The notes below the pieces were generated by a model. The model had not been told where the DNA came from. It did no database searches and was given only the letters and a program-made list of their open reading frames with translations. 51,956 nt of DNA. Source: an uncultured Prevotella sp. (GTDB lineage: Bacteria; Bacteroidota; Bacteroidia; Bacteroidales; Bacteroidaceae). Positions 1 through 51,956 of the stretch are shown here, piece after piece (position 1 is the stretch's first letter; every line of letters begins with the position of its first letter). The translations under genes were made by a program, and so were the position numbers. The stretch lies in assembly GCA_902798285.1 (NCBI GenBank), contig CADBVZ010000034.1, positions 1 to 51,956 on the forward strand. Reading direction: 5' to 3'.

Positions 1-1
1 G

Positions 2-676
2 GGTATGTTCTCAATGATGAACTACTATCTGCCTCTGCAGGGTATCGCTTCTATGCACTGCTCTGCTAACACCGATATGGAGGGTAAGAACACCGCTATT
101 TTCTTCGGTCTGTCTGGTACAGGTAAGACCACTCTTTCTACCGATCCTAAGCGTCTGCTGATTGGTGATGACGAGCACGGATGGGACGACGAGGGTGTGT
201 TCAACTTCGAGGGTGGTTGCTACGCTAAGGTTATCAACCTCTCTAAGGAGAACGAGCCCGACATCTACGGTGCTATCAAGCGCGACGCTCTGCTCGAGAA
301 CGTAACTGTTGACGCTGCTGGTAAGATTGACTTCGCTGATAAGAGCGTTACCGAGAACACTCGTGTATCATATCCTATCAACCACATTGAGAAGATCGCC
401 CAGAAGGTGAACAAGAAGAGCGCTGGTCCTGAGGCTAAGAACGTTATCTTCCTCTCTGCTGATGCATTCGGCGTACTGCCCCCAGTATCTATCCTGACTC
501 CGGAGCAGACCAAGTACTACTTCCTCTCTGGTTTCACAGCTAAGCTGGCTGGTACAGAGCGTGGTATCACTGAGCCCACTCCTACCTTCTCTGCTTGCTT
601 CGGGGTACTGGCAAGCGTATCTCTATCCCCGATACACGTGGTATCATCGACGCTATCCTGGATGGTGCTATCCTGA
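2..676 (+). pseudogene. pckA: Phosphoenolpyruvate carboxykinase (ATP), 5' part of broken gene
   Basis: This is ATP-dependent PEP carboxykinase, which converts oxaloacetate and ATP to phosphoenolpyruvate, ADP and CO2 and in gut Bacteroidales works in the CO2-fixing direction of fermentation. The gene enters from the left edge already open, so its N-terminus is outside the window. Visible motifs are the P-loop [10 protein letters not shown] (residues 37-46 counting from the first Met), the metal/kinase-2 motif IGDDEHGW and the run [15 protein letters not shown]. The family continues after TFSACFG with about 34 more residues before GTGKRIS. Here those codons are absent and the frame shifts near 604, so the tail read in this frame to 676 is out-of-frame nonsense. 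The remainder continues in another frame to 894. Identity is certain; whether the break is biological or an assembly error is open. Confidence 0.9.
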
Positions 677-894
677 AGGCTGAGACCAAGAAGATCCCTT
701 ACTTCGACTTCGAGGTGCCCACAGCTCTGCCCAACGTGAACCCCGCTATCCTCGACCCTCGCGACACTTATGCCAACGCTGCTGAGTGGGAGGAGAAGGC
801 CAAGGATCTTGCTGGTCGTTTCATCAAGAACTTCAAGAAGTACGAGGGCAACGAGGCTGGTAAGGCACTTGTCGCTGCTGGTCCAAAGCTCTAA
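595..894 (+). pseudogene. pckA: Phosphoenolpyruvate carboxykinase, 3' part after the frameshift
   Basis: This frame restores the C-terminal part of PckA from the motif [18 protein letters not shown] (starting near 604) to the typical end ALVAAGPKL. The Met at 595 is fortuitous; the real coding link is with the frame ending at 676. Comparison with the family predicts that about 103 nt are missing at the junction TTCGG/GGTACTGGC, roughly 34 codons plus one base. The retained part carries the adenine- and metal-binding GTGKRIS segment, so a functional enzyme would need both halves in one frame. A strong terminator follows at 932-966. Confidence 0.88.
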
Positions 895-931
895 ACAATT
901 GTCAATTATAAATTGTCAATTAAATACAGTG

Positions 932-966
932 ATAGGCTGTGCCGCAAGGTGCAGCCTATTTTTTTG
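932..966 (+). terminator. Rho-independent terminator of pckA
   Basis: The inverted repeat ATAGGCTG (932-939) with CAGCCTAT (952-959) is followed directly by a run of seven T. The same CCTATTTTTTTGATG 3' side recurs in the secDF terminator. Confidence 0.88.
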
Positions 967-1038
967 ATGTAAGTCAATAAGCAACAAAACACCCCCAAAA
1001 TTCTCAATTCTCAATTCTCAATTCTCAATTAATCTTCG

Positions 1039-1046
1039 TACCTTTG
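1039..1046 (+). promoter_or_regulatory. Bacteroidetes -7 box upstream of the 31-codon ORF
   Basis: TACCTTTG matches the TAnnTTTG consensus. It is preceded by four tandem copies of ATTCTCA/ATTCTCAA-type sequence (about 999-1030) and gives a leader of about 60 nt to the ATG at 1114. No clear TTTG -33 box is seen. Confidence 0.6.
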
Positions 1047-1113
1047 CACTCGTAATCGAGAGATTATATCGTTATTCATTAGGTTAGTAGTTAGATTTTT
1101 TAAGGTAAAGATT

Positions 1114-1209
1114 ATGTTATTAGATTTTCAAACGACGGTCATGTTGGCGTCGGTTGCGATTGTTTCGGCACTGAGCATCATCACTTTGATGCACACCAAC
1201 ATTCGATAA
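1114..1209 (+). CDS. Small single-helix membrane peptide (31 aa), unknown function
   Basis: This 31-codon ORF starts with MLLDFQTTVML, continues as one hydrophobic helix (about residues 9-26) and ends with a short basic tail (HTNIR). It is not a recognised family. It forms a complete stand-alone unit: a TACCTTTG promoter at 1039, a purine-rich GGTAAAG just before the ATG, and a GC-rich terminator 24 nt after the stop. Neighbours on both sides have their own promoter or terminator, so it is probably transcribed alone. It could be a small membrane protein, a toxin-like peptide, or a chance ORF inside a small RNA of about 210 nt. The unit is more certain than the coding assignment. Confidence 0.5.
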   Translation: MLLDFQTTVMLASVAIVSALSIITLMHTNIR

Positions 1210-1232
1210 CAACAACTAACATCCGTTGAAAG

Positions 1233-1269
1233 GAGCGTGGGGTGAGTGAGTCATACCACGCTCTTTTTT
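1233..1269 (+). terminator. Terminator of the small-peptide unit
   Basis: The stem GAGCGTGG (1233-1240) pairs with CCACGCTC (1256-1263) and is followed by six T. Confidence 0.88.
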
Positions 1270-1364
1270 ATCTGAAAACACTAAACTAACTTAAAATCGG
1301 TCAAATTATGACATAATTTCTTTAATTATAAGGTGAAAATCGCTCATATTTGAGGAAATGTGCG

Positions 1365-1372
1365 TAAATTTG
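1365..1372 (+). promoter_or_regulatory. -7 box for the DUF6242 gene
   Basis: TAAATTTG matches TAnnTTTG and lies 33 nt before the ATG at 1406. No good -33 box is visible. Confidence 0.5.
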
Positions 1373-1405
1373 CAGCCAAATTGCGATAAAACAGATTATT
1401 GATCA

Positions 1406-2542
1406 ATGAAAAGATATATCGAACTGCTCTGTCTAGTCATGGTGAGCATGCTGTTACAGACCTCATGTCTTGGTTCTGACGACAGTAGCAACACAGAGTA
1501 TTCCAGCGACACAGCCATTAAGACTTTCAGTCTGTCAGCTGTAAACCGCTATGTACATACCACCTCTAAGTCGGGTAAGGATTCTGTTTACAAGAAGACC
1601 CTTGCCAATCCTGTCGTATTTACTATTGATCAGTATCAGCATAAGATATACAATACTGACTCACTGCCCGTGGATTGCGACATGAAGCACGTGCTGGCTA
1701 CCATAACCAGCGTGAACAGTGGTACGGTTGTCATTAACTATTCCACAACCACTGGTTCTGACTCCCTAATGTACTATGTCAGCACCGACTCCATTGATTT
1801 CACCAAGATAAAAGACCTCCGTGTATATTCAGCCGATGGTAGTGGTTATCGTTCTTATGAGCTAACTGTTAATGTCCATCAGGTTAAGAGCGGACAAATG
1901 GTATGGCAGCAGATGCCTGCGTATTACGTGCCCGTTGACTACCAAAGGATCATTTGGGAACGTAACGTATTTGCCGCAGGTCTCCAGCAGTTCATTGGTG
2001 CCTACAATCAGGAAGGCTATGCCTACGACAGCAACAGGAAGTTGATGGTAAGCAGTGACTGGGGCAATACATGGGAGGAAGATCTTATTGATGAGAACGC
2101 AGAGTTGTTGCCCTCAAACAATGTTGCTTTTGCTGCATGGCCCTTTGCAGCCAACGACTCGACAGACTATCAACTGATGATTGGTACAAGCGACCTCTAC
2201 GGCAAGGCCTGCGTGGTATGGCGCAAGATTTCAGAACACGCCTATCGCAGTCTACCCTCTTTCTGGGTATTCCTGCCTGTAGAAAGCTATAACAAATACT
2301 ATCTGCCGAAGATGGACAACCTCAATCTGGTTTATTACAATGGCATGCCTCTTGCCATCGGCAATGACGGAAATATCTATGTAAGCCGCGACCAGGGTAT
2401 CACCTGGAAGACGACTTCCGAATATACACTCCCCAGCAATATCGGTACCTACAACCTCACAGCCTTGGCCGACGACGAGGGCTATCTTTGGTTGGTAGGC
2501 AAGGACACCGGTGAAGTATGGCGAGGCAAAATCATAGAATAG
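1406..2542 (+). CDS. DUF6242-type lipoprotein with Asp-box repeats
   Basis: A secreted lipoprotein with the signal peptide MKRYIELLCLVMVSMLLQTS and Cys21 as lipid anchor, followed by LGSDDSS, an acidic stretch typical of surface-exported Bacteroidetes lipoproteins. Residues about 35-170 (IYNTDSLPVDCDMKHVLATI and the following text) match the DUF6242 N-terminal domain as I remember it. The C-terminal half has Asp-box motifs (SSDWGNTW, SRDQGITW) that mark a BNR/sialidase-like beta-propeller without visible catalytic residues. Function is unknown; a surface-binding role is a guess. The next gene begins 1 nt after its stop, so the two form an operon. Confidence 0.8.
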   Translation: MKRYIELLCLVMVSMLLQTSCLGSDDSSNTEYSSDTAIKTFSLSAVNRYVHTTSKSGKDSVYKKTLANPVVFTIDQYQHKIYNTDSLPVDCDMKHVLATITSVNSGTVVINYSTTTGSDSLMYYVSTDSIDFTKIKDLRVYSADGSGYRSYELTVNVHQVKSGQMVWQQMPAYYVPVDYQRIIWERNVFAAGLQQFIGAYNQEGYAYDSNRKLMVSSDWGNTWEEDLIDENAELLPSNNVAFAAWPFAANDSTDYQLMIGTSDLYGKACVVWRKISEHAYRSLPSFWVFLPVESYNKYYLPKMDNLNLVYYNGMPLAIGNDGNIYVSRDQGITWKTTSEYTLPSNIGTYNLTALADDEGYLWLVGKDTGEVWRGKIIE

Positions 2543-2543
2543 C

Positions 2544-3215
2544 GTGAGGAAACTGTTGACGGCGATCTTCATGGTGGCAATCACGATAGCCACCCACGCA
2601 CAGGAAGAGCCTGAATACAGGATGGAACTGGGCGCTGGCATAGGATTGATAAACTATGTGGGAGATTTTAACAGTAGTCTGGTGAAAGGCTTTCAGCCTT
2701 GGGCTAGCATCCTCGCCAAATACAGACTGAATCCACGCATGGCAGTGGCCATGGATATAGGAACAGGAAAGATTAAAGGGTCGAGCGATAACGTCAGTAC
2801 CTGGTATCCGACAGAGCGATATGAATTTAACCATAGTCTCACGGAAGCAGACCTGCGTTTTGAATACAACTTCTGGGCCTATGGCACAGGAGAGGAATAC
2901 AGGGGAGCACGACGCCTGACACCCTTTATCACCGCAGGACTTGGGGCAACCTTCTATGGAGGAGACCATAGCGGTGTAACAGTGAACCTGCCCATTGGTG
3001 TAGGCATCAGATACAAACTCGGACAGCGACTGAACCTGACAGCAGAATGGGCGATGCGCATCACACCGAGCGACAAATTGGACGGCCAGAGCGACGTGTA
3101 CGGCATCGAGAGTAGCGGACTGTTTAAAAACACCGACTGCTATAGTGTCTTCCTCGTGGCACTCTCGTACGACATCTGGGCAAAATGTAAAACGTGTAAT
3201 AACGATAGAGATTAA
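2544..3215 (+). CDS. DUF6089-type outer-membrane beta-barrel protein
   Basis: A 223-residue exported protein with signal peptide MRKLLTAIFMVAITIATHAQ, cleaved before EEPEY. It has alternating amphipathic strands and aromatic residues, as in a small outer-membrane beta-barrel, and resembles the DUF6089 family found beside uppS-bamA in Bacteroidales. Translation starts at GTG 2544, which is needed to keep the signal peptide and lies one base after the previous stop. A short Cys-containing basic tail (KCKTCNNDRD) ends the protein. It sits 5 nt before uppS, which fits an envelope-biogenesis operon. Confidence 0.75.
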   Translation: MRKLLTAIFMVAITIATHAQEEPEYRMELGAGIGLINYVGDFNSSLVKGFQPWASILAKYRLNPRMAVAMDIGTGKIKGSSDNVSTWYPTERYEFNHSLTEADLRFEYNFWAYGTGEEYRGARRLTPFITAGLGATFYGGDHSGVTVNLPIGVGIRYKLGQRLNLTAEWAMRITPSDKLDGQSDVYGIESSGLFKNTDCYSVFLVALSYDIWAKCKTCNNDRD

Positions 3216-3220
3216 GATAT

Positions 3221-3970
3221 ATGAAAGAGAATTTGGACATGAACCGCATTCCTCAGCACATTGCCATCATCATGGACGGCAACGGACGCTGGGCCATGGA
3301 CCGTGGGTTGGATCGTACATTCGGACATAAAGCCGGACTCGACAACCTGGAAGCTGTTACTACCTTGTGCTCTAACTTAGGCGTAAAATACCTGACGGTC
3401 TACGCCTTCTCCATAGAAAACTTCAACAGGCCCGCCTATGAGGTGGAGGCATTGATGGGACTGGTGCTCAGTTTCTTCAAGATGCAGTTGTTCCATGACA
3501 ATCATGTGAGCTTCCACGTCGTGGGCGATATGAAGAGGCTTCCGCAGAGTGTTCAAGACAAGCTGAACTCAATGATGGCGGAGACAGCTGGCTACGACGG
3601 TATGGCCATGACCATCGCCATGCCTTATTCATCGAAGCAAGAGTTAGTAAACACCACGAAGATTATCGCTGATAAAGTGAAGAGTGGCGAGATGAGCATC
3701 GACGACATCACAGAAGAGACCATCGACCAGAATCTGTGGACCAACTGGATGCCCGATCCCGATCTGCTTATCCGTACTGGTGGTGAAGTTCGTATTTCCA
3801 ACTATCTGCTCTGGCAGTGCGCTTACTCAGAGTTCTATTTCTGCGACTGCTACTGGCCCGACTTCTCTGAAGAGGAACTCCATAAGGCCATCATCAGTTA
3901 TCAGACCCGCCAGCGCCGTTTCGGAAAGACGGAAGCCCAGATTGAGGCAGAGGAAAAGGAAAAATTGTAA
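3221..3970 (+). CDS. uppS: Isoprenyl (undecaprenyl) diphosphate synthase
   Basis: A cis-prenyltransferase that adds isopentenyl units to farnesyl diphosphate to make undecaprenyl diphosphate, the lipid carrier for peptidoglycan and surface sugars. The signature HIAIIMDGNGRW is at residues 13-24, with catalytic Asp19. YAFSIENFNRP and RTGGEVRIS (around 185-193) form the substrate-binding and dimer motifs. The length of 249 aa is normal. One oddity is TIAMPYSS where the family usually has an AxNYG/S segment, with Pro replacing the Asn. It lies immediately upstream of bamA, the conserved Bacteroidales order. Confidence 0.95.
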   Translation: MKENLDMNRIPQHIAIIMDGNGRWAMDRGLDRTFGHKAGLDNLEAVTTLCSNLGVKYLTVYAFSIENFNRPAYEVEALMGLVLSFFKMQLFHDNHVSFHVVGDMKRLPQSVQDKLNSMMAETAGYDGMAMTIAMPYSSKQELVNTTKIIADKVKSGEMSIDDITEETIDQNLWTNWMPDPDLLIRTGGEVRISNYLLWQCAYSEFYFCDCYWPDFSEEELHKAIISYQTRQRRFGKTEAQIEAEEKEKL

Positions 3971-4078
3971 AAAGGTAAAAAAGTAAAAAGAGACAGTGTT
4001 ATTATATATTATTATAAATAAGGTGAAAGGAATGGTAAAAGGTGTCTTACCTTTTTGCCTTTTTACCTTTTTATCTTT
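3965..4078. repeat. Inverted A/T-tract repeat enclosing the bamA start
   Basis: AAAAAGGTAAAAAAGTAAAA (from about 3970) is nearly complementary to TTTTTGCCTTTTTACCTTTT inside the bamA signal-peptide codons (about 4053-4073). The two arms enclose the start codon. Confidence 0.6.
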
Positions 4079-6701
4079 AACAGTTTCTGCTCAGGACAAG
4101 ATCATCAACCCCGACATCTCCTATGCCGGAACGCCACGCACCTGCGAGATTGGCGGTATTGCCGTTGAGGGTGTTGATGGCTATGAGGATTATGTACTGG
4201 CAGGACTCTCTGGACTCTCCGTCGGACAGGAAGTAGAAGTACCTGGCTCACAGATTACAGAGGCAGTAAAACGCTACTGGCGCAACGGTCTGTTCTCGAA
4301 GGTTAGCATTACAGCCGACTCTATCGTCGGTAATAAGGTATACCTCTGTATCCACCTGGGTCTGCGTCCCCGTATCAGCGACATCCGCTATCATGGCATC
4401 AAGAAAGCCGAGCGCGATGATATGGAGGCCAAGTTGGGTATGGTAAAAGGCATGAGTCTCACGCGTAATATCATTGACCGTGCCAAGATCCTGGCTAAGA
4501 AATATTTCGATGACAAGGGTTACAAGAATGCCGAGATCGACATCGTTCAGAATGAACAGGAAGGTACTAATCAAGTTATCCTCGACGTGAATATCGACAA
4601 GAAGGATAAGATGCGCGTACACAAGCTGATCTTCGACGGAAACGATAAACTCACAGATAGCAAGATCAAGGGTTCGCTTATCAGCAAGGGTGCCTTCGGT
4701 AAGATTCACGAAGCCAATAAGATTACGAACATTTTCAAGTCGAAGAAATTTACCGACGAGCGTTATAAGGAAGCTAAGCAGGCTCTGATTGAGAAGTACA
4801 ACGAACTGGGTTTCCGCGATGCCTCAATTATTGAAGACTCTGTCTATAGTTATGACGACAAGCACGTCAACATCTATGTTAAGGTCGACGAAGGCGAGAA
4901 ATACTACATCCGCAACATTACCTGGGTGGGCAACACCGTTGTAACCACCGATTATCTGAATGCCGTACTTGGCATGAGGAAGGGCGATGTGTATAACCAG
5001 AAGCAGATGGGTAAGCGCCTGAGAGAGGACGATGATGCCGCAGGCAACTACTACTATAACAACGGTTATGTGTTCTCAAACATCGACCCTGTGGAGGTTA
5101 ACATCGATGGCGACTCTATCGATATTGAGATGCGCGTCACCGAGGGTCCGCAGGCTCACCTGAACCATGTACGTATCTATGGTAACGACCGCCTGTATGA
5201 AGAGGTGGTTCGCCGCGAGCTCCGCACAAAGCCAGGCGACCTTTTCAACAAGGAAGCCCTCATGCGTTCAGCCCGTGATATCGCTTCTATGGGATTCTTC
5301 GATCCTGAGAAGGTAAATCCCGATGTGAAGCCTAACTACGAAGATGGTACTGTTGACGTCAACTGGCAGCTCGAGCAGAAGTCGAACGACCAGTTGGAGT
5401 TCTCACTCGGTTGGGGACAGACGGGTATCATTGGTAAGATTGGTATCAAGTTCAACAACTTCTCTATCCGTAACCTCTTCGGCAAGAATAAGCTCCACCG
5501 TGGTATCCTGCCTTACGGCGATGGTGAGCAACTGGGCTTCAGTTTCCAGACCAACGGTTCGTACTATAGCTCGCTGAGCGCCAACTACGGTACCAACTGG
5601 TTTGGTGGCAAGCGTCCGAACAGCTTTAATGTCGGAGCCTACTACTCTCACCAGTCCGATATCTCCAGCTACTATCGTAACAACGCGTTCTACAACAACT
5701 ACGCCATGTATAGCTACGGTTATGGTGGCTATAACCCCTACTACTACAACTACGAGTCGATGCTCGACGACGACAAGACGATGACCGTCTTCGGTGCTTC
5801 TGTAGGATGGGGTAAACGTCTGCGCTGGCCCGATGACTACTTCCAGTTCTCAGCCACACTGGGTTATACCCGCTATATGCTGCGCGACTGGAGTTACTTC
5901 TATATCCACAACGGTAACTGTAACAACATCAACTTGGGTCTTACCCTGTCGCGTACCTCTACCGACAACCAGTTGTTCCCACGTCGTGGTTCAGAGTTCA
6001 TGCTTTCTGTTACTCTGACACCACCCTGGTCACTCTTCGATGGCAAGGACTACTCCACCCTGGCTAAGAATCAGAACTCAGCCACCTACGAGGATGAACT
6101 GCAGGATGTATACCGCTGGATTGAGTATCACAAGTGGAAGTTTAAGAGCCGTACCTTTACAGCCCTTACCGGCGATCAGAAGTGCTTCGTGCTGATGACG
6201 CGCGTAGAATTCGGACTCTTAGGTTCCTACAACAAGGATAAGCGCTCACCGTTCGAGACCTTCTACGTAGGTGGTGACGGTATGAGTGGCTACTCATATG
6301 GTTATGCAGAAGAGACCATCGGTCTGCGTGGTTACGAAAACGGATCGCTCTCCTACTCTTCAGCCTATGAGGAGATGATGAAGGGACATAGCATCTCGTC
6401 GTACAACTCTTATGCTTACGACCGCTTTACACTTGAGTTGCGCTATCCGTTCATGCTGGGTAATACTACTATCTACGGACTTGGCTTCCTTGAGGGCGGT
6501 AATGCATGGGCTAATCCGAAGGACTTCAACCCCTTCAAGATGAAGCGCTCAGCAGGTGTCGGTGTCCGCATCTTCCTCCCGATGGTGGGTCTGATGGGTA
6601 TCGACTGGGCTTATGGCTTCGACAATGTATATACCAACCAGTCGGGTGCTCAGTCTCGAGGCGGTAGCAATTTCCACTTCATCCTCGGCCAAGAGTTCTA
6701 G
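4032..6701 (+). CDS. bamA: Outer-membrane protein assembly factor BamA
   Basis: The central BAM component that folds and inserts beta-barrels into the outer membrane. I chose ATG 4032, which gives a clean signal peptide (MVKGVLPFCLFTFLSLTVSAQ); an in-frame GTG at 3996 would add 12 unlikely residues. POTRA-like repeats occupy roughly residues 40-440, and the Omp85 beta-barrel fills the rest, ending in a terminal Phe (FHFILGQEF). A Tyr/Asn-rich stretch around residues 540-585 is probably an extracellular loop. It is followed by three Skp-like chaperone genes that would deliver its substrates. Confidence 0.93.
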   Translation: MVKGVLPFCLFTFLSLTVSAQDKIINPDISYAGTPRTCEIGGIAVEGVDGYEDYVLAGLSGLSVGQEVEVPGSQITEAVKRYWRNGLFSKVSITADSIVGNKVYLCIHLGLRPRISDIRYHGIKKAERDDMEAKLGMVKGMSLTRNIIDRAKILAKKYFDDKGYKNAEIDIVQNEQEGTNQVILDVNIDKKDKMRVHKLIFDGNDKLTDSKIKGSLISKGAFGKIHEANKITNIFKSKKFTDERYKEAKQALIEKYNELGFRDASIIEDSVYSYDDKHVNIYVKVDEGEKYYIRNITWVGNTVVTTDYLNAVLGMRKGDVYNQKQMGKRLREDDDAAGNYYYNNGYVFSNIDPVEVNIDGDSIDIEMRVTEGPQAHLNHVRIYGNDRLYEEVVRRELRTKPGDLFNKEALMRSARDIASMGFFDPEKVNPDVKPNYEDGTVDVNWQLEQKSNDQLEFSLGWGQTGIIGKIGIKFNNFSIRNLFGKNKLHRGILPYGDGEQLGFSFQTNGSYYSSLSANYGTNWFGGKRPNSFNVGAYYSHQSDISSYYRNNAFYNNYAMYSYGYGGYNPYYYNYESMLDDDKTMTVFGASVGWGKRLRWPDDYFQFSATLGYTRYMLRDWSYFYIHNGNCNNINLGLTLSRTSTDNQLFPRRGSEFMLSVTLTPPWSLFDGKDYSTLAKNQNSATYEDELQDVYRWIEYHKWKFKSRTFTALTGDQKCFVLMTRVEFGLLGSYNKDKRSPFETFYVGGDGMSGYSYGYAEETIGLRGYENGSLSYSSAYEEMMKGHSISSYNSYAYDRFTLELRYPFMLGNTTIYGLGFLEGGNAWANPKDFNPFKMKRSAGVGVRIFLPMVGLMGIDWAYGFDNVYTNQSGAQSRGGSNFHFILGQEF

Positions 6702-6815
6702 GATAATTAAGAATCTGGAATTAAGAGTTAAGAAAACAGTTAAGAGTTGTTTATCATTAAAACCATTCGGAAGTAATTACGTCTAACAGATGTTATCAAT
6801 AAAACGAAATTGCAT

Positions 6816-7331
6816 ATGAAGAAGCTAATTATCTGTGTAATCTGCGCCATCTGCGGCCTTACATCAGCCTCAGCGCAGAAGTTCGCTTTGGTAGATATGG
6901 AGTATATCCTGAAGAATATCCCTGCCTACGAGCGTGCCAACGAACAGTTGAACCAGGTGTCTAAGCAATGGCAGGCTGAGGTCGACGCCCTCAACACCGA
7001 AGCTCAGACGCTCTATAAGAACTACCAGAATGAGGTAGTATTCCTCTCCAAAGAGCAGAAGAAAGCCAAGCAGGATGCCATCGTCGAGAAGGAGAAGCAA
7101 GCTGCCGACCTGAAGAAGCAGTACTTCGGACCCGATGGCGAGCTATTCAAGAAACGCACCGCCCTCATGAATCCTATCCAGGACGAGATTTACAATGCCA
7201 TCAAGGACATTGCCGATCAGCGCGGTTATCAGCTGGTACTCGATCGTGCCAGCGATCAGGGCATCATCTATGGTTCGCCCAAGATCGACATCTCTTCAGA
7301 GGTACTCCGCAAACTCGGATACTCTAACTAA
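6816..7331 (+). CDS. OmpH/Skp-family periplasmic chaperone 1
   Basis: A Skp/OmpH-like chaperone that would carry unfolded outer-membrane proteins across the periplasm to BamA. It has the signal peptide MKKLIICVICAICGLTSASAQ and the typical start KFALVDMEYILKNIP, followed by a long charged coiled-coil (about residues 40-110) and a compact C-terminal trimerisation segment. ATG 6816 is preferred over the in-frame ATG 6810 because its paralogue begins with the same MKKLIIC. It is the first of three tandem copies. Confidence 0.88.
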   Translation: MKKLIICVICAICGLTSASAQKFALVDMEYILKNIPAYERANEQLNQVSKQWQAEVDALNTEAQTLYKNYQNEVVFLSKEQKKAKQDAIVEKEKQAADLKKQYFGPDGELFKKRTALMNPIQDEIYNAIKDIADQRGYQLVLDRASDQGIIYGSPKIDISSEVLRKLGYSN

Positions 7332-7367
7332 TTGATAATTGAAAATTAATAATTAACTAATAAGAAA

Positions 7368-7871
7368 ATGAAGAAATTAATTATTTGCGCCATTTGCGCA
7401 ATCTGCGGTTTCACCACCGCCAATGCACAGGGTAAGTTCGGACACGTGAACACCAATGAGATTATCCAGGCCATGCCTGAGTATAACAAGGCTAAGACTG
7501 AGATCGATGCCCTCCAGCAGCAGTATGAGGCTGATCTGAAGTCAATGCAGGACGAACTGCAGAAGAAGGGCGAGGCTTTCGATAAGGAGCAGGCCACTCT
7601 GCCCGAGAACATCAAGCAGCGTCGTCAGACCGAGCTGCAGGAGATGTATCAGAAGATCCAGCAGAGCTATCAGGACAACCAACAGGCTCTTCAGAAGGCA
7701 TCTGCCGAGAAGATGCAGGCCATTCAGGCTAAGGTACTTGAGGCCATCAAGTCAGTTGGTCAGACAGGCGGTTTCATTTACATCATGGAGGACAACTCCC
7801 TGCCTTACATCAGCTCTACCCTCTCTACCGATGTTACTGCACAGGTAAAGGCAAAGCTTGGTTTGAAGTAA
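7368..7871 (+). CDS. OmpH/Skp-family periplasmic chaperone 2
   Basis: The second tandem Skp-like chaperone, 167 aa. Its signal peptide MKKLIICAICAICGFTTANAQ is almost identical to that of copy 1, while the mature part differs. GKFGHVNTNEIIQAMPEY is the family's first strand and helix, followed by a Gln/Lys/Glu-rich coiled coil (about 40-125) and VKAKLGLK at the end. Only 1 nt separates it from copy 3, so the two are co-translated. Confidence 0.9.
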   Translation: MKKLIICAICAICGFTTANAQGKFGHVNTNEIIQAMPEYNKAKTEIDALQQQYEADLKSMQDELQKKGEAFDKEQATLPENIKQRRQTELQEMYQKIQQSYQDNQQALQKASAEKMQAIQAKVLEAIKSVGQTGGFIYIMEDNSLPYISSTLSTDVTAQVKAKLGLK

Positions 7872-7872
7872 T

Positions 7873-8385
7873 ATGAAGCGAATAGCTATCATACTTTCAT
7901 TCATGTGTGTTTTCCTGAGTGCATCGGCTCAGGAAAACATCACCATGAAGTTTGGTTTCCTCAGCTACGAGGCTGCCCTGCAGTCTATGGGCGAATATGC
8001 CCTTGTACAGAAGCAGATGACCGACCTCCGTACGCAATACGAGGCTGAAACCAAACGTGTGGAGGATGAGTTCAACGCCAAGTACGAGGATTTTCTCGAA
8101 GGCCAGCGCGAATTCCCCAAGACCATTCTCCAGAAGCGTCAGACTGAACTGCAAGAGCTCATGCAGAAGAACATCGAGTTCAAGCAGAACAGCATTCAGG
8201 AGCTGGCCAAGGCCGAACAGGAAGCCATGGCCCCTCTGCGCATCAAACTCATCGAGACGCTTGGCAATATCGGTCGTGAGCGTGGCTATGCCTTCATCGT
8301 AGATACCGACCAGAAGGCTCTGCCCTTCATCAACCCCGCCATGGGCGAGGATATCAACCAGCTGGTACAGAATGCTCTCAAGTAG
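7873..8385 (+). CDS. OmpH/Skp-family periplasmic chaperone 3
   Basis: The third tandem Skp-like chaperone, 170 aa. The signal peptide is MKRIAIILSFMCVFLSASAQ. MKFGFLSYEAALQSMGEY corresponds to the family start, then comes a coiled coil rich in Glu and Gln with the FPKTILQKRQTELQ segment also seen in copy 2 (KQRRQTELQ). The C-terminal YAFIVDTDQKALPFINP parallels FIYIMEDNSLPYI of copy 2, showing that copies 2 and 3 are closest relatives. Its end overlaps the murI start by 14 nt. Confidence 0.88.
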   Translation: MKRIAIILSFMCVFLSASAQENITMKFGFLSYEAALQSMGEYALVQKQMTDLRTQYEAETKRVEDEFNAKYEDFLEGQREFPKTILQKRQTELQELMQKNIEFKQNSIQELAKAEQEAMAPLRIKLIETLGNIGRERGYAFIVDTDQKALPFINPAMGEDINQLVQNALK

Positions 8386-9205
8386 TCCAGGACCTATCGG
8401 CATTTTCGACAGCGGATACGGCGGACTCACCATTCTTCACGGCATCCGTCAGCTGCTCCCCCAATACGATTATCTCTATCTGGGCGACAATGCCCGTGCC
8501 CCTTATGGACCACGTTCGTTCGACGTGGTCTATGAGTTTACGCGTCAGGCCGTCTTGAAGCTCTTCGAGATGGGTTGCCACCTCGTTATCCTGGGCTGTA
8601 ACACAGCCTCAGCCAAGGCCTTGCGCACCATTCAGCAGAACGACCTGCCTAAGTGGGACCCTCAGCGTCGCGTCTTAGGCATCATCCGTCCTACGGCCGA
8701 GGTCATCGGTTCACTTACCAACTCGCGCCACGTTGGCGTGCTCGCCACCGAAGGTACCATCAAGAGCGAGAGCTACAACCTCGAAATCCAGAAGCTCCAC
8801 CCCGATCTGCAGGTTTCAGGCGTGGCCTGCCCTTTCTGGGTACCCCTCGTAGAATACAACGAGGCCGACTCTCCTGGTGCCGATTATTTCGTGAAGAAGC
8901 GTATCGATCAAATCATGCATCTCGACCCACAGATTGATGCCATCATCCTCGGCTGCACGCACTATCCCCTACTCATGCCGAAGATTCTAAAGTATCTCCC
9001 CGCAGGTGTTCGCGTCATTCCTCAAGGCGAATACGTAGCCGAGAGTCTTAAACAGTACTTGGAACGACATCCACAGATTGAGCAACGTTGCGCGAAGAAC
9101 GCCTCAACCCGTTACCTCACCACCGAGAACCCCGACAAGTTCAAGGAGCAAGCCCAACTTTTCCTCCACGAATCCATCGAGGTCGAAAACATCACATTAG
9201 GATAA
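8372..9205 (+). CDS. murI: Glutamate racemase
   Basis: A cofactor-independent racemase that makes D-glutamate for peptidoglycan. The start region PIGIFDSGYGGLTI and the two catalytic cysteines, Cys76 in GCNTAS and Cys195 in GCTHYPLL, are present, and 277 aa is a normal length. The start at ATG 8372 lies 14 nt inside the preceding skp gene; no later Met fits before the conserved motif. It is the last gene of the uppS-bamA-skp-murI cluster and is followed by a long inverted-repeat element. Confidence 0.95.
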   Translation: MLSSSPGPIGIFDSGYGGLTILHGIRQLLPQYDYLYLGDNARAPYGPRSFDVVYEFTRQAVLKLFEMGCHLVILGCNTASAKALRTIQQNDLPKWDPQRRVLGIIRPTAEVIGSLTNSRHVGVLATEGTIKSESYNLEIQKLHPDLQVSGVACPFWVPLVEYNEADSPGADYFVKKRIDQIMHLDPQIDAIILGCTHYPLLMPKILKYLPAGVRVIPQGEYVAESLKQYLERHPQIEQRCAKNASTRYLTTENPDKFKEQAQLFLHESIEVENITLG

Positions 9206-9231
9206 TAGAAAAGGCACTGTTTTTACATAGT

Positions 9232-9408
9232 GTTCACAATGACTTGCGACAGGAAGGGAAAATTATTACGTCATCCTATAATAGTACCTAATAATTTAAT
9301 TATATTATGCATAATATAATTAATATAAGTATTTAAGTCTTAGTATGTCGTGCTCTGAACATAAGATGACGAAACTTTTTCTCACTCCTGTCGCAAGTAA
9401 TTGTGAAC
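9232..9408. mobile_element. MITE-like inverted-repeat element
   Basis: Two 23-nt arms, 9232-9254 and 9386-9408, are inverted copies with a single mismatch (GTTCACAAT at the left edge, ATTGTGAAC at the right). A second complementary pair lies inside (CGTCATC 9269-9275, GATGACG 9365-9371) around the same centre near 9320. The 177-bp unit is AT-rich and non-coding, like a miniature inverted-repeat transposable element. No clear target-site duplication is seen. It could also act as a hairpin terminator for murI. Confidence 0.6.
9296..9323. repeat. Perfect 28-bp AT-rich palindrome
   Basis: The sequence 9296-9323 equals its own reverse complement, centred on ATGCAT. It sits near the middle of the inverted-repeat element. 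Confidence 0.9.
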
Positions 9409-9452
9409 CTGTGTCTACGATACGATAAAGTAAGTACGTAGCAAAGTCAGAG

Positions 9453-9532
9453 TTTGCTCGGAGGAAACCCAGACTTTGCTCCGAGGAAAGTCCTGAATTC
9501 TCTGGAGAATTTAGAGGTTTACTCCGAGGAAA
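9453..9532. repeat. Three copies of TTTRCTCSGAGGAAA plus a small palindrome
   Basis: Copies begin at 9453 (TTTGCTCGGAGGAAA), 9475 (TTTGCTCCGAGGAAA) and 9518 (TTTACTCCGAGGAAA). Between the last two lies AATTCTC-TG-GAGAATT (9496-9511), a perfect inverted repeat. This fills the non-coding stretch before the aroQ promoter. Confidence 0.75.
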
Positions 9533-9652
9533 GTCCCACTTTACTATGACTAAAATCGGACTTTAAACGGCGCATACACATTAAGTTGAGGGTGGATTAT
9601 TTTGTTATTATTATATAAATGTTCGCGCGCGAAACAAAAAAAACTCATAAAA

Positions 9653-9684
9653 TTTGGAATTTCTCTCACTTATTCGTACCTTTG
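9653..9684 (+). promoter_or_regulatory. Promoter of aroQ operon
   Basis: TTTG (9653-9656), 20 nt, TACCTTTG (9677-9684) is an excellent Bacteroidetes housekeeping promoter. The aroQ ATG is 42 nt downstream. Confidence 0.85.
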
Positions 9685-9726
9685 CCATTCAATTAAGAAA
9701 GCTATATTATATATAATAAGATAAAA

Positions 9727-10146
9727 ATGAAGATTCAGATTATCAACGGACCGAACCTCAATCTGCTAGGGCAGCGCGAGCCGGGCATCTATGGTACGGA
9801 GTCGTTCGACAGCTATCTGCCCGAGTTGCGCAAGCTGTTTCCCGACGTGCAGATAGACTACTATCAGAGCAACGTGGAAGGCGAACTGATTAACAGGATG
9901 CAGGAGACTGGTTTCTTCGGAGGTTACGATGGCATTGTGCTGAATGCTGGGGCATACACACATACCAGTGTGGCTCTGCACGACTGCATCCGCAGTCTAA
10001 AGTGCCCTGTCATCGAGGTTCACATCTCGAACGTGCATCAGCGCGAGGAGTTCCGCCACAAGTCGCTCATCTCGGCTGCCTGCAAAGGCGTGATCTGCGG
10101 ATTCGGACTCGATTCTTACCGATTGGCCATCGAAGCACTTAAATGA
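9727..10146 (+). CDS. aroQ: 3-dehydroquinate dehydratase, type II
   Basis: Catalyses the third shikimate-pathway step, trans-dehydration of 3-dehydroquinate to 3-dehydroshikimate. Hallmarks are INGPNLNLLGQREPGIYG with catalytic Tyr22, LNAGAYTHTSVA, and EVHISN with catalytic His99. The length of 139 aa is normal for the small dodecameric type II enzyme. Its stop overlaps the start of the methyltransferase (ATGA), so the two are translationally coupled. Confidence 0.96.
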   Translation: MKIQIINGPNLNLLGQREPGIYGTESFDSYLPELRKLFPDVQIDYYQSNVEGELINRMQETGFFGGYDGIVLNAGAYTHTSVALHDCIRSLKCPVIEVHISNVHQREEFRHKSLISAACKGVICGFGLDSYRLAIEALK

Positions 10147-10769
10147 CGCTCGACGACTACATCCTCGCCCACACGGAGCCAGAGCCGGAGTACCTCTATA
10201 AGCTGTGGCGCGCCACGAATATCCACACCATTCATGGGCGGATGGCCAGCGGACACTTGCAGGGGCGATTGCTGAAGATGCTCGTGCAGATGATTCGTCC
10301 GAAGAACATCTTGGAGATTGGCACGTTCAGCGGCTACAGCGCTATATCGATGGCAGAGGGACTTGATGACGACGGACATCTGTACACCTTCGAGATCAAC
10401 GACGAGATGGAGGATTTCACTCGTCCGTGGATAGAAGGCTCCGAGGTGGCCAGCAAGATCAGTTTCATCATAGGCGATGCGCTGAAGGAGGCTCCAAAAC
10501 TTGGAATAGAGTTCGATCTAGCCTTTATGGATGGCGATAAGCGTACCTATCGCGATTGCTACGAGATGGTGCTCTCCATTCTCAGACCTGGAGGATTCAT
10601 CCTCGCTGACAATACGCTATGGGATGGCCACGTAATTGATCACGCCTACGACAAGGACCACCAGACGCAAGGCATCGAGACATTTAACGACTATATAGCC
10701 CAAGACGCGAGGGTGGAACAAGTGATACTCCCTCTGCGCGACGGCTTAACCCTTATCAGAAAGAAATAA
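10143..10769 (+). CDS. Class I SAM-dependent O-methyltransferase
   Basis: A member of the catechol/caffeoyl-CoA O-methyltransferase-like family (methyltransferase 3 type). The SAM-binding motif ILEIGTFSGYSAISMA (about residues 57-72), the acidic FMDGDKRTY segment around 130 and ILADNTLWDGHV near 150 are conserved in this family. The substrate cannot be told from sequence. It starts at the ATGA overlap with aroQ and precedes rbfA by 19 nt. Confidence 0.88.
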   Translation: MTLDDYILAHTEPEPEYLYKLWRATNIHTIHGRMASGHLQGRLLKMLVQMIRPKNILEIGTFSGYSAISMAEGLDDDGHLYTFEINDEMEDFTRPWIEGSEVASKISFIIGDALKEAPKLGIEFDLAFMDGDKRTYRDCYEMVLSILRPGGFILADNTLWDGHVIDHAYDKDHQTQGIETFNDYIAQDARVEQVILPLRDGLTLIRKK

Positions 10770-10788
10770 GAATTAAGATTTTAGAGTA

Positions 10789-11124
10789 ATGCAAGAAACA
10801 AGACAGAACAAAATTGCCAGACTGCTCCAGAAGGAGCTTTCGATGATATTCCAGCAGCAGACACGTGCTATGCATGGCGTGATGGTATCAGTAACACGAA
10901 CCAAGATATCACCCGACTTGAGCATCTGCACGGCTTATCTGAGTGTGTTCCCCAGCGAAAAGGGCGAGGAGATTTTGGCTAATATCAACACCAACGCCAA
11001 ATCTATCCGATTCGAACTGGGCACTCGTATCAAGAACCAGTTGCGTATCATCCCCGAACTGCGATTCTTCATCGACGACTCGCTGGATTATATCGAGAGA
11101 ATTGACGAGCTGCTAAAGAAGTAA
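10789..11124 (+). CDS. rbfA: Ribosome-binding factor A
   Basis: A KH-like protein of 111 aa that assists late maturation of the 30S subunit and 16S rRNA 5' end. TRQNKIARLLQKELSMIF at the N-terminus, VSVTRTKISPDLSICTAYLSVFP in the middle and the C-terminal RIIPELRFFIDDSLDYIERI are the standard family motifs. It lies within the aroQ operon, 23 nt before the permease gene. Confidence 0.95.
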   Translation: MQETRQNKIARLLQKELSMIFQQQTRAMHGVMVSVTRTKISPDLSICTAYLSVFPSEKGEEILANINTNAKSIRFELGTRIKNQLRIIPELRFFIDDSLDYIERIDELLKK

Positions 11125-11147
11125 GTGCATATTGAACGAAGTGAAAT

Positions 11148-12380
11148 ATGAATTTTCCCTTCTTTATTGCCCGTAGGTACTTATTCTCCAAGAAGTCCAC
11201 TCACGCTATTAATGTGATTAGCGGCATCTCTATTGTAGGTGTCGCTGTGGCTACGATGGCGCTGGTGGTTACGCTTTCCGTTTTTAACGGATTCCACGAT
11301 TTGGTAGCCTCGTTCTTCACGGACATCGACCCACAACTGAAGGTGGTGCCTGTAGAGGGCAAGACGGTAGCCGCCGATGACCCCGTATTGACGGAGATAC
11401 GCCAGCTGCCGCAGATCGATGTGGCTACAGAGTGTGTGGAGGATATGGCGCTGGCCATCTATAAAGGCCGTCAGGCCATGGTGGTCATCAAGGGCGTAGA
11501 GGATAACTTCGACCAACTCACTCATATCAACGATATCCTGCTGGGTGACGGAGAGTTCAGTCTGCATGCAGCCGATATGGACTATGGCATCCCAGGCATC
11601 CGTCTGGCCGAGATACTGGGCACGGGTTATACTTACGACGAGCCCATTCATATCTATGCTCCAAGGCGCGAGGGACAACTCGATATGGCTAATCCTGAAG
11701 AGGCTTTCGAGGAGGATGAGCTCTATTCGCCAGGTGTGTTGTTTAATGTGAAGCAATCGAAGTATGACCAGAAGTATATCCTCACCAGCATCGCCTTTGC
11801 CCGTCGTATCTTCGCTCAGCAGGGCATGCTCTCCTCGTTGGAGCTACGACTGAAACCAGGCAGCAATTTCGATAGTGTGAAGAGGGACATCAAGAAACTC
11901 TGTGGCGACAAGTTCGCAGTAAAGGACCGTTTCGAACAGCAGGATGATACCTTTAAGATTATGAAGATAGAGAAGCTCATTGCCTATATCTTCCTGACAT
12001 TCATCCTGATGGTGGCTTGTTTCAACATCATCGGGTCGCTTTCCATGCTTATCATCGACAAGAAAGACGATGTAGTAACCCTGCGCAATCTGGGCGCCAG
12101 CGATAAGCAGATTGTTCGTGTGTTCCTTTTCGAGGGACGAATGATTTCTGCCATCGGAGCCATTATCGGTATTGCCTTGGGACTCCTGCTCTGTTGGGTT
12201 CAGCAGCAATACGGACTTGTGGGCCTCGGCTCTTCGAGCGGATCGTTTATCATCAACGCTTACCCCGTAAGCGTTCATCCTGAGGATATCATCCTCATCT
12301 TCTTCACCGTACTGATAGTAGGATTTCTCTCAGTATGGTATCCTGTACGTTACTTTGCCAAACGATTGCTTGTGTCGTAA
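11148..12380 (+). CDS. FtsX/LolE-like ABC transporter permease
   Basis: An inner-membrane permease of the LolC/LolE-MacB type, 410 aa. One N-terminal helix (about residues 20-45), a large periplasmic domain (about 50-270) and three C-terminal helices (about 275-400) form the FtsX architecture. The start MNFPFFIARRYLFSKK is typical of the lipoprotein-releasing permease family. It would drive lipoprotein extraction from the inner membrane with an ATPase encoded elsewhere. Its stop overlaps the xerD start (TAATG). Confidence 0.85.
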   Translation: MNFPFFIARRYLFSKKSTHAINVISGISIVGVAVATMALVVTLSVFNGFHDLVASFFTDIDPQLKVVPVEGKTVAADDPVLTEIRQLPQIDVATECVEDMALAIYKGRQAMVVIKGVEDNFDQLTHINDILLGDGEFSLHAADMDYGIPGIRLAEILGTGYTYDEPIHIYAPRREGQLDMANPEEAFEEDELYSPGVLFNVKQSKYDQKYILTSIAFARRIFAQQGMLSSLELRLKPGSNFDSVKRDIKKLCGDKFAVKDRFEQQDDTFKIMKIEKLIAYIFLTFILMVACFNIIGSLSMLIIDKKDDVVTLRNLGASDKQIVRVFLFEGRMISAIGAIIGIALGLLLCWVQQQYGLVGLGSSSGSFIINAYPVSVHPEDIILIFFTVLIVGFLSVWYPVRYFAKRLLVS

Positions 12381-13282
12381 TGGAGGGCAGCAAGGATATC
12401 GTGAAAGGTTATGTGCGCTACTTGAAACTCCAGCGCAATATGTCGGCCAATACGCTCGACGCCTACCAGCGTGACTTGCGGAAATTGCTCGACTATTTAG
12501 AACGTGAGGAGAAGGATGTGCGCGATGTAACACTTGAAGACCTGCATCATTTCGCAGCCGGACTCCACGATATCGGCATTCATCCCCGTTCGCAATGTCG
12601 TATTCTGAGTGGCATTCGCTCGTTCTATCACTATATGCAACTCGATGGCTATCGCGACGATGACCCCACGGAATTGTTAGAGTCGCCACAGATAGGCGAT
12701 CATCTGCCTGAGGTGCTCTCCACAGCCGAGGTGGATCGTTTAGAAGCCAGTATCGACCTCTCGAAATGGGAGGGACACAGAAATAAGGCCATCATCGAGG
12801 TGCTCTTCTCGTGTGGACTTCGTGTCAGCGAACTGGTGAACCTGAAACTTACTAACCTCTATTTCGATGAGGAATTTGTGAGAGTATTGGGTAAGGGCAG
12901 CAAAGAACGCTTGGTACCTATTTCACATCGAGCCATCGAAGAGTTGAAATGGTGGTTCGACGATCGTAACCACATGAAAATCAAACCAGGCGAGGAAGAT
13001 TATGTATTCTTGAATCGCTATGGCAAGCACCTCACACGTACCATGATTCTCATCATGATTAAGCGTCAGGCCGTTGAGGCTGGTATCACCAAGACCATTT
13101 CGCCCCACACCTTGCGCCACTCGTTTGCCACAGCCTTGCTCGAAGGTGGTGCCGACCTTCGCGTCATTCAGGCCCTCTTAGGTCATGAGAGCATTGGCAC
13201 CACGGAGATTTACACCCACCTCGACACCTCCACCCTAAGACGTGAGATTCTGGAGCATCATCCTAGGAACATGAAGAAATAG
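12380..13282 (+). CDS. xerD: Site-specific tyrosine recombinase XerD
   Basis: A chromosome-dimer-resolving recombinase. The SAM-like N-terminal domain occupies residues 1-100 and the catalytic domain follows, with Arg148 (CGLRVSEL), Lys172 (GKGSKER), His243/Arg246 (HTLRHSFA), His269 (LLGHESI) and nucleophile Tyr278 (EIYTHL). ATG 12380 is chosen because it overlaps the previous stop as TAATG and gives the normal length of 300 aa; an upstream in-frame ATG at 12335 would lie inside the permease gene. The presence of all catalytic residues suggests an active enzyme. Confidence 0.94.
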   Translation: MEGSKDIVKGYVRYLKLQRNMSANTLDAYQRDLRKLLDYLEREEKDVRDVTLEDLHHFAAGLHDIGIHPRSQCRILSGIRSFYHYMQLDGYRDDDPTELLESPQIGDHLPEVLSTAEVDRLEASIDLSKWEGHRNKAIIEVLFSCGLRVSELVNLKLTNLYFDEEFVRVLGKGSKERLVPISHRAIEELKWWFDDRNHMKIKPGEEDYVFLNRYGKHLTRTMILIMIKRQAVEAGITKTISPHTLRHSFATALLEGGADLRVIQALLGHESIGTTEIYTHLDTSTLRREILEHHPRNMKK

Positions 13283-13420
13283 CTTCGCTCGTTTATTTGT
13301 ACCTTTGGCTTCGCCGAAGGTAGGCTACATCTCGGAAATAAAAGAAAAATGGCATTTTTCTTTGTATTTCGCTCGATTTGCACTACCTTTGAGCCTCACT
13401 CGAAGGTACTCACACTCGAA
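13283..13420. repeat. Intergenic hairpin element with promoter-like motifs
   Basis: AAAGAAAAATG (13341-13351) and CATTTTTCTTT (13353-13363) form a perfect 11-bp stem with a 1-nt centre. It is flanked by TTCGCTCG motifs, each followed by TACCTTTG (13300, 13384), and by CGAAGGTA in reverse orientation. It resembles a REP-type repeat. Confidence 0.6.
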
Positions 13421-13444
13421 AAAGCAAAATAAATCAGGATTTGT

Positions 13445-13475
13445 TTTGCTTTTTGCTCGTTTAATCGTACCTTTG
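13445..13475 (+). promoter_or_regulatory. Promoter of the M16 protease gene
   Basis: TTTG (13445-13448), 19 nt, TACCTTTG (13468-13475), with the ATG 33 nt downstream. Confidence 0.85.
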
Positions 13476-13508
13476 CAGCGAAATTGTCGATTATCCAACT
13501 TTAAGAGT

Positions 13509-16319
13509 ATGAAGAAACTATTCCTTAGTCTCATGCTGGCGCTGACCAGTAGTGTAGCAATGATGGCACAAGAGATGCCAGCAATTCCCGTTGACCCCGA
13601 TGTTCGCATCGGTAAATTGGACAATGGATTGACGTATTACATCCGTCACAACAACTGGCCCGAGAATCGTGCCGAGTTCTACATTGCACAGAAGGTCGGC
13701 TCCATCCAGGAGGACGACAACCAGCGCGGACTGGCCCACTTCCTGGAGCACATGGCCTTCAACGGATCGAAGCACTTCAAAGGCAATGAACTAATGCGCT
13801 GGTGTGAGAGCGTGGGCATCCAGTTTGGTGGCGATCTGAATGCTTACACCTCGATAGACGAGACGGTATATAATATCAGCAACGTACCCACGACGCGCGA
13901 GGGTATCATCGACTCTTGTCTGCTGATACTTTACGACTGGGCCGACGGACTGTTGCTAGAGCAGGAAGAGATTGAGAAGGAACGTGGCGTGATTCACGAG
14001 GAGTGGCGTCTGCGCACCAGTGCCCAGTTGCGAATGCTGGAGCGAGATCTGCCCAAACTCTTTCCTGGTTCGAAATATGGCTACCGCATGCCTATCGGAC
14101 TGATGGAGATTATCGACAACTTCGAACGTCCGTTCCTGCAGTCGTATTACGAGAAGTGGTACCGTCCCGACAATCAGGGTATCATCGTTGTGGGCGATGT
14201 GGATGTAGACAAGATTGAGCAGAAGATCAAGGATCTCTTCTCGCCCATCGTCTTGCCAGAGAATCGCGCCCTGATAACCAAGGAATCTGTGCCCGACAAT
14301 GCAGAGGCCATCTACGTAATCGACAAGGATAAGGAACAGCGCACCAATGAAGTTTGGGTGATGATGAAGCACGAGGCCTTCCCCGACTCGCTGAAGGGTA
14401 CACTGGCATACCTGTTGGCCGACTATATGAAGGATGCTGCCATCTCGATGCTGAACGACCGACTGAAGGAATATGCCGAGAAACCCGAGAGTCCGTTCCT
14501 GAGATCATCGGCTACCTACGGCGACTATATCCTCACAAACAATGTAGAGGCTTTCGAGCTCGATGTTTATCCGAAGGACGGACAAACGGAGGAAGCCGTT
14601 AAGGCTGCCTTCACAGAACTGCGCCGTGCTGCTGATTTCGGATTCACCGCTACAGAGTACAACCGCTACAAGCAGAACTACACCAGCGCTCTCGACAAGC
14701 AGTACTCAAACAAGGACAAGCGTTATAACTCCTCGTTTGTGAACAGGTATGTGCACAACTTCCTAGACAATATTCCCATTCCTAGCATTGACTACACCTA
14801 CACCACGATGAAACAGCTGGTGCCCATGTTGTCTGTGGACATGATAAACGCTTTGATCAAGGAATATGTTCTGCCCAACGACAGCAACCTCGTGGTTTAC
14901 AGCTTGAATACTGAAAAGGAAGGTGTTACCTATCCTACGGAGGAAGGACTGAAAAAGGCTATCGCCGATGCCCGCGCCGCCCAGATTGAAGCATACGTGG
15001 ACAACGTGAAGGACGAGCCTCTGATGACCACCCTGCCTAAGAAGGGCTCTATCACCAAGGAGACCAAGAACGAGAAGTTCGGCTATACAGAGCTGGAGCT
15101 CTCAAACGGTGCCAAGGTAATACTGAAGCAGACCGACTTTAAGAAAGACCAGGTACTGCTGCGTAGTGAAGGCTTCGGCGGATCAAGTCTCTACGGAGAG
15201 AAAGACTTTGCCAACATCAAGATGTTCGACGACGTGATTGAGGCCAGTGGTCTGGGTAACTTCTTGCACACCGAACTGGAGAAAGCGCTTGCAGGCAAGA
15301 TTGCTGGGGCTTCGATGTCACTTGGAACCAACCGTGTACATGTAAACGGCAGCTCTACGCCGAAGGATGTGGAGACTATGCTACAGTTGGTTTATCTATA
15401 CTTCACCAACATTGCCAAAGACCAGAAGTCATATGACAACCTGATGCAGACCACCGAGGTACAGCTGAAGAACCGTCTGCTGCAGCCCGAGTCAGTGCTT
15501 CAGGATTCGCTGACAGCCACGCTGACCAACCACAACCCACGCAACAAGGCGCTGAAGACGGAAGACCTGGCACAGGTAGGCTATGACCGTATTCTGGAGA
15601 TGGCCAAGGAGCAGACAGCCAATGCAGCTGCCTTTACTTTCACCATCATTGGCAATTACGACGAGGAAACCATCCGTCCGCTGATTGAGACTTACCTCGC
15701 TTCGCTGCCTGCTCAGAAGAAGGTGGTGAAAGGTCCGAAGGTATCGACCAACTTCAAGGGCATTGTCGTCAACAACTTCAAACATAAAGGTGAGACGCCA
15801 AAGGCCTATGCCGTTATGGAATGGTATTCGAAGGATATTCCTATGACAGCAGAGAACGACATCAAGATTGACATGGTAGGACAGATTCTCAGCATGGAGT
15901 ACCTGAAGAAGATCCGCGAGGATGCCAGTGCTGCCTATACTGTACAAGCCATGGCGAGCGTAGATCGTGATGACTTTGAGACCACAGCACAGGTATTCGC
16001 TGTATGTCCTATGAAGCCCGAGAAGGCTGATACCGCCATCATGATTCTGCGCGACGAAGCAACTTCCCTGGCCAAGACCTGCGATGCCGAGAAATTGCAG
16101 AAGGTAAAGGAGTATATGCTGAAGGAGCATGGTGACCAGGTTAAGCAGAATAGCTACTGGCTGAGCATCATGAACGGATGGCGCAAATATGGCATCGACT
16201 TCCACAGCGACTTCGAGAAGCTGGTGAACGCCCAGACACCCGAAAGCATCAGCGCCTTCATGGCTGAGCTGCTGAAAGCAGGAAACCGTGCTGAGGTGAT
16301 TATGCTGCCAGCAGAGTAA
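13509..16319 (+). CDS. M16-family (pitrilysin-like) zinc peptidase, secreted
   Basis: A periplasmic or cell-surface metallopeptidase of 936 aa. ATG 13509 follows a strong promoter and starts the signal peptide MKKLFLSLMLALTSSVAMMAQ; an upstream in-frame Met at 13305 would place the promoter inside the gene. The inverted zinc motif HFLEH is at residues 77-81, and the downstream Glu ligand is in the EKERGVIHEEW region near 157. A second, inactive M16-type half follows from about residue 530. Full-length two-lobed enzymes of this family degrade peptides up to small proteins. The gene is transcribed alone. Confidence 0.93.
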   Translation: MKKLFLSLMLALTSSVAMMAQEMPAIPVDPDVRIGKLDNGLTYYIRHNNWPENRAEFYIAQKVGSIQEDDNQRGLAHFLEHMAFNGSKHFKGNELMRWCESVGIQFGGDLNAYTSIDETVYNISNVPTTREGIIDSCLLILYDWADGLLLEQEEIEKERGVIHEEWRLRTSAQLRMLERDLPKLFPGSKYGYRMPIGLMEIIDNFERPFLQSYYEKWYRPDNQGIIVVGDVDVDKIEQKIKDLFSPIVLPENRALITKESVPDNAEAIYVIDKDKEQRTNEVWVMMKHEAFPDSLKGTLAYLLADYMKDAAISMLNDRLKEYAEKPESPFLRSSATYGDYILTNNVEAFELDVYPKDGQTEEAVKAAFTELRRAADFGFTATEYNRYKQNYTSALDKQYSNKDKRYNSSFVNRYVHNFLDNIPIPSIDYTYTTMKQLVPMLSVDMINALIKEYVLPNDSNLVVYSLNTEKEGVTYPTEEGLKKAIADARAAQIEAYVDNVKDEPLMTTLPKKGSITKETKNEKFGYTELELSNGAKVILKQTDFKKDQVLLRSEGFGGSSLYGEKDFANIKMFDDVIEASGLGNFLHTELEKALAGKIAGASMSLGTNRVHVNGSSTPKDVETMLQLVYLYFTNIAKDQKSYDNLMQTTEVQLKNRLLQPESVLQDSLTATLTNHNPRNKALKTEDLAQVGYDRILEMAKEQTANAAAFTFTIIGNYDEETIRPLIETYLASLPAQKKVVKGPKVSTNFKGIVVNNFKHKGETPKAYAVMEWYSKDIPMTAENDIKIDMVGQILSMEYLKKIREDASAAYTVQAMASVDRDDFETTAQVFAVCPMKPEKADTAIMILRDEATSLAKTCDAEKLQKVKEYMLKEHGDQVKQNSYWLSIMNGWRKYGIDFHSDFEKLVNAQTPESISAFMAELLKAGNRAEVIMLPAE

Positions 16320-16355
16320 TTACAAATTAAGTTTTTAAAGTTAAGAATTTAGAGA

Positions 16356-17612
16356 ATGAGCTATTTATTTTCATCAGAATCAGTATCAGAAGGCCATCCC
16401 GACAAAGTGGCCGACCAGATTAGTGACGCCATACTTGACCAGTTTCTGGCTTACGACGAGAAGGCACGTTGTGCTATCGAGTCGTTTGTAACTACAGGTC
16501 AGGTAGTGATCATGGGTGAGGTGCGCAGCGAAGTATATATCGATCTGCAGACCATTGCCCGCAATACCATTAAACGCATAGGTTATACCAAGGCAGAGTA
16601 CCAGTTCGACGGTGACTCATGCGGTATCCTGAGTGCCATTCACGAGCAGAGTGCCGACATCAACCGTGGTGTTGACAATGGCAATGAAGACGAGCAGGGT
16701 GCTGGCGACCAGGGTATGATGTTTGGTTATGCCACCAACGAAACGGAGAGCTATATGCCCGTATCACTCGACCTGGCACACCTGATTATGCGTACTTTGG
16801 CCGACATCCGCAAGGAGGGCAAGGAGATGACTTATCTGCGTCCTGACGCTAAAAGTCAGGTTACAGTACAATATAGCGACACGGGTATCCCCGAGCGTAT
16901 CGACACCATCGTTGTTTCTACTCAACATGACGAATTCGACGAGGATGAGAAAATGCTCGCCAAGATTAAGGACGACGTGATCAACATCCTTATCCCCCGC
17001 GTGAAGCAGCAGATCCATTCACAGAAGGTGCTCGACCTCTTTGGTTTCGACATCAAGTATTACGTGAATCCCACGGGTAAGTTCGTGATTGGTGGTCCCC
17101 ACGGAGATACAGGCTTGACAGGTCGTAAGATCATCGTTGATACTTACGGAGGTAAGGGTGCCCATGGTGGTGGTGCCTTCTCAGGTAAGGATTCTTCGAA
17201 GGTAGACCGTAGCGCTGCCTATGCAGCCCGCCATATCGCCAAGAATATGGTGGCCGCTGGTGTGGCCGACGAGATGCTCGTACAGGTAAGCTATGCCATT
17301 GGCGTGGCTCAGCCCATGAACATCTACGTGAACACCTACGGAAGAAGCAATGTTCAGATGAGCGATGGCGAGATAGCCAAGAAGATTGAGAAGCTCTTCG
17401 ACCTGCGTCCGAAAGCCATCGAACGCACGCTGAAACTGCGCCAGCCCATGTATAGCGAGACTGCTGCCTATGGACATATGGGACGCAAATCGGAAGTGGT
17501 GAAGAAAACCTTCACCAGCCACTACCACGAGACCAAGGTGATCGACGTGGAACTCTTCACATGGGAGAAACTGGACCGTGTGGACGATATCCGCAAAGAG
17601 TTCGGACTGTAA
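16356..17612 (+). CDS. metK: S-adenosylmethionine synthetase
   Basis: Makes S-adenosylmethionine from methionine and ATP. The three-domain enzyme shows the signature hexapeptide GAGDQG, the N-terminal [21 protein letters not shown], the phosphate-binding GGAFSGKD and [13 protein letters not shown]. The length of 418 aa is normal. It is followed after 3 nt by a DUF4271 gene and leads the metK-DUF4271-hemD-rnpA-yidD-tyrS group. Co-location with a SAM-dependent methyltransferase in the previous operon is probably coincidental. Confidence 0.97.
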
Positions 17613-17615
17613 CCT

Positions 17616-18638
17616 ATGCTACAGCAGGATAGTATCTATAGCAACACGTCATCGTCATTCGCAACTAACGACTCGATGGCGCAGAAACCGGCAAAACCGC
17701 AGACACCCTATCAGGTGCTGCGGTTATTGCCGAAAGATGCTACCCCTGCCCAACAGGACTCAGCCATCCAGGCATGGTTCGAACCGAGAGAGATACACTA
17801 TAGCGAACAGCCTGACACACTCCACCTGCCTGGTCATGAAGTACCACGCGACCTGAAGCAGGTTTCCATCCCACAATACTATCGCGAGAATTTCTTCTCT
17901 GCCGACACGCTTTACCATCCTGAACTGGAAGGCGGACGAGTAGGAGTGGCTGGCGACCCAATCCCATATGCCATCCACAACGACAACATTGTCACAGGAT
18001 TGCTCATTGCTAGTTTCCTGCTTATCATGTTCGCCATGTCGCGTATCTCTAGTTTCATGATCCATCAGGCCAAAAACTTCTTCTATACCCCTAAGGTTGA
18101 CCAGGGTTTTACAGAAACGGGTACTGAAATCAAGTTCCAGATTGTCTTTCTAGTGATCACGAGCCTGTACTACGCACTCCTCTTCTACTTCTTTGCTACC
18201 CGCAGGATTGCCGAGACCTTCATCCTATCATCGGAATATGGGCTTCTGGCTATCTTCGCCTTTATGATCTTCGGCTACTTCCTACTGAAGGGATTACTGT
18301 ATACTTTAGTCAATAATATCTTCTTTGAACGTAAGAAGAATTTACATTTCTTAGGTAATCTACTTTTCATAGTGTCCCTGGAAGGGGTCCTTTTATTCCC
18401 CTTGGTACTACTTTTGGCATATTTCCAGTTTTCTATGCAAAATGCCATCAATTACTGCATTTTTATACTCGCTTTAGCCAAAATTCTGACATTTTACAAG
18501 ACTTACATCATCTTTTTTAAACAAAAAGGTTTTTTTCTGCAGATTATTTTGTACTTTTGTGCCCTCGAAATGATACCTTTAGTCATGCTTTGGGGCGGGC
18601 TTTTAGGAATCACGCATTTTTTGAAAGTAAATTATTAG
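17616..18638 (+). CDS. DUF4271 polytopic membrane protein
   Basis: A 340-aa inner-membrane protein of the Bacteroidetes-specific DUF4271 family. The N-terminal 125 residues are soluble and Pro/Gln-rich. At least seven hydrophobic helices follow between about residues 128 and 335, with the basic loop FFERKKNLHF in the middle. No catalytic motif is visible. Its constant position beside hemD in Bacteroidales suggests a housekeeping role, but none is established to my knowledge. Confidence 0.82.
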   Translation: MLQQDSIYSNTSSSFATNDSMAQKPAKPQTPYQVLRLLPKDATPAQQDSAIQAWFEPREIHYSEQPDTLHLPGHEVPRDLKQVSIPQYYRENFFSADTLYHPELEGGRVGVAGDPIPYAIHNDNIVTGLLIASFLLIMFAMSRISSFMIHQAKNFFYTPKVDQGFTETGTEIKFQIVFLVITSLYYALLFYFFATRRIAETFILSSEYGLLAIFAFMIFGYFLLKGLLYTLVNNIFFERKKNLHFLGNLLFIVSLEGVLLFPLVLLLAYFQFSMQNAINYCIFILALAKILTFYKTYIIFFKQKGFFLQIILYFCALEMIPLVMLWGGLLGITHFLKVNY

Positions 18639-18645
18639 GACACAG

Positions 18646-19395
18646 ATGATCAAGAAGATTTTGGTTTCACAACCCAAGCCAACAAGTGAGAAGTCGCCAT
18701 ACTTTGATATTGCGAACAAGTTCGGAGTTGAACTGGTGTTCCGCCCATTTATTAAGGTGGAGCCAATTAGTTCTAAGGATTTCCGCGCACAGAAAGTGAA
18801 CATCCTGGATTATACGGCCGTTGTTTTCACTTCGCGTCACGCCATCGACCATTTCTTCAATATGGCCAAGGAACTGAGAGTGACGATTCCCGAGGATATG
18901 AAATACTTCTGTGTCACAGAAACCATTGCACTCTATATTCAGAAATATGTGCAGTATCGTAAGCGCAAGGTGTTCTTCGGAGAGACAGGCCGTGTGGATG
19001 ACCTCGTGCCTACAATGGTAAAGCACAAGGCTGAGAAATACCTCGTTCCGATGAGTGACGTACACAATGACAAGCTCTCCATCCTGCTCGACTCTAAGAA
19101 GCTGCAGCACAGAGAGTGTATCATGTATAAGACTGTCAGCAACGACTTCACCCCCGAGGAGGTTAAGACGTTCGACTATGATATGCTGATTTTCTTCAGT
19201 CCTTCCGGAATCGAGTCACTCTGCAAGAACTTCCCCAATTTCAAACAGGGAGAGATTGCTATTGCAACATTCGGCCCCACCACAGCTAAGGCTGCTAAGG
19301 ATGCCGGACTCCGACTGGACATCGAGGCCCCCTCTGAGAAATATCCCTCAATGACTGGTGCTCTGCAACACTATCTGCTGGAGAAACAAGGTTAG
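18646..19395 (+). CDS. hemD: Uroporphyrinogen-III synthase family protein
   Basis: A two-domain HemD-like protein of 249 aa, which would cyclise hydroxymethylbilane to uroporphyrinogen III. The VSQPKPTSEKSPY start, VVFTSRHAIDHFF in domain 1 and LIFFSPSGIESL plus IATFGPTTAKAAKDAGL in domain 2 are typical. No other haem-pathway gene is nearby, and many gut Bacteroidales make no full haem pathway, so the biochemical role is less certain than the fold. It is 7 nt downstream of DUF4271. Confidence 0.85.
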   Translation: MIKKILVSQPKPTSEKSPYFDIANKFGVELVFRPFIKVEPISSKDFRAQKVNILDYTAVVFTSRHAIDHFFNMAKELRVTIPEDMKYFCVTETIALYIQKYVQYRKRKVFFGETGRVDDLVPTMVKHKAEKYLVPMSDVHNDKLSILLDSKKLQHRECIMYKTVSNDFTPEEVKTFDYDMLIFFSPSGIESLCKNFPNFKQGEIAIATFGPTTAKAAKDAGLRLDIEAPSEKYPSMTGALQHYLLEKQG

Positions 19396-19400
19396 GACTT

Positions 19401-19790
19401 ATGATGGCGGCTCCTACTTTTAGGAAACAGGAGCGCATCGTCAGCGGAAGGCTGATAGAAACGCTCTTCGGCAAAGGCAGTAGCCAGTCACTGGCCGCCT
19501 ATCCCCTAAGGGCTGTTTACATGCAGACGGAACACCAGGAAGGTCATGCCCCCGTACAGATTCTCATCAGCGTACCCAAGAAACGGTTCAAGCATGCTGT
19601 TGACCGTAACAGGGTAAAGCGTCAAGTCCGAGAGGCATATCGTTGCCACAAGCAACTGCTCAGTGATAGCGTAGTGGAAGGCAAAGAATTGCTAATTGCC
19701 TTTATCTGGTTGTCCGATAGACACTTTCCAACTGAAGAAGTGGAAAAGCGGGTCGTCAGTATCCTGCAACGCATAGCCAAGAAATCATGA
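19401..19790 (+). CDS. rnpA: Ribonuclease P protein component
   Basis: The protein subunit of RNase P, which matures the 5' ends of tRNAs. [17 protein letters not shown] at the N-terminus and the RNA-binding signature [18 protein letters not shown] (about residues 54-71) identify it. The length of 129 aa is normal. It overlaps yidD by 4 nt (ATGA), the classical rnpA-yidD arrangement, here without rpmH or yidC beside it. Confidence 0.93.
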
Positions 19791-20017
19791 AATGGCTGTC
19801 CCACATATTATCTTGCCTTTTGGTACTCCCCATCCGCTTTTACCAATTGTGCATTTCTCCCCTGCTTGGGCCTTCATGCCGATTTACGCCCACATGCAGT
19901 GAATATGCCAAGGAAGCTATCATGAAGCATGGCCCCATCAAGGGACTCGGATTGGCCATCTGGCGTATTTTAAGGTGTAATCCTTGGGGAGGCAGTGGAT
20001 ACGACCCGGTTCCATAA
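19787..20017 (+). CDS. yidD: Membrane protein insertion efficiency factor YidD
   Basis: A 76-aa protein that helps YidC-dependent membrane protein insertion. The hallmark [20 protein letters not shown] with its cysteines and the C-terminal [14 protein letters not shown] are fully conserved. It is coupled to rnpA by an ATGA overlap. Confidence 0.96.
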
Positions 20018-20057
20018 TAATATATATAAAGTATAAAAGTAAAAATAAAAAAGATAT

Positions 20058-21353
20058 ATGAAGAATTTTGTTGAAGAACTGAAATGGCGCGGTATGCTGG
20101 CACAGATGATGCCAGGAACAGAAGAACTGCTCCAGAAAGAAATGGTGACAGCCTACCTGGGTACTGACCCCACGGCTGATTCACTGCACATCGGACACCT
20201 GTGTGGTATCATGATGCTCCGTCACCTGCAGCGTTGTGGGCACCGTCCCATTATCCTAGTAGGTGGTGCTACAGGTATGATCGGTGACCCCTCTGGCAAA
20301 AGCCAGGAGCGCAACCTCCTCAACAACGAGACTCTCTATCATAATCAGGAGTGCATCAAAAAGCAGGTTGCCAAGTTCCTCGACTTCGAGTCAAAAGAGC
20401 CCAATGCAGCTATCATGGTTAACAACTATGACTGGATGAAGGACTTTACTTTCCTCGACTTTGCCCGTGAGGTGGGTAAGCATATCACCGTGAACTATAT
20501 GATGGCTAAGGAAAGTGTACAGCAGCGCCTGAATGGTACGGCTCGCGACGGTCTTAGCTTCACAGAGTTCACCTATCAGTTGCTGCAGGGTTACGACTTC
20601 CTGTACCTCTATCAGCACTATGGCGTAAAACTGCAGTTAGGCGGTAACGACCAGTGGGGTAATATGACTACTGGTACAGAGTTGATTCGTCGCACGCTAG
20701 GTAACGAGGTAGAGACCTTTGCCCTTACCTGTCCGCTCATTACCAAGAGCGACGGTAAGAAGTTCGGTAAGACAGAGAGCGGTAACATCTGGCTCGATCC
20801 TGCCCGCACCACTCCGTATAAGTTCTACCAGTTCTGGCTGAACGTGAGCGACGAGGATGCTGAACGTTATATCAAGATCTTCACCTCACTCGAGAAGGAC
20901 GTTATCGATGCCCTTATCGAGGAGCACAAGCAGGATCCTGGTCGTCGTATCCTCCAGAAGCGTCTGGCTGAGGAGGTAACAGTAATGGTTCACTCTCAGG
21001 AGGCTCTCGACACCGCTATTGAGGCATCAAACATCCTCTTCGGCAAGTCTACTAAAGAGAATCTTGAGAAACTTGATGAGCAGACTTTCCTCGACGTGTT
21101 CGATGGTGTACCTCAGTTCGAGATTGGCAAGGATCAGTTGGGTCAGCCCGCTATCGAGGTGCTGACTACAGCAGCTCCTGTATTCCCCTCAAAGGGTGAG
21201 ATGCGTAAGATGGTACAGGGTGGTGGCGTTTCACTTAACAAGGAGAAACTGGCCGATCAGAATCGTGCCATTACTGCCGAAGATCTCATCGATGGCAAAT
21301 ATCTTTTGGCCCAAAAAGGCAAAAAGAACTACTACTTGCTGATTGTAAAGTAA
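20058..21353 (+). CDS. tyrS: Tyrosyl-tRNA synthetase
   Basis: Class I aminoacyl-tRNA synthetase of 431 aa. The HIGH motif appears as DSLHIGHL (about residues 41-48), and the KMSKS loop is the TyrRS-type KKFGKTESG (near 235). [14 protein letters not shown] and [11 protein letters not shown] bind tyrosine. The C-terminal S4-like RNA-binding domain spans about 360-431. A perfect inverted repeat follows and probably ends the operon. Confidence 0.97.
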
Positions 21354-21362
21354 GAAAGATAA

Positions 21363-21401
21363 GTGAAAATTTGGCGGTATGCCAAATTTTCACTACCTTT
21401 G
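21363..21401 (+). promoter_or_regulatory. tRNA-Gln promoter overlapped by a perfect inverted repeat
   Basis: TTTG (21370-21373), 20 nt, TACCTTTG (21394-21401) forms the promoter. A perfect 13-bp inverted repeat (GTGAAAATTTGGC at 21363-21375, GCCAAATTTTCAC at 21381-21393, 5-nt loop) covers the -33 box and ends at the base before the -7 box. It may double as the tyrS terminator. Confidence 0.8.
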
Positions 21402-21412
21402 CAACCGCATCC

Positions 21413-21483
21413 TGGACGATGGTGTAATGGTAACACTACAGGTTTTGGTTCTGTCATTCCCGGTTCGAATCCGAGTCGTCCAA
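21413..21483 (+). tRNA. tRNA-Gln (UUG)
   Basis: The acceptor arms TGGACGA (21413-21419) and TCGTCCA (21476-21482) pair fully. The D stem is GTGT/ACAC, and the anticodon stem ACAGG/TCTGT holds the loop TTTTGGT with anticodon TTG at 21445-21447. The T loop is TTCGAAT; its stem CCCGG/CCGAG has one C-A mismatch. CCA is not encoded. Confidence 0.93.
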
Positions 21484-21553
21484 CTTTCCACATATATTTA
21501 ATGTACGCGCGAAAACGTTTTCAGTAGTTTTTTTCTTTTTTAAGTATTCTTTT

Positions 21554-21584
21554 TTTGCCATCCACATATTATTTCGTAATTTTG
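21554..21584 (+). promoter_or_regulatory. Promoter of kduI-kduD
   Basis: TTTG (21554-21557), 19 nt, TAATTTTG (21577-21584), then an AGGAAGG ribosome-binding site before ATG 21607. Confidence 0.8.
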
Positions 21585-21606
21585 CAGGCAACAAACGAGG
21601 AAGGAT

Positions 21607-22449
21607 ATGAAAACTAACTACGAAATACGATACGCGGCCCATCCGGAGGATGCCAAGCATTACGATACAGCCCGCCTGCGCCGCGACTTCCTGATAGAAA
21701 AGCTGTTTGCCTCTGACGAGGTGAATATGGTTTACTCGATGTACGACCGTATGGTCGTTGGTGGCGCGATGCCCGTTGGTGAAGTGTTGAAACTGGAGGC
21801 TATTGATCCTCTGAAGGCAGATTTCTTCACCACCCGTCGTGAGATTGGTATCTACAATGTAGGTGGCTCAGGAAAAGTCAAAGTGGGCGAAGATATTTTT
21901 GTGTTGGGTTATAAAGAAGCTCTCTATATCGGACGTGGCGACCGTGATGTCACCTTCAGCAGTAATGACGCTCTGAACCCAGCCAAGTTCTATTTCAACT
22001 CCACCACTGCCCACGCTGCATATCCTTGTAGGAAGATTACGAAGCAGGATGCCGTTGTGGCACATATGGGAAGCCTTAAGATGTCGAACGAGCGTAACAT
22101 CAACAAGATGATTGTGAACCAGGTGCTCGCTACCTGCCAACTACAGATGGGCATGACCGAGTTGGCTACTGGTTCTGTATGGAACACGATGCCTGCCCAT
22201 GTACATAGTCGCAGAATGGAGGCTTATTTCTATTTCGAATTGCCCGAGGATCAAGCTGCGTGCCACTTTATGGGAGAGCCTCAGGAGACGCGTCACATCT
22301 GGCTTCACAACGAACAGGCTGTTCTCTCACCCGAATGGAGCATCCATAGCGCTGCTGCTACCCATAACTACACCTTCATCTGGGGTATGGGTGGCGAGAA
22401 TCTCGACTATGGCGACCAGGACTTTTCAGAAATTACTGATTTAAAATAA
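21607..22449 (+). CDS. kduI: 5-dehydro-4-deoxy-D-glucuronate isomerase
   Basis: Converts 5-keto-4-deoxyuronate, the product of unsaturated uronate from pectin or glycosaminoglycans, to 2,5-diketo-3-deoxygluconate. The cupin protein is 280 aa, the exact family length. The metal site HVHSRRMEAYFYFELPEDQ and the C-terminal HNYTFIWGMGGENLDYGDQD are conserved. It forms an operon with kduD, which acts on its product. The rest of a uronate-use pathway is not in the window. Confidence 0.96.
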   Translation: MKTNYEIRYAAHPEDAKHYDTARLRRDFLIEKLFASDEVNMVYSMYDRMVVGGAMPVGEVLKLEAIDPLKADFFTTRREIGIYNVGGSGKVKVGEDIFVLGYKEALYIGRGDRDVTFSSNDALNPAKFYFNSTTAHAAYPCRKITKQDAVVAHMGSLKMSNERNINKMIVNQVLATCQLQMGMTELATGSVWNTMPAHVHSRRMEAYFYFELPEDQAACHFMGEPQETRHIWLHNEQAVLSPEWSIHSAAATHNYTFIWGMGGENLDYGDQDFSEITDLK

Positions 22450-22470
22450 ACTTCTAAAACAAACAGAATT

Positions 22471-23274
22471 ATGGCAAATTTATTTTCACTCGAAGGTAAG
22501 AACGCCTGGATTACAGGTGCCTCTTACGGTATTGGTTTCAACATTGCCAAGGCTTTCGTAGCTGCAGGTATTAAGAACATCATCTTCAACGACATCAATG
22601 AGGCTGCTCTTGAGCGTGGCCTGGCTAACTACAAGGAGGCTGGTATCGAGAACGTGAAGGGTTATGTATGCGACGTGACCGACGAGAACGCCGTTAAGGA
22701 ACTTGTGGAGAAGATCCACGCTGAGGTAGGTCAGATTGACATCCTTGTTAACAATGCGGGTATCATCAAGCGTATTCCTATGCACGAAATGAAGCGCTCT
22801 GAGTTCCAGCAGGTCATCGATGTAGACCTTGTGGCTCCTTATATTGTTAGCGCAGCCGTTATCCCTGAGATGATGGAGCGTCGCGAAGGTAAGATCATCA
22901 ACATCTGTTCTATGATGTCTGAGCTGGGGCGTGAGACAGTTTCTGCATACGCAGCCGCCAAGGGTGGTCTGAAGATGCTGACTCGCAACATCTGCTCTGA
23001 GTATGGTGAGTACAACATCCAGTGTAATGGTATTGGTCCGGGTTACATCGCTACTCCTCAGACAGCTCCTCTCCGTGAGCGTCAGCCAGACGGTAGCCGT
23101 CATCCGTTCGATTTATTTATCTGCGCCAAGACACCTGCTGGCCGCTGGCTCGATCCTTCTGAGTTGGGTGGTCCCGCTGTGTTCCTCGCATCTCATGCTT
23201 CTGACGCAGTAAACGGCCATGTGCTCTATGTTGATGGCGGTATCCTCGCCTACATTGGCAAGCAGCCTAAATAA
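22471..23274 (+). CDS. kduD: 2-deoxy-D-gluconate 3-dehydrogenase (KduD)
   Basis: A short-chain dehydrogenase that reduces 2,5-diketo-3-deoxygluconate to KDG with NAD(P)H. It shows the cofactor motif TGASYGIGFN (about residues 15-24), NNAGI, and the catalytic Ser-Tyr-Lys (INICSMMSELG, YAAAKGG). The length of 267 aa and the pairing with kduI make the KduD call firm over a generic SDR. The operon ends at the bidirectional terminator after 23290. Confidence 0.94.
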   Translation: MANLFSLEGKNAWITGASYGIGFNIAKAFVAAGIKNIIFNDINEAALERGLANYKEAGIENVKGYVCDVTDENAVKELVEKIHAEVGQIDILVNNAGIIKRIPMHEMKRSEFQQVIDVDLVAPYIVSAAVIPEMMERREGKIINICSMMSELGRETVSAYAAAKGGLKMLTRNICSEYGEYNIQCNGIGPGYIATPQTAPLRERQPDGSRHPFDLFICAKTPAGRWLDPSELGGPAVFLASHASDAVNGHVLYVDGGILAYIGKQPK

Positions 23275-23290
23275 AGAGATACAATAAATA

Positions 23291-23325
23291 ATTAAGGGGC
23301 TCCGATTGGAACCCCTTAATTTTTA
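23291..23325. terminator. Bidirectional terminator between kduD and HU gene
   Basis: ATTAAGGGG (23291-23299) pairs with CCCCTTAAT (23312-23320) and T-runs follow on both sides, serving two convergent genes. Confidence 0.88.
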
Positions 23326-23340
23326 TTTACAATCCGAAGA

Positions 23341-23610
23341 TTACAGAGCAGCTGTGAGCTCAGCACCAGCCTTGAACTTAGCTACCTTCTTAGCAGCGAT
23401 CTTAATCTTCTGCTTGGTTGCGGGGTTGATACCCTCACGAGCCGGGCGCTTGTTTACGCTGAAAGTACCGAAACCTACGAGCTGTACCTTATCACCTGCT
23501 ACGAGAGCACCCTTAATAGCTGCTACTGTTGCATCGAGAGCCTTCTTGGCGTCTACCTTTGAGAGACCTGCACCTGCTGCAATCTTCTCTACCAATTCTG
23601 TTTTGTTCAT
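23341..23610 (-). CDS. HU-family DNA-binding protein
   Basis: An 89-aa histone-like protein that bends and compacts [29 protein letters not shown] is the dimerisation helix pair, and [22 protein letters not shown] is the DNA-binding arm with the intercalating Pro (NPAT). Composition is Ala/Lys-rich with highly biased codons, as in a strongly expressed gene. A minus-strand -7 box (TATATTTG) lies at 23675-23682. Confidence 0.96.
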
Positions 23611-23674
23611 AATTGAGATAATTTTAAAATGAATTATTTAATAGTAATAACTAATATATAGTCGAATTTCACGG

Positions 23675-23682
23675 CAAATATA
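23675..23682 (-). promoter_or_regulatory. -7 box of the HU gene
   Basis: Minus-strand TATATTTG followed by GCCGTG, 65 nt upstream of the HU start codon. Confidence 0.6.
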
Positions 23683-23787
23683 GTAGAAAGTATTCAAAGA
23701 AACAACAAAAAAAAGGAAAAAATTACTTTTTTAATGAAAAATAATTGTCTTCGCGCTCTTTTTGGCATAAAAAAGAGATATTTTTCG

Positions 23788-23795
23788 TAATTTTG
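23788..23795 (+). promoter_or_regulatory. -7 box of the rhomboid gene
   Basis: TAATTTTG with a possible TTTG at 23761-23764, a spacing of 23 nt, slightly long. The gene starts at 23866. Confidence 0.6.
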
Positions 23796-23865
23796 CGCCC
23801 AAAACGTGCAATAAGGCACATAATGAGAAAAAGAACAAAACGTTAAACGACAAACAGAAAACAAT

Positions 23866-24795
23866 ATGATGTTCCGCATACCCACTATTACAAAGAATCT
23901 GCTGATTATTAACCTAATCGCATTCTTCGCTACATTCGTACTCCAATTACGGGGGTTCGATTTGGCAAACGTCGGAGGTCTGCACTTTTTCATGGCCAGC
24001 GACTTCCACCTGTACCAACTGGTGACCTATCTTTTCCTCCACGCCAATTTCATGCATATCCTGAGTAATATGTTCGGACTCTGGATGTTCGGTTGCGTGA
24101 TTGAGAATGTATGGGGACCCAAGAAATTCCTTTTTTATTACATTTCTTGTGGTATCGGTGCAGGATTATTACAGGAAATAGCTCAGTTAGGCTCATTCTA
24201 TATGATGATTTCAGAACAGGATCCAAACGTGAGTTTTGGTGAAATATTCGCCATCGGCCAGCAGTTGAGTCATCAACTAAACGCCTGGACTACGATTGGT
24301 GCATCGGGAGCTGTTTATGCCGTTATTCTGGCTTTTGGAATGACTTTCCCCAACGAGCGCTTGTTTATCATCCCGTTCCCCTTCCCCATCAAGGCAAAAT
24401 GGTTCGTACTGTTTTATGTGGCCATCGAGTTCTTCTCTGCATTAGGATCGAGTGGCGACGGCGTAGCCCATACGGCCCACTTAGGAGGTATGTTGTTCGG
24501 ATTCCTGATGATTCGCTATTGGAATCGTCATCCCAGTTCTGGTTTTGATCGTGGACGGGGTCAGCAGTTCTTCGAGAATCTGAAGCGTAACTTTGAACAG
24601 CGCCAACAGCAACGGGGCAACAATATGCATGCCGAACGGGGTGGTTCGAAAGAGGACGATCGCGAGTTCAATGCCCGTAAACATCAGAATCAGGAGGAGA
24701 TTGATGCCATTCTCGACAAGATTCGTAAGAGTGGCTATGACAGCCTGACCAAGGAAGAAAAGAAAAAACTCTTCGATGCAAGCAACCAGCGATGA
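23866..24795 (+). CDS. Rhomboid-family intramembrane serine protease
   Basis: A six-helix intramembrane protease of 309 aa. The catalytic dyad is visible as Ser147 in IGASGAVYA and His205 in AHTAHLGG. The N-terminal helix 1 (about 10-30) and the loop HANFMHILSNMFGLWMFG are typical. A charged Gln/Arg-rich cytoplasmic tail occupies 235-309. The next gene overlaps by ATGA. Substrates are unknown. Confidence 0.93.
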   Translation: MMFRIPTITKNLLIINLIAFFATFVLQLRGFDLANVGGLHFFMASDFHLYQLVTYLFLHANFMHILSNMFGLWMFGCVIENVWGPKKFLFYYISCGIGAGLLQEIAQLGSFYMMISEQDPNVSFGEIFAIGQQLSHQLNAWTTIGASGAVYAVILAFGMTFPNERLFIIPFPFPIKAKWFVLFYVAIEFFSALGSSGDGVAHTAHLGGMLFGFLMIRYWNRHPSSGFDRGRGQQFFENLKRNFEQRQQQRGNNMHAERGGSKEDDREFNARKHQNQEEIDAILDKIRKSGYDSLTKEEKKKLFDASNQR

Positions 24796-25886
24796 TTAAA
24801 CAACTCAAGTCGTTTACGATTAATCTGGTGGCTGGTGCCAATGTAGCAACGGTGTTGCTGATGGTGCTGGCTGGCTATTCCGACCATCTGAATCCTCAGG
24901 AGCATCCCCTGCTCTCATGCATGGGTATGACCTTCCCTGTATTTCTTGTGGTTAACCTGCTGTTTCTCTTTTTCTGGCTTACATTCAAATGGAAGAAGAT
25001 TTGGATTCCCATCGTGGGTTATGCTTTGGTATATGTACCTCTCACCATCTATATGCCCATCCACAAGTCGCAGACGGTACCCGAGGGAACTATCAAACTC
25101 TTGTCATATAACGTATGCCAATATGGAGGCAACTACAAATATGAATATGGTTTCGAAACCGTTTACGACTATCTGAAGGATCAGGATGCCGACATCGTAT
25201 GCCTACAGGAGGATGTCGACACTTGGCGGCGGTTCTGTTTCCAATGGTACAAAAAGATATATGCCTATAATGACACCACCATCTTCCGTAACGATCCCAA
25301 TGGCATGAATGGCGTGGGCATACACACAAAATTCCCTATCCTGAAAAAAGAACGCATACCCTATAACTCCGTTGGCAACGGATCTGTGGCCTATTATCTG
25401 AAGATTAACAACGACACGGTGATTGTGATTAACAACCACCTGGAAGGAACGCATCTATCAAATGAGGACCGCGATGTCTACAAGCGTATGTTAAAAGGCA
25501 AGATGGAGCGCGATACTGCCAAGGCTGAAACGATGATGCTGATAGGAAAACTTGGTAAATATGCTGCCAAACGAGCCCCCGAGGCAGAGGCTGTTCATGA
25601 GTATATCGAGAGCCATCGTCAATATCCGTTGATAGTGTGTGGCGACTTTAACGACAACCCCATCAGCTACTCCCGCCGTACCATCGCACAAGGGCTGACA
25701 GATTGCTACAAAGAGACTGGATGTGGCATCGGTTTGTCATATAATCAGAAAGGATTTTTCTTCCGTATCGACCACATCTTCTGCTCCGACCATTTCACAC
25801 CCTATAATTGCGAAATAGACTCAAAAATGGATGCAAGTGACCATTATCCTATCATTTGCAGGCTAAAATTAGCCGATAAACCTTAA
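24792..25886 (+). CDS. Endonuclease/exonuclease/phosphatase family membrane protein
   Basis: Two or three hydrophobic N-terminal helices (about residues 8-30, 48-65 and 70-90) anchor an exo-endo-phosphatase domain from about 105. Its motifs are LLSYNVCQYG, VCLQED, NNHLEGTH, ICGDFNDNP and the catalytic SDHYPIIC at the C-terminus. The domain faces the periplasm by topology. Members act on nucleic acids, lipids or phosphoesters, so the substrate cannot be given. It is coupled to the rhomboid gene by an ATGA overlap. Confidence 0.88.
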   Translation: MIKQLKSFTINLVAGANVATVLLMVLAGYSDHLNPQEHPLLSCMGMTFPVFLVVNLLFLFFWLTFKWKKIWIPIVGYALVYVPLTIYMPIHKSQTVPEGTIKLLSYNVCQYGGNYKYEYGFETVYDYLKDQDADIVCLQEDVDTWRRFCFQWYKKIYAYNDTTIFRNDPNGMNGVGIHTKFPILKKERIPYNSVGNGSVAYYLKINNDTVIVINNHLEGTHLSNEDRDVYKRMLKGKMERDTAKAETMMLIGKLGKYAAKRAPEAEAVHEYIESHRQYPLIVCGDFNDNPISYSRRTIAQGLTDCYKETGCGIGLSYNQKGFFFRIDHIFCSDHFTPYNCEIDSKMDASDHYPIICRLKLADKP

Positions 25887-25891
25887 AAAAT

Positions 25892-25921
25892 CAAGGAAAA
25901 ACGCCAATAAATTTTTCCTTG
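25892..25921. repeat. Perfect hairpin upstream of the secDF promoter
   Basis: CAAGGAAAAA (25892-25901) and TTTTTCCTTG (25912-25921) form a perfect 10-bp stem just after the exonuclease-family gene; it may terminate that operon. Confidence 0.7.
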
Positions 25922-25935
25922 TCTAAAAAAATGCC

Positions 25936-25943
25936 TATATTTG
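25936..25943 (+). promoter_or_regulatory. -7 box of secDF
   Basis: TATATTTG matches TAnnTTTG, 57 nt before ATG 26001. No TTTG at the expected -33 position. Confidence 0.65.
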
Positions 25944-26000
25944 CACGCTCAAATATACGCGAACAGAATAAATAATAAATAAATAACAGTTAAAATCAAA

Positions 26001-26120
26001 ATGCAAAACAAAGGAATTGTAAAATTTATCGCAGTGCTTCTGATTCTCGTGTGCTGCTTCTACCTTTCCTTCTCATTCGTGACACGCCATAGATGGAGAT
26101 TGGCCTGGGTCTTGACCTGA
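26001..26120 (+). pseudogene. secDF: SecDF N-terminal fragment (first membrane helix)
   Basis: This frame starts MQNKGIVKFIAVLLILVCC and runs through SFSFVTRH, which is the start and first helix of Bacteroidales SecDF, then goes out of frame (RWRLAWVLT) and stops at 26120. The rest of SecDF continues in a different frame from about 26093. In relatives roughly 40 residues lie between VTRH and the MEIGLGLDLKGG motif, so about 120 nt seem to be missing at the junction near 26091. The promoter and start codon are intact. Confidence 0.85.
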
Positions 26121-28918
26121 AGGGCGGTATGAATGTGATTCTTGAGGTGTCAGTACCTGATGTGGTTGACGTACTTGCTGACCACAAGACCGACGCAGCC
26201 TACAAGAAGGCTATGGAGCTCGCCAAGAAGGAAGAGGAGACTAGTCAGGCAGACTTCGTTTCTCTGTTCGTGAAGTATTGGAAACAGGAAGGCAACGGCC
26301 GTCCCCTCGCCGCCATCTTTGCTACCCAGCAGATGAAGGGCAAGGTCAGCACCCAGTCGAGCGACTCTGAAGTAGAGAGCGCCATCCGTGCCGAGGTGCA
26401 GAGCGCCGTTGACAACTCGTTCAACGTAGTACGTAACCGTATCGATAAGTTCGGCGTTGTTCAGCCTAACATCCAGAAGCTCGAAGGTCAGAGTGGCCGT
26501 ATCATGGTTGAGATGCCTGGTATCAAGGAGCCCGAGCGTGTTCGTAAGCTTCTCCAGGGTTCTGCCAACCTTGAGTTCTGGGAGACCTACAACAGCAATG
26601 AGATCACTCCGCTTCTGACTCAGTTGAACCAGCGCTACGCTGCTACTGGCGGTGAGGTGGTTGAAGAGGACACAACAGTTGTTGAGGCTGCTGCAGCTGA
26701 TACCGTGAAGGCTGCTGCTGGCGACCTGGCTGCTAAGCTCACCAAGAAGGACGACAAGGCTAAGGACAACAAGGCACTCGAGGCTGCCAAGAAGCAGAAC
26801 CCCCTGTTCTCTATCTTCCAGCCCACACAGGGTAACACCCTCGCCGTTGTTGGTTACGCCAATGCCCGCGATACCGCTGAGATTAACAAGATTATCTACT
26901 CTGACCTCGCTCGTCAGATCCTGCCCGCAGAGCTGAAGCTCCGTTGGGGTGCTAAGCCCGAGGACTTCGGTGGTCAGGATACAAAGGGTGATATCTTCGA
27001 GCTCTATGCTCTGAAGGTTACCGAGCCCTCAGGTCGCGCTCCACTGGAGGGTGATGTTATCACCTCTTCAAAGGACGACTTCGAGCCCAACACCGGCCGT
27101 CCCTGCGTATCTATGCAGATGAACTCTGACGGTGCCCGTCGCTGGAGCCAGATTACGAAGCAGAACATCGGTAAGGCCGTAGCCATCGTGCTCGACGACG
27201 CCGTTTATACTGCTCCCCGTATCCTCACTCAGATCGATGGTGGTAACTCTCAGATTACTGGTAACTTCACTATCGAAGATACCAAGGACCTTGCTAACAC
27301 ATTGAACTCTGGTAAGATGCCGGCTCCTACCCGCATCGTACAAGAAGAGGTTGTTGGTCCCTCACTCGGTGCTCAGTCTATCAAGCAGGGTGTCATCTCG
27401 TTCATCGTAGCCTTCGTGCTGCTGATGGTCTACATGATCATGCTTTACGGCTTCATCCCAGGTATCCTCTCAGATATTGCTCTGCTGTTCAACCTGTTCT
27501 TCACGCTGGGTATCCTTACCTCGTTCCAGGCTGCTCTGACTATGCCTGGTATCGCCGGTATCGTGCTGACGCTGGGTACCGCTGTGGATGCTAACGTGCT
27601 GATCTATGAGCGTATCAAGGAAGAGCTGAAGAAGGGTCTCAGCGTGAAGGAAGCCCTCAACAAGGGTTACTCTAACGCCTTCAGCGCTATCTTCGACTCT
27701 AACTTCACATCACTCATCACAGGTATCATCCTGCTCTACTTCGGTACAGGTCCTGTGAAGGGCTTTGCCACCACTTGGATCATTGGTATTCTCGTATCAT
27801 TCTTCACCGCCGTATTCCTGACACGTGTGGTTTACGACTACATGCTGAAGAAGGATAAGTGGACCGACCTCACCTTCGTAACTGGTTACTCAAAGAACCT
27901 CATGCAGAAGGCCAACTACAACTTCATGGGTATGTACAAGAAGACCTTCACCATCTGGGGTGTGGCTGCCATCCTGTTCTGCATCTCATTCGCCGTTCGC
28001 GGTCTGAGCCAGAGCATCGACTTCACCGGTGGTCGTAACTATGTAGTGACCCTCGATAAGGAGACTCCCGTTGAGGAGGTTCGTAAGGCTATGGCCGGTG
28101 CCTTCATCAACACCATGGGTGAGAAGGCTAACCAGGAGGCTAACACCTCTGTGATTGCCCTGGGTACCGACGGCAAGACCGTTCGTATCTCTACCAACTG
28201 GGATATCGAGTCTAACAATCCTGAGGTTGACGACCAGGCTGAGACTATCCTCTTCAATGCTCTGAAGAAGGCTAACCTCGTAAGCCAGGCCGACGTTGAG
28301 GCATTCAAGAATCCTGATGTCCGCGAGGGTGGTTCTATCATCAGCTCTGCTAAGGTAGGTCCTTCTGTGGCTAAAGATATCACATATGGTGCTATCATCT
28401 CTGTGATCATTGCCCTGATTGCCATCTTCCTCTACATCCTGCTCCGCTTCCGCAACCTCGCCTTCTCTGTAGGTGCTACTGTTGCGCTGGCTCTCGATGC
28501 ATTGGTAGTAATTGGCTTCTACTCAGTACTCTGGGGTTGGGTTCCCATGTCACTCGAGATCGACCAGGTATTCATCGGTGCTATCCTGACGGTGATCGGT
28601 TACTCTATCAACGATAAGGTGGTAGTATTCGACCGTATCCGTGAGAACATCGGTCTCTATGGCAAGCGCGATCGTCAGCAGCTGTTCAACGACTCATTGA
28701 ACCAGACGCTGGCTCGTACCATCAACACCTCAGTAACGACCTTGATCGTGCTGTTGGCTATCTTCATCCTCGGTGGTGATAGCATCCGCTCGTTCTCGTT
28801 CGCTATGATCCTGGGTGTTATCTTCGGTACCCTGTCTTCACTCTTCATCGCTGCTCCTACGGCTTATCTTACCTTAGGCCGCACGATCAAGGAAGAAGAA
28901 ATTGCCGAGAAGAAATAA
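26093..28918 (+). CDS. secDF: Protein translocase SecDF fusion, N-terminally cut by frameshift
   Basis: A fused SecD-SecF accessory translocase that uses the proton gradient to pull exported proteins through SecYEG. The SecD part starts at IGLGLDLKGGMNV (D1 motif), has an unusual Ala/Lys/Val-rich insert (about residues 190-235), the P1 head domain and five helices (about 435-605). SecF follows with FTGGRNYVV (about 645) and its own helices to 930. The 941-aa frame is otherwise intact. The native start lies at 26001 in another frame, so as written the protein lacks helix 1. Identity is certain; the 5' defect may be an assembly error. Confidence 0.93.
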   Translation: MEIGLGLDLKGGMNVILEVSVPDVVDVLADHKTDAAYKKAMELAKKEEETSQADFVSLFVKYWKQEGNGRPLAAIFATQQMKGKVSTQSSDSEVESAIRAEVQSAVDNSFNVVRNRIDKFGVVQPNIQKLEGQSGRIMVEMPGIKEPERVRKLLQGSANLEFWETYNSNEITPLLTQLNQRYAATGGEVVEEDTTVVEAAAADTVKAAAGDLAAKLTKKDDKAKDNKALEAAKKQNPLFSIFQPTQGNTLAVVGYANARDTAEINKIIYSDLARQILPAELKLRWGAKPEDFGGQDTKGDIFELYALKVTEPSGRAPLEGDVITSSKDDFEPNTGRPCVSMQMNSDGARRWSQITKQNIGKAVAIVLDDAVYTAPRILTQIDGGNSQITGNFTIEDTKDLANTLNSGKMPAPTRIVQEEVVGPSLGAQSIKQGVISFIVAFVLLMVYMIMLYGFIPGILSDIALLFNLFFTLGILTSFQAALTMPGIAGIVLTLGTAVDANVLIYERIKEELKKGLSVKEALNKGYSNAFSAIFDSNFTSLITGIILLYFGTGPVKGFATTWIIGILVSFFTAVFLTRVVYDYMLKKDKWTDLTFVTGYSKNLMQKANYNFMGMYKKTFTIWGVAAILFCISFAVRGLSQSIDFTGGRNYVVTLDKETPVEEVRKAMAGAFINTMGEKANQEANTSVIALGTDGKTVRISTNWDIESNNPEVDDQAETILFNALKKANLVSQADVEAFKNPDVREGGSIISSAKVGPSVAKDITYGAIISVIIALIAIFLYILLRFRNLAFSVGATVALALDALVVIGFYSVLWGWVPMSLEIDQVFIGAILTVIGYSINDKVVVFDRIRENIGLYGKRDRQQLFNDSLNQTLARTINTSVTTLIVLLAIFILGGDSIRSFSFAMILGVIFGTLSSLFIAAPTAYLTLGRTIKEEEIAEKK

Positions 28919-28942
28919 GGCATACACCTTATTAATATATAT

Positions 28943-28979
28943 AATAGGCTGCGACTGAAAAGTTGCGGCCTATTTTTTT
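28943..28979 (+). terminator. Terminator of secDF
   Basis: AATAGGC pairs with GCCTATT in a long stem (28943-28974), followed by seven T. The 3' side CCTATTTTTTTGATG is identical to the pckA terminator. Confidence 0.88.
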
Positions 28980-29001
28980 GATGGTTATCAGATTTATTTC
29001 G

Positions 29002-29009
29002 TATCTTTG
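29002..29009 (+). promoter_or_regulatory. -7 box of the AraC-type regulator gene
   Basis: TATCTTTG ends only 5 nt before the GTG at 29015, so transcription would begin at or within the start codon. Confidence 0.65.
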
Positions 29010-29014
29010 CAGCC

Positions 29015-30199
29015 GTGATTTTCATATTACTATCATCACTACCCATGCTGGTATGTGGCATCATGACCGCACTTCTGGCATTACACCTGAGAATAAAGGC
29101 TAACCGTCCACAACTCAGGCTGTTCTTCTTCATGGCATCGGCCACATTGCTTTATACTGGACACTTCATCTTCTTTAACGGCATCAAGGAGGCCATCCCC
29201 TTCTCCGATACCGTCTATTGTTTCTGCAATCCCGCTGTCTATCCCTTATTCTATATCTATATTGAGGAACTGACCATCCGGCGCCCCAACAGGCTGTGGC
29301 AGTTCTACTATCTGCTGCCTGCCATCATCTGTTTCCTAACCGTAGGTTTTCTCTATCTCTTGATGGACCATGCGGAAATGGTGGCATTCATCGAGTACAA
29401 CCTGTATCACAATGATTTCTCTGGTCTAAGCGGTCTGGCATGGTGGCAGGGCGTGGCGCATACGGCTGTCAAGGTGATTCACGCGCTGGAGATACCGCCC
29501 GTACTTTATTTCGGATGGAAGCGCATCAGTCATTACGACCATTTGGTAAAAAACTACTATTCTGATACTGAAGGTAAAACGGCCGGCTCTATCAGATCCC
29601 TGTTGATTGTCCTCGTGCTGGCATCTATCGCTTCGTTCGTATGCAACGCCATCGGACGCACCCATTTCAACGAATCCATCTGGTTGGCTGCTGTTCCCCT
29701 GACCACCTTCTCCATCCTACTCCTGATCATTGGTCACGTAGGTTTACACCAGCAGTTCTATATCAATGATATCGATATCGACGAGATAGAAGACGACGCC
29801 TTTATTCCCGATGACATCAAGGATAATCTTGGCGATAAACTCCTGAAGCTGATGGATCAAGAGAAGTATTACCTGAATCCCAACCTGAAAATCGATGAGT
29901 TGTCAAAGTTACTGAATTCTAATCGCAACTATATCTACCATACCATCAATATGAAGATGGGGCTCACGTTCTCGGAATTCATCAACAGCAAACGTATTGA
30001 TTATTCGGCAGAGATGATTGAGAATAATCCCGAGATACATCTGAGTGAAGTAGCCACTAAGTCGGGCTTCACCTCCAGCAGCGCCTTCTACCGCAACTTC
30101 AAGCATTTCAAGGGATGTACACCACGCGAATTCCAACAGGAATTACTAAAAAACAACACAGTACCCCGACCGAGAATCGAACTCGGAACTAAGCTTTAG
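29015..30199 (+). CDS. AraC-family regulator with membrane-spanning sensor half
   Basis: A 394-aa protein with about seven hydrophobic helices between residues 1 and 245 and a C-terminal AraC-type double helix-turn-helix (about 285-380, LKIDELSKLLNSNRNYIYH and LSEVATKSGFTSSSAFYRNF). Such membrane-bound AraC regulators occur widely in Bacteroidetes. The GTG start at 29015 would make the mRNA leaderless; ATG 29045 is a shorter alternative. The last 12 or so residues (VPRPRIELGTKL) are the antisense translation of the tRNA-Arg gene, so the true functional end is probably near QQELLKNN. The target is not evident; the GH43 gene downstream is a candidate. Confidence 0.88.
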   Translation: MIFILLSSLPMLVCGIMTALLALHLRIKANRPQLRLFFFMASATLLYTGHFIFFNGIKEAIPFSDTVYCFCNPAVYPLFYIYIEELTIRRPNRLWQFYYLLPAIICFLTVGFLYLLMDHAEMVAFIEYNLYHNDFSGLSGLAWWQGVAHTAVKVIHALEIPPVLYFGWKRISHYDHLVKNYYSDTEGKTAGSIRSLLIVLVLASIASFVCNAIGRTHFNESIWLAAVPLTTFSILLLIIGHVGLHQQFYINDIDIDEIEDDAFIPDDIKDNLGDKLLKLMDQEKYYLNPNLKIDELSKLLNSNRNYIYHTINMKMGLTFSEFINSKRIDYSAEMIENNPEIHLSEVATKSGFTSSSAFYRNFKHFKGCTPREFQQELLKNNTVPRPRIELGTKL

Positions 30200-30233
30200 G
30201 AGAGCCTTGTTATATCCATTTAACTATCAGGGC
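30162..30233 (-). tRNA. tRNA-Arg (CCU)
   Basis: On the minus strand the gene runs 30233 to 30162. The acceptor GCCCTGA pairs with TCGGGGT (G-U at the first pair), the D stem is GTT/AAC, and the anticodon stem AGGCT/AGCTT holds loop CTCCTAA with anticodon CCT at 30198-30200. The T arm CCGAG-TTCGATT-CTCGG is perfect. It overlaps the 3' end of the AraC-type gene in antisense. Confidence 0.93.
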
Positions 30234-30249
30234 GCGTGGTTTTCGGCTG

Positions 30250-30280
30250 CAAAGGTACGTAGAAAAGGCGGAAAAACAAA
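30250..30280 (-). promoter_or_regulatory. Promoter of tRNA-Arg
   Basis: On the minus strand, TTTG (30277-30280), 19 nt, TACCTTTG (30250-30257), then the tRNA 5' end 17 nt downstream. Confidence 0.85.
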
Positions 30281-30296
30281 ATTATACGCCACTAAA

Positions 30297-30328
30297 TTTG
30301 TTATTTAGCCCGTTTTTTCCTAACTTTG
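30297..30328 (+). promoter_or_regulatory. Promoter of the GH43 gene
   Basis: TTTG (30297-30300), 20 nt, TAACTTTG (30321-30328). The ATG follows after 37 nt. Confidence 0.8.
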
Positions 30329-30365
30329 CAGGCATCTTTACACGTAACACTAAACACTTACAAAT

Positions 30366-32399
30366 ATGAAACGACTATTCATTCTTCCCCTCCTGCTCCT
30401 GGCCGCTCTTTCGGCTCAGGCGCAGAACCCCTATCTCCCCTTGTGGGAACATCTGCCCGATGGCGAACCGCGTGTATTCGAGGATCCCGACCAGCCTGGC
30501 AAGTTCAGAGCCTATATCATCGGCTCGCACGACACCAATTACTCGGCCTACTGCGGTAGCGATATCCGCATGTGGTCGGCTCCCGTTGAGGACCTCAGCC
30601 AGTGGCGCGACGAAGGCCCGATATTCACCCACTACGTTGACGGTCAATGGGATACGATGTTTGCCCCCGATCTAGTGGAAGTGAAGGACAAGGCTACGGG
30701 CAAGAAAACTTATTACCTCTACCCCCACTCCCGTGGGTGGCGTCGCGTGCCGATGGTTTGCAAGAGCGATCGCCCCAACGGTCCTTTCACACCGATTAAT
30801 CTGACTGAGGATGGTCGCCAATGTCTTCCCGGCTCTCTCATCGACTTCGATCCCTCCGTGTTCATCGAGAATATCACTAATAAGAAGGATCCTGACTACG
30901 ATAAGGGTTTCCGTGCTTATGTATTCTACGGTTTTCAGCACTCTACGGCTTGCGAACTCGATCAGAACACCATGTACTCCCAGCGTGAGGGCACTCAGCT
31001 GATCGATCCCTTCATCCCTGCCAGCAGCGCCGATGGTCGTCTGCTCGACAAGGAAGGCTCTGAGTATAAAGCCCTTTACGAGGGTCAGAACCCACTCGAT
31101 TTCAACTTTTTCGAGGCCTCATCAATTCGTCAGGTAGGCAATAAATACGTGATGGTGTTCTCTGGCTATAGTGGCAAGGAATACGGTCTGGGCAATACCA
31201 ATTCCGCCTTGCGCTATGCTTTTGGCGATTCGCCCTTAGGGCCCTGGCGCTCAGGTGGCGTATTGGTCGACTCGCGTGGTGTGGTTGCTGGCGAAGGCGA
31301 TGCACAACTCATCACCACCAATGCTGGTCATAACACCCACGGCTCGATTCAGGAAATCAACGGCCAGTGGTATGTATTCTATCACCGTCCGCCACGCGGC
31401 TTCGGCTTTGCCCGTCAGGCCATGGTGGCTCCCGTTAAGATTACTTGGGACAAGAAGCCCGTGGCCAAGGGTGGTGTAGTGAAGATTACAGGCTACGACC
31501 CCTATGCCAAGGATAATGAGTGGACGGCAAAAGCCGCCGATGGCAACGAATATACAGGTGCAGAAGTCACCTCCGAGGGCTTCCAGATCTTCGGTCTGCC
31601 TCCTTATCAGTACTACTCTGCTGGTCTGGCCTGCTTCATGACTGGCGGCACCAATAGCAACGAGTGGATGCAGGACAACCACGACATCTGGAATAACTCT
31701 ATGGACCTGGCTGGCATTACCAATACGGGCATCGTCGGTTTCAAGTACTTCGGCTTTGGCGGTCTGGCTCAGGATGTGAAAGGCCTCAAGTCTTTTACTG
31801 GCATCCAGAAGGGCGATGGCGCCGTATTAAACCTGAACCTGACAGCAGGCGGACATGGTGCCTTTAAGATCCACGTCAAGCTGGACGATCCTTGGAAAGG
31901 CGATGAAATCGCTGTTTTCGATATCCCAGCCGATGCACAGAAGTCACCTAAGATCTATCAGCAGCCTGTGCCCGCCGTTGAGGGACTGCAGGGCAAGCAT
32001 GCCATCTACCTCGTGGCCGAGGGTGCCGACATCCAGGCTCCCCAGCGCCCACAATGGGGACCACGTCGTCCCCAGCGTCCGCAGGGCCTCTTCGACCTTC
32101 ACGGTATCGGTTTCTCAAAGGCTGGTGAGCAGTTCGAAGCCCCTGTTGTGCCTCAGGTAACCATCATGGCCGACGGACAAAAACTGGTGATTCCATCGAC
32201 ACCTATCCGCTTCACCAATCTGAATGGCTATACCGACCAGACGCGCTATCAGGTATATGGCAAGATCGGCGATGGCTCTAAACTCACAGCCACAGCCTCC
32301 GATCCATCGGTGAAATTCGAGATAAGTCCTATTGTAGAAGGTCGCGCTACCATCAAGGCCACCTACAACGGACTGACGAAAATATTCCTGATTAACTAA
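30366..32399 (+). CDS. Secreted glycoside hydrolase family 43-like protein with CBM6-like domain
   Basis: An exported 677-aa enzyme with signal peptide MKRLFILPLLLLAALSAQAQ. A five-bladed propeller of GH43 type covers about residues 25-370, with candidate acidic residues in MFAPDLVEV, the DFDPSVFIE segment and NFFEASSI; the HNTHGSIQEINGQWYVFYH segment is typical. A CBM6-like beta-sandwich follows (about 400-590), interrupted by a Pro/Arg/Gln-rich stretch (QRPQWGPRRPQRPQG, about 558-572), and a C-terminal Ig-like domain ends the protein. Members attack arabinose- or xylose-containing polysaccharides; the exact substrate is unknown. Confidence 0.85.
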   Translation: MKRLFILPLLLLAALSAQAQNPYLPLWEHLPDGEPRVFEDPDQPGKFRAYIIGSHDTNYSAYCGSDIRMWSAPVEDLSQWRDEGPIFTHYVDGQWDTMFAPDLVEVKDKATGKKTYYLYPHSRGWRRVPMVCKSDRPNGPFTPINLTEDGRQCLPGSLIDFDPSVFIENITNKKDPDYDKGFRAYVFYGFQHSTACELDQNTMYSQREGTQLIDPFIPASSADGRLLDKEGSEYKALYEGQNPLDFNFFEASSIRQVGNKYVMVFSGYSGKEYGLGNTNSALRYAFGDSPLGPWRSGGVLVDSRGVVAGEGDAQLITTNAGHNTHGSIQEINGQWYVFYHRPPRGFGFARQAMVAPVKITWDKKPVAKGGVVKITGYDPYAKDNEWTAKAADGNEYTGAEVTSEGFQIFGLPPYQYYSAGLACFMTGGTNSNEWMQDNHDIWNNSMDLAGITNTGIVGFKYFGFGGLAQDVKGLKSFTGIQKGDGAVLNLNLTAGGHGAFKIHVKLDDPWKGDEIAVFDIPADAQKSPKIYQQPVPAVEGLQGKHAIYLVAEGADIQAPQRPQWGPRRPQRPQGLFDLHGIGFSKAGEQFEAPVVPQVTIMADGQKLVIPSTPIRFTNLNGYTDQTRYQVYGKIGDGSKLTATASDPSVKFEISPIVEGRATIKATYNGLTKIFLIN

Positions 32400-32412
32400 G
32401 GGATGATCCCCC

Positions 32413-32504
32413 TTCAAGCAAAACAATTTGTTTTGCCCTCGTTAAGATAGTCTTTTACACACAAAGGAACTATCTCTTTCAAGGCAAAACAAATTGTTTT
32501 GGTT
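32413..32504. terminator. Bidirectional double-hairpin terminator region
   Basis: Two near-identical hairpins, GCAAAACAA-T-TTGTTTTGC (from 32419) and CAAAACAA-A-TTGTTTTG (from 32485), lie between convergent genes. GATAGT and ACTATC between them can also pair. Confidence 0.7.
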
Positions 32505-33686
32505 TTACCCTAAATATGCCTTGATACGCTGGAGGGCATCTAAGAGCCGGCTGCGCTGGATGGCAATGTTGAAACGCACATATCCCTCACCCGTCTGGGG
32601 CCCATACATCGTGCCTGGATTAATCCATACCTTGGCCTCAGCCAGCAATCGGTCACAAAGCTCCTGCGAAGTGATGCCCATGGCCGAGATATCCACCCAA
32701 GGCAGGTAGGTTCCTTCCAAACGACACACCTTCCATTGGGGCAGGTTTTCGCCGATGAAATCGCGCAAAAGCTGATAATTTCCCCAGAGGTACTGGTTCA
32801 GTTCATCGATCCAATCCTCGCTCTCGTTATAAGCCGCCTGAAGCGCCACTATACCGAAGGGATTCACATCGCACACCTCATTAATATTAATGGCACGATC
32901 GATTCTGCGACGCCATGAGGGATGCGAACAGATGATGTTAGCAATCTGCAGACCAGCCGTATTGAAGTTCTTCGAGGGCGAGTTCATCACCACGCAATTG
33001 TCGGTAATCGTTCCAAAGGGCACGAACTGATGCCCAGGCATCACCAATTCGCAATGAATCTCATCGCTTACCACCTTCACGCCATGCTGCTGACAAATGT
33101 CGTACATGCGTTGCAATTCCTCTCTTGTCCAGACTCGGCCTGAAGGGTTATGAGGATTACACAGCAGGAAGAGTGTGGTCTTTTCATCGGCACACTTAGC
33201 CTCGAAATCGTCAAAGTCCACCTCGAAGGAGTCATCCACGGCCTTCAGGGGCGACTCCAACACCTCACAGCCGTTATTTTTGATACTCGAGAAGAAGCAG
33301 TTATAAGCTGGCGAGAGGATGAGCACTTTTTCTCCTGGCATGGTGAGCGCCTTGATGACACACGACATCGCAGGAACAACGGCTGTGGTGTAGAGTATCC
33401 ATTGGCGCTGGATTTCCCATTGATGACGACGATGGAACCAGGAAATGACAGCCTCGTAATAGCTCTCAGGCACGATGTTATAACCAAACACACCATGCTC
33501 TGCACGCTTTTTAACGGCCTCCAAGATAGCTGGAGCCGCCTTGAAATCCATGTCGGCCACCCAGAGGGGAATCACATCGGCCGACAGACTCATTCCCGAG
33601 CTGCGCTCGCCTACCTGTGGCCTTTCATCCCATTTCACGCAGTTCGTACCCCTGCGCTCCACCAATTCGTCAAAGTTGTACTTCAT
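32505..33686 (-). CDS. PatB/MalY-family PLP-dependent C-S lyase (cystathionine beta-lyase type)
   Basis: A fold-type I aminotransferase-like enzyme of 393 aa. MKYNFDELVERRGTNCVKWD and IPLWVADMDFKAAPAI are the MalY/PatB start. The PLP lysine lies in SPSKNFNTAGLQ, and LLCNPHNPSGRVWT plus VSDEIHCELV bind the cofactor. These enzymes cleave cystathionine or cysteine to release homocysteine or sulfide, pyruvate and ammonia. It is 12 nt downstream of the DUF3737 gene and probably co-transcribed with it. Confidence 0.93.
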   Translation of the reverse strand: MKYNFDELVERRGTNCVKWDERPQVGERSSGMSLSADVIPLWVADMDFKAAPAILEAVKKRAEHGVFGYNIVPESYYEAVISWFHRRHQWEIQRQWILYTTAVVPAMSCVIKALTMPGEKVLILSPAYNCFFSSIKNNGCEVLESPLKAVDDSFEVDFDDFEAKCADEKTTLFLLCNPHNPSGRVWTREELQRMYDICQQHGVKVVSDEIHCELVMPGHQFVPFGTITDNCVVMNSPSKNFNTAGLQIANIICSHPSWRRRIDRAININEVCDVNPFGIVALQAAYNESEDWIDELNQYLWGNYQLLRDFIGENLPQWKVCRLEGTYLPWVDISAMGITSQELCDRLLAEAKVWINPGTMYGPQTGEGYVRFNIAIQRSRLLDALQRIKAYLG

Positions 33687-33698
33687 ATCTCTAACCTC

Positions 33699-34550
33699 TT
33701 ACTTCTCACCTCTCACCTCTATCACACAATTATTCGGCTCTCTTACGTTCTCATCTATGGTGATACTACCGATGGAATCGGCAATAATATGTCCGCTCGT
33801 GGGATTCTTGATGTTCTCGATATGACCCTTGATGTCGGCCTCAACGGTAGAGTATTCGAACATACGGTCACACATGGGGTCGATGGTACAGTTCTCGAGC
33901 ACCAGGTTCTGGGTATAACAGAGCAACTGCTCACCAGCCAAGTGGCAGTTCACCAGGCGCACGTTCTTTGAGTGCCAGGCCAGATACTCGCCATCGAGTA
34001 CAGAGTCATAGATGGTCACGTTCTCGCACTCCCAGAAAGAGTCCTTCGTCAGGATATTGGCATTATGCACCTCCACGTTCTTGCAATACTGGAAAACATA
34101 TTTCGAGTCGCTCTCCAGTCCGTCAACATAAATATTCTCAGAGAACATGAAAGGATAAGTGCCCCCATGCAGTTTTACGTTCTTGATCTTGATGCCGTTC
34201 ACCTTCCAGAAGGTCTCGTCGGCATCGGTTATCTCTACGTTCTCCAGCGTCAGGTTGTTCATCTCGCGGAAGAACTTCGGTCCGTCTATTCGCGAGTTCT
34301 TCATCACCAGATCGTTGGTGTACCAGATGGCCGAGCGCGAGCCCAGCGCAAAGTAGCAGTTCTCGATATAGGCACCATCCACGTGCCACCAGGGATATTT
34401 GCCATAGAACTTACAGTCGTAAGCCTCCATATTCTGGCATTGCTTAATGCCCGACTCACCATCGGTGATGGTTACATTCTCCAATCGCAGGTCATGGCAA
34501 GCGAACAAGGGTCGCTCACCGCCGAATTTCTTGTCTTTAATTAACTTCAT
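33699..34550 (-). CDS. DUF3737 right-handed beta-helix protein
   Basis: A cytoplasmic protein of 283 aa made of many short strand repeats such as LENVTITDGE, LTLENVEITDAD and LVLENCTIDP, as in a parallel beta-helix. This is the DUF3737 family. No signal peptide is seen and no catalytic residues are known. It is transcribed from a minus-strand promoter (TATCTTTG at 34576-34583) together with the PatB-like lyase, a pairing that may point to a shared sulfur-compound role, which is only inferred. Confidence 0.88.
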   Translation of the reverse strand: MKLIKDKKFGGERPLFACHDLRLENVTITDGESGIKQCQNMEAYDCKFYGKYPWWHVDGAYIENCYFALGSRSAIWYTNDLVMKNSRIDGPKFFREMNNLTLENVEITDADETFWKVNGIKIKNVKLHGGTYPFMFSENIYVDGLESDSKYVFQYCKNVEVHNANILTKDSFWECENVTIYDSVLDGEYLAWHSKNVRLVNCHLAGEQLLCYTQNLVLENCTIDPMCDRMFEYSTVEADIKGHIENIKNPTSGHIIADSIGSITIDENVREPNNCVIEVRGEK

Positions 34551-34575
34551 CGTTTTGTATTGTTATAGCTCGCTG

Positions 34576-34583
34576 CAAAGATA
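34576..34583 (-). promoter_or_regulatory. -7 box of the DUF3737-patB operon
   Basis: Minus-strand TATCTTTG followed by GCAGCG, 26 nt before the ATG. Confidence 0.7.
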
Positions 34584-34584
34584 C

Positions 34585-34623
34585 AAATAAAAATCCGTAA
34601 TCCACCTACGCAGATTACGGATT
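34585..34623 (-). terminator. Terminator of the DUF3836-like gene
   Basis: AATCCGTAATC (34592-34602) pairs with GATTACGGATT (34613-34623); on the minus strand a T-rich run follows. Confidence 0.88.
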
Positions 34624-34673
34624 CTGATACCCATTTAAGGGTTTTTATATTTTAGAGAGAGAGAGAAAACTTA

Positions 34674-35162
34674 TTATCGGGTGGTAGCGAGCAACTGACT
34701 GTCGAGCGAATCCATCACCATCATCCGACTGGTGAGGTACATATTGTCCTGAGTCTCGTTCATCTTATAGGTCTTAACCGATGTCAGACTGGGAGCCACC
34801 TGGCGATAGAGTGTTACCTCTGAAGGCAGATCGTAAGCCTGCTTCTTGGCGTTCCACTGGCTCACCTCCACGTTGTAGCCATTCTTAAAGTATTTGTAGC
34901 TCAGGCGGGTGCTCTTGGTCCATTGCTTCTTGGCCTCGTCCCAGCTCAGCATCTCCTTGTTCGTGAGGCGTCCCTGCTCGTCATACTCGTAGCAGTACTC
35001 CATCTTCTGGGTCATCTGCGCGTTGGCGTTCTTCTCGTAAACTTCAATCTTGTTTACCTTTCCGTCCTCCATGTCACCATTGTACATGTAGTTGGGCTCA
35101 TTGCTGTTTACTGCGTTGAAGTACATGGTCAGTACTGTTGCGGCTGTGATAATTGCTTCCAT
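34674..35162 (-). CDS. Small exported DUF3836-like protein
   Basis: A 162-aa protein with a weak N-terminal signal (MEAIITAATVLTMYFNAVNS). The mature part has repeats like YDEQGRLTNKEMLSWDEAKK and LSYKYFKNGYNVEVSQWNAK, the strand pattern seen in DUF3836 and YD-type proteins. The DUF3836 name is from memory and moderately sure. It has its own minus-strand promoter (TACCTTTG at 35204-35211) and terminator, and is divergent to the sensor kinase. Confidence 0.6.
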   Translation of the reverse strand: MEAIITAATVLTMYFNAVNSNEPNYMYNGDMEDGKVNKIEVYEKNANAQMTQKMEYCYEYDEQGRLTNKEMLSWDEAKKQWTKSTRLSYKYFKNGYNVEVSQWNAKKQAYDLPSEVTLYRQVAPSLTSVKTYKMNETQDNMYLTSRMMVMDSLDSQLLATTR

Positions 35163-35203
35163 ATCTCTTGAGTTTTAATTGTTATTTTATCTGTTTGACG
35201 TTG

Positions 35204-35211
35204 CAAAGGTA
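35204..35211 (-). promoter_or_regulatory. -7 box of the DUF3836-like gene
   Basis: Minus-strand TACCTTTG followed by GCAACG, 42 nt before the start codon. It lies 22 nt from the first GTTA repeat of the divergent kinase promoter. Confidence 0.7.
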
Positions 35212-35233
35212 CGGAAAGTTGCAATAACATTAA

Positions 35234-35261
35234 GTTATCCGAATGTTATCTTTAGGTTAAA
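35234..35261 (+). promoter_or_regulatory. Candidate OmpR-type binding site, copy 1
   Basis: GTTA occurs at 35234, 35245 and 35256, an exact 11-bp spacing as in direct-repeat sites of OmpR/PhoB regulators. AATGTTATCTTTAGGTTAAA (35242-35261) is repeated exactly at 38161-38180. It ends 3 nt before the -33 box of the kinase promoter. Confidence 0.6.
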
Positions 35262-35264
35262 TGT

Positions 35265-35295
35265 TTTGTGGTTTAAGAAAAAAGCCTTACCTTTG
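35265..35295 (+). promoter_or_regulatory. Promoter of the two-component system
   Basis: TTTG (35265-35268), 19 nt, TACCTTTG (35288-35295). The likely start codon at 35305 is only 9 nt downstream, giving a leaderless or near-leaderless mRNA. Confidence 0.8.
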
Positions 35296-35304
35296 CCATC
35301 GGTT

Positions 35305-36600
35305 ATGCATAGCAATAAATATAAATATGTGTCGATGGTGAGTGCCGTGGCAGTTCTTCTGCTGCTGGCGCTTTATATGTGGATGACCTATCGCTCCGTT
35401 ACCCGAGACATGACTGAGCGTGCAGGCAACCAACTCACCTGGGCCATGTTCTACGAGAGTTACCAGCGAGCCGACATCGTGACTACTGGCGATACACTTA
35501 GTCTGCCCGATGCACGAGGCAACCTATCGCTCGCCTCCTCCGTCGAAGGTATGAACGATGCCCTTAGCCGTAAGTATCACTCAGAGATATCACTCGAAAC
35601 GGTGGCCATGTTTGTCGATTCCCTGCTGAGCGTAGCCCATATCAATCGCGACGTTACCATTCAGGAGGTCGATTCCAATAGGAATGTGCTGCGCCAGAAC
35701 AATGAGCGCAGCTCGTCGTGGTCCATATTGACGAAACCCGTCAGCATCCGTCGCGATCAGTCGAGGGCTCTACAGTTAGCGCTCAATAATCCCTACCCCG
35801 AACTGGCCCGCAAGCTGAGTCCGCTCTTCCTGATCAGCGCCGTTATCCTGGGCTTCTTCGCCATCATCATCATCCAGTTGCTGCGCTTCATTACCGAACA
35901 GGAGCAGATGGCCGAACTGCGTAATGACTTCTCCTATGCGATGGTCCACGACATGAAATCCCCGCTTTCATCGATCATCATGGGCGCCCACTTCCTGCAT
36001 AGCGGCAAGGTGGACGACAAGCCCCAGATCAAGGAGAAGTATTACTCCATCATCGAGGACGAGGCCGAACATCTGCTGGCACTCGTCAACAAACTGCTTA
36101 CCATCTCGAAGCTGGAGAACAAGAAACTGATACTCAGCAAGAACGAGATCGACCTCGAGCCCATCATCGACGACCTGGTGGACAAGGCCAAGACCAAGAC
36201 CACCAAACCTCTGCAGATAACGGGCGACCTGAAGGTAAGAAACGTATGGGCCGATGAGCAGTATCTCACGGAAGCCATTGCCAATCTGCTCGATAACGCC
36301 ATCAAATACTCGAAGGACGAGATTCAGATCAAGATCAGCACCCTCGATACCGATAAGCATGTATTATTAAAGGTACGCGATAACGGCATCGGCATCTCGA
36401 AGGAGGAGCAGAGGATCATCTTCGACAAGTTCGGACGTGCTGCCATCCACGAGAAGAACCGCACGGGTGGCGTCTCGGGCTTCGGCCTCGGACTCAACTA
36501 TGTCGATCAGGTGATGAAGGCCCATGGTGGCAAGGTGACTGTATCGAGCGAGAAAGACAACTATTCAGAATTCACTCTTTATATCCCCAAGAACGTATGA
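35305..36600 (+). CDS. Sensor histidine kinase (RprX-like)
   Basis: A membrane histidine kinase of 431 aa. ATG 35305 is chosen because it follows the promoter; an upstream in-frame Met at 35179 would precede it. Helix 1 is at about residues 9-27, a periplasmic sensor domain at 30-170 and helix 2 at about 172-195. His215 (VHDMKSPLSS) is the phosphorylation site, and NLLDNAIKYS, DNGIGIS and GFGLGL are the N, G1 and G2 ATP-binding boxes. It overlaps the regulator gene by ATGA. Similarity to Bacteroides RprX is from memory. Confidence 0.9.
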   Translation: MHSNKYKYVSMVSAVAVLLLLALYMWMTYRSVTRDMTERAGNQLTWAMFYESYQRADIVTTGDTLSLPDARGNLSLASSVEGMNDALSRKYHSEISLETVAMFVDSLLSVAHINRDVTIQEVDSNRNVLRQNNERSSSWSILTKPVSIRRDQSRALQLALNNPYPELARKLSPLFLISAVILGFFAIIIIQLLRFITEQEQMAELRNDFSYAMVHDMKSPLSSIIMGAHFLHSGKVDDKPQIKEKYYSIIEDEAEHLLALVNKLLTISKLENKKLILSKNEIDLEPIIDDLVDKAKTKTTKPLQITGDLKVRNVWADEQYLTEAIANLLDNAIKYSKDEIQIKISTLDTDKHVLLKVRDNGIGISKEEQRIIFDKFGRAAIHEKNRTGGVSGFGLGLNYVDQVMKAHGGKVTVSSEKDNYSEFTLYIPKNV

Positions 36601-37298
36601 TTAAACTATTGTTAGTAGAAGACGATGAATCGCTGGCTTACATCGAGAAGACTGGTTTGGAAGACATCATAGGCGGCTACGAGGTAACCACCGCCAAGAA
36701 TGGCAAGGAAGGTGTGAAGGCCTGGGAGGAGACGCATCCCGACGTCATCATCTCCGACATCGACATGCCCGTGATGAACGGCTTCGAGATGGTGGAACGC
36801 ATCCGCGAGACCGATGGCGACGTGATCATCATCTTCACCTCTGCCCTCACCTCGCCCAACGATGTGAAGGCCGGCTATCGCCTGGGCATCAACAACTACG
36901 TGAAGAAGCCCTTCGTTCCTGAGGAACTCGATGCCCACATACAGGCTCTGATGAAGATGCGTGGTGGCGCCAAGACGCAGAACGAGACCAGCCATTACAA
37001 GCTGGGCAAGTTCACCCTCGATGCCGATCACGCCACCCTGCGCAACGACGATACCGGCGAGGCACAGACCATCACCGTCCGCGAGGCACAGATCCTGCAG
37101 CTGTTGGCCGAGAACAAGAACAATGTGGTACGTCGCGAAGCCATACTGAGCCGCTTCTGGAACACGGAGGACGATTATTTCGCCTCGCGCTCACTCGATG
37201 TTTTCATCAATAAACTCAGGAAACTGCTGGCCGATGAGCCAAGAATCAATCTGAAGACCATTCGTGGTATCGGCCTTCAGCTGTTGGTCGAGAATTAG
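36597..37298 (+). CDS. OmpR-family response regulator (RprY-like)
   Basis: A two-domain regulator of 233 aa. The receiver domain has the acidic pair at residues 9-10, phospho-acceptor Asp54 (ISDIDMPVMNGF) and Lys in YVKKPF near 104. The C-terminal winged helix (about 130-230) shows LTVREAQILQLLAEN-type sequence and SLDVFINKLRKLL. It is coupled to the kinase by ATGA. Its stop overlaps the convergent CPBP-like gene by 4 nt. The 11-bp GTTA repeats nearby are candidate targets. Confidence 0.93.
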   Translation: MIKLLLVEDDESLAYIEKTGLEDIIGGYEVTTAKNGKEGVKAWEETHPDVIISDIDMPVMNGFEMVERIRETDGDVIIIFTSALTSPNDVKAGYRLGINNYVKKPFVPEELDAHIQALMKMRGGAKTQNETSHYKLGKFTLDADHATLRNDDTGEAQTITVREAQILQLLAENKNNVVRREAILSRFWNTEDDYFASRSLDVFINKLRKLLADEPRINLKTIRGIGLQLLVEN

Positions 37299-38098
37299 TC
37301 GATGGGCTTGTAAGGTTCCATCAGTCTCAGCGTGATGCATGCACCTGGTATCACCAACAGGGCCACCAGGATGAACCACGCCCCTGAGAGAACGGTGCCC
37401 ATCAGGAAGAGCCACACCAGCCAGAACACCACATCGCCTATAATCACAGGTATCACGCTACGGGAATACTCGTAGACCCAACCCTCCAACATGGCCATCA
37501 TAAACGCTGGCAGTATTAGCAACGGACTGTTATACAGCTTCGACACCAATACCATGATAATTGCATAAACGGTTATCACAATGGCAGGACGATGCTTCCA
37601 CTCCAGTATCTCGCGGAGCACAGCACCATAGATCACCAGATTAGCCGTTGCCTCAATCACTATGATCATCGGGATGCTAACCAGCGGATGGGTCTTCATC
37701 CAGAGAAAAGTCTTTCGCGTGGTGGAATCCGGCTCCGTGATGATCGTGCCGTCGGGCTCTATTATCGGATTATATACGATGCAATAAAGCACAGCCAGTC
37801 CTGACATAGCCATAGCTAAGGCCAGGATCACCTTCCAACGGACGTTCTGGGGAATGCGGCCCACGGAATAAGAGGCATAGCCCAGACGGAGGAACACCCA
37901 GTTAAGTACCAGCGCCAGCACCAGGATCATGCAGCAACCGCCTACCGTCATCATATTCAAGACAGAGGTGGTGCCGGTTTCATTCCCCTGGAATCCATCG
38001 ATGAATCCTGCGACGAAACCTATCACGGCCCCGCCTACGAACAGCACTCCGAGAATGATTCCGAATGCCAACAACAGATACATCAATGCCTTCTTCAT
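37295..38098 (-). CDS. CPBP-fold membrane protein lacking catalytic motif
   Basis: A polytopic membrane protein of 267 aa with about seven helices. It resembles CPBP (CAAX-protease and bacteriocin-processing) proteins, and the segment NLVIYGAVLREILEWKHRP aligns with the first catalytic motif, usually EExxFRGxLxxxL. Here the two Glu are replaced by Ala-Asn and the Arg by Tyr, so it looks like a pseudo-protease. A weak alternative is an unrelated multipass protein. Its promoter (TATCTTTG on the minus strand, 38123-38130) lacks a -33 box but has the candidate regulator site upstream. Confidence 0.6.
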   Translation of the reverse strand: MKKALMYLLLAFGIILGVLFVGGAVIGFVAGFIDGFQGNETGTTSVLNMMTVGGCCMILVLALVLNWVFLRLGYASYSVGRIPQNVRWKVILALAMAMSGLAVLYCIVYNPIIEPDGTIITEPDSTTRKTFLWMKTHPLVSIPMIIVIEATANLVIYGAVLREILEWKHRPAIVITVYAIIMVLVSKLYNSPLLILPAFMMAMLEGWVYEYSRSVIPVIIGDVVFWLVWLFLMGTVLSGAWFILVALLVIPGACITLRLMEPYKPID

Positions 38099-38122
38099 CT
38101 AGTCTATTACACTTTCCGAGTG

Positions 38123-38130
38123 CAAAGATA
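38123..38130 (-). promoter_or_regulatory. -7 box of the CPBP-like gene
   Basis: Minus-strand TATCTTTG, 24 nt before the start codon. No CAAA/TTTG -33 box is seen where expected, which fits an activator-dependent promoter. Confidence 0.6.
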
Positions 38131-38160
38131 CGATGAATTTTTGGTTTTCACCTCATTTAT

Positions 38161-38180
38161 AATGTTATCTTTAGGTTAAA
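38161..38180. promoter_or_regulatory. Candidate OmpR-type binding site, copy 2
   Basis: AATGTTATCTTTAGGTTAAA is identical to 35242-35261, with GTTA at 38164 and 38175. It lies about 30 nt upstream of the CPBP-like -7 box, in reverse orientation to that gene. Confidence 0.6.
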
Positions 38181-38191
38181 ACTTCAATAGC

Positions 38192-39499
38192 TTATTCCTT
38201 TTTCGGTCTGCCCAGGTTCAGGCGGAGACCTATCTGCAGGTTGAAACTGTTGGGCTTATCCTTGAAGAAGGTCTTCACCGAGCTGCCATTATCAAAGTAG
38301 TGTTTCACGCCAGGCTCAACATAGATGCCCAGCTGTGGAATCACGTCATACTCGATGCCCAGGGCGCCCTGAACCGAGAACTGCAGGCCGTCGCGCGATA
38401 CGGGATAATCCACACCCTCCTGCTTCGTCTTGGCCTTCACATTATAGTCGGCCTGTCCGCCTGCCGAGGCGTAAACACTCAGCCCCTTCCATTTCCACAG
38501 CTGATATTGCGCATTCACAGGCACACCAATATAATGCAGCGTCTGCTCCTTGGTCAATGGAATGCCGCCCATGATGCTCACAAAGTCAGAACGCAATCGG
38601 GTATATACCAAGCCCGTAGTCAGCGAAAGTCTCGATGAAATGGGGATATTTGTGGTCAGTCCAAACGCTATGGGCTGATAATGCTTCTGCTGTTCCTCGT
38701 AGTTCGCCAGATAGATCACCTCGCTGTTGGCTGCACGCGTCGAATGGCGAACCAGCAGATTATCGTGGAAGTTATAGTTCTCAGCCATCGACGGACTCAT
38801 CATCACACCATTGGCACTCATCTGATTGCCAGAGCCCGCCTGGGCATAAAGGCCGAAGCCTATCCTTCCGCGATGGCTCTTCCTCGTGGCCTCGGCTATC
38901 TTGGCGTCGAGCTGGCGAATCTGATCCTGTTCGCTAGGCAGCGTCTGCTGTGGCTCCTTAGCCTTAGGCTCCGATGAAATGGGCGATTTTACCTCTTCCC
39001 TGATGGGTTCCTCCGCCTTTTCGGGTACATTCTGGAGTATCTCCTCTTGCGCCGTAGTAACCTCCTGTGCCAAGAGCTTCGTTGGCTGAGCGCTCATTAC
39101 ACGCTGGGGCACATTCTTGGTCACCATATCATTCTGAGGTGTCTCATCTGTCGATTCCGATGAAATCGGCGATTTCTCTTCATTCTTCGCCAGAACGTCC
39201 GATTTCATCGAGCTTACGGAGGCCTCTAAAGCTTCGGCCTTCTTGGCCTTTTCGTTTTGTCCTATTTCCCACATCAGATAGCCATTGCAGGTGAGCACGC
39301 CGATAAAGGCTGCTGCCACAGCAATGCGCTTGCCCCACAAGGACATGAAACGGGCCTTAGGAGTCTCAGGCTCAGAAGGCTTCAGTACACCCTCCGCTTG
39401 CAGACGGGCCTCAATGCCAGCCCACAAGTCAGCTGGAGCAGACTCCTCGTGGTCTGCCAGCTTATCGCGTAGCCGCTGTGTCCAATCTTCCTGTTTCAT
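38192..39499 (-). CDS. Dual-membrane-spanning anti-sigma factor (Dma-type), locus 1
   Basis: A 435-aa protein with an unusual build. Residues 1-50 form a charged cytoplasmic head starting MKQEDWTQRLRDKLADHE, next to an ECF sigma gene. One helix spans about 58-77, a Pro/Glu/Lys-rich low-complexity linker about 78-208 (with KSPISSE twice), and an outer-membrane beta-barrel fills 210-435, ending FNLQIGLRLNLG. This matches the Dma class described from Bacteroides thetaiotaomicron, where one member affects outer-membrane vesicle release. Its start overlaps the sigma stop (ATGA), so both are made in balance. A paralogue is encoded at 42935-44113. Confidence 0.82.
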   Translation of the reverse strand: MKQEDWTQRLRDKLADHEESAPADLWAGIEARLQAEGVLKPSEPETPKARFMSLWGKRIAVAAAFIGVLTCNGYLMWEIGQNEKAKKAEALEASVSSMKSDVLAKNEEKSPISSESTDETPQNDMVTKNVPQRVMSAQPTKLLAQEVTTAQEEILQNVPEKAEEPIREEVKSPISSEPKAKEPQQTLPSEQDQIRQLDAKIAEATRKSHRGRIGFGLYAQAGSGNQMSANGVMMSPSMAENYNFHDNLLVRHSTRAANSEVIYLANYEEQQKHYQPIAFGLTTNIPISSRLSLTTGLVYTRLRSDFVSIMGGIPLTKEQTLHYIGVPVNAQYQLWKWKGLSVYASAGGQADYNVKAKTKQEGVDYPVSRDGLQFSVQGALGIEYDVIPQLGIYVEPGVKHYFDNGSSVKTFFKDKPNSFNLQIGLRLNLGRPKKE

Positions 39500-40041
39500 C
39501 TCTTTTGTGAGTTTAAATATTCGCTAATCATTTCTCTTAATAGCTTCTTCGCGTGGAAGAACTGTGAGGCAGAGGAGGTTTCCCTGATGCCCAGTTGCTG
39601 GGCTATTTGCTTGTGCGAGAGTTGTCCGAAGACGTACAGGTTGAGCACCATTCTGCATCCCGCCGGGAGCCTTCCTATCATCTGGTCAAGTATGTCGGGA
39701 GGCACCTCGTCCACGTCTGGCACTCCATCGTCTATGGCCTCCTCGGGTATATCTGGTATCATGGTCACTCGTTCGTGTTCCTTCACCCAGTCTAAGGCGC
39801 GGTTGGCTACTATTCTGGCCACCCAGGATTTCAGCGAGCCTTCGCCTCGATAGTCGAACTGGCGGATGGAGGTCAGAACGCTGACGAAACTGTCCTGCAA
39901 CACGTCCCTTACATCGTCGCGATCAGGAACATACCTCAGCGCTATGGCCATAGTATATCCTGAAAAGCGGTCATACAGGCGTCGCATCGCCTGGCTTTCT
40001 CCGCCTAATATCGCGTCGAGCAGTTGTCGTTCTGTCTCCAC
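39496..40041 (-). CDS. ECF-type RNA polymerase sigma factor, locus 1
   Basis: A sigma-70 family factor of 181 aa. Region 2 includes MRRLYDRFSGYTMAIALRYVPDRDDVRDVLQDSFVSV-type sequence (split here: RDDVRDVLQDSFV is the core-binding helix). Region 4 has LPAGCRMVLNLYVFGQLSHK followed by the helix-turn-helix IAQQLGIRETSSASQ. It is coupled by ATGA to the dual-membrane anti-sigma gene and is third in a minus-strand operon that begins at the promoter element near 41465. It probably directs its own operon and the other TGCAAGG-N16-GTTATA elements. Confidence 0.9.
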   Translation of the reverse strand: METERQLLDAILGGESQAMRRLYDRFSGYTMAIALRYVPDRDDVRDVLQDSFVSVLTSIRQFDYRGEGSLKSWVARIVANRALDWVKEHERVTMIPDIPEEAIDDGVPDVDEVPPDILDQMIGRLPAGCRMVLNLYVFGQLSHKQIAQQLGIRETSSASQFFHAKKLLREMISEYLNSQKR

Positions 40042-40053
40042 AGTCCTCCTCCG

Positions 40054-40689
40054 TTATTTTTTCCTTCCTTTTGTTTGGAACGACATGCGCGATGAATGAT
40101 ATTCATTACGCCATGTTCTTGTTTCTAACGTCTCCATATTTGTAACGGAAAGGCTGTCCAAGGGTACAAAGCCCGACCATACATCGTTTTCTACATCATA
40201 CATAAGGGCAGATTGTTCACCTACTAAACTCGTAGTGTTTATCCACATTTGACATTGATATTCAACATCATCCCATTTAAAATAAGTACGAGGAGTGCAT
40301 GTGCCGTTTGAGAGGTAGGCGTTGCTTGTTGAGTATCCTACATACGACAAGTCCATCAGCCAATATGATAGATGATTATATTTGAAATGTTCATCATGAA
40401 AGACTTCAGGATCTTTTTCCCTATAGAGAATACTTAGGAAATGATTCATTGGAAAATGAGAAATGACTGTGTAATAAGGATCCATTTGTGTTGAGAACGT
40501 AGCCGTATCAGCCCAATACTTATCTACAATCCATATCATGTCGTAAGAACCCTTTCCATAACGATTTACCAAATCCTGCATCTGCTTCATATTATCAACA
40601 ATATCAGCAGTCAAGTCGGCTTCTGAGTCATTCGAGCACGATGCAGTAATCAATACACCTATTATTAATAACAATACCAGCTTCTTCAT
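40054..40689 (-). CDS. Surface-type lipoprotein, locus 1, unknown function
   Basis: A 211-aa lipoprotein with signal peptide MKKLVLLLIIGVLITAS and Cys18, followed by SNDSEAD, an acidic surface-export signal. The mature part is rich in Tyr, Asp and Trp (WIVDKYWADTATF, HLSYWLMDLSYVGY), suggesting a beta-rich fold. I do not recognise a family. It lies between the DUF4377-like lipoprotein (3 nt gap) and the sigma gene (12 nt gap), so it is part of the sigma-anti-sigma operon and may be a ligand or modulator of the barrel. Confidence 0.7.
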   Translation of the reverse strand: MKKLVLLLIIGVLITASCSNDSEADLTADIVDNMKQMQDLVNRYGKGSYDMIWIVDKYWADTATFSTQMDPYYTVISHFPMNHFLSILYREKDPEVFHDEHFKYNHLSYWLMDLSYVGYSTSNAYLSNGTCTPRTYFKWDDVEYQCQMWINTTSLVGEQSALMYDVENDVWSGFVPLDSLSVTNMETLETRTWRNEYHSSRMSFQTKGRKK

Positions 40690-40692
40690 ATC

Positions 40693-41433
40693 TTAATACC
40701 ATTCTTTAGCTTTTGATTCAAATTCATCATAAGTAGCAGCCACCACCACACTATCTTCTGGGGCTTCCTGCTGACTAATCAACTCCTCCAGTCGAACGCG
40801 GAAACGATGTTTCCCACAAAAATAACGCTCCGATGGGGTGATGCTCAAGCGCATACGACAAGCATACTTATGAATAATGTCTGCCTCATCGTATTTTATG
40901 AACATATCATAATTGGCTCCGATGATTTCCTCTATAATCATGTCGAGCTTTTCGTCGCCATCAACATTTCGTCCCGTTAGATAATACAAGCCGTTGGAAG
41001 AAAGTGAATCAGGAAGCATCACCACCCTGCGGACATCCATCGTCACCTCGCGACGACCCTCTGTGCGAACACCCACATACTCCTTGCTTAGCAGCTTTCT
41101 CAATTTAAAGTGGTATTTGGGTGCATCCATAATCCTCGGATCGGTGCTCGTGGCATACACCAACAGCTTATAGCGATAACCCTCTTCAAAGGTAAAACCT
41201 TCGATTTCACCGGGGAAAAATCTCCCTATTTGTTCGCCCTTATCATTAACGCCTTCCATCTGCTTACCCATGCTCGTGTAGGCTCCCCAGTAGGAATAGC
41301 CCATCACGTATTCCGGCTCGATGTTTATCTCCCATGTTTCCATGGTAGACGTCCACTCGTCGTCGTCATCGTCCAGCGAACAAGCGGAAAGCATCCCCGC
41401 CAACAGCAACATCAGAATCACTTTTGCCTTCAT
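40693..41433 (-). CDS. DUF4377-like lipoprotein, locus 1
   Basis: A 246-aa lipoprotein and first gene of the minus-strand operon. The signal peptide MKAKVILMLLLAGMLSA ends at Cys18, followed by SLDDDDDE, a strong acidic surface-export signal. Residues about 30-100 (INIEPEYVMGYSYWGA, GEIEGFTFEEGYRYKLLVYAT) resemble DUF4377, and LSKEYVG with EGRREVTMDVR follows. The mature protein is clearly paralogous to the lipoprotein at 47931-48680, sharing EPEYV, YWGA, RFxPGEI, EEGYRYK, LSKEYVG and CRMRLSITPS, yet the signal peptides differ. Function unknown. Confidence 0.72.
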   Translation of the reverse strand: MKAKVILMLLLAGMLSACSLDDDDDEWTSTMETWEINIEPEYVMGYSYWGAYTSMGKQMEGVNDKGEQIGRFFPGEIEGFTFEEGYRYKLLVYATSTDPRIMDAPKYHFKLRKLLSKEYVGVRTEGRREVTMDVRRVVMLPDSLSSNGLYYLTGRNVDGDEKLDMIIEEIIGANYDMFIKYDEADIIHKYACRMRLSITPSERYFCGKHRFRVRLEELISQQEAPEDSVVVAATYDEFESKAKEWY

Positions 41434-41464
41434 CTTTTCTATCTGTTTAATGTTTGTCTATAGA

Positions 41465-41492
41465 TATAACTGCAAAAGTACAAAACCTTGCA
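41465..41492 (-). promoter_or_regulatory. ECF-type promoter element P1
   Basis: On the minus strand TGCAAGG (41486-41492), 15 nt, GTTATA (41465-41470), upstream of the locus 1 operon. A housekeeping-like TACTTTTG lies inside the spacer. Confidence 0.7.
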
Positions 41493-41560
41493 TGGAAAAC
41501 CAAAGATTTAAGATTCATTAAGAAAAAAGCGCCCCATCCTGCATTTTTAAGGTTCTTTAA

Positions 41561-41589
41561 TGCAGTATTTTAGTCCTTTCTACGTTATA
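41561..41589 (+). promoter_or_regulatory. ECF-type promoter element P2
   Basis: TGCAGTA (41561-41567, a variant of TGCAAGG), 16 nt, GTTATA (41584-41589), upstream of the locus 2 operon. The spacer lacks a TAnnTTTG box. Confidence 0.6.
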
Positions 41590-41611
41590 ATAATAAAAAG
41601 ATATAGAGCGT

Positions 41612-42388
41612 ATGGTAGAACAAAGAATGAACTTAAAGCGAATCATGCCATTGGTGCTGTTGGTGCTGACAGCTCTTGTTATGGGCTGCGGCAAGGAGGA
41701 AGGGGGCGAAGCGGAATCGCAATACGGAAAAAAAACTAATGAAGGTTTAGTCAAAAAGGATACTACGGAGGTAGAAAAAAAGAAAAACGATACCATCCCC
41801 TCAAACACCATACCGAAGTTAACATGCTATTTCAGGGGTGTCTGGTCAGTTGATGGCGTGTCTGTTGATACTTTAAATGTCGAGGCCAGTACCTCGGATA
41901 GTCGGAATATATTGGCTTTCTATGGGTTTCCTTACAGGACTCTGGTAAAAGAGGTAGCCCCACAGGTGAAAGTGACCAAAATCACAAACGACATACCTAC
42001 CGGAGCCACTTTACACGATGAGGATTCCTTGTATTTCCAGACATTAAAAAAATGTGGCAATAATCAGGATTGTTTAGCGGCCTTTTTTGGTTATGACTAT
42101 CGATGTATCGGTGTATCGGCAAGCGGGATCTACCTTGAGCTACCCCCAGGGCAAAACCACACCATACGTTATCTCTTCTTTGTTGTTACTACCGATCAGG
42201 GGAACTATTTCCCCGTCATAGTAAGCGTAGTACCTGATAAATCTACGGCTGTCTTAGATATCAAGGGCAAGAGTTTTTCCTGTGTACTGACAATATCGCA
42301 GATAGAGAGCCAAGAGAATGGTGAACAGGTTATCAAGAAATACAATCCTGAATTGAAACTTAAATTTACAAGTATATATAGATTATAG
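41612..42388 (+). CDS. Lipoprotein heading the locus 2 operon, unknown function
   Basis: A 258-aa lipoprotein. The start at 41612 gives MVEQRMNLKRIMPLVLL; ATG 41627 is an alternative. The lipobox is LVMGC with Cys26, followed by GKEEGGEAES, an acidic surface signal, then a Lys/Glu/Thr-rich linker to about residue 65. The mature domain has four or more Cys (LKKCGNNQDC, YDYRC, FSC) that could form disulfides. No family is recognised. It is 10 nt upstream of the sigma factor and takes the place of the two lipoproteins of locus 1. Confidence 0.7.
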   Translation: MVEQRMNLKRIMPLVLLVLTALVMGCGKEEGGEAESQYGKKTNEGLVKKDTTEVEKKKNDTIPSNTIPKLTCYFRGVWSVDGVSVDTLNVEASTSDSRNILAFYGFPYRTLVKEVAPQVKVTKITNDIPTGATLHDEDSLYFQTLKKCGNNQDCLAAFFGYDYRCIGVSASGIYLELPPGQNHTIRYLFFVVTTDQGNYFPVIVSVVPDKSTAVLDIKGKSFSCVLTISQIESQENGEQVIKKYNPELKLKFTSIYRL

Positions 42389-42398
42389 AACGCCTCCT

Positions 42399-42938
42399 TT
42401 GGAAACTGAGCAAGAACTGTTAGAAGCAGTAAAAGCCGGAGACCGCCAAGCGATGAGACGGCTCTATGAGCGCTATAAAGGATATGCCATGTCGATAGGA
42501 CTGAGGTATATTCCTGAGCATTATGACGTGGAGGATGTGGTACAGGATGCTTTCATCAACATTATCACCTCTATCCATCGATTCAACTTCCAAGGCGAGG
42601 GCTCGCTTACGGCCTGGATTGGGAGAACGGTAGTAAACAAGGCCTTCGATTTCGTGAGACACCATGAGCGAATCAGCTTTACGGGCACCATCCCAGACAT
42701 AGCCGACGAGGAGCCCGACATAGAAAGCATACCGCCAGAGGTGCTCACAAAAATGATTGCGCAACTGCCTTCGGGCTACAGATTGGTACTCAATCTCCAT
42801 GTATTTGAACATTGCTCTCACAAGGAAATCGCCCAAAGATTAGGCATCAAGGAGAAGTCGTCAGCCTCCCAGTTAACAAGAGCAAAGATGATTCTGACGA
42901 AGATGACAAAAGAGTATATAAAACGACACGGGATATGA
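42399..42938 (+). CDS. ECF-type RNA polymerase sigma factor, locus 2
   Basis: A sigma-70 family factor of 179 aa, paralogous to the one at 39496-40041. Both begin METE-QxLL and contain QAMRRLYxRxxGYxM. The region 2 helix is HYDVEDVVQDAFINI, and region 4 has LPSGYRLVLNLHVFEHCSHK and IAQRLGIKEKSSASQ. Alignment with its paralogue puts the start at TTG 42399, a rare start codon, and no ATG fits upstream of the conserved core. The gene is coupled by ATGA to the anti-sigma gene. Confidence 0.88.
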   Translation: METEQELLEAVKAGDRQAMRRLYERYKGYAMSIGLRYIPEHYDVEDVVQDAFINIITSIHRFNFQGEGSLTAWIGRTVVNKAFDFVRHHERISFTGTIPDIADEEPDIESIPPEVLTKMIAQLPSGYRLVLNLHVFEHCSHKEIAQRLGIKEKSSASQLTRAKMILTKMTKEYIKRHGI

Positions 42939-44113
42939 AACAAGAGAAATGGGCCGAAAGGTTGGAAAACCACCTGAAGAACTACCGCGAGGAGCCTCAG
43001 CGCGACTTGTGGGAGGGAATCGATGCTGCACTCGACAAGAAGGCGAGCCAGCATGCCCGTGTTGTAAGCCTGCGTCGTTGGATGGTGGCAGCATCGCTGG
43101 TTGGCGTATTGTCAGGAGGAGCATATTTGTTCTGGAATCATTCTGAGCCCGACGATACCATCGCGCCATCGCCAGCATTAGCGGAGGCATCTGTCCAGAA
43201 CGACATCATAGAGCCAGCCATAACAATCGCCGACAGCTCGCGCACTACTATTAGTAAGCCTGTAAATCGCGCTTACAAGCCTCTGGCTCAGGCTGCGGAG
43301 AAAGAAGAGTTGGATATCGCAGACGTCAAGCCTGAAGTAATGCGGCCCACGTCAGAGCCGGCGAAACAGACGGAAACCGATAAGGAGAAGGTAGAGCAGA
43401 AGAGGCCCCATCATGACTATCTGCCAGAGAGGACGATAGGCCGCAGGCCGCAACCCTCCAGCCGCAGGGTAACAATGAATCTCTATGCATCGTCTGCCTT
43501 AGGCGATTATAATCATCGTAATGGTGTGGAGATGAGTCCGTCGCTGTTGAGCAACTTCGCGATGACCCGTAGTGAAGCGGCCTCTACGCGTGGTGATGTG
43601 GTCTATCTGGTAGGCTATGAAGAAAGGCAGAGTCATGACCACCCCATCTCGTTTGGACTTACCTTGAGCTATCCGCTCGCCAAGAGATTAGCCCTCAGCT
43701 CCGGATTAGTGTACACCAAACTGAACTCCGATTTCCTGACTATCATGCAAAGCAATCAGGTGAGCCGCCATCAGACACTCCATTATATAGGTGTTCCCCT
43801 GAACATTCAGTTCTCATTCTGGCGTTGGCACGGACTTAACACATATCTTTCGGCAGGTGGACTGGCTGAATGGAATGTGAAGGCTACGGCCAATACCGAC
43901 GGAGTGGATCAGGAGATGAAGAAAGACCGCATGCAATGGTCGGTTAATGGCAGCGTCGGCATACAATATGATATCATTCCCCAGTTCGGAATCTACGCAG
44001 AATCAGGCGTCCGCCATTATTTCGATAATGGCAGCAACGTCAGCAATTTCTACAAGGACAAGCCCACCAGCCTCAATCTCCAACTCGGCCTCCGCCTGAA
44101 CTTAGGGAAATAA
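42935..44113 (+). CDS. Dual-membrane-spanning anti-sigma factor (Dma-type), locus 2
   Basis: A 392-aa paralogue of the locus 1 protein. ATG 42935 overlaps the sigma stop as ATGA; an upstream in-frame Met lies inside the sigma gene and is rejected. The cytoplasmic head is MKQEKWAERLENHLKNYREE, the membrane helix is at about 50-67, a charged linker at 68-175, and a beta-barrel at about 178-392 ending LNLQLGLRLNLGK. Shared barrel motifs with locus 1 include SMSxxFxxR-type repeats, QTLHYIGVPxN, LSAGG, GIQYDIIPQFGIY and HYFDNGS. The linkers differ strongly in sequence, as expected for a spacer. Confidence 0.82.
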   Translation: MKQEKWAERLENHLKNYREEPQRDLWEGIDAALDKKASQHARVVSLRRWMVAASLVGVLSGGAYLFWNHSEPDDTIAPSPALAEASVQNDIIEPAITIADSSRTTISKPVNRAYKPLAQAAEKEELDIADVKPEVMRPTSEPAKQTETDKEKVEQKRPHHDYLPERTIGRRPQPSSRRVTMNLYASSALGDYNHRNGVEMSPSLLSNFAMTRSEAASTRGDVVYLVGYEERQSHDHPISFGLTLSYPLAKRLALSSGLVYTKLNSDFLTIMQSNQVSRHQTLHYIGVPLNIQFSFWRWHGLNTYLSAGGLAEWNVKATANTDGVDQEMKKDRMQWSVNGSVGIQYDIIPQFGIYAESGVRHYFDNGSNVSNFYKDKPTSLNLQLGLRLNLGK

Positions 44114-44134
44114 ACTCAATTAAACAACATGGAT

Positions 44135-44629
44135 ATGAAACGAACATTCAAAACTTTAGGTCTTTTCCTGTCGGCCTTCTTCCTGCTGACGGGTTGTAGT
44201 AGCGATGATCATGAAGGAACGACTGATGCTTCGTTATTTCAAGTTAGAAACTTTGCCAACTCAGGCTGCAAGAAGGTTGGTGAGGCAACAACCAGAGGAG
44301 GATATTTCGCAGATTATCCGGAGTACGTTGAATATAAGAGTATGAAAGATGGGTTCTTGTCCCTCAGTCATGTGAACGCTGCTTTCAATTGTGAACCTGG
44401 CGAACTGAAAACTCAGGCAACTATAGAAGATAATGTCATTAAACTCTTAGAAACAGAAGAACACCCAGGAGTCAACTGCATCTGTCCCTATGATCTTTAT
44501 TGCGAAATAGGTCCATTAAATGATGGCAACTATACTATTATCATTTACAATGGTTTTTACGAAAATGGTGAACGCGCCCGTTTCAGCATTACTTATAAGA
44601 ACAACCTTAGCGGCAAGTACGATTTCTGA
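44135..44629 (+). CDS. Lipoprotein with shared leader, after locus 2 anti-sigma
   Basis: A lipoprotein of 164 aa from ATG 44135 (44129 is an in-frame alternative). The leader MKRTFKTLGLFLSAFF and lipobox LTGC are almost identical to those at 47931 and 50682, with only a couple of nucleotide differences to 47931. After the Cys comes SSDDHE, an acidic surface signal. The mature domain has six Cys (NCEPGE, NCICPYDLYC) and an YIE/EYK-like beta-sandwich style, resembling small Bacteroidales lipoproteins of unknown role. It follows the anti-sigma gene by 21 nt with no promoter element of its own, so it is part of the operon. Confidence 0.72.
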   Translation: MKRTFKTLGLFLSAFFLLTGCSSDDHEGTTDASLFQVRNFANSGCKKVGEATTRGGYFADYPEYVEYKSMKDGFLSLSHVNAAFNCEPGELKTQATIEDNVIKLLETEEHPGVNCICPYDLYCEIGPLNDGNYTIIIYNGFYENGERARFSITYKNNLSGKYDF

Positions 44630-44763
44630 ATCCTTGATTGAAAAGATAAGGCAATTCCAAAGAAAAGCGCCATCCAGCAATAGGGTGTTAAATAATCATG
44701 TAAGGCCTACCCACATCATTATACAGAGTGAGTCTTAAAGATTCTTAAATTTCGCACACCCCA

Positions 44764-44792
44764 TGCAAGGTTTTCGTATCTTTGCAGTTATA
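44764..44792 (+). promoter_or_regulatory. ECF-type promoter element P3
   Basis: TGCAAGG (44764-44770), 16 nt, GTTATA (44787-44792), before the lipoprotein at 44816. TATCTTTG is present in the spacer (44777-44784). Confidence 0.7.
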
Positions 44793-44815
44793 ATAGTGTA
44801 CCAATAATAGGGTTT

Positions 44816-46111
44816 ATGAATAGAACTATAAAAATTCTTGGCTTCTGCCTGATAGTGATGATGCTGCTTTCAGCATGTACCAAAGAAGATGACGGCCCTT
44901 CGGCCACATGTCTTTGCGATGTCATTTTTGCAGGAACAGTCAGCAATAAGTTGGCCACCGTGAAGTATAACAAGAAATTGCAGAAATGGTATCTTGTAAG
45001 GCCGGAACGCCAGCAATATGAATTCTTTCATGAGTATTACCCCCAGAATATGGATAAGACTTTTCAGAAGGAGGGACTTGGAGTCAGATTCTCGGGCGAT
45101 GCTTATTATATGAGCATTGAAGGCGATGCTACTACCACAGATGAGGATGATGGTGAGATAGTTAATCGCGCTTGCCTCGATCTGCTTACCATATCAGAGA
45201 CTACCAGTCTGGAACCTCTGGAAGGAGAATGGCGACTTGTGGGATGGCAATACCAAGGCAATTGGTGGCAGGTAGATCCTTATATCGTAGGACCTTACAA
45301 GTTCAGTCTGAAGGTAATTCCCGATTATGATTATATGGTAGCTTCCTCTCTGAATCATCAGTCTGCCAGTTTTATGAAGACCACTCTCGTCGACGATAAG
45401 ATCCTCTTCGACACGTGTTTTCATGAAAAAGGCCTTTCTATTATTGAGGATGCTCAATTCTTCGACAAACACATTGAAGACATCAAGTCATACCAGAGAG
45501 ACGGTTCCCAGCTGAAACTCTACTTTGGTGGTTCAGATTATTTCCTCTATACCAACGACTTTGACGATAATAAGCCGTTTAGCGACGACAGATGGTTTGA
45601 TGGTCCTGACTATCCTTATGTGGCAGAGTTGATAGAAATTGATAATGGTAAGGGAGAAGTAACGATGAAAATCATTGATGTACCCATGTATCCCACTTCG
45701 GGAACATACCCTAGCGTCTATCTCCGTCATCCAGGAGCACAGAGCATCTGCCACTTTAAACTCTCCGATTGGGAAGAGAAGAACATGAAGGCTGGCGATA
45801 GGTTGTTCTGCAATATTACCCGTTTCCAGCAGACGGATGATAATGAGCCCAATCGCACCTATAGTTGCGAGGTGAAGCCTTATAAGAATCAGACGCTCGT
45901 GGAAAATGGAACTGGGTCCATCCGCTATGAAGACCATCTTGGTTGGTATATTCAAACAGACTATCCCAAGACCCGCTATTACCCAATGAAGGGCTTTGCT
46001 GAGGAATTCCAGAAGGAAGGTCTTAATGTCGTATTCTCAGGTAACCGCTATAACACGCAAGAGAATAGTAGCTACTATTTCATCGACCTCACATCAATTA
46101 AAACTCATTAA
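44816..46111 (+). CDS. Three-part lipoprotein with duplicated outer domains
   Basis: A 431-aa lipoprotein. The leader MNRTIKILGFCLIVMMLLSA with Cys21, followed by TKEDDG, belongs to the same leader family in diverged form. Residues about 35-105 (WYLVRPERQQYEFF, FQKEGLGVRFSGDAYY) and about 365-430 (GWYIQTDYPKTRYY, FQKEGLNVVFSGNRYN) are internal repeats. Between them lies a segment starting LEPLEGEWRLVGWQYQGNWW, reminiscent of META/lipocalin-like domains, then a beta-rich stretch. The gene has its own P3 element. The family is not recognised beyond this layout. Confidence 0.72.
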   Translation: MNRTIKILGFCLIVMMLLSACTKEDDGPSATCLCDVIFAGTVSNKLATVKYNKKLQKWYLVRPERQQYEFFHEYYPQNMDKTFQKEGLGVRFSGDAYYMSIEGDATTTDEDDGEIVNRACLDLLTISETTSLEPLEGEWRLVGWQYQGNWWQVDPYIVGPYKFSLKVIPDYDYMVASSLNHQSASFMKTTLVDDKILFDTCFHEKGLSIIEDAQFFDKHIEDIKSYQRDGSQLKLYFGGSDYFLYTNDFDDNKPFSDDRWFDGPDYPYVAELIEIDNGKGEVTMKIIDVPMYPTSGTYPSVYLRHPGAQSICHFKLSDWEEKNMKAGDRLFCNITRFQQTDDNEPNRTYSCEVKPYKNQTLVENGTGSIRYEDHLGWYIQTDYPKTRYYPMKGFAEEFQKEGLNVVFSGNRYNTQENSSYYFIDLTSIKTH

Positions 46112-46133
46112 GCATTAAAAGATGGTTTAAGTC

Positions 46134-46502
46134 ATGAAAGTAATAGGCAGGTATGTTTTGTTATTTTGTTTAATATCATGTACTTCATCATACAATGATA
46201 TAGTTGAGTATATACTGCCCAAAGAATATAATTTCAAAGTACTATCATGTGAGGAGTCGAATATGCTATATTTTGAAGGTGTAGATAATTCTGGCAATAT
46301 TGTTCATCATGATATCCCTGATTATTGGGATATAAAAAGCAACTACGAGATAGGTGATAGTATTATAAAGAAGAAAGGTGAGAAGAATGTTAAGTTGGTA
46401 AAGCCAGACACGACAATAATACTACGCTTGGGAGGAAAAGATGGCTCCCTTTCCCCCGAAGAACAAGATTCAATATACAGAGAGCTGACAAAAAAGAAAT
46501 AG
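46134..46502 (+). CDS. Small AT-rich lipoprotein, unknown function
   Basis: A 122-aa lipoprotein with short signal MKVIGRYVLLFCLIS and Cys16, followed by TSSYND. The mature part is Lys/Asp/Ile-rich and ends in SPEEQDSIYRELTKKK. The codons are clearly more AT-rich than in the flanking operons. No family is recognised. It follows the previous gene by 22 nt and may be co-transcribed with it. Confidence 0.6.
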   Translation: MKVIGRYVLLFCLISCTSSYNDIVEYILPKEYNFKVLSCEESNMLYFEGVDNSGNIVHHDIPDYWDIKSNYEIGDSIIKKKGEKNVKLVKPDTTIILRLGGKDGSLSPEEQDSIYRELTKKK

Positions 46503-46544
46503 TTATTATTCCTTCTCTTCTTACATTTAAAACCAGATGATAAT

Positions 46545-47720
46545 ATGAAAAAACTTGTATTGAAGAAAATGATGATTGTATTGGTGAGTATATTTTACTT
46601 TTCACCAATATCTGCACAAGTGTCTCAGCAGCAGGCAGACAAGTTGGATTCTTTAATAACAAAACTGGTAAATCAGGAACGTTACTCGGATGCAATAGAT
46701 ACCCAGAAGAAGCGTTTGGATATTTTGAAGGAACTGCATGGCGAGACGGATACAACATATATTGAAGGCTTGGTGTTCCTTGGAAAATATTATGCAAGGA
46801 ACCAGCAACTTGACGAAGCTATCAAGACACTTCGCAAGGCAACGTCGTTATACGAAGAAAATATCAGCTCGTCAGATGGCGATTTTGCTTATTACTTAGA
46901 TAATCTCGCTTTTTATCTTAGTGCTGCCCAACAGACAGAAGAGGCAGAGTTGATAGGTAGAAGAGCACTTAGTATTTACGAGAAAAAAGGAAAACTTGAT
47001 GAACATCTTGCTGCTATCCTTTTGCACTTGGCTGAAACTTGCCATGAGAATAAGCGTTATCAAGAAGCTATTCAATTTGAATTACGTTCACTCAGTATTA
47101 TCAAGAAACTGATGGGTGAACATTCTGAGGAGTATATCAACGAACTAGCATATTTGCAGAAGTTCTATGAGTCTGCAGGTGAAAAGGAGAGGGTGGATAA
47201 TATGAAAGAACGCATCGACAAACTTGTTAAAGAACGCAATGAAGGATACGTCGACTTGCCCAAACTCGTAGAGTTCAAAACACCGGAAATATGCCATATG
47301 CATAATAATGATGCTCTTCGCTGTTGTGCCTATTTCCTAACTCACAGGCTGAGTGCTCCAAATATGAATGAGGCAGCGAAGTACATCCTCAATTGGTCGT
47401 ATTCAACTGCTGATGTTCATATTGAAATAAATGAAATGATTGGCCAGTTCCTCACGAATCAGAATGAAATGGCCTATATGATTGCTTATACTGCTGCAAC
47501 ATCTTATTACTGCCTAACGCAGAATCATGAATGGATAGATGAAGAAGGATACGTAAGAGTGATGCATACATTATTAGACTTTTATGATCAGAATAAAGAT
47601 CTTTCTGGCAAAATAGACTCATTAGAAAACTATCTGAAACTAAGGAAGAAAGAGAAACTTGATCAACAGTTATTGAAGGATTATCAAAAACTCCGTGAGT
47701 CTAGTAAGTCTAAAATGTAG
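46545..47720 (+). CDS. Exported tetratricopeptide-repeat protein
   Basis: A 391-aa protein with signal peptide MKKLVLKKMMIVLVSIFYFSPISAQ (cleaved near AQ). TPR-like helix pairs cover about residues 30-230, visible as LVNQERYSDAIDTQKKRLDI, GKYYARNQQLDEAIKTLRKA, and LAETCHENKRYQEAIQFEL. A further alpha-helical domain follows (about 250-390). TPR proteins bind partner proteins, so it may be a periplasmic scaffold. It is AT-rich like its upstream neighbour, and no promoter element of the TGCAAGG type precedes it. Confidence 0.78.
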   Translation: MKKLVLKKMMIVLVSIFYFSPISAQVSQQQADKLDSLITKLVNQERYSDAIDTQKKRLDILKELHGETDTTYIEGLVFLGKYYARNQQLDEAIKTLRKATSLYEENISSSDGDFAYYLDNLAFYLSAAQQTEEAELIGRRALSIYEKKGKLDEHLAAILLHLAETCHENKRYQEAIQFELRSLSIIKKLMGEHSEEYINELAYLQKFYESAGEKERVDNMKERIDKLVKERNEGYVDLPKLVEFKTPEICHMHNNDALRCCAYFLTHRLSAPNMNEAAKYILNWSYSTADVHIEINEMIGQFLTNQNEMAYMIAYTAATSYYCLTQNHEWIDEEGYVRVMHTLLDFYDQNKDLSGKIDSLENYLKLRKKEKLDQQLLKDYQKLRESSKSKM

Positions 47721-47876
47721 AAAGAGTAAGATCATCACGATGATTCTTAATGGCGGATGGTGGATGGTTGTCTGGTTCCCCTGGGTAGGCAGTCACGAGG
47801 TTGATTTCTCAATACAGAATGTCCTCATAGGTTTTATTATTTATTGCAAAACTTTCTTAAATATACGCCCAGTTCA

Positions 47877-47905
47877 TGCAAGGTTTTCGACCCTTCGCAG
47901 TTATA
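47877..47905 (+). promoter_or_regulatory. ECF-type promoter element P4
   Basis: TGCAAGG (47877-47883), 16 nt, GTTATA (47900-47905), before the lipoprotein at 47931. The housekeeping box is replaced by ACCCTTCG, so only the bipartite element remains. Confidence 0.7.
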
Positions 47906-47930
47906 ATAATAAAACCAATAAGATAGTTTT

Positions 47931-48680
47931 ATGAAACGAACATTCAAAACATTAGGTCTTTTCCTGTCGGCCTTCTTCCTGCTGACAGGTTGTAGTAGCG
48001 ATGATGAAGAAAACTACACCGAGGTATGGACAATGTATATAGAGCCTGAATATGTGATAGGTTCTTCATATTGGGGTGCAGAAGCGCCTTTGCAACTCCA
48101 GATGGAAGCCACAAATGATAATGGCGAACGTATTGGAAGGTTTTACCCAGGCGAAATTCAAGGATTTGAATACGAGGAGGGGTATCGCTACAAGGTTGAA
48201 GTATATGCAACTGATAGATTCGCAAAAAGTGGTCAAATCATTATCGATGCTTCGAAGTATTCATTTGTATTGAAGAATGTGTTGAGTAAAGAATACGTAG
48301 GCTACCGTCAAGAAGGAAGACGTGAGGTGACGATGGATCTTAGAATGGTAAAATTCTATAATTCACCCTATTCAACAGAATACCACCATTTCCTAAGTGG
48401 CACCACAACCGACGGTAGCGAGACCATTAATTTCAGCGAACTGGAGATCATTGGCTTGAATACGAGGAATCTTGTTGACTGGAGTACAAATGACGGAAAT
48501 CACACCTACTATCGTTGCCGTATGCGATTGAGCATCACACCCTCCGTACGTCCTGTTTATAGGGAGCACATGCAAAGATACCGTTTCTTAGAGCTCATCA
48601 GTCGCGAACGTTTAGACTCAGACAGCGTAGTCGTTGCCACAAATATGGAAGAAATATTAGAGATGGAGAAGTTATTATAA
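47931..48680 (+). CDS. DUF4377-like lipoprotein with shared leader
   Basis: A 249-aa lipoprotein. The leader MKRTFKTLGLFLSAFF with Cys21 and SSDDEE matches the genes at 44135 and 50682. The mature domain (IEPEYVIGSSYWGA, RFYPGEIQGFEYEEGYRYK, LSKEYVGYRQEGRREVTMDL, CRMRLSITPS) is paralogous to the locus 1 lipoprotein at 40693-41433. It thus joins a locus 1-type mature protein to a locus 2-type leader. Driven by P4. Function unknown. Confidence 0.75.
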   Translation: MKRTFKTLGLFLSAFFLLTGCSSDDEENYTEVWTMYIEPEYVIGSSYWGAEAPLQLQMEATNDNGERIGRFYPGEIQGFEYEEGYRYKVEVYATDRFAKSGQIIIDASKYSFVLKNVLSKEYVGYRQEGRREVTMDLRMVKFYNSPYSTEYHHFLSGTTTDGSETINFSELEIIGLNTRNLVDWSTNDGNHTYYRCRMRLSITPSVRPVYREHMQRYRFLELISRERLDSDSVVVATNMEEILEMEKLL

Positions 48681-48697
48681 TGTCAAGAGCACAATTT

Positions 48698-48799
48698 ATG
48701 CGTAAACTCTCCTTTATCGTTTTATTCCTCTGCATGATTCAAGCCATCCCGTGCAAGGTTTTACCACGTGGACAGTTATATGAATATACCAAACGATGA
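48698..48799 (+). other. Possible 33-codon secreted peptide or leader remnant
   Basis: The ORF MRKLSFIVLFLCMIQAIPCK and onward (33 aa) looks like a signal peptide without a mature domain and spans element P7. It may be a chance reading or the remains of a lipoprotein gene. Confidence 0.3.
48752..48780 (+). promoter_or_regulatory. ECF-type promoter element P7
   Basis: TGCAAGG (48752-48758), 16 nt, GTTATA (48775-48780). The spacer has no TAnnTTTG box. It lies in the direction of, and about 100 nt before, the TonB-like gene. Confidence 0.6.
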
Positions 48800-48817
48800 T
48801 AAAAATCTTCCAACTTA

Positions 48818-48849
48818 TTTGGATGAATGCTTATAATTTCCTATCTTTG
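48818..48849 (+). promoter_or_regulatory. Housekeeping promoter of the TonB-like gene
   Basis: TTTG (48818-48821), 20 nt, TATCTTTG (48842-48849). The promoter shows that translation must start after 48855, not at an upstream in-frame Met. Confidence 0.8.
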
Positions 48850-48874
48850 CGCTGTATTAATGAATGCTGCTATG

Positions 48875-49708
48875 ATGAAAGGAAAATCAATCTGTAAGGT
48901 GCTGAAGACCATCCGTAAACAGGTGGCCGATGCCAATGACATTAAGTACGAGCCGCGAGAGTGTCATCATCAGGGTGACTGTCGTGGTACCTGTCCTGCT
49001 TGTGAGGCAGAAGTGAAGTATATCGAGCAGCAACTGGATCTTCGCAAGCAATTGGGCAAGGCTGTAGCTGTGGTTGGTATCTCTGCAGGACTTGCTGCCT
49101 TGACAGGTTGTAAAAATAAAAATGCGGCTATTATCAATGAGGAGGATAGTTCTTTAACGGTTGGTAAAGCTACCATAGTACCTTCTGAGCATATCGATGG
49201 CGATGTGGAGTATCAATCACCAGTGGATACGGCAATTATAGAGAAAGATCCTTCAAAAATAAAGAAACGTACAGCAGAATTCGCTGTACCAGAAAAAGAA
49301 GACTCATATGTGGAGACCTTAGGAGCAGTGTGTGTCATTGAAGAGCCTGGTCCTGTTATTACAGATCCTGTTATTGCTGATGCTCCGATGGCAAAAATAG
49401 GTGAAACCGTTGATCAAATGCCGTCTTTCCCTGGTGGGGAAAATAAAATGTTGGAATATCTTGAAAGTAATTTGCGTTATCCGGTTTTAGCAGAAGAAAA
49501 TGGCATCCAAGGCAGAGTGGTTGTTTCATTTATCATAGAAAAAGATGGTAGTATCAATGATGTAAAGGTAGAAAAACACATTGAGAAGGTATTTGATAAA
49601 GAATCTGTGCGATTGGTCAAGAATATGCCTAAATGGAATCCTGGTAAGAAAGACGGGAAACCCGTTAGAGTACGACATTCCATTCCTATTATGTTCCGAT
49701 TAAAATGA
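48875..49708 (+). CDS. TonB C-terminal-domain protein with Cys-rich N-terminus
   Basis: An energy-transducer-like protein of 277 aa from ATG 48875 (ATG 48860 and 48872 are alternatives). It begins MKGKSICKVLKTIRKQ, and CHHQGDCRGTCPACEAEV supplies a zinc-ribbon-like Cys/His set (about residues 29-46). One helix (about 60-80), a Lys/Glu/Pro-rich periplasmic spacer and a C-terminal TonB domain (about 185-277, FPGGENKMLEYLESNLRYP, GRVVVSFIIEKDGSI) follow. It would link the inner membrane to outer-membrane transporters. It is coupled by ATGA to a radical SAM gene. Confidence 0.85.
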   Translation: MKGKSICKVLKTIRKQVADANDIKYEPRECHHQGDCRGTCPACEAEVKYIEQQLDLRKQLGKAVAVVGISAGLAALTGCKNKNAAIINEEDSSLTVGKATIVPSEHIDGDVEYQSPVDTAIIEKDPSKIKKRTAEFAVPEKEDSYVETLGAVCVIEEPGPVITDPVIADAPMAKIGETVDQMPSFPGGENKMLEYLESNLRYPVLAEENGIQGRVVVSFIIEKDGSINDVKVEKHIEKVFDKESVRLVKNMPKWNPGKKDGKPVRVRHSIPIMFRLK

Positions 49709-50316
49709 AAACGCCATTGATAGGCATATGCCGACATCGGCTGGCAACTGATGGCCAGGGGGTAACTACACTCGTGGCATTCCACGGTTGTCCGCTGCGC
49801 TGTAAGTATTGTCTGAATGAGCAATGTCTTAGGCCAGACGGCGTGTGGCGGCAGATGGATGCGCTGGATATTATGAACGAGGTAATGGTAGACGACCTCT
49901 ACTTCAAGGCCACTAACGGAGGCATTACCTTTGGTGGGGGCGAGCCGCTTTTAAGAAGCGATGATATCGTGAGCTTCTGTAAACTGATGCCCCAAGAATG
50001 GCGAATTACCATCGAAACATCCCTAAACGCAGACCGCAAGCATCTGGAAGCTGTGGCCCCTTACATCGATCATTATTTTATTGATGTAAAAGATATGAAT
50101 TCCCAAATCTATCGCAGTTATACCTCCATTGACAATCGTCAGGTAATAGACAATCTTCATTGGTTGGCTGCTCATGAGGACACTCAGAAGATAACCATTC
50201 GCCTGCCACTTATTCCTGACTACAATACAGAAGCCGATATTAACAAGAGTCGCAAACAGTTAGAAGCAATGGGGTTCACAAATTTCGATTGCTTTAGCTA
50301 TAAGGTCCTACCTTAA
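49705..50316 (+). CDS. Radical SAM protein (glycyl-radical-activase-like)
   Basis: A 203-aa radical SAM protein. CPLRCKYC (about residues 29-36) is the CxxxCxxC cluster motif, and GGGEPLL binds SAM. Length and layout match activating enzymes of the NrdG/PflA superfamily, but there is no extra ferredoxin domain. The substrate is uncertain; no glycyl-radical enzyme is in the window. It is coupled to the TonB-like gene by an ATGA overlap, which is a shared Bacteroidales pairing in my memory but of unknown meaning. Confidence 0.8.
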   Translation: MKTPLIGICRHRLATDGQGVTTLVAFHGCPLRCKYCLNEQCLRPDGVWRQMDALDIMNEVMVDDLYFKATNGGITFGGGEPLLRSDDIVSFCKLMPQEWRITIETSLNADRKHLEAVAPYIDHYFIDVKDMNSQIYRSYTSIDNRQVIDNLHWLAAHEDTQKITIRLPLIPDYNTEADINKSRKQLEAMGFTNFDCFSYKVLP

Positions 50317-50332
50317 GGAGGATAATAAACAC

Positions 50333-50361
50333 GAGCGCCATCTGCTCTATGGATGGCGCTC
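50333..50361. terminator. Hairpin after the radical SAM gene
   Basis: GAGCGCCATC (50333-50342) and GATGGCGCTC (50352-50361) form a perfect 10-bp stem with a 9-nt loop. No strong T-run follows on the plus strand. Confidence 0.7.
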
Positions 50362-50414
50362 TAATGGAATTACTATTACCGTGTTCATCATGGCCCTATT
50401 TTCTAACTACATTA

Positions 50415-50483
50415 CTAATCATCAGATGGCCAGTAAAAGATGGCTCTTAGAAAGATTGCTACAGATTTAATCGTTCTTCTCAT
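50415..50483 (-). pseudogene. Lipoprotein leader remnant (22 codons)
   Basis: On the minus strand, element P6 is followed by a short ORF starting MRRTIKSVAIFLRAIF and ending PSDD before a stop. It is a decayed copy of the leader MKRTIKTLGLFLSALF seen at 50682, with the lipobox lost. No mature domain remains downstream. Confidence 0.65.
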
Positions 50484-50502
50484 TTTCTATGCTTTTTACT
50501 AT

Positions 50503-50531
50503 TATAACTGCGATAGATAGAAAACCTTGCA
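50503..50531 (-). promoter_or_regulatory. ECF-type promoter element P6
   Basis: On the minus strand TGCAAGG (50525-50531), 16 nt, GTTATA (50503-50508). The housekeeping box is absent. It precedes only the leader remnant. Confidence 0.65.
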
Positions 50532-50627
50532 CGAGTTTCCTAATAATTAACACAGATTAACGAATCGCCTAGCAAAAGGAAAGCATTCAGCCAATTGCAA
50601 AATAATCTTAAATTTACACCCAGTTCA

Positions 50628-50656
50628 TGCAAGGATTTCGTATCTTTGCAGTTATA
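50628..50656 (+). promoter_or_regulatory. ECF-type promoter element P5
   Basis: TGCAAGG (50628-50634), 16 nt, GTTATA (50651-50656), with TATCTTTG in the spacer (50641-50648). Upstream and downstream sequence is nearly identical to P4. Confidence 0.72.
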
Positions 50657-50681
50657 ATAATAAAACCAATAAGATAGTTTT

Positions 50682-51209
50682 ATGAAGCGAACAATCAAAA
50701 CATTAGGTCTTTTCCTGTCGGCCCTCTTCCTGCTGACAGGTTGTAGTAGTAATGAGGAAGATGATAATCTGCCTGTAGATGAAAATGCCAACAAGACATT
50801 TCCGGTCATTGAAGACAAACTTGATCCGGCCGTTGTCTCTTTCTTCAACGAGACTCTTCCAAATCAGCCCTGCTACCAGCCTGTTGAAACCTTTTTCACT
50901 CCAGTTTCAGAAGAAACAAATGCTTATTCTTTGATAAATAATGAGCAGGAATTACGAGAAGCATATAAAGGCGACAAAGCCTTACCAAAAATTGACTTCG
51001 AACATTATACGCTCATCATAGGCCGAGTATATACTGGAGGTGTCAAAGTGGATCAGCAATACCTCACTAAGGAAAATGAGAACAATGTGCTTGTGTTGCA
51101 TTTGCTCCATGAGGCAGTAGTTGCTGAAATGTTCTACACCTATTATTGGGGAGTCTATCCCAAGATGACAACTGATCATATTACCATTCAATTGGTATAT
51201 GAGAAATAA
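50682..51209 (+). CDS. Lipoprotein with shared leader, unknown mature domain
   Basis: A 175-aa lipoprotein. The leader MKRTIKTLGLFLSALF with Cys21, then SSNEEDD (acidic surface signal), belongs to the shared-leader family. The mature domain is unlike the other members. The segment IDFEHYTLIIGRVYTGG is reminiscent of small Bacteroidales lipoproteins with a PrcB-like fold, and this is a weak guess. Its promoter region is nearly the same as at 47931 from about 40 nt above P5 to the lipobox. Confidence 0.72.
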   Translation: MKRTIKTLGLFLSALFLLTGCSSNEEDDNLPVDENANKTFPVIEDKLDPAVVSFFNETLPNQPCYQPVETFFTPVSEETNAYSLINNEQELREAYKGDKALPKIDFEHYTLIIGRVYTGGVKVDQQYLTKENENNVLVLHLLHEAVVAEMFYTYYWGVYPKMTTDHITIQLVYEK

Positions 51210-51274
51210 ATAACAATCACCTCACCAACTCACTTTTTCTTCTGGAAGGTCTGTGTTTATGGGCCTTTTAGAGA

Positions 51275-51328
51275 GTGAGGTGTTGGGGAATCACCTCACC
51301 CAACACCTCACTAAACACCTCACTTTTT
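51275..51328. terminator. Hairpin terminator with GTGAGGTG repeats
   Basis: GTGAGGTGTTGGG (51275-51287) and CCCAACACCTCAC (51299-51311) form a perfect 13-bp stem; CACCTCAC then repeats and is followed by six T. It separates convergent genes. Confidence 0.8.
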
Positions 51329-51955
51329 TCAGGCCACCTTTGATTGGTTCTTCAGAGGAATAACCTTGTAATAAGCCACATGGCCACGATCGGAATGCTC
51401 AAATTCCAATTCCTTCATCGCCAACCCCAGATGAATCCTCATGCTCTGGGTGGTCTTGACAGAAGGGAACTCATGCTGAATCATAGCCAGCATCTGCGTG
51501 CTGTTCATTGATACAGGCTTCTCACCCTCCTTCGGTTTACGGAAACATGCCTTGATGATTTCCCCAAGATCTGTCTTTCCCATATACTCCACATTCAGCT
51601 CCTGAATCCGAGCAACCTCCTCATTATTAAACCAATACGGCGCCTTCAGCTCATTGAGCTCGTAGACTATCTGAGCATAAAGTTGTTCATAGTCAATGTC
51701 GCCCGTATTGTCTATCAGCTTGCCATCAGGAATCGTCAAGCAGATATAGCGACGACTTCCCGTTGCATCCGATAGCGGATGGGGGTTGTTCGTAGTGGCC
51801 ACAAATGAGGCGAATCGAAGACGATCCTCCTGAGTCTTACCGAAAATAGGACGACCGTTCACCTTACTTACAGATAAGGCCTGCTTCAGAGCCGCATGCT
51901 GACTGGGACGAATAGCATCGAGCTCATCGAGGTTTACCAAGAGATTGTTCGACAA
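51329..51955 (-). CDS. VirE/VapE-like P-loop ATPase, C-terminal part
   Basis: The minus-strand ORF runs off the right edge, so its N-terminus is missing. VNLDELDAIRPSQHAALKQ (arranged as a Walker B-like LDE), FVATTNNPHPLSDATGSRRY (sensor motif with Arg finger) and the C-terminal helical part match the virulence-associated E family of primase-helicase-like ATPases found in Bacteroidales mobile and chromosomal loci. The start Met in view is internal; the true gene is longer. Its presence suggests that an accessory or mobile region continues beyond the window. Confidence 0.82.
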   Translation of the reverse strand: MSNNLLVNLDELDAIRPSQHAALKQALSVSKVNGRPIFGKTQEDRLRFASFVATTNNPHPLSDATGSRRYICLTIPDGKLIDNTGDIDYEQLYAQIVYELNELKAPYWFNNEEVARIQELNVEYMGKTDLGEIIKACFRKPKEGEKPVSMNSTQMLAMIQHEFPSVKTTQSMRIHLGLAMKELEFEHSDRGHVAYYKVIPLKNQSKVA

Positions 51956-51956
51956 C

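Follow-up and report, generated by a model that had tools for sequence, protein, structure and literature searches.

The closest described relatives of the locus studied here are the Dma and Reo anti-sigma systems of Bacteroidota. In Bacteroides thetaiotaomicron, the accessible part of one report describes increased vesiculation on loss of Dma1 and Dma2 and increased expression of its own operon on loss of Dma2, and it reports there no reversal of the OMV change for a dma3 deletion (PMC13088901). Loss of Reo raised NigD lipoproteins, according to the available text (PMC13114119), and exposure to the toxin BcpT increased expression of the sigma gene 33-fold in P. vulgatus, as excerpted from a further report (PMC9308784). 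In the portion of the literature at hand, published Dma regulons come from few mutants, and a searchable promoter motif would give regulons from sequence alone. The locus presented here bears on how an outer-surface signal reaches transcription through one disordered protein in Bacteroidota.

Two divergent operons with Dma-like barrel proteins

The window, that is, the whole analysed stretch of 51,956 nucleotides from a rumen-type Prevotella, contains two divergent operons, A (38192-41433, minus strand) and B (41612-44629, plus strand), separated by 178 bp (41434-41611). Operon A consists of a lipoprotein with DUF4377 (40693-41433, minus; PF14302, E 6.8e-10), lipoprotein A (40054-40689, minus), ECF sigma A (39496-40041, minus) and the 435-aa Dma-like protein A (38192-39499, minus). 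Operon B consists of lipoprotein B (41612-42388, plus), ECF sigma B (42399-42938, plus), Dma-like protein B (42935-44113, plus; 392 aa counted from the ATGA start) and a further lipoprotein recognized by its lipobox (44129-44629, plus), which shares 51% identity with a lipoprotein adjoining operon A in Prevotella sp. ne3005. Both sigma genes have a non-ATG start (GTG in sigma A, TTG in sigma B) and overlap the barrel-protein gene through ATGA, an overlap pointed out by the first-pass annotation; the sigma gene ends in ATGA in 173 and in GTGA in 6 of 215 sigma-barrel pairs, a set in which the window is counted and some loci are present twice; this exceeds what chance would give. The ORF map, Pfam and the structure model of protein A confirmed its description of two divergent operons, each with one or more lipoproteins, an ECF sigma factor and a protein made of head, helix, linker and barrel.

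Sigma-70 region 2 and region 4 were found by Pfam in both sigma factors (E 5.9e-12/1.1e-11 and 6.0e-13/1.2e-14), and the OMP barrel PF13568 scored above its cut-off in both large proteins (E 5.6e-8 in A, 1.2e-6 in B), which share 42% identity over their full length (head 44%, linker 29%, barrel 53%). In the model of protein A, helices 4-15 and 23-35 form a two-helix head and are followed by a long helix (54-99) containing the membrane segment, a stretch of low confidence (about residues 100-180) and an OmpA-like barrel at residues 213-429 (38213-38863, minus), mostly with pLDDT >90. The stretch between membrane helix and barrel measures 132 residues in A, where it is modelled as a disordered tether of ~130 residues, and 108 residues in B; over 183 sigma-barrel pairs, the tether has a minimum of 91 and a median of 123 residues. 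No credible solved homologue of the barrel protein was found by sequence (best E 0.069, with an unrelated name). The C-terminal barrel, whose absence had been set beforehand as a refutation, was found in A by the model and in B by Pfam and alignment. Both proteins thus have a predicted outer-membrane beta-barrel at the C-terminus, one membrane helix with a long disordered tether (with the model for A) and an adjoining ECF sigma gene; described Dma proteins lie next to ECF sigma factors of group ECF21. The architecture, operon order and model support the earlier placement of A and B among dual-membrane-spanning anti-sigma factors, as predicted members of the Dma/Reo class already described in Bacteroidota.

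Two helices are modelled for the head of protein A. Class II (CnrY-like) anti-sigma factors, as the available text has it, also have two, the first lying on sigma region 4 and the second on region 2 (PMC7406223). Covariation between head and sigma was analysed by mutual information and mean-field couplings in 183 pairs (effective 151) against 32 pairing shuffles. The head signal reached a top-20 mean of 1.09 compared with at most 0.75 in the shuffles, with a largest single value of 1.59 against a largest shuffle maximum of 1.76. The barrel control came close to the head (top-20 means of 4.04 and 4.13, respectively), and the highest-ranking pair overall linked sigma with the barrel. The two strongest head couplings connect helix 2 with sigma region 2; the 30 strongest head pairs include 15 that involve helix 2, and 7 of these map to region 2, which is not above chance (p 0.47). 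A match to the anti-sigma family NF052375, below cut-off in A, absent in B and present in 52 of 77 relatives at E 0.01, was dropped as proof of an anti-sigma head because it also occurs in 7 of 14 control genomes and is therefore unspecific. We infer that the head binds its sigma factor in both operons.

Sorting of 235 barrel-protein ORFs gave 215 with a sigma gene directly before them, 7 fused to sigma and 13 for which no sigma was found; several of these 13 are pieces at contig ends. The seven fusions consist of a sigma domain, membrane helix, tether and barrel, without a head.

Our main reading, to which we assign a probability of about 0.65, is that operons A and B are self-contained Dma/Reo-type circuits from surface to gene, in which damage frees sigma and surface lipoproteins are turned on. 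The barrel would sit in the outer membrane, with the disordered tether spanning the periplasm and one helix the inner membrane, while inside the cell the short head of two helices would keep its own ECF sigma inactive. A disturbance of barrel, tether or surrounding outer membrane would cause the head to be released or cut away, and the freed sigma would transcribe its own operon from the predicted promoter; sigma A would also transcribe dispersed genes that encode surface lipoproteins, a serpin and an outer-membrane protein. We infer both the recognition of the predicted sites by sigma A and sigma B and the resulting autoregulation, and likewise the identity of the signal. Alternatively, a ligand bound to the barrel or to a lipocalin-like cassette lipoprotein might change the shape of the barrel so that the head frees sigma without itself being cut, which would be signalling of the FecA-FecR type within one polypeptide. 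We regard this as unlikely, since a helix-to-barrel stretch of at least 91 residues, disordered in the model of A, should transmit shape changes poorly, and the fusions that hold sigma on the membrane have no head to release.

A clade-locked lipoprotein slot before the sigma gene

The gene directly before sigma is a clade-locked lipoprotein slot, an addition of the present analysis. It is occupied by a family we call 'GxW' in both window operons (lipoproteins A and B) and by NigD or a serpin in other clades. With an iterative HMM, 75 of 80 slot genes joined the 'GxW' family, lipoprotein A among them. When the slot type was mapped on the barrel-protein tree, only 5 changes were needed for 146 labelled pairs, compared with a minimum of 35 in 200 shuffles. 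The suggestion that each operon has its own surface lipoproteins was therefore borne out beyond expectation, as the slot is conserved within the cassette, and this clade-locking makes the question of the sensor partner directly testable.

The mature part of lipoprotein B was modelled as a small beta-barrel (pLDDT 85); fold matches come from VIA-align alone, and a search by sequence gave no credible solved homologue of the slot lipoprotein (best E 0.12, with an unrelated name). Of the 75 'GxW' family members, 66 (length 140-270) entered the alignment used for Pfam and 61 that used for the model. Assignment of the slot lipoprotein to NigD was rejected, as neither window protein had a NigD match in Pfam at E up to 1, and NigD was absent from the 16 families found for the 66 'GxW' members. 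Five of ten slot proteins from other clades, chosen by size and look and thus non-random, match both NigD_N and NigD_C. DUF4840 (PF16128) was likewise rejected: neither window protein matches at E up to 1, and matches at E up to 0.1 were obtained for 7 of the 66 family members (best 8.5e-9). As a genome probe, DUF4840 had no match in the own genome and none in the controls, and it is therefore uninformative on absence. The DUF4377 gene of operon A has a homologous stretch inside a single slot protein of 455-457 aa at two other loci (L077 and L078).

A promoter-like motif and the candidate sigma A regulon

A bipartite ECF-type promoter pattern, TGCAAG(A/G)TTT-N10/11-(C/G)(C/A)GTTATA, occurs upstream of many cassettes. 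This putative promoter motif and its clade-specific -35 boxes are further additions of the present analysis; a literature search run without the motif letters returned, in the text available, other Bacteroides motifs only. With a two-part matrix trained without window sequences, the A-type promoter-like site of operon A, TGCAAGGTTT-N10-GCAGTTATAT (41464-41492, minus), which also fits the genome pattern, scored 29.9, and the B-type site of operon B, TGCAGTATTT-N11-TACGTTATAA (41561-41590, plus), scored 22.4. The matrix superseded a first motif, TGCAAGAT, which with one mismatch was found at 74 of 125 cassettes but also at 82 of 305 other genes. The motif is thus neither present in every cassette nor restricted to cassettes: 30 of 87 training sequences score <10, and a score of at least 10 is reached by 46 of the 256 other genes at the same loci.

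The -35 boxes differ between the A and B clades and follow the clade of the linked sigma. Counting the window, 8 of 10 B-clade cassettes carry the B-clade box TGCAGTATTT, and the site at 41561-41590 is the only one of B type in the genome. The A-type site is present in 8 of the 17 A-clade rows listed, window included, and the best sites in the other nine score 2.6 to 19.0. Given their different -35 boxes, A and B should act as separate circuits though they lie back to back.

The own genome carries 11 sites of the promoter pattern, the most among 199 genus genomes, five of them at 41-51 kb; a comparison with the reversed pattern in this genome gave 12 matches against 1; the 199 genomes together give 71 compared with 12 (table summed by eye). 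Eight of the 11 sites precede lipoprotein genes, one of which is a serpin, and the others precede an outer-membrane protein, a TonB-domain protein and no ORF (one each). Beyond operon A, matrix and pattern both locate plus-strand A-type sites at 44764-44793, before a 431-aa lipoprotein predicted as a sigma A target (44816-46111, plus), at 47877-47906, before a lipoprotein with DUF4377 (47931-48680, plus; PF14302, E 1.9e-7), and at 48752-48781, before a TonB C-terminal domain protein (48827-49708). The matrix adds a site at 50628-50657 (plus, score 22.5) before a lipoprotein (50682-51209) and one at 50502-50531 (minus) with no ORF of at least 60 aa starting within 130 nt. In addition, 10 of 19 testable serpins have a site scoring at least 15, compared with 3 of 190 shuffled. 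These distributions suggest that one of the two circuits turns on a set of surface lipoproteins including a protease inhibitor. The motif thus predicts genes under each sigma, and the predicted output points to surface protease inhibitors and lipoproteins.

It is improbable, in our estimate, that the motif is that of a different regulator or ECF sigma, with the Dma cassettes as mere members of its regulon. Such a regulator would fit the absence of an A-type site from 9 of the 17 A-clade rows listed and the position of 41 of 60 genus matches outside the own genome, which by eye are not upstream of a Dma cassette among the matches listed; at least 19 of the 60, compared by eye among the matches listed, have a Dma cassette at most 2.3 kb downstream on their own strand. 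A separate count of 59 non-cassette sites still includes some cassette promoters whose sigma is cut off or too short to list. Against another regulator, the -35 boxes track the clade of the linked sigma, and related sites scoring at least 10 recur in 17 of 32 NigD cassettes and in all 4 serpin cassettes.

Relation of the two operons and comparison with known systems

The first-pass annotation had called the operons a duplicated pair. By tree analysis, A falls in a 20-row clade (support 100/98) and B in a separate 10-row clade (100/100), and the pair is therefore not a recent local duplication. A relative of the window's response regulator (at least 60% identity) was found at 16 of the 19 other A-clade loci and nowhere else among L073-L152. 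Neither the 73 cassettes nor the matches listed included another divergent pair with both members intact. At L080, a lipoprotein, an outer-membrane protein and a 74-aa barrel-protein remnant lie beside the cassette, with no intact second cassette. The lack of a second such pair, and the fact that the window is a complete contig from an incomplete genome of 80 contigs, might suggest an assembly error that joined two unrelated contigs at 41.5 kb. Such an error is very improbable, as both flanks of the join contain A-type sites and related lipoproteins, both have genes with matches near operon A in ne3005, and a single contig of MAG RGIG3308 carries cassettes of the A and the B type.

A and B are most likely insulated circuits that sense damage to the outer membrane or tether and switch on surface lipoproteins. 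A broader picture, possible but tentative, is that the Dma circuits of Prevotellaceae form a modular alarm for surface attack, with the tether or barrel as bait and the sensor paired with a NigD, serpin or lipocalin-like GxW lipoprotein. A dedicated promoter would allow the freed sigma to induce lipoproteins and surface serpins; in the genome studied here, the A regulon would have grown to ~10 exported proteins, and a separately wired second cassette would have been placed back to back with it.

Control of a cytoplasmic ECF sigma by an outer-membrane barrel, as proposed here, is the principle of FecA-FecR signalling, which depends on a TonB-dependent receptor and at least two proteins, whereas here it would take one polypeptide with a small OmpA-like barrel; CnrY is not known to have a barrel. 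The feature in common with the class II anti-sigma CnrY, compared by description only in the available text, is a head of just two helices (PMC7406223). Dma3 of B. thetaiotaomicron, as far as the accessible text describes it, resembles the seven fusions among the relatives, with sigma domain, membrane helix, tether and barrel, whereas proteins A and B retain a head and a separate sigma (PMC13088901). Dma1/Das1 and Dma2/Das2 of the same species share with the window operons, compared by description only in that text, the N-terminal head, membrane helix, disordered tether, C-terminal barrel and adjacent ECF sigma (PMC13088901); the window differs by a GxW-family slot lipoprotein with no NigD match in Pfam and by two cassettes placed back to back. 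EcfO-Reo of Bacteroides fragilis and Phocaeicola vulgatus likewise has, compared by description only in the text at hand, a sigma followed by a spanning anti-sigma, and it is induced by antibacterial toxins and has NigD lipoproteins in its regulon, one with a locus tag next to the sigma gene, so that the type of lipoprotein distinguishes it from the window operons (PMC9308784, PMC13114119).

Gene content and ancestry of the two operons

ORFs and Pfam matches bear out the first-pass annotation that two operons here face away from each other and that sigma and barrel-protein genes overlap by ATGA, which is present at both junctions. Minus-strand operon A contains a DUF4377 lipoprotein (40693-41433, Pfam E 6.8e-10), a second lipoprotein (40054-40689, ORF), an ECF sigma factor (39496-40041) and a barrel protein with N-terminal head, membrane helix, tether and OmpA-like barrel (38192-39499; both ORF and Pfam). 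Plus-strand operon B contains a lipoprotein (41612-42388, ORF), an ECF sigma factor (42399-42938) and a barrel protein (42935-44113; both ORF and Pfam), followed by another lipoprotein (44129-44629, ORF). In loci L077 (6078-7445) and L078 (6072-7445), the DUF4377-type part and the GxW part, separate genes in operon A, are joined in one lipoprotein of 455-457 aa.

Maximum-likelihood analysis of 80 barrel proteins places protein A in a 20-member clade (support 100/98) and protein B in a 10-member clade (100/100); with the two in separate supported clades, the pair, previously called duplicated, is not a recent duplication. The 80 relatives, judged by titles, are nearly all Prevotellaceae, many of rumen or gut origin, and five are named Hoylesella, an oral genus. 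The closest named relative of operon A is Prevotella sp. ne3005 (barrel protein 64% identical). The neighbourhood of operon A is conserved: relatives (≥60% identity) of the response regulator (36597-37298) and histidine kinase (35179-36600) occur in 16/19 and 14/19 other A-clade loci, and the response regulator had no such relative in the remaining, non-A-clade loci of L073-L152. Between these genes and protein A lies a membrane protein (37295-38098, minus strand) whose match to Rce1-like CAAX proteases is weak and below the cut-off; a similar ORF occurs in just one of the relatives' loci searched. In ne3005 (L073) operon A and a gene related to 51329-51955 have a single lipoprotein between them, and in the window that interval holds the B cassette (lipoprotein, sigma and barrel protein) and further genes. 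Of 73 cassettes examined, those of the window are the sole case in which the divergent neighbour is a second intact cassette; locus L080 carries a 74-aa remnant at that position, with no intact second cassette. From their coordinates, A-type (L078) and B-type (L097) cassettes of MAG RGIG3308 point towards each other ~15 kb apart on one contig.

The window spans one contig of 51,956 bases from end to end; the genome (80 contigs, 3.04 Mb) is 84% complete, and another of its contigs encodes a third such barrel protein with its own sigma (C16:48921-50009). It groups in the tree with L112_3111 and L099_6439, whose genes directly before sigma are serpins; in its own cassette sigma has no lipoprotein in front of it, and the promoter-like site immediately upstream of sigma is weak, at 13.4.

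Promoter-like sites before the cassettes

Training a two-part matrix on as many as 220 bases ahead of each of 87 genes for GxW family lipoproteins directly preceding sigma, with the window excluded, gave TGCAAG(A/G)TTT, a spacer of 10 or 11 and (C/G)(C/A)GTTATA. Scores of at least 10 were reached by 57/87 training sequences versus 18/435 block-shuffled copies. Because these sequences were used for fitting, held-out scores carry more weight: 29.9 for the operon A site (41464-41492), 22.4 for the operon B site (41561-41590), and at least 10 in 17/32 NigD and 4/4 serpin cassettes. Counting against the motif, 30/87 GxW cassettes score below 10 and 46/256 other genes of the same loci reach it. The predicted -35 box tracks clade: exact TGCAGTATTT is found in 8/10 B-clade rows, and TGCAAGGTTT together with CAGTTATA in 8/17 A-clade rows printed, the window counted in each; the remaining 9/17 score ≤19.0.

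Sites beyond the cassettes

The pattern TGCANNNTTTN{11,14}GTTWTA has 12 matches in the genome versus 1 for the reversed pattern. The following ORFs were read by eye, and 10/12 sites have an exported-protein gene within ~30 bases downstream, namely nine lipoproteins, including a serpin (C7) and two short ORFs that may be frame-broken (C6, C11), and one probable outer-membrane barrel (C12). Of the remaining two sites, the one at 48752 lies before a gene for a TonB C-terminal domain protein, and the other, a strong A-type site at 50502-50531 (minus strand), is followed by no ORF and would drive antisense transcription towards a radical SAM gene (49705-50316). Six of the 12 lie in the window, where the matrix adds a seventh (22.5) before lipoprotein 50682-51209; a B-type pattern search returned no site beyond the one before operon B. 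Since all 35 genes at 1-38 kb lack a lipobox by rule, 40-51 kb is distinct as a predicted island. Lipoproteins 44129-44629, 47931-48680 and 50682-51209 have near-same signal peptides and differing mature parts, and two have near-identical promoter-like sites, as though one expression unit had been duplicated and given new contents.

With a stricter pattern, the 199 genomes of the genus gave 71 matches versus 12 reversed, in 45 genomes, with 11 in this genome and 5 and 4 in the next highest (sums by eye). Outside this genome there are 60 matches, and by eye, among cassettes listed, at least 19 of these are followed within 2.3 kb by a Dma cassette on the same strand. A set of 81 loci (1.27 Mb) holds 112 sites scoring ≥20, 53 of them upstream of a listed cassette sigma. 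The other 59, which include some promoters of cassettes with a cut-off or too-short, unlisted sigma, precede a lipobox ORF (45), a signal peptide by rule (2), neither by rule (11, several of which seem exported by eye) or no ORF (1); the background lipobox rate of these loci, by a slightly different rule, is 202/1027 genes.

Serpins are present in 37/60 genus genomes and form, by profile, 13/64 divergent neighbours of cassettes, one counted twice as common to two cassettes. Of 30 serpin loci fetched, 19 were testable (7 gave no ORF by the rule used, 4 had too little upstream sequence), and 10/19 genes have a site scoring ≥15 versus 3/190 shuffled. The C7 gene, a lone serpin lipoprotein with an ECF-type promoter-like site directly before it (C7:26048-27350), was missed in that test because an upstream start was taken. 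C51 carries another serpin, split into two pieces. No paper among those ranked for serpin, Bacteroidetes, ECF and anti-sigma combined these four.

A putative release circuit and its known counterparts

The predicted proteins and promoter-like sites most likely describe a hold-and-release circuit with autoactivation. Each barrel protein would keep its sigma on the cytoplasmic face of the inner membrane until the barrel or the tether is disturbed; the freed sigma would then switch on its own cassette and, for sigma A, also the lipoprotein set. Because the -35 boxes differ, the sequence suggests two insulated circuits. Over 183 pairs, covariation of head with sigma was not clearly above the barrel control. 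Seven ORFs in relatives (two being one gene fetched twice) are Dma3-like fusions with sigma straight on the membrane helix, without a head, and with tether and barrel following (L080 9817-11460 and L096 12893-14566, both minus strand; L064-L067; L153). Cutting seems the simplest release for these, and by analogy proteolysis is therefore plausible for A and B too.

The head of two short helices resembles that of class II CnrY, whose helices are reported to bind sigma regions 4 and 2 (PMC7406223). As the first-pass annotation had proposed, the layout is that of the dual-membrane-spanning anti-sigma class, and both operons share the arrangement of Dma1, Dma2 and Reo. Anti-sigma loss is reported to raise the protein's own operon for Dma2 (PMC13088901) and NigD lipoproteins for Reo, and a P. 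vulgatus sigma/anti-sigma pair is described as induced by antibacterial toxins (both PMC9308784, PMC13114119). Since the Dma2 and Reo papers already report loss phenotypes and toxin induction, the class is known, and the window contributes further members.
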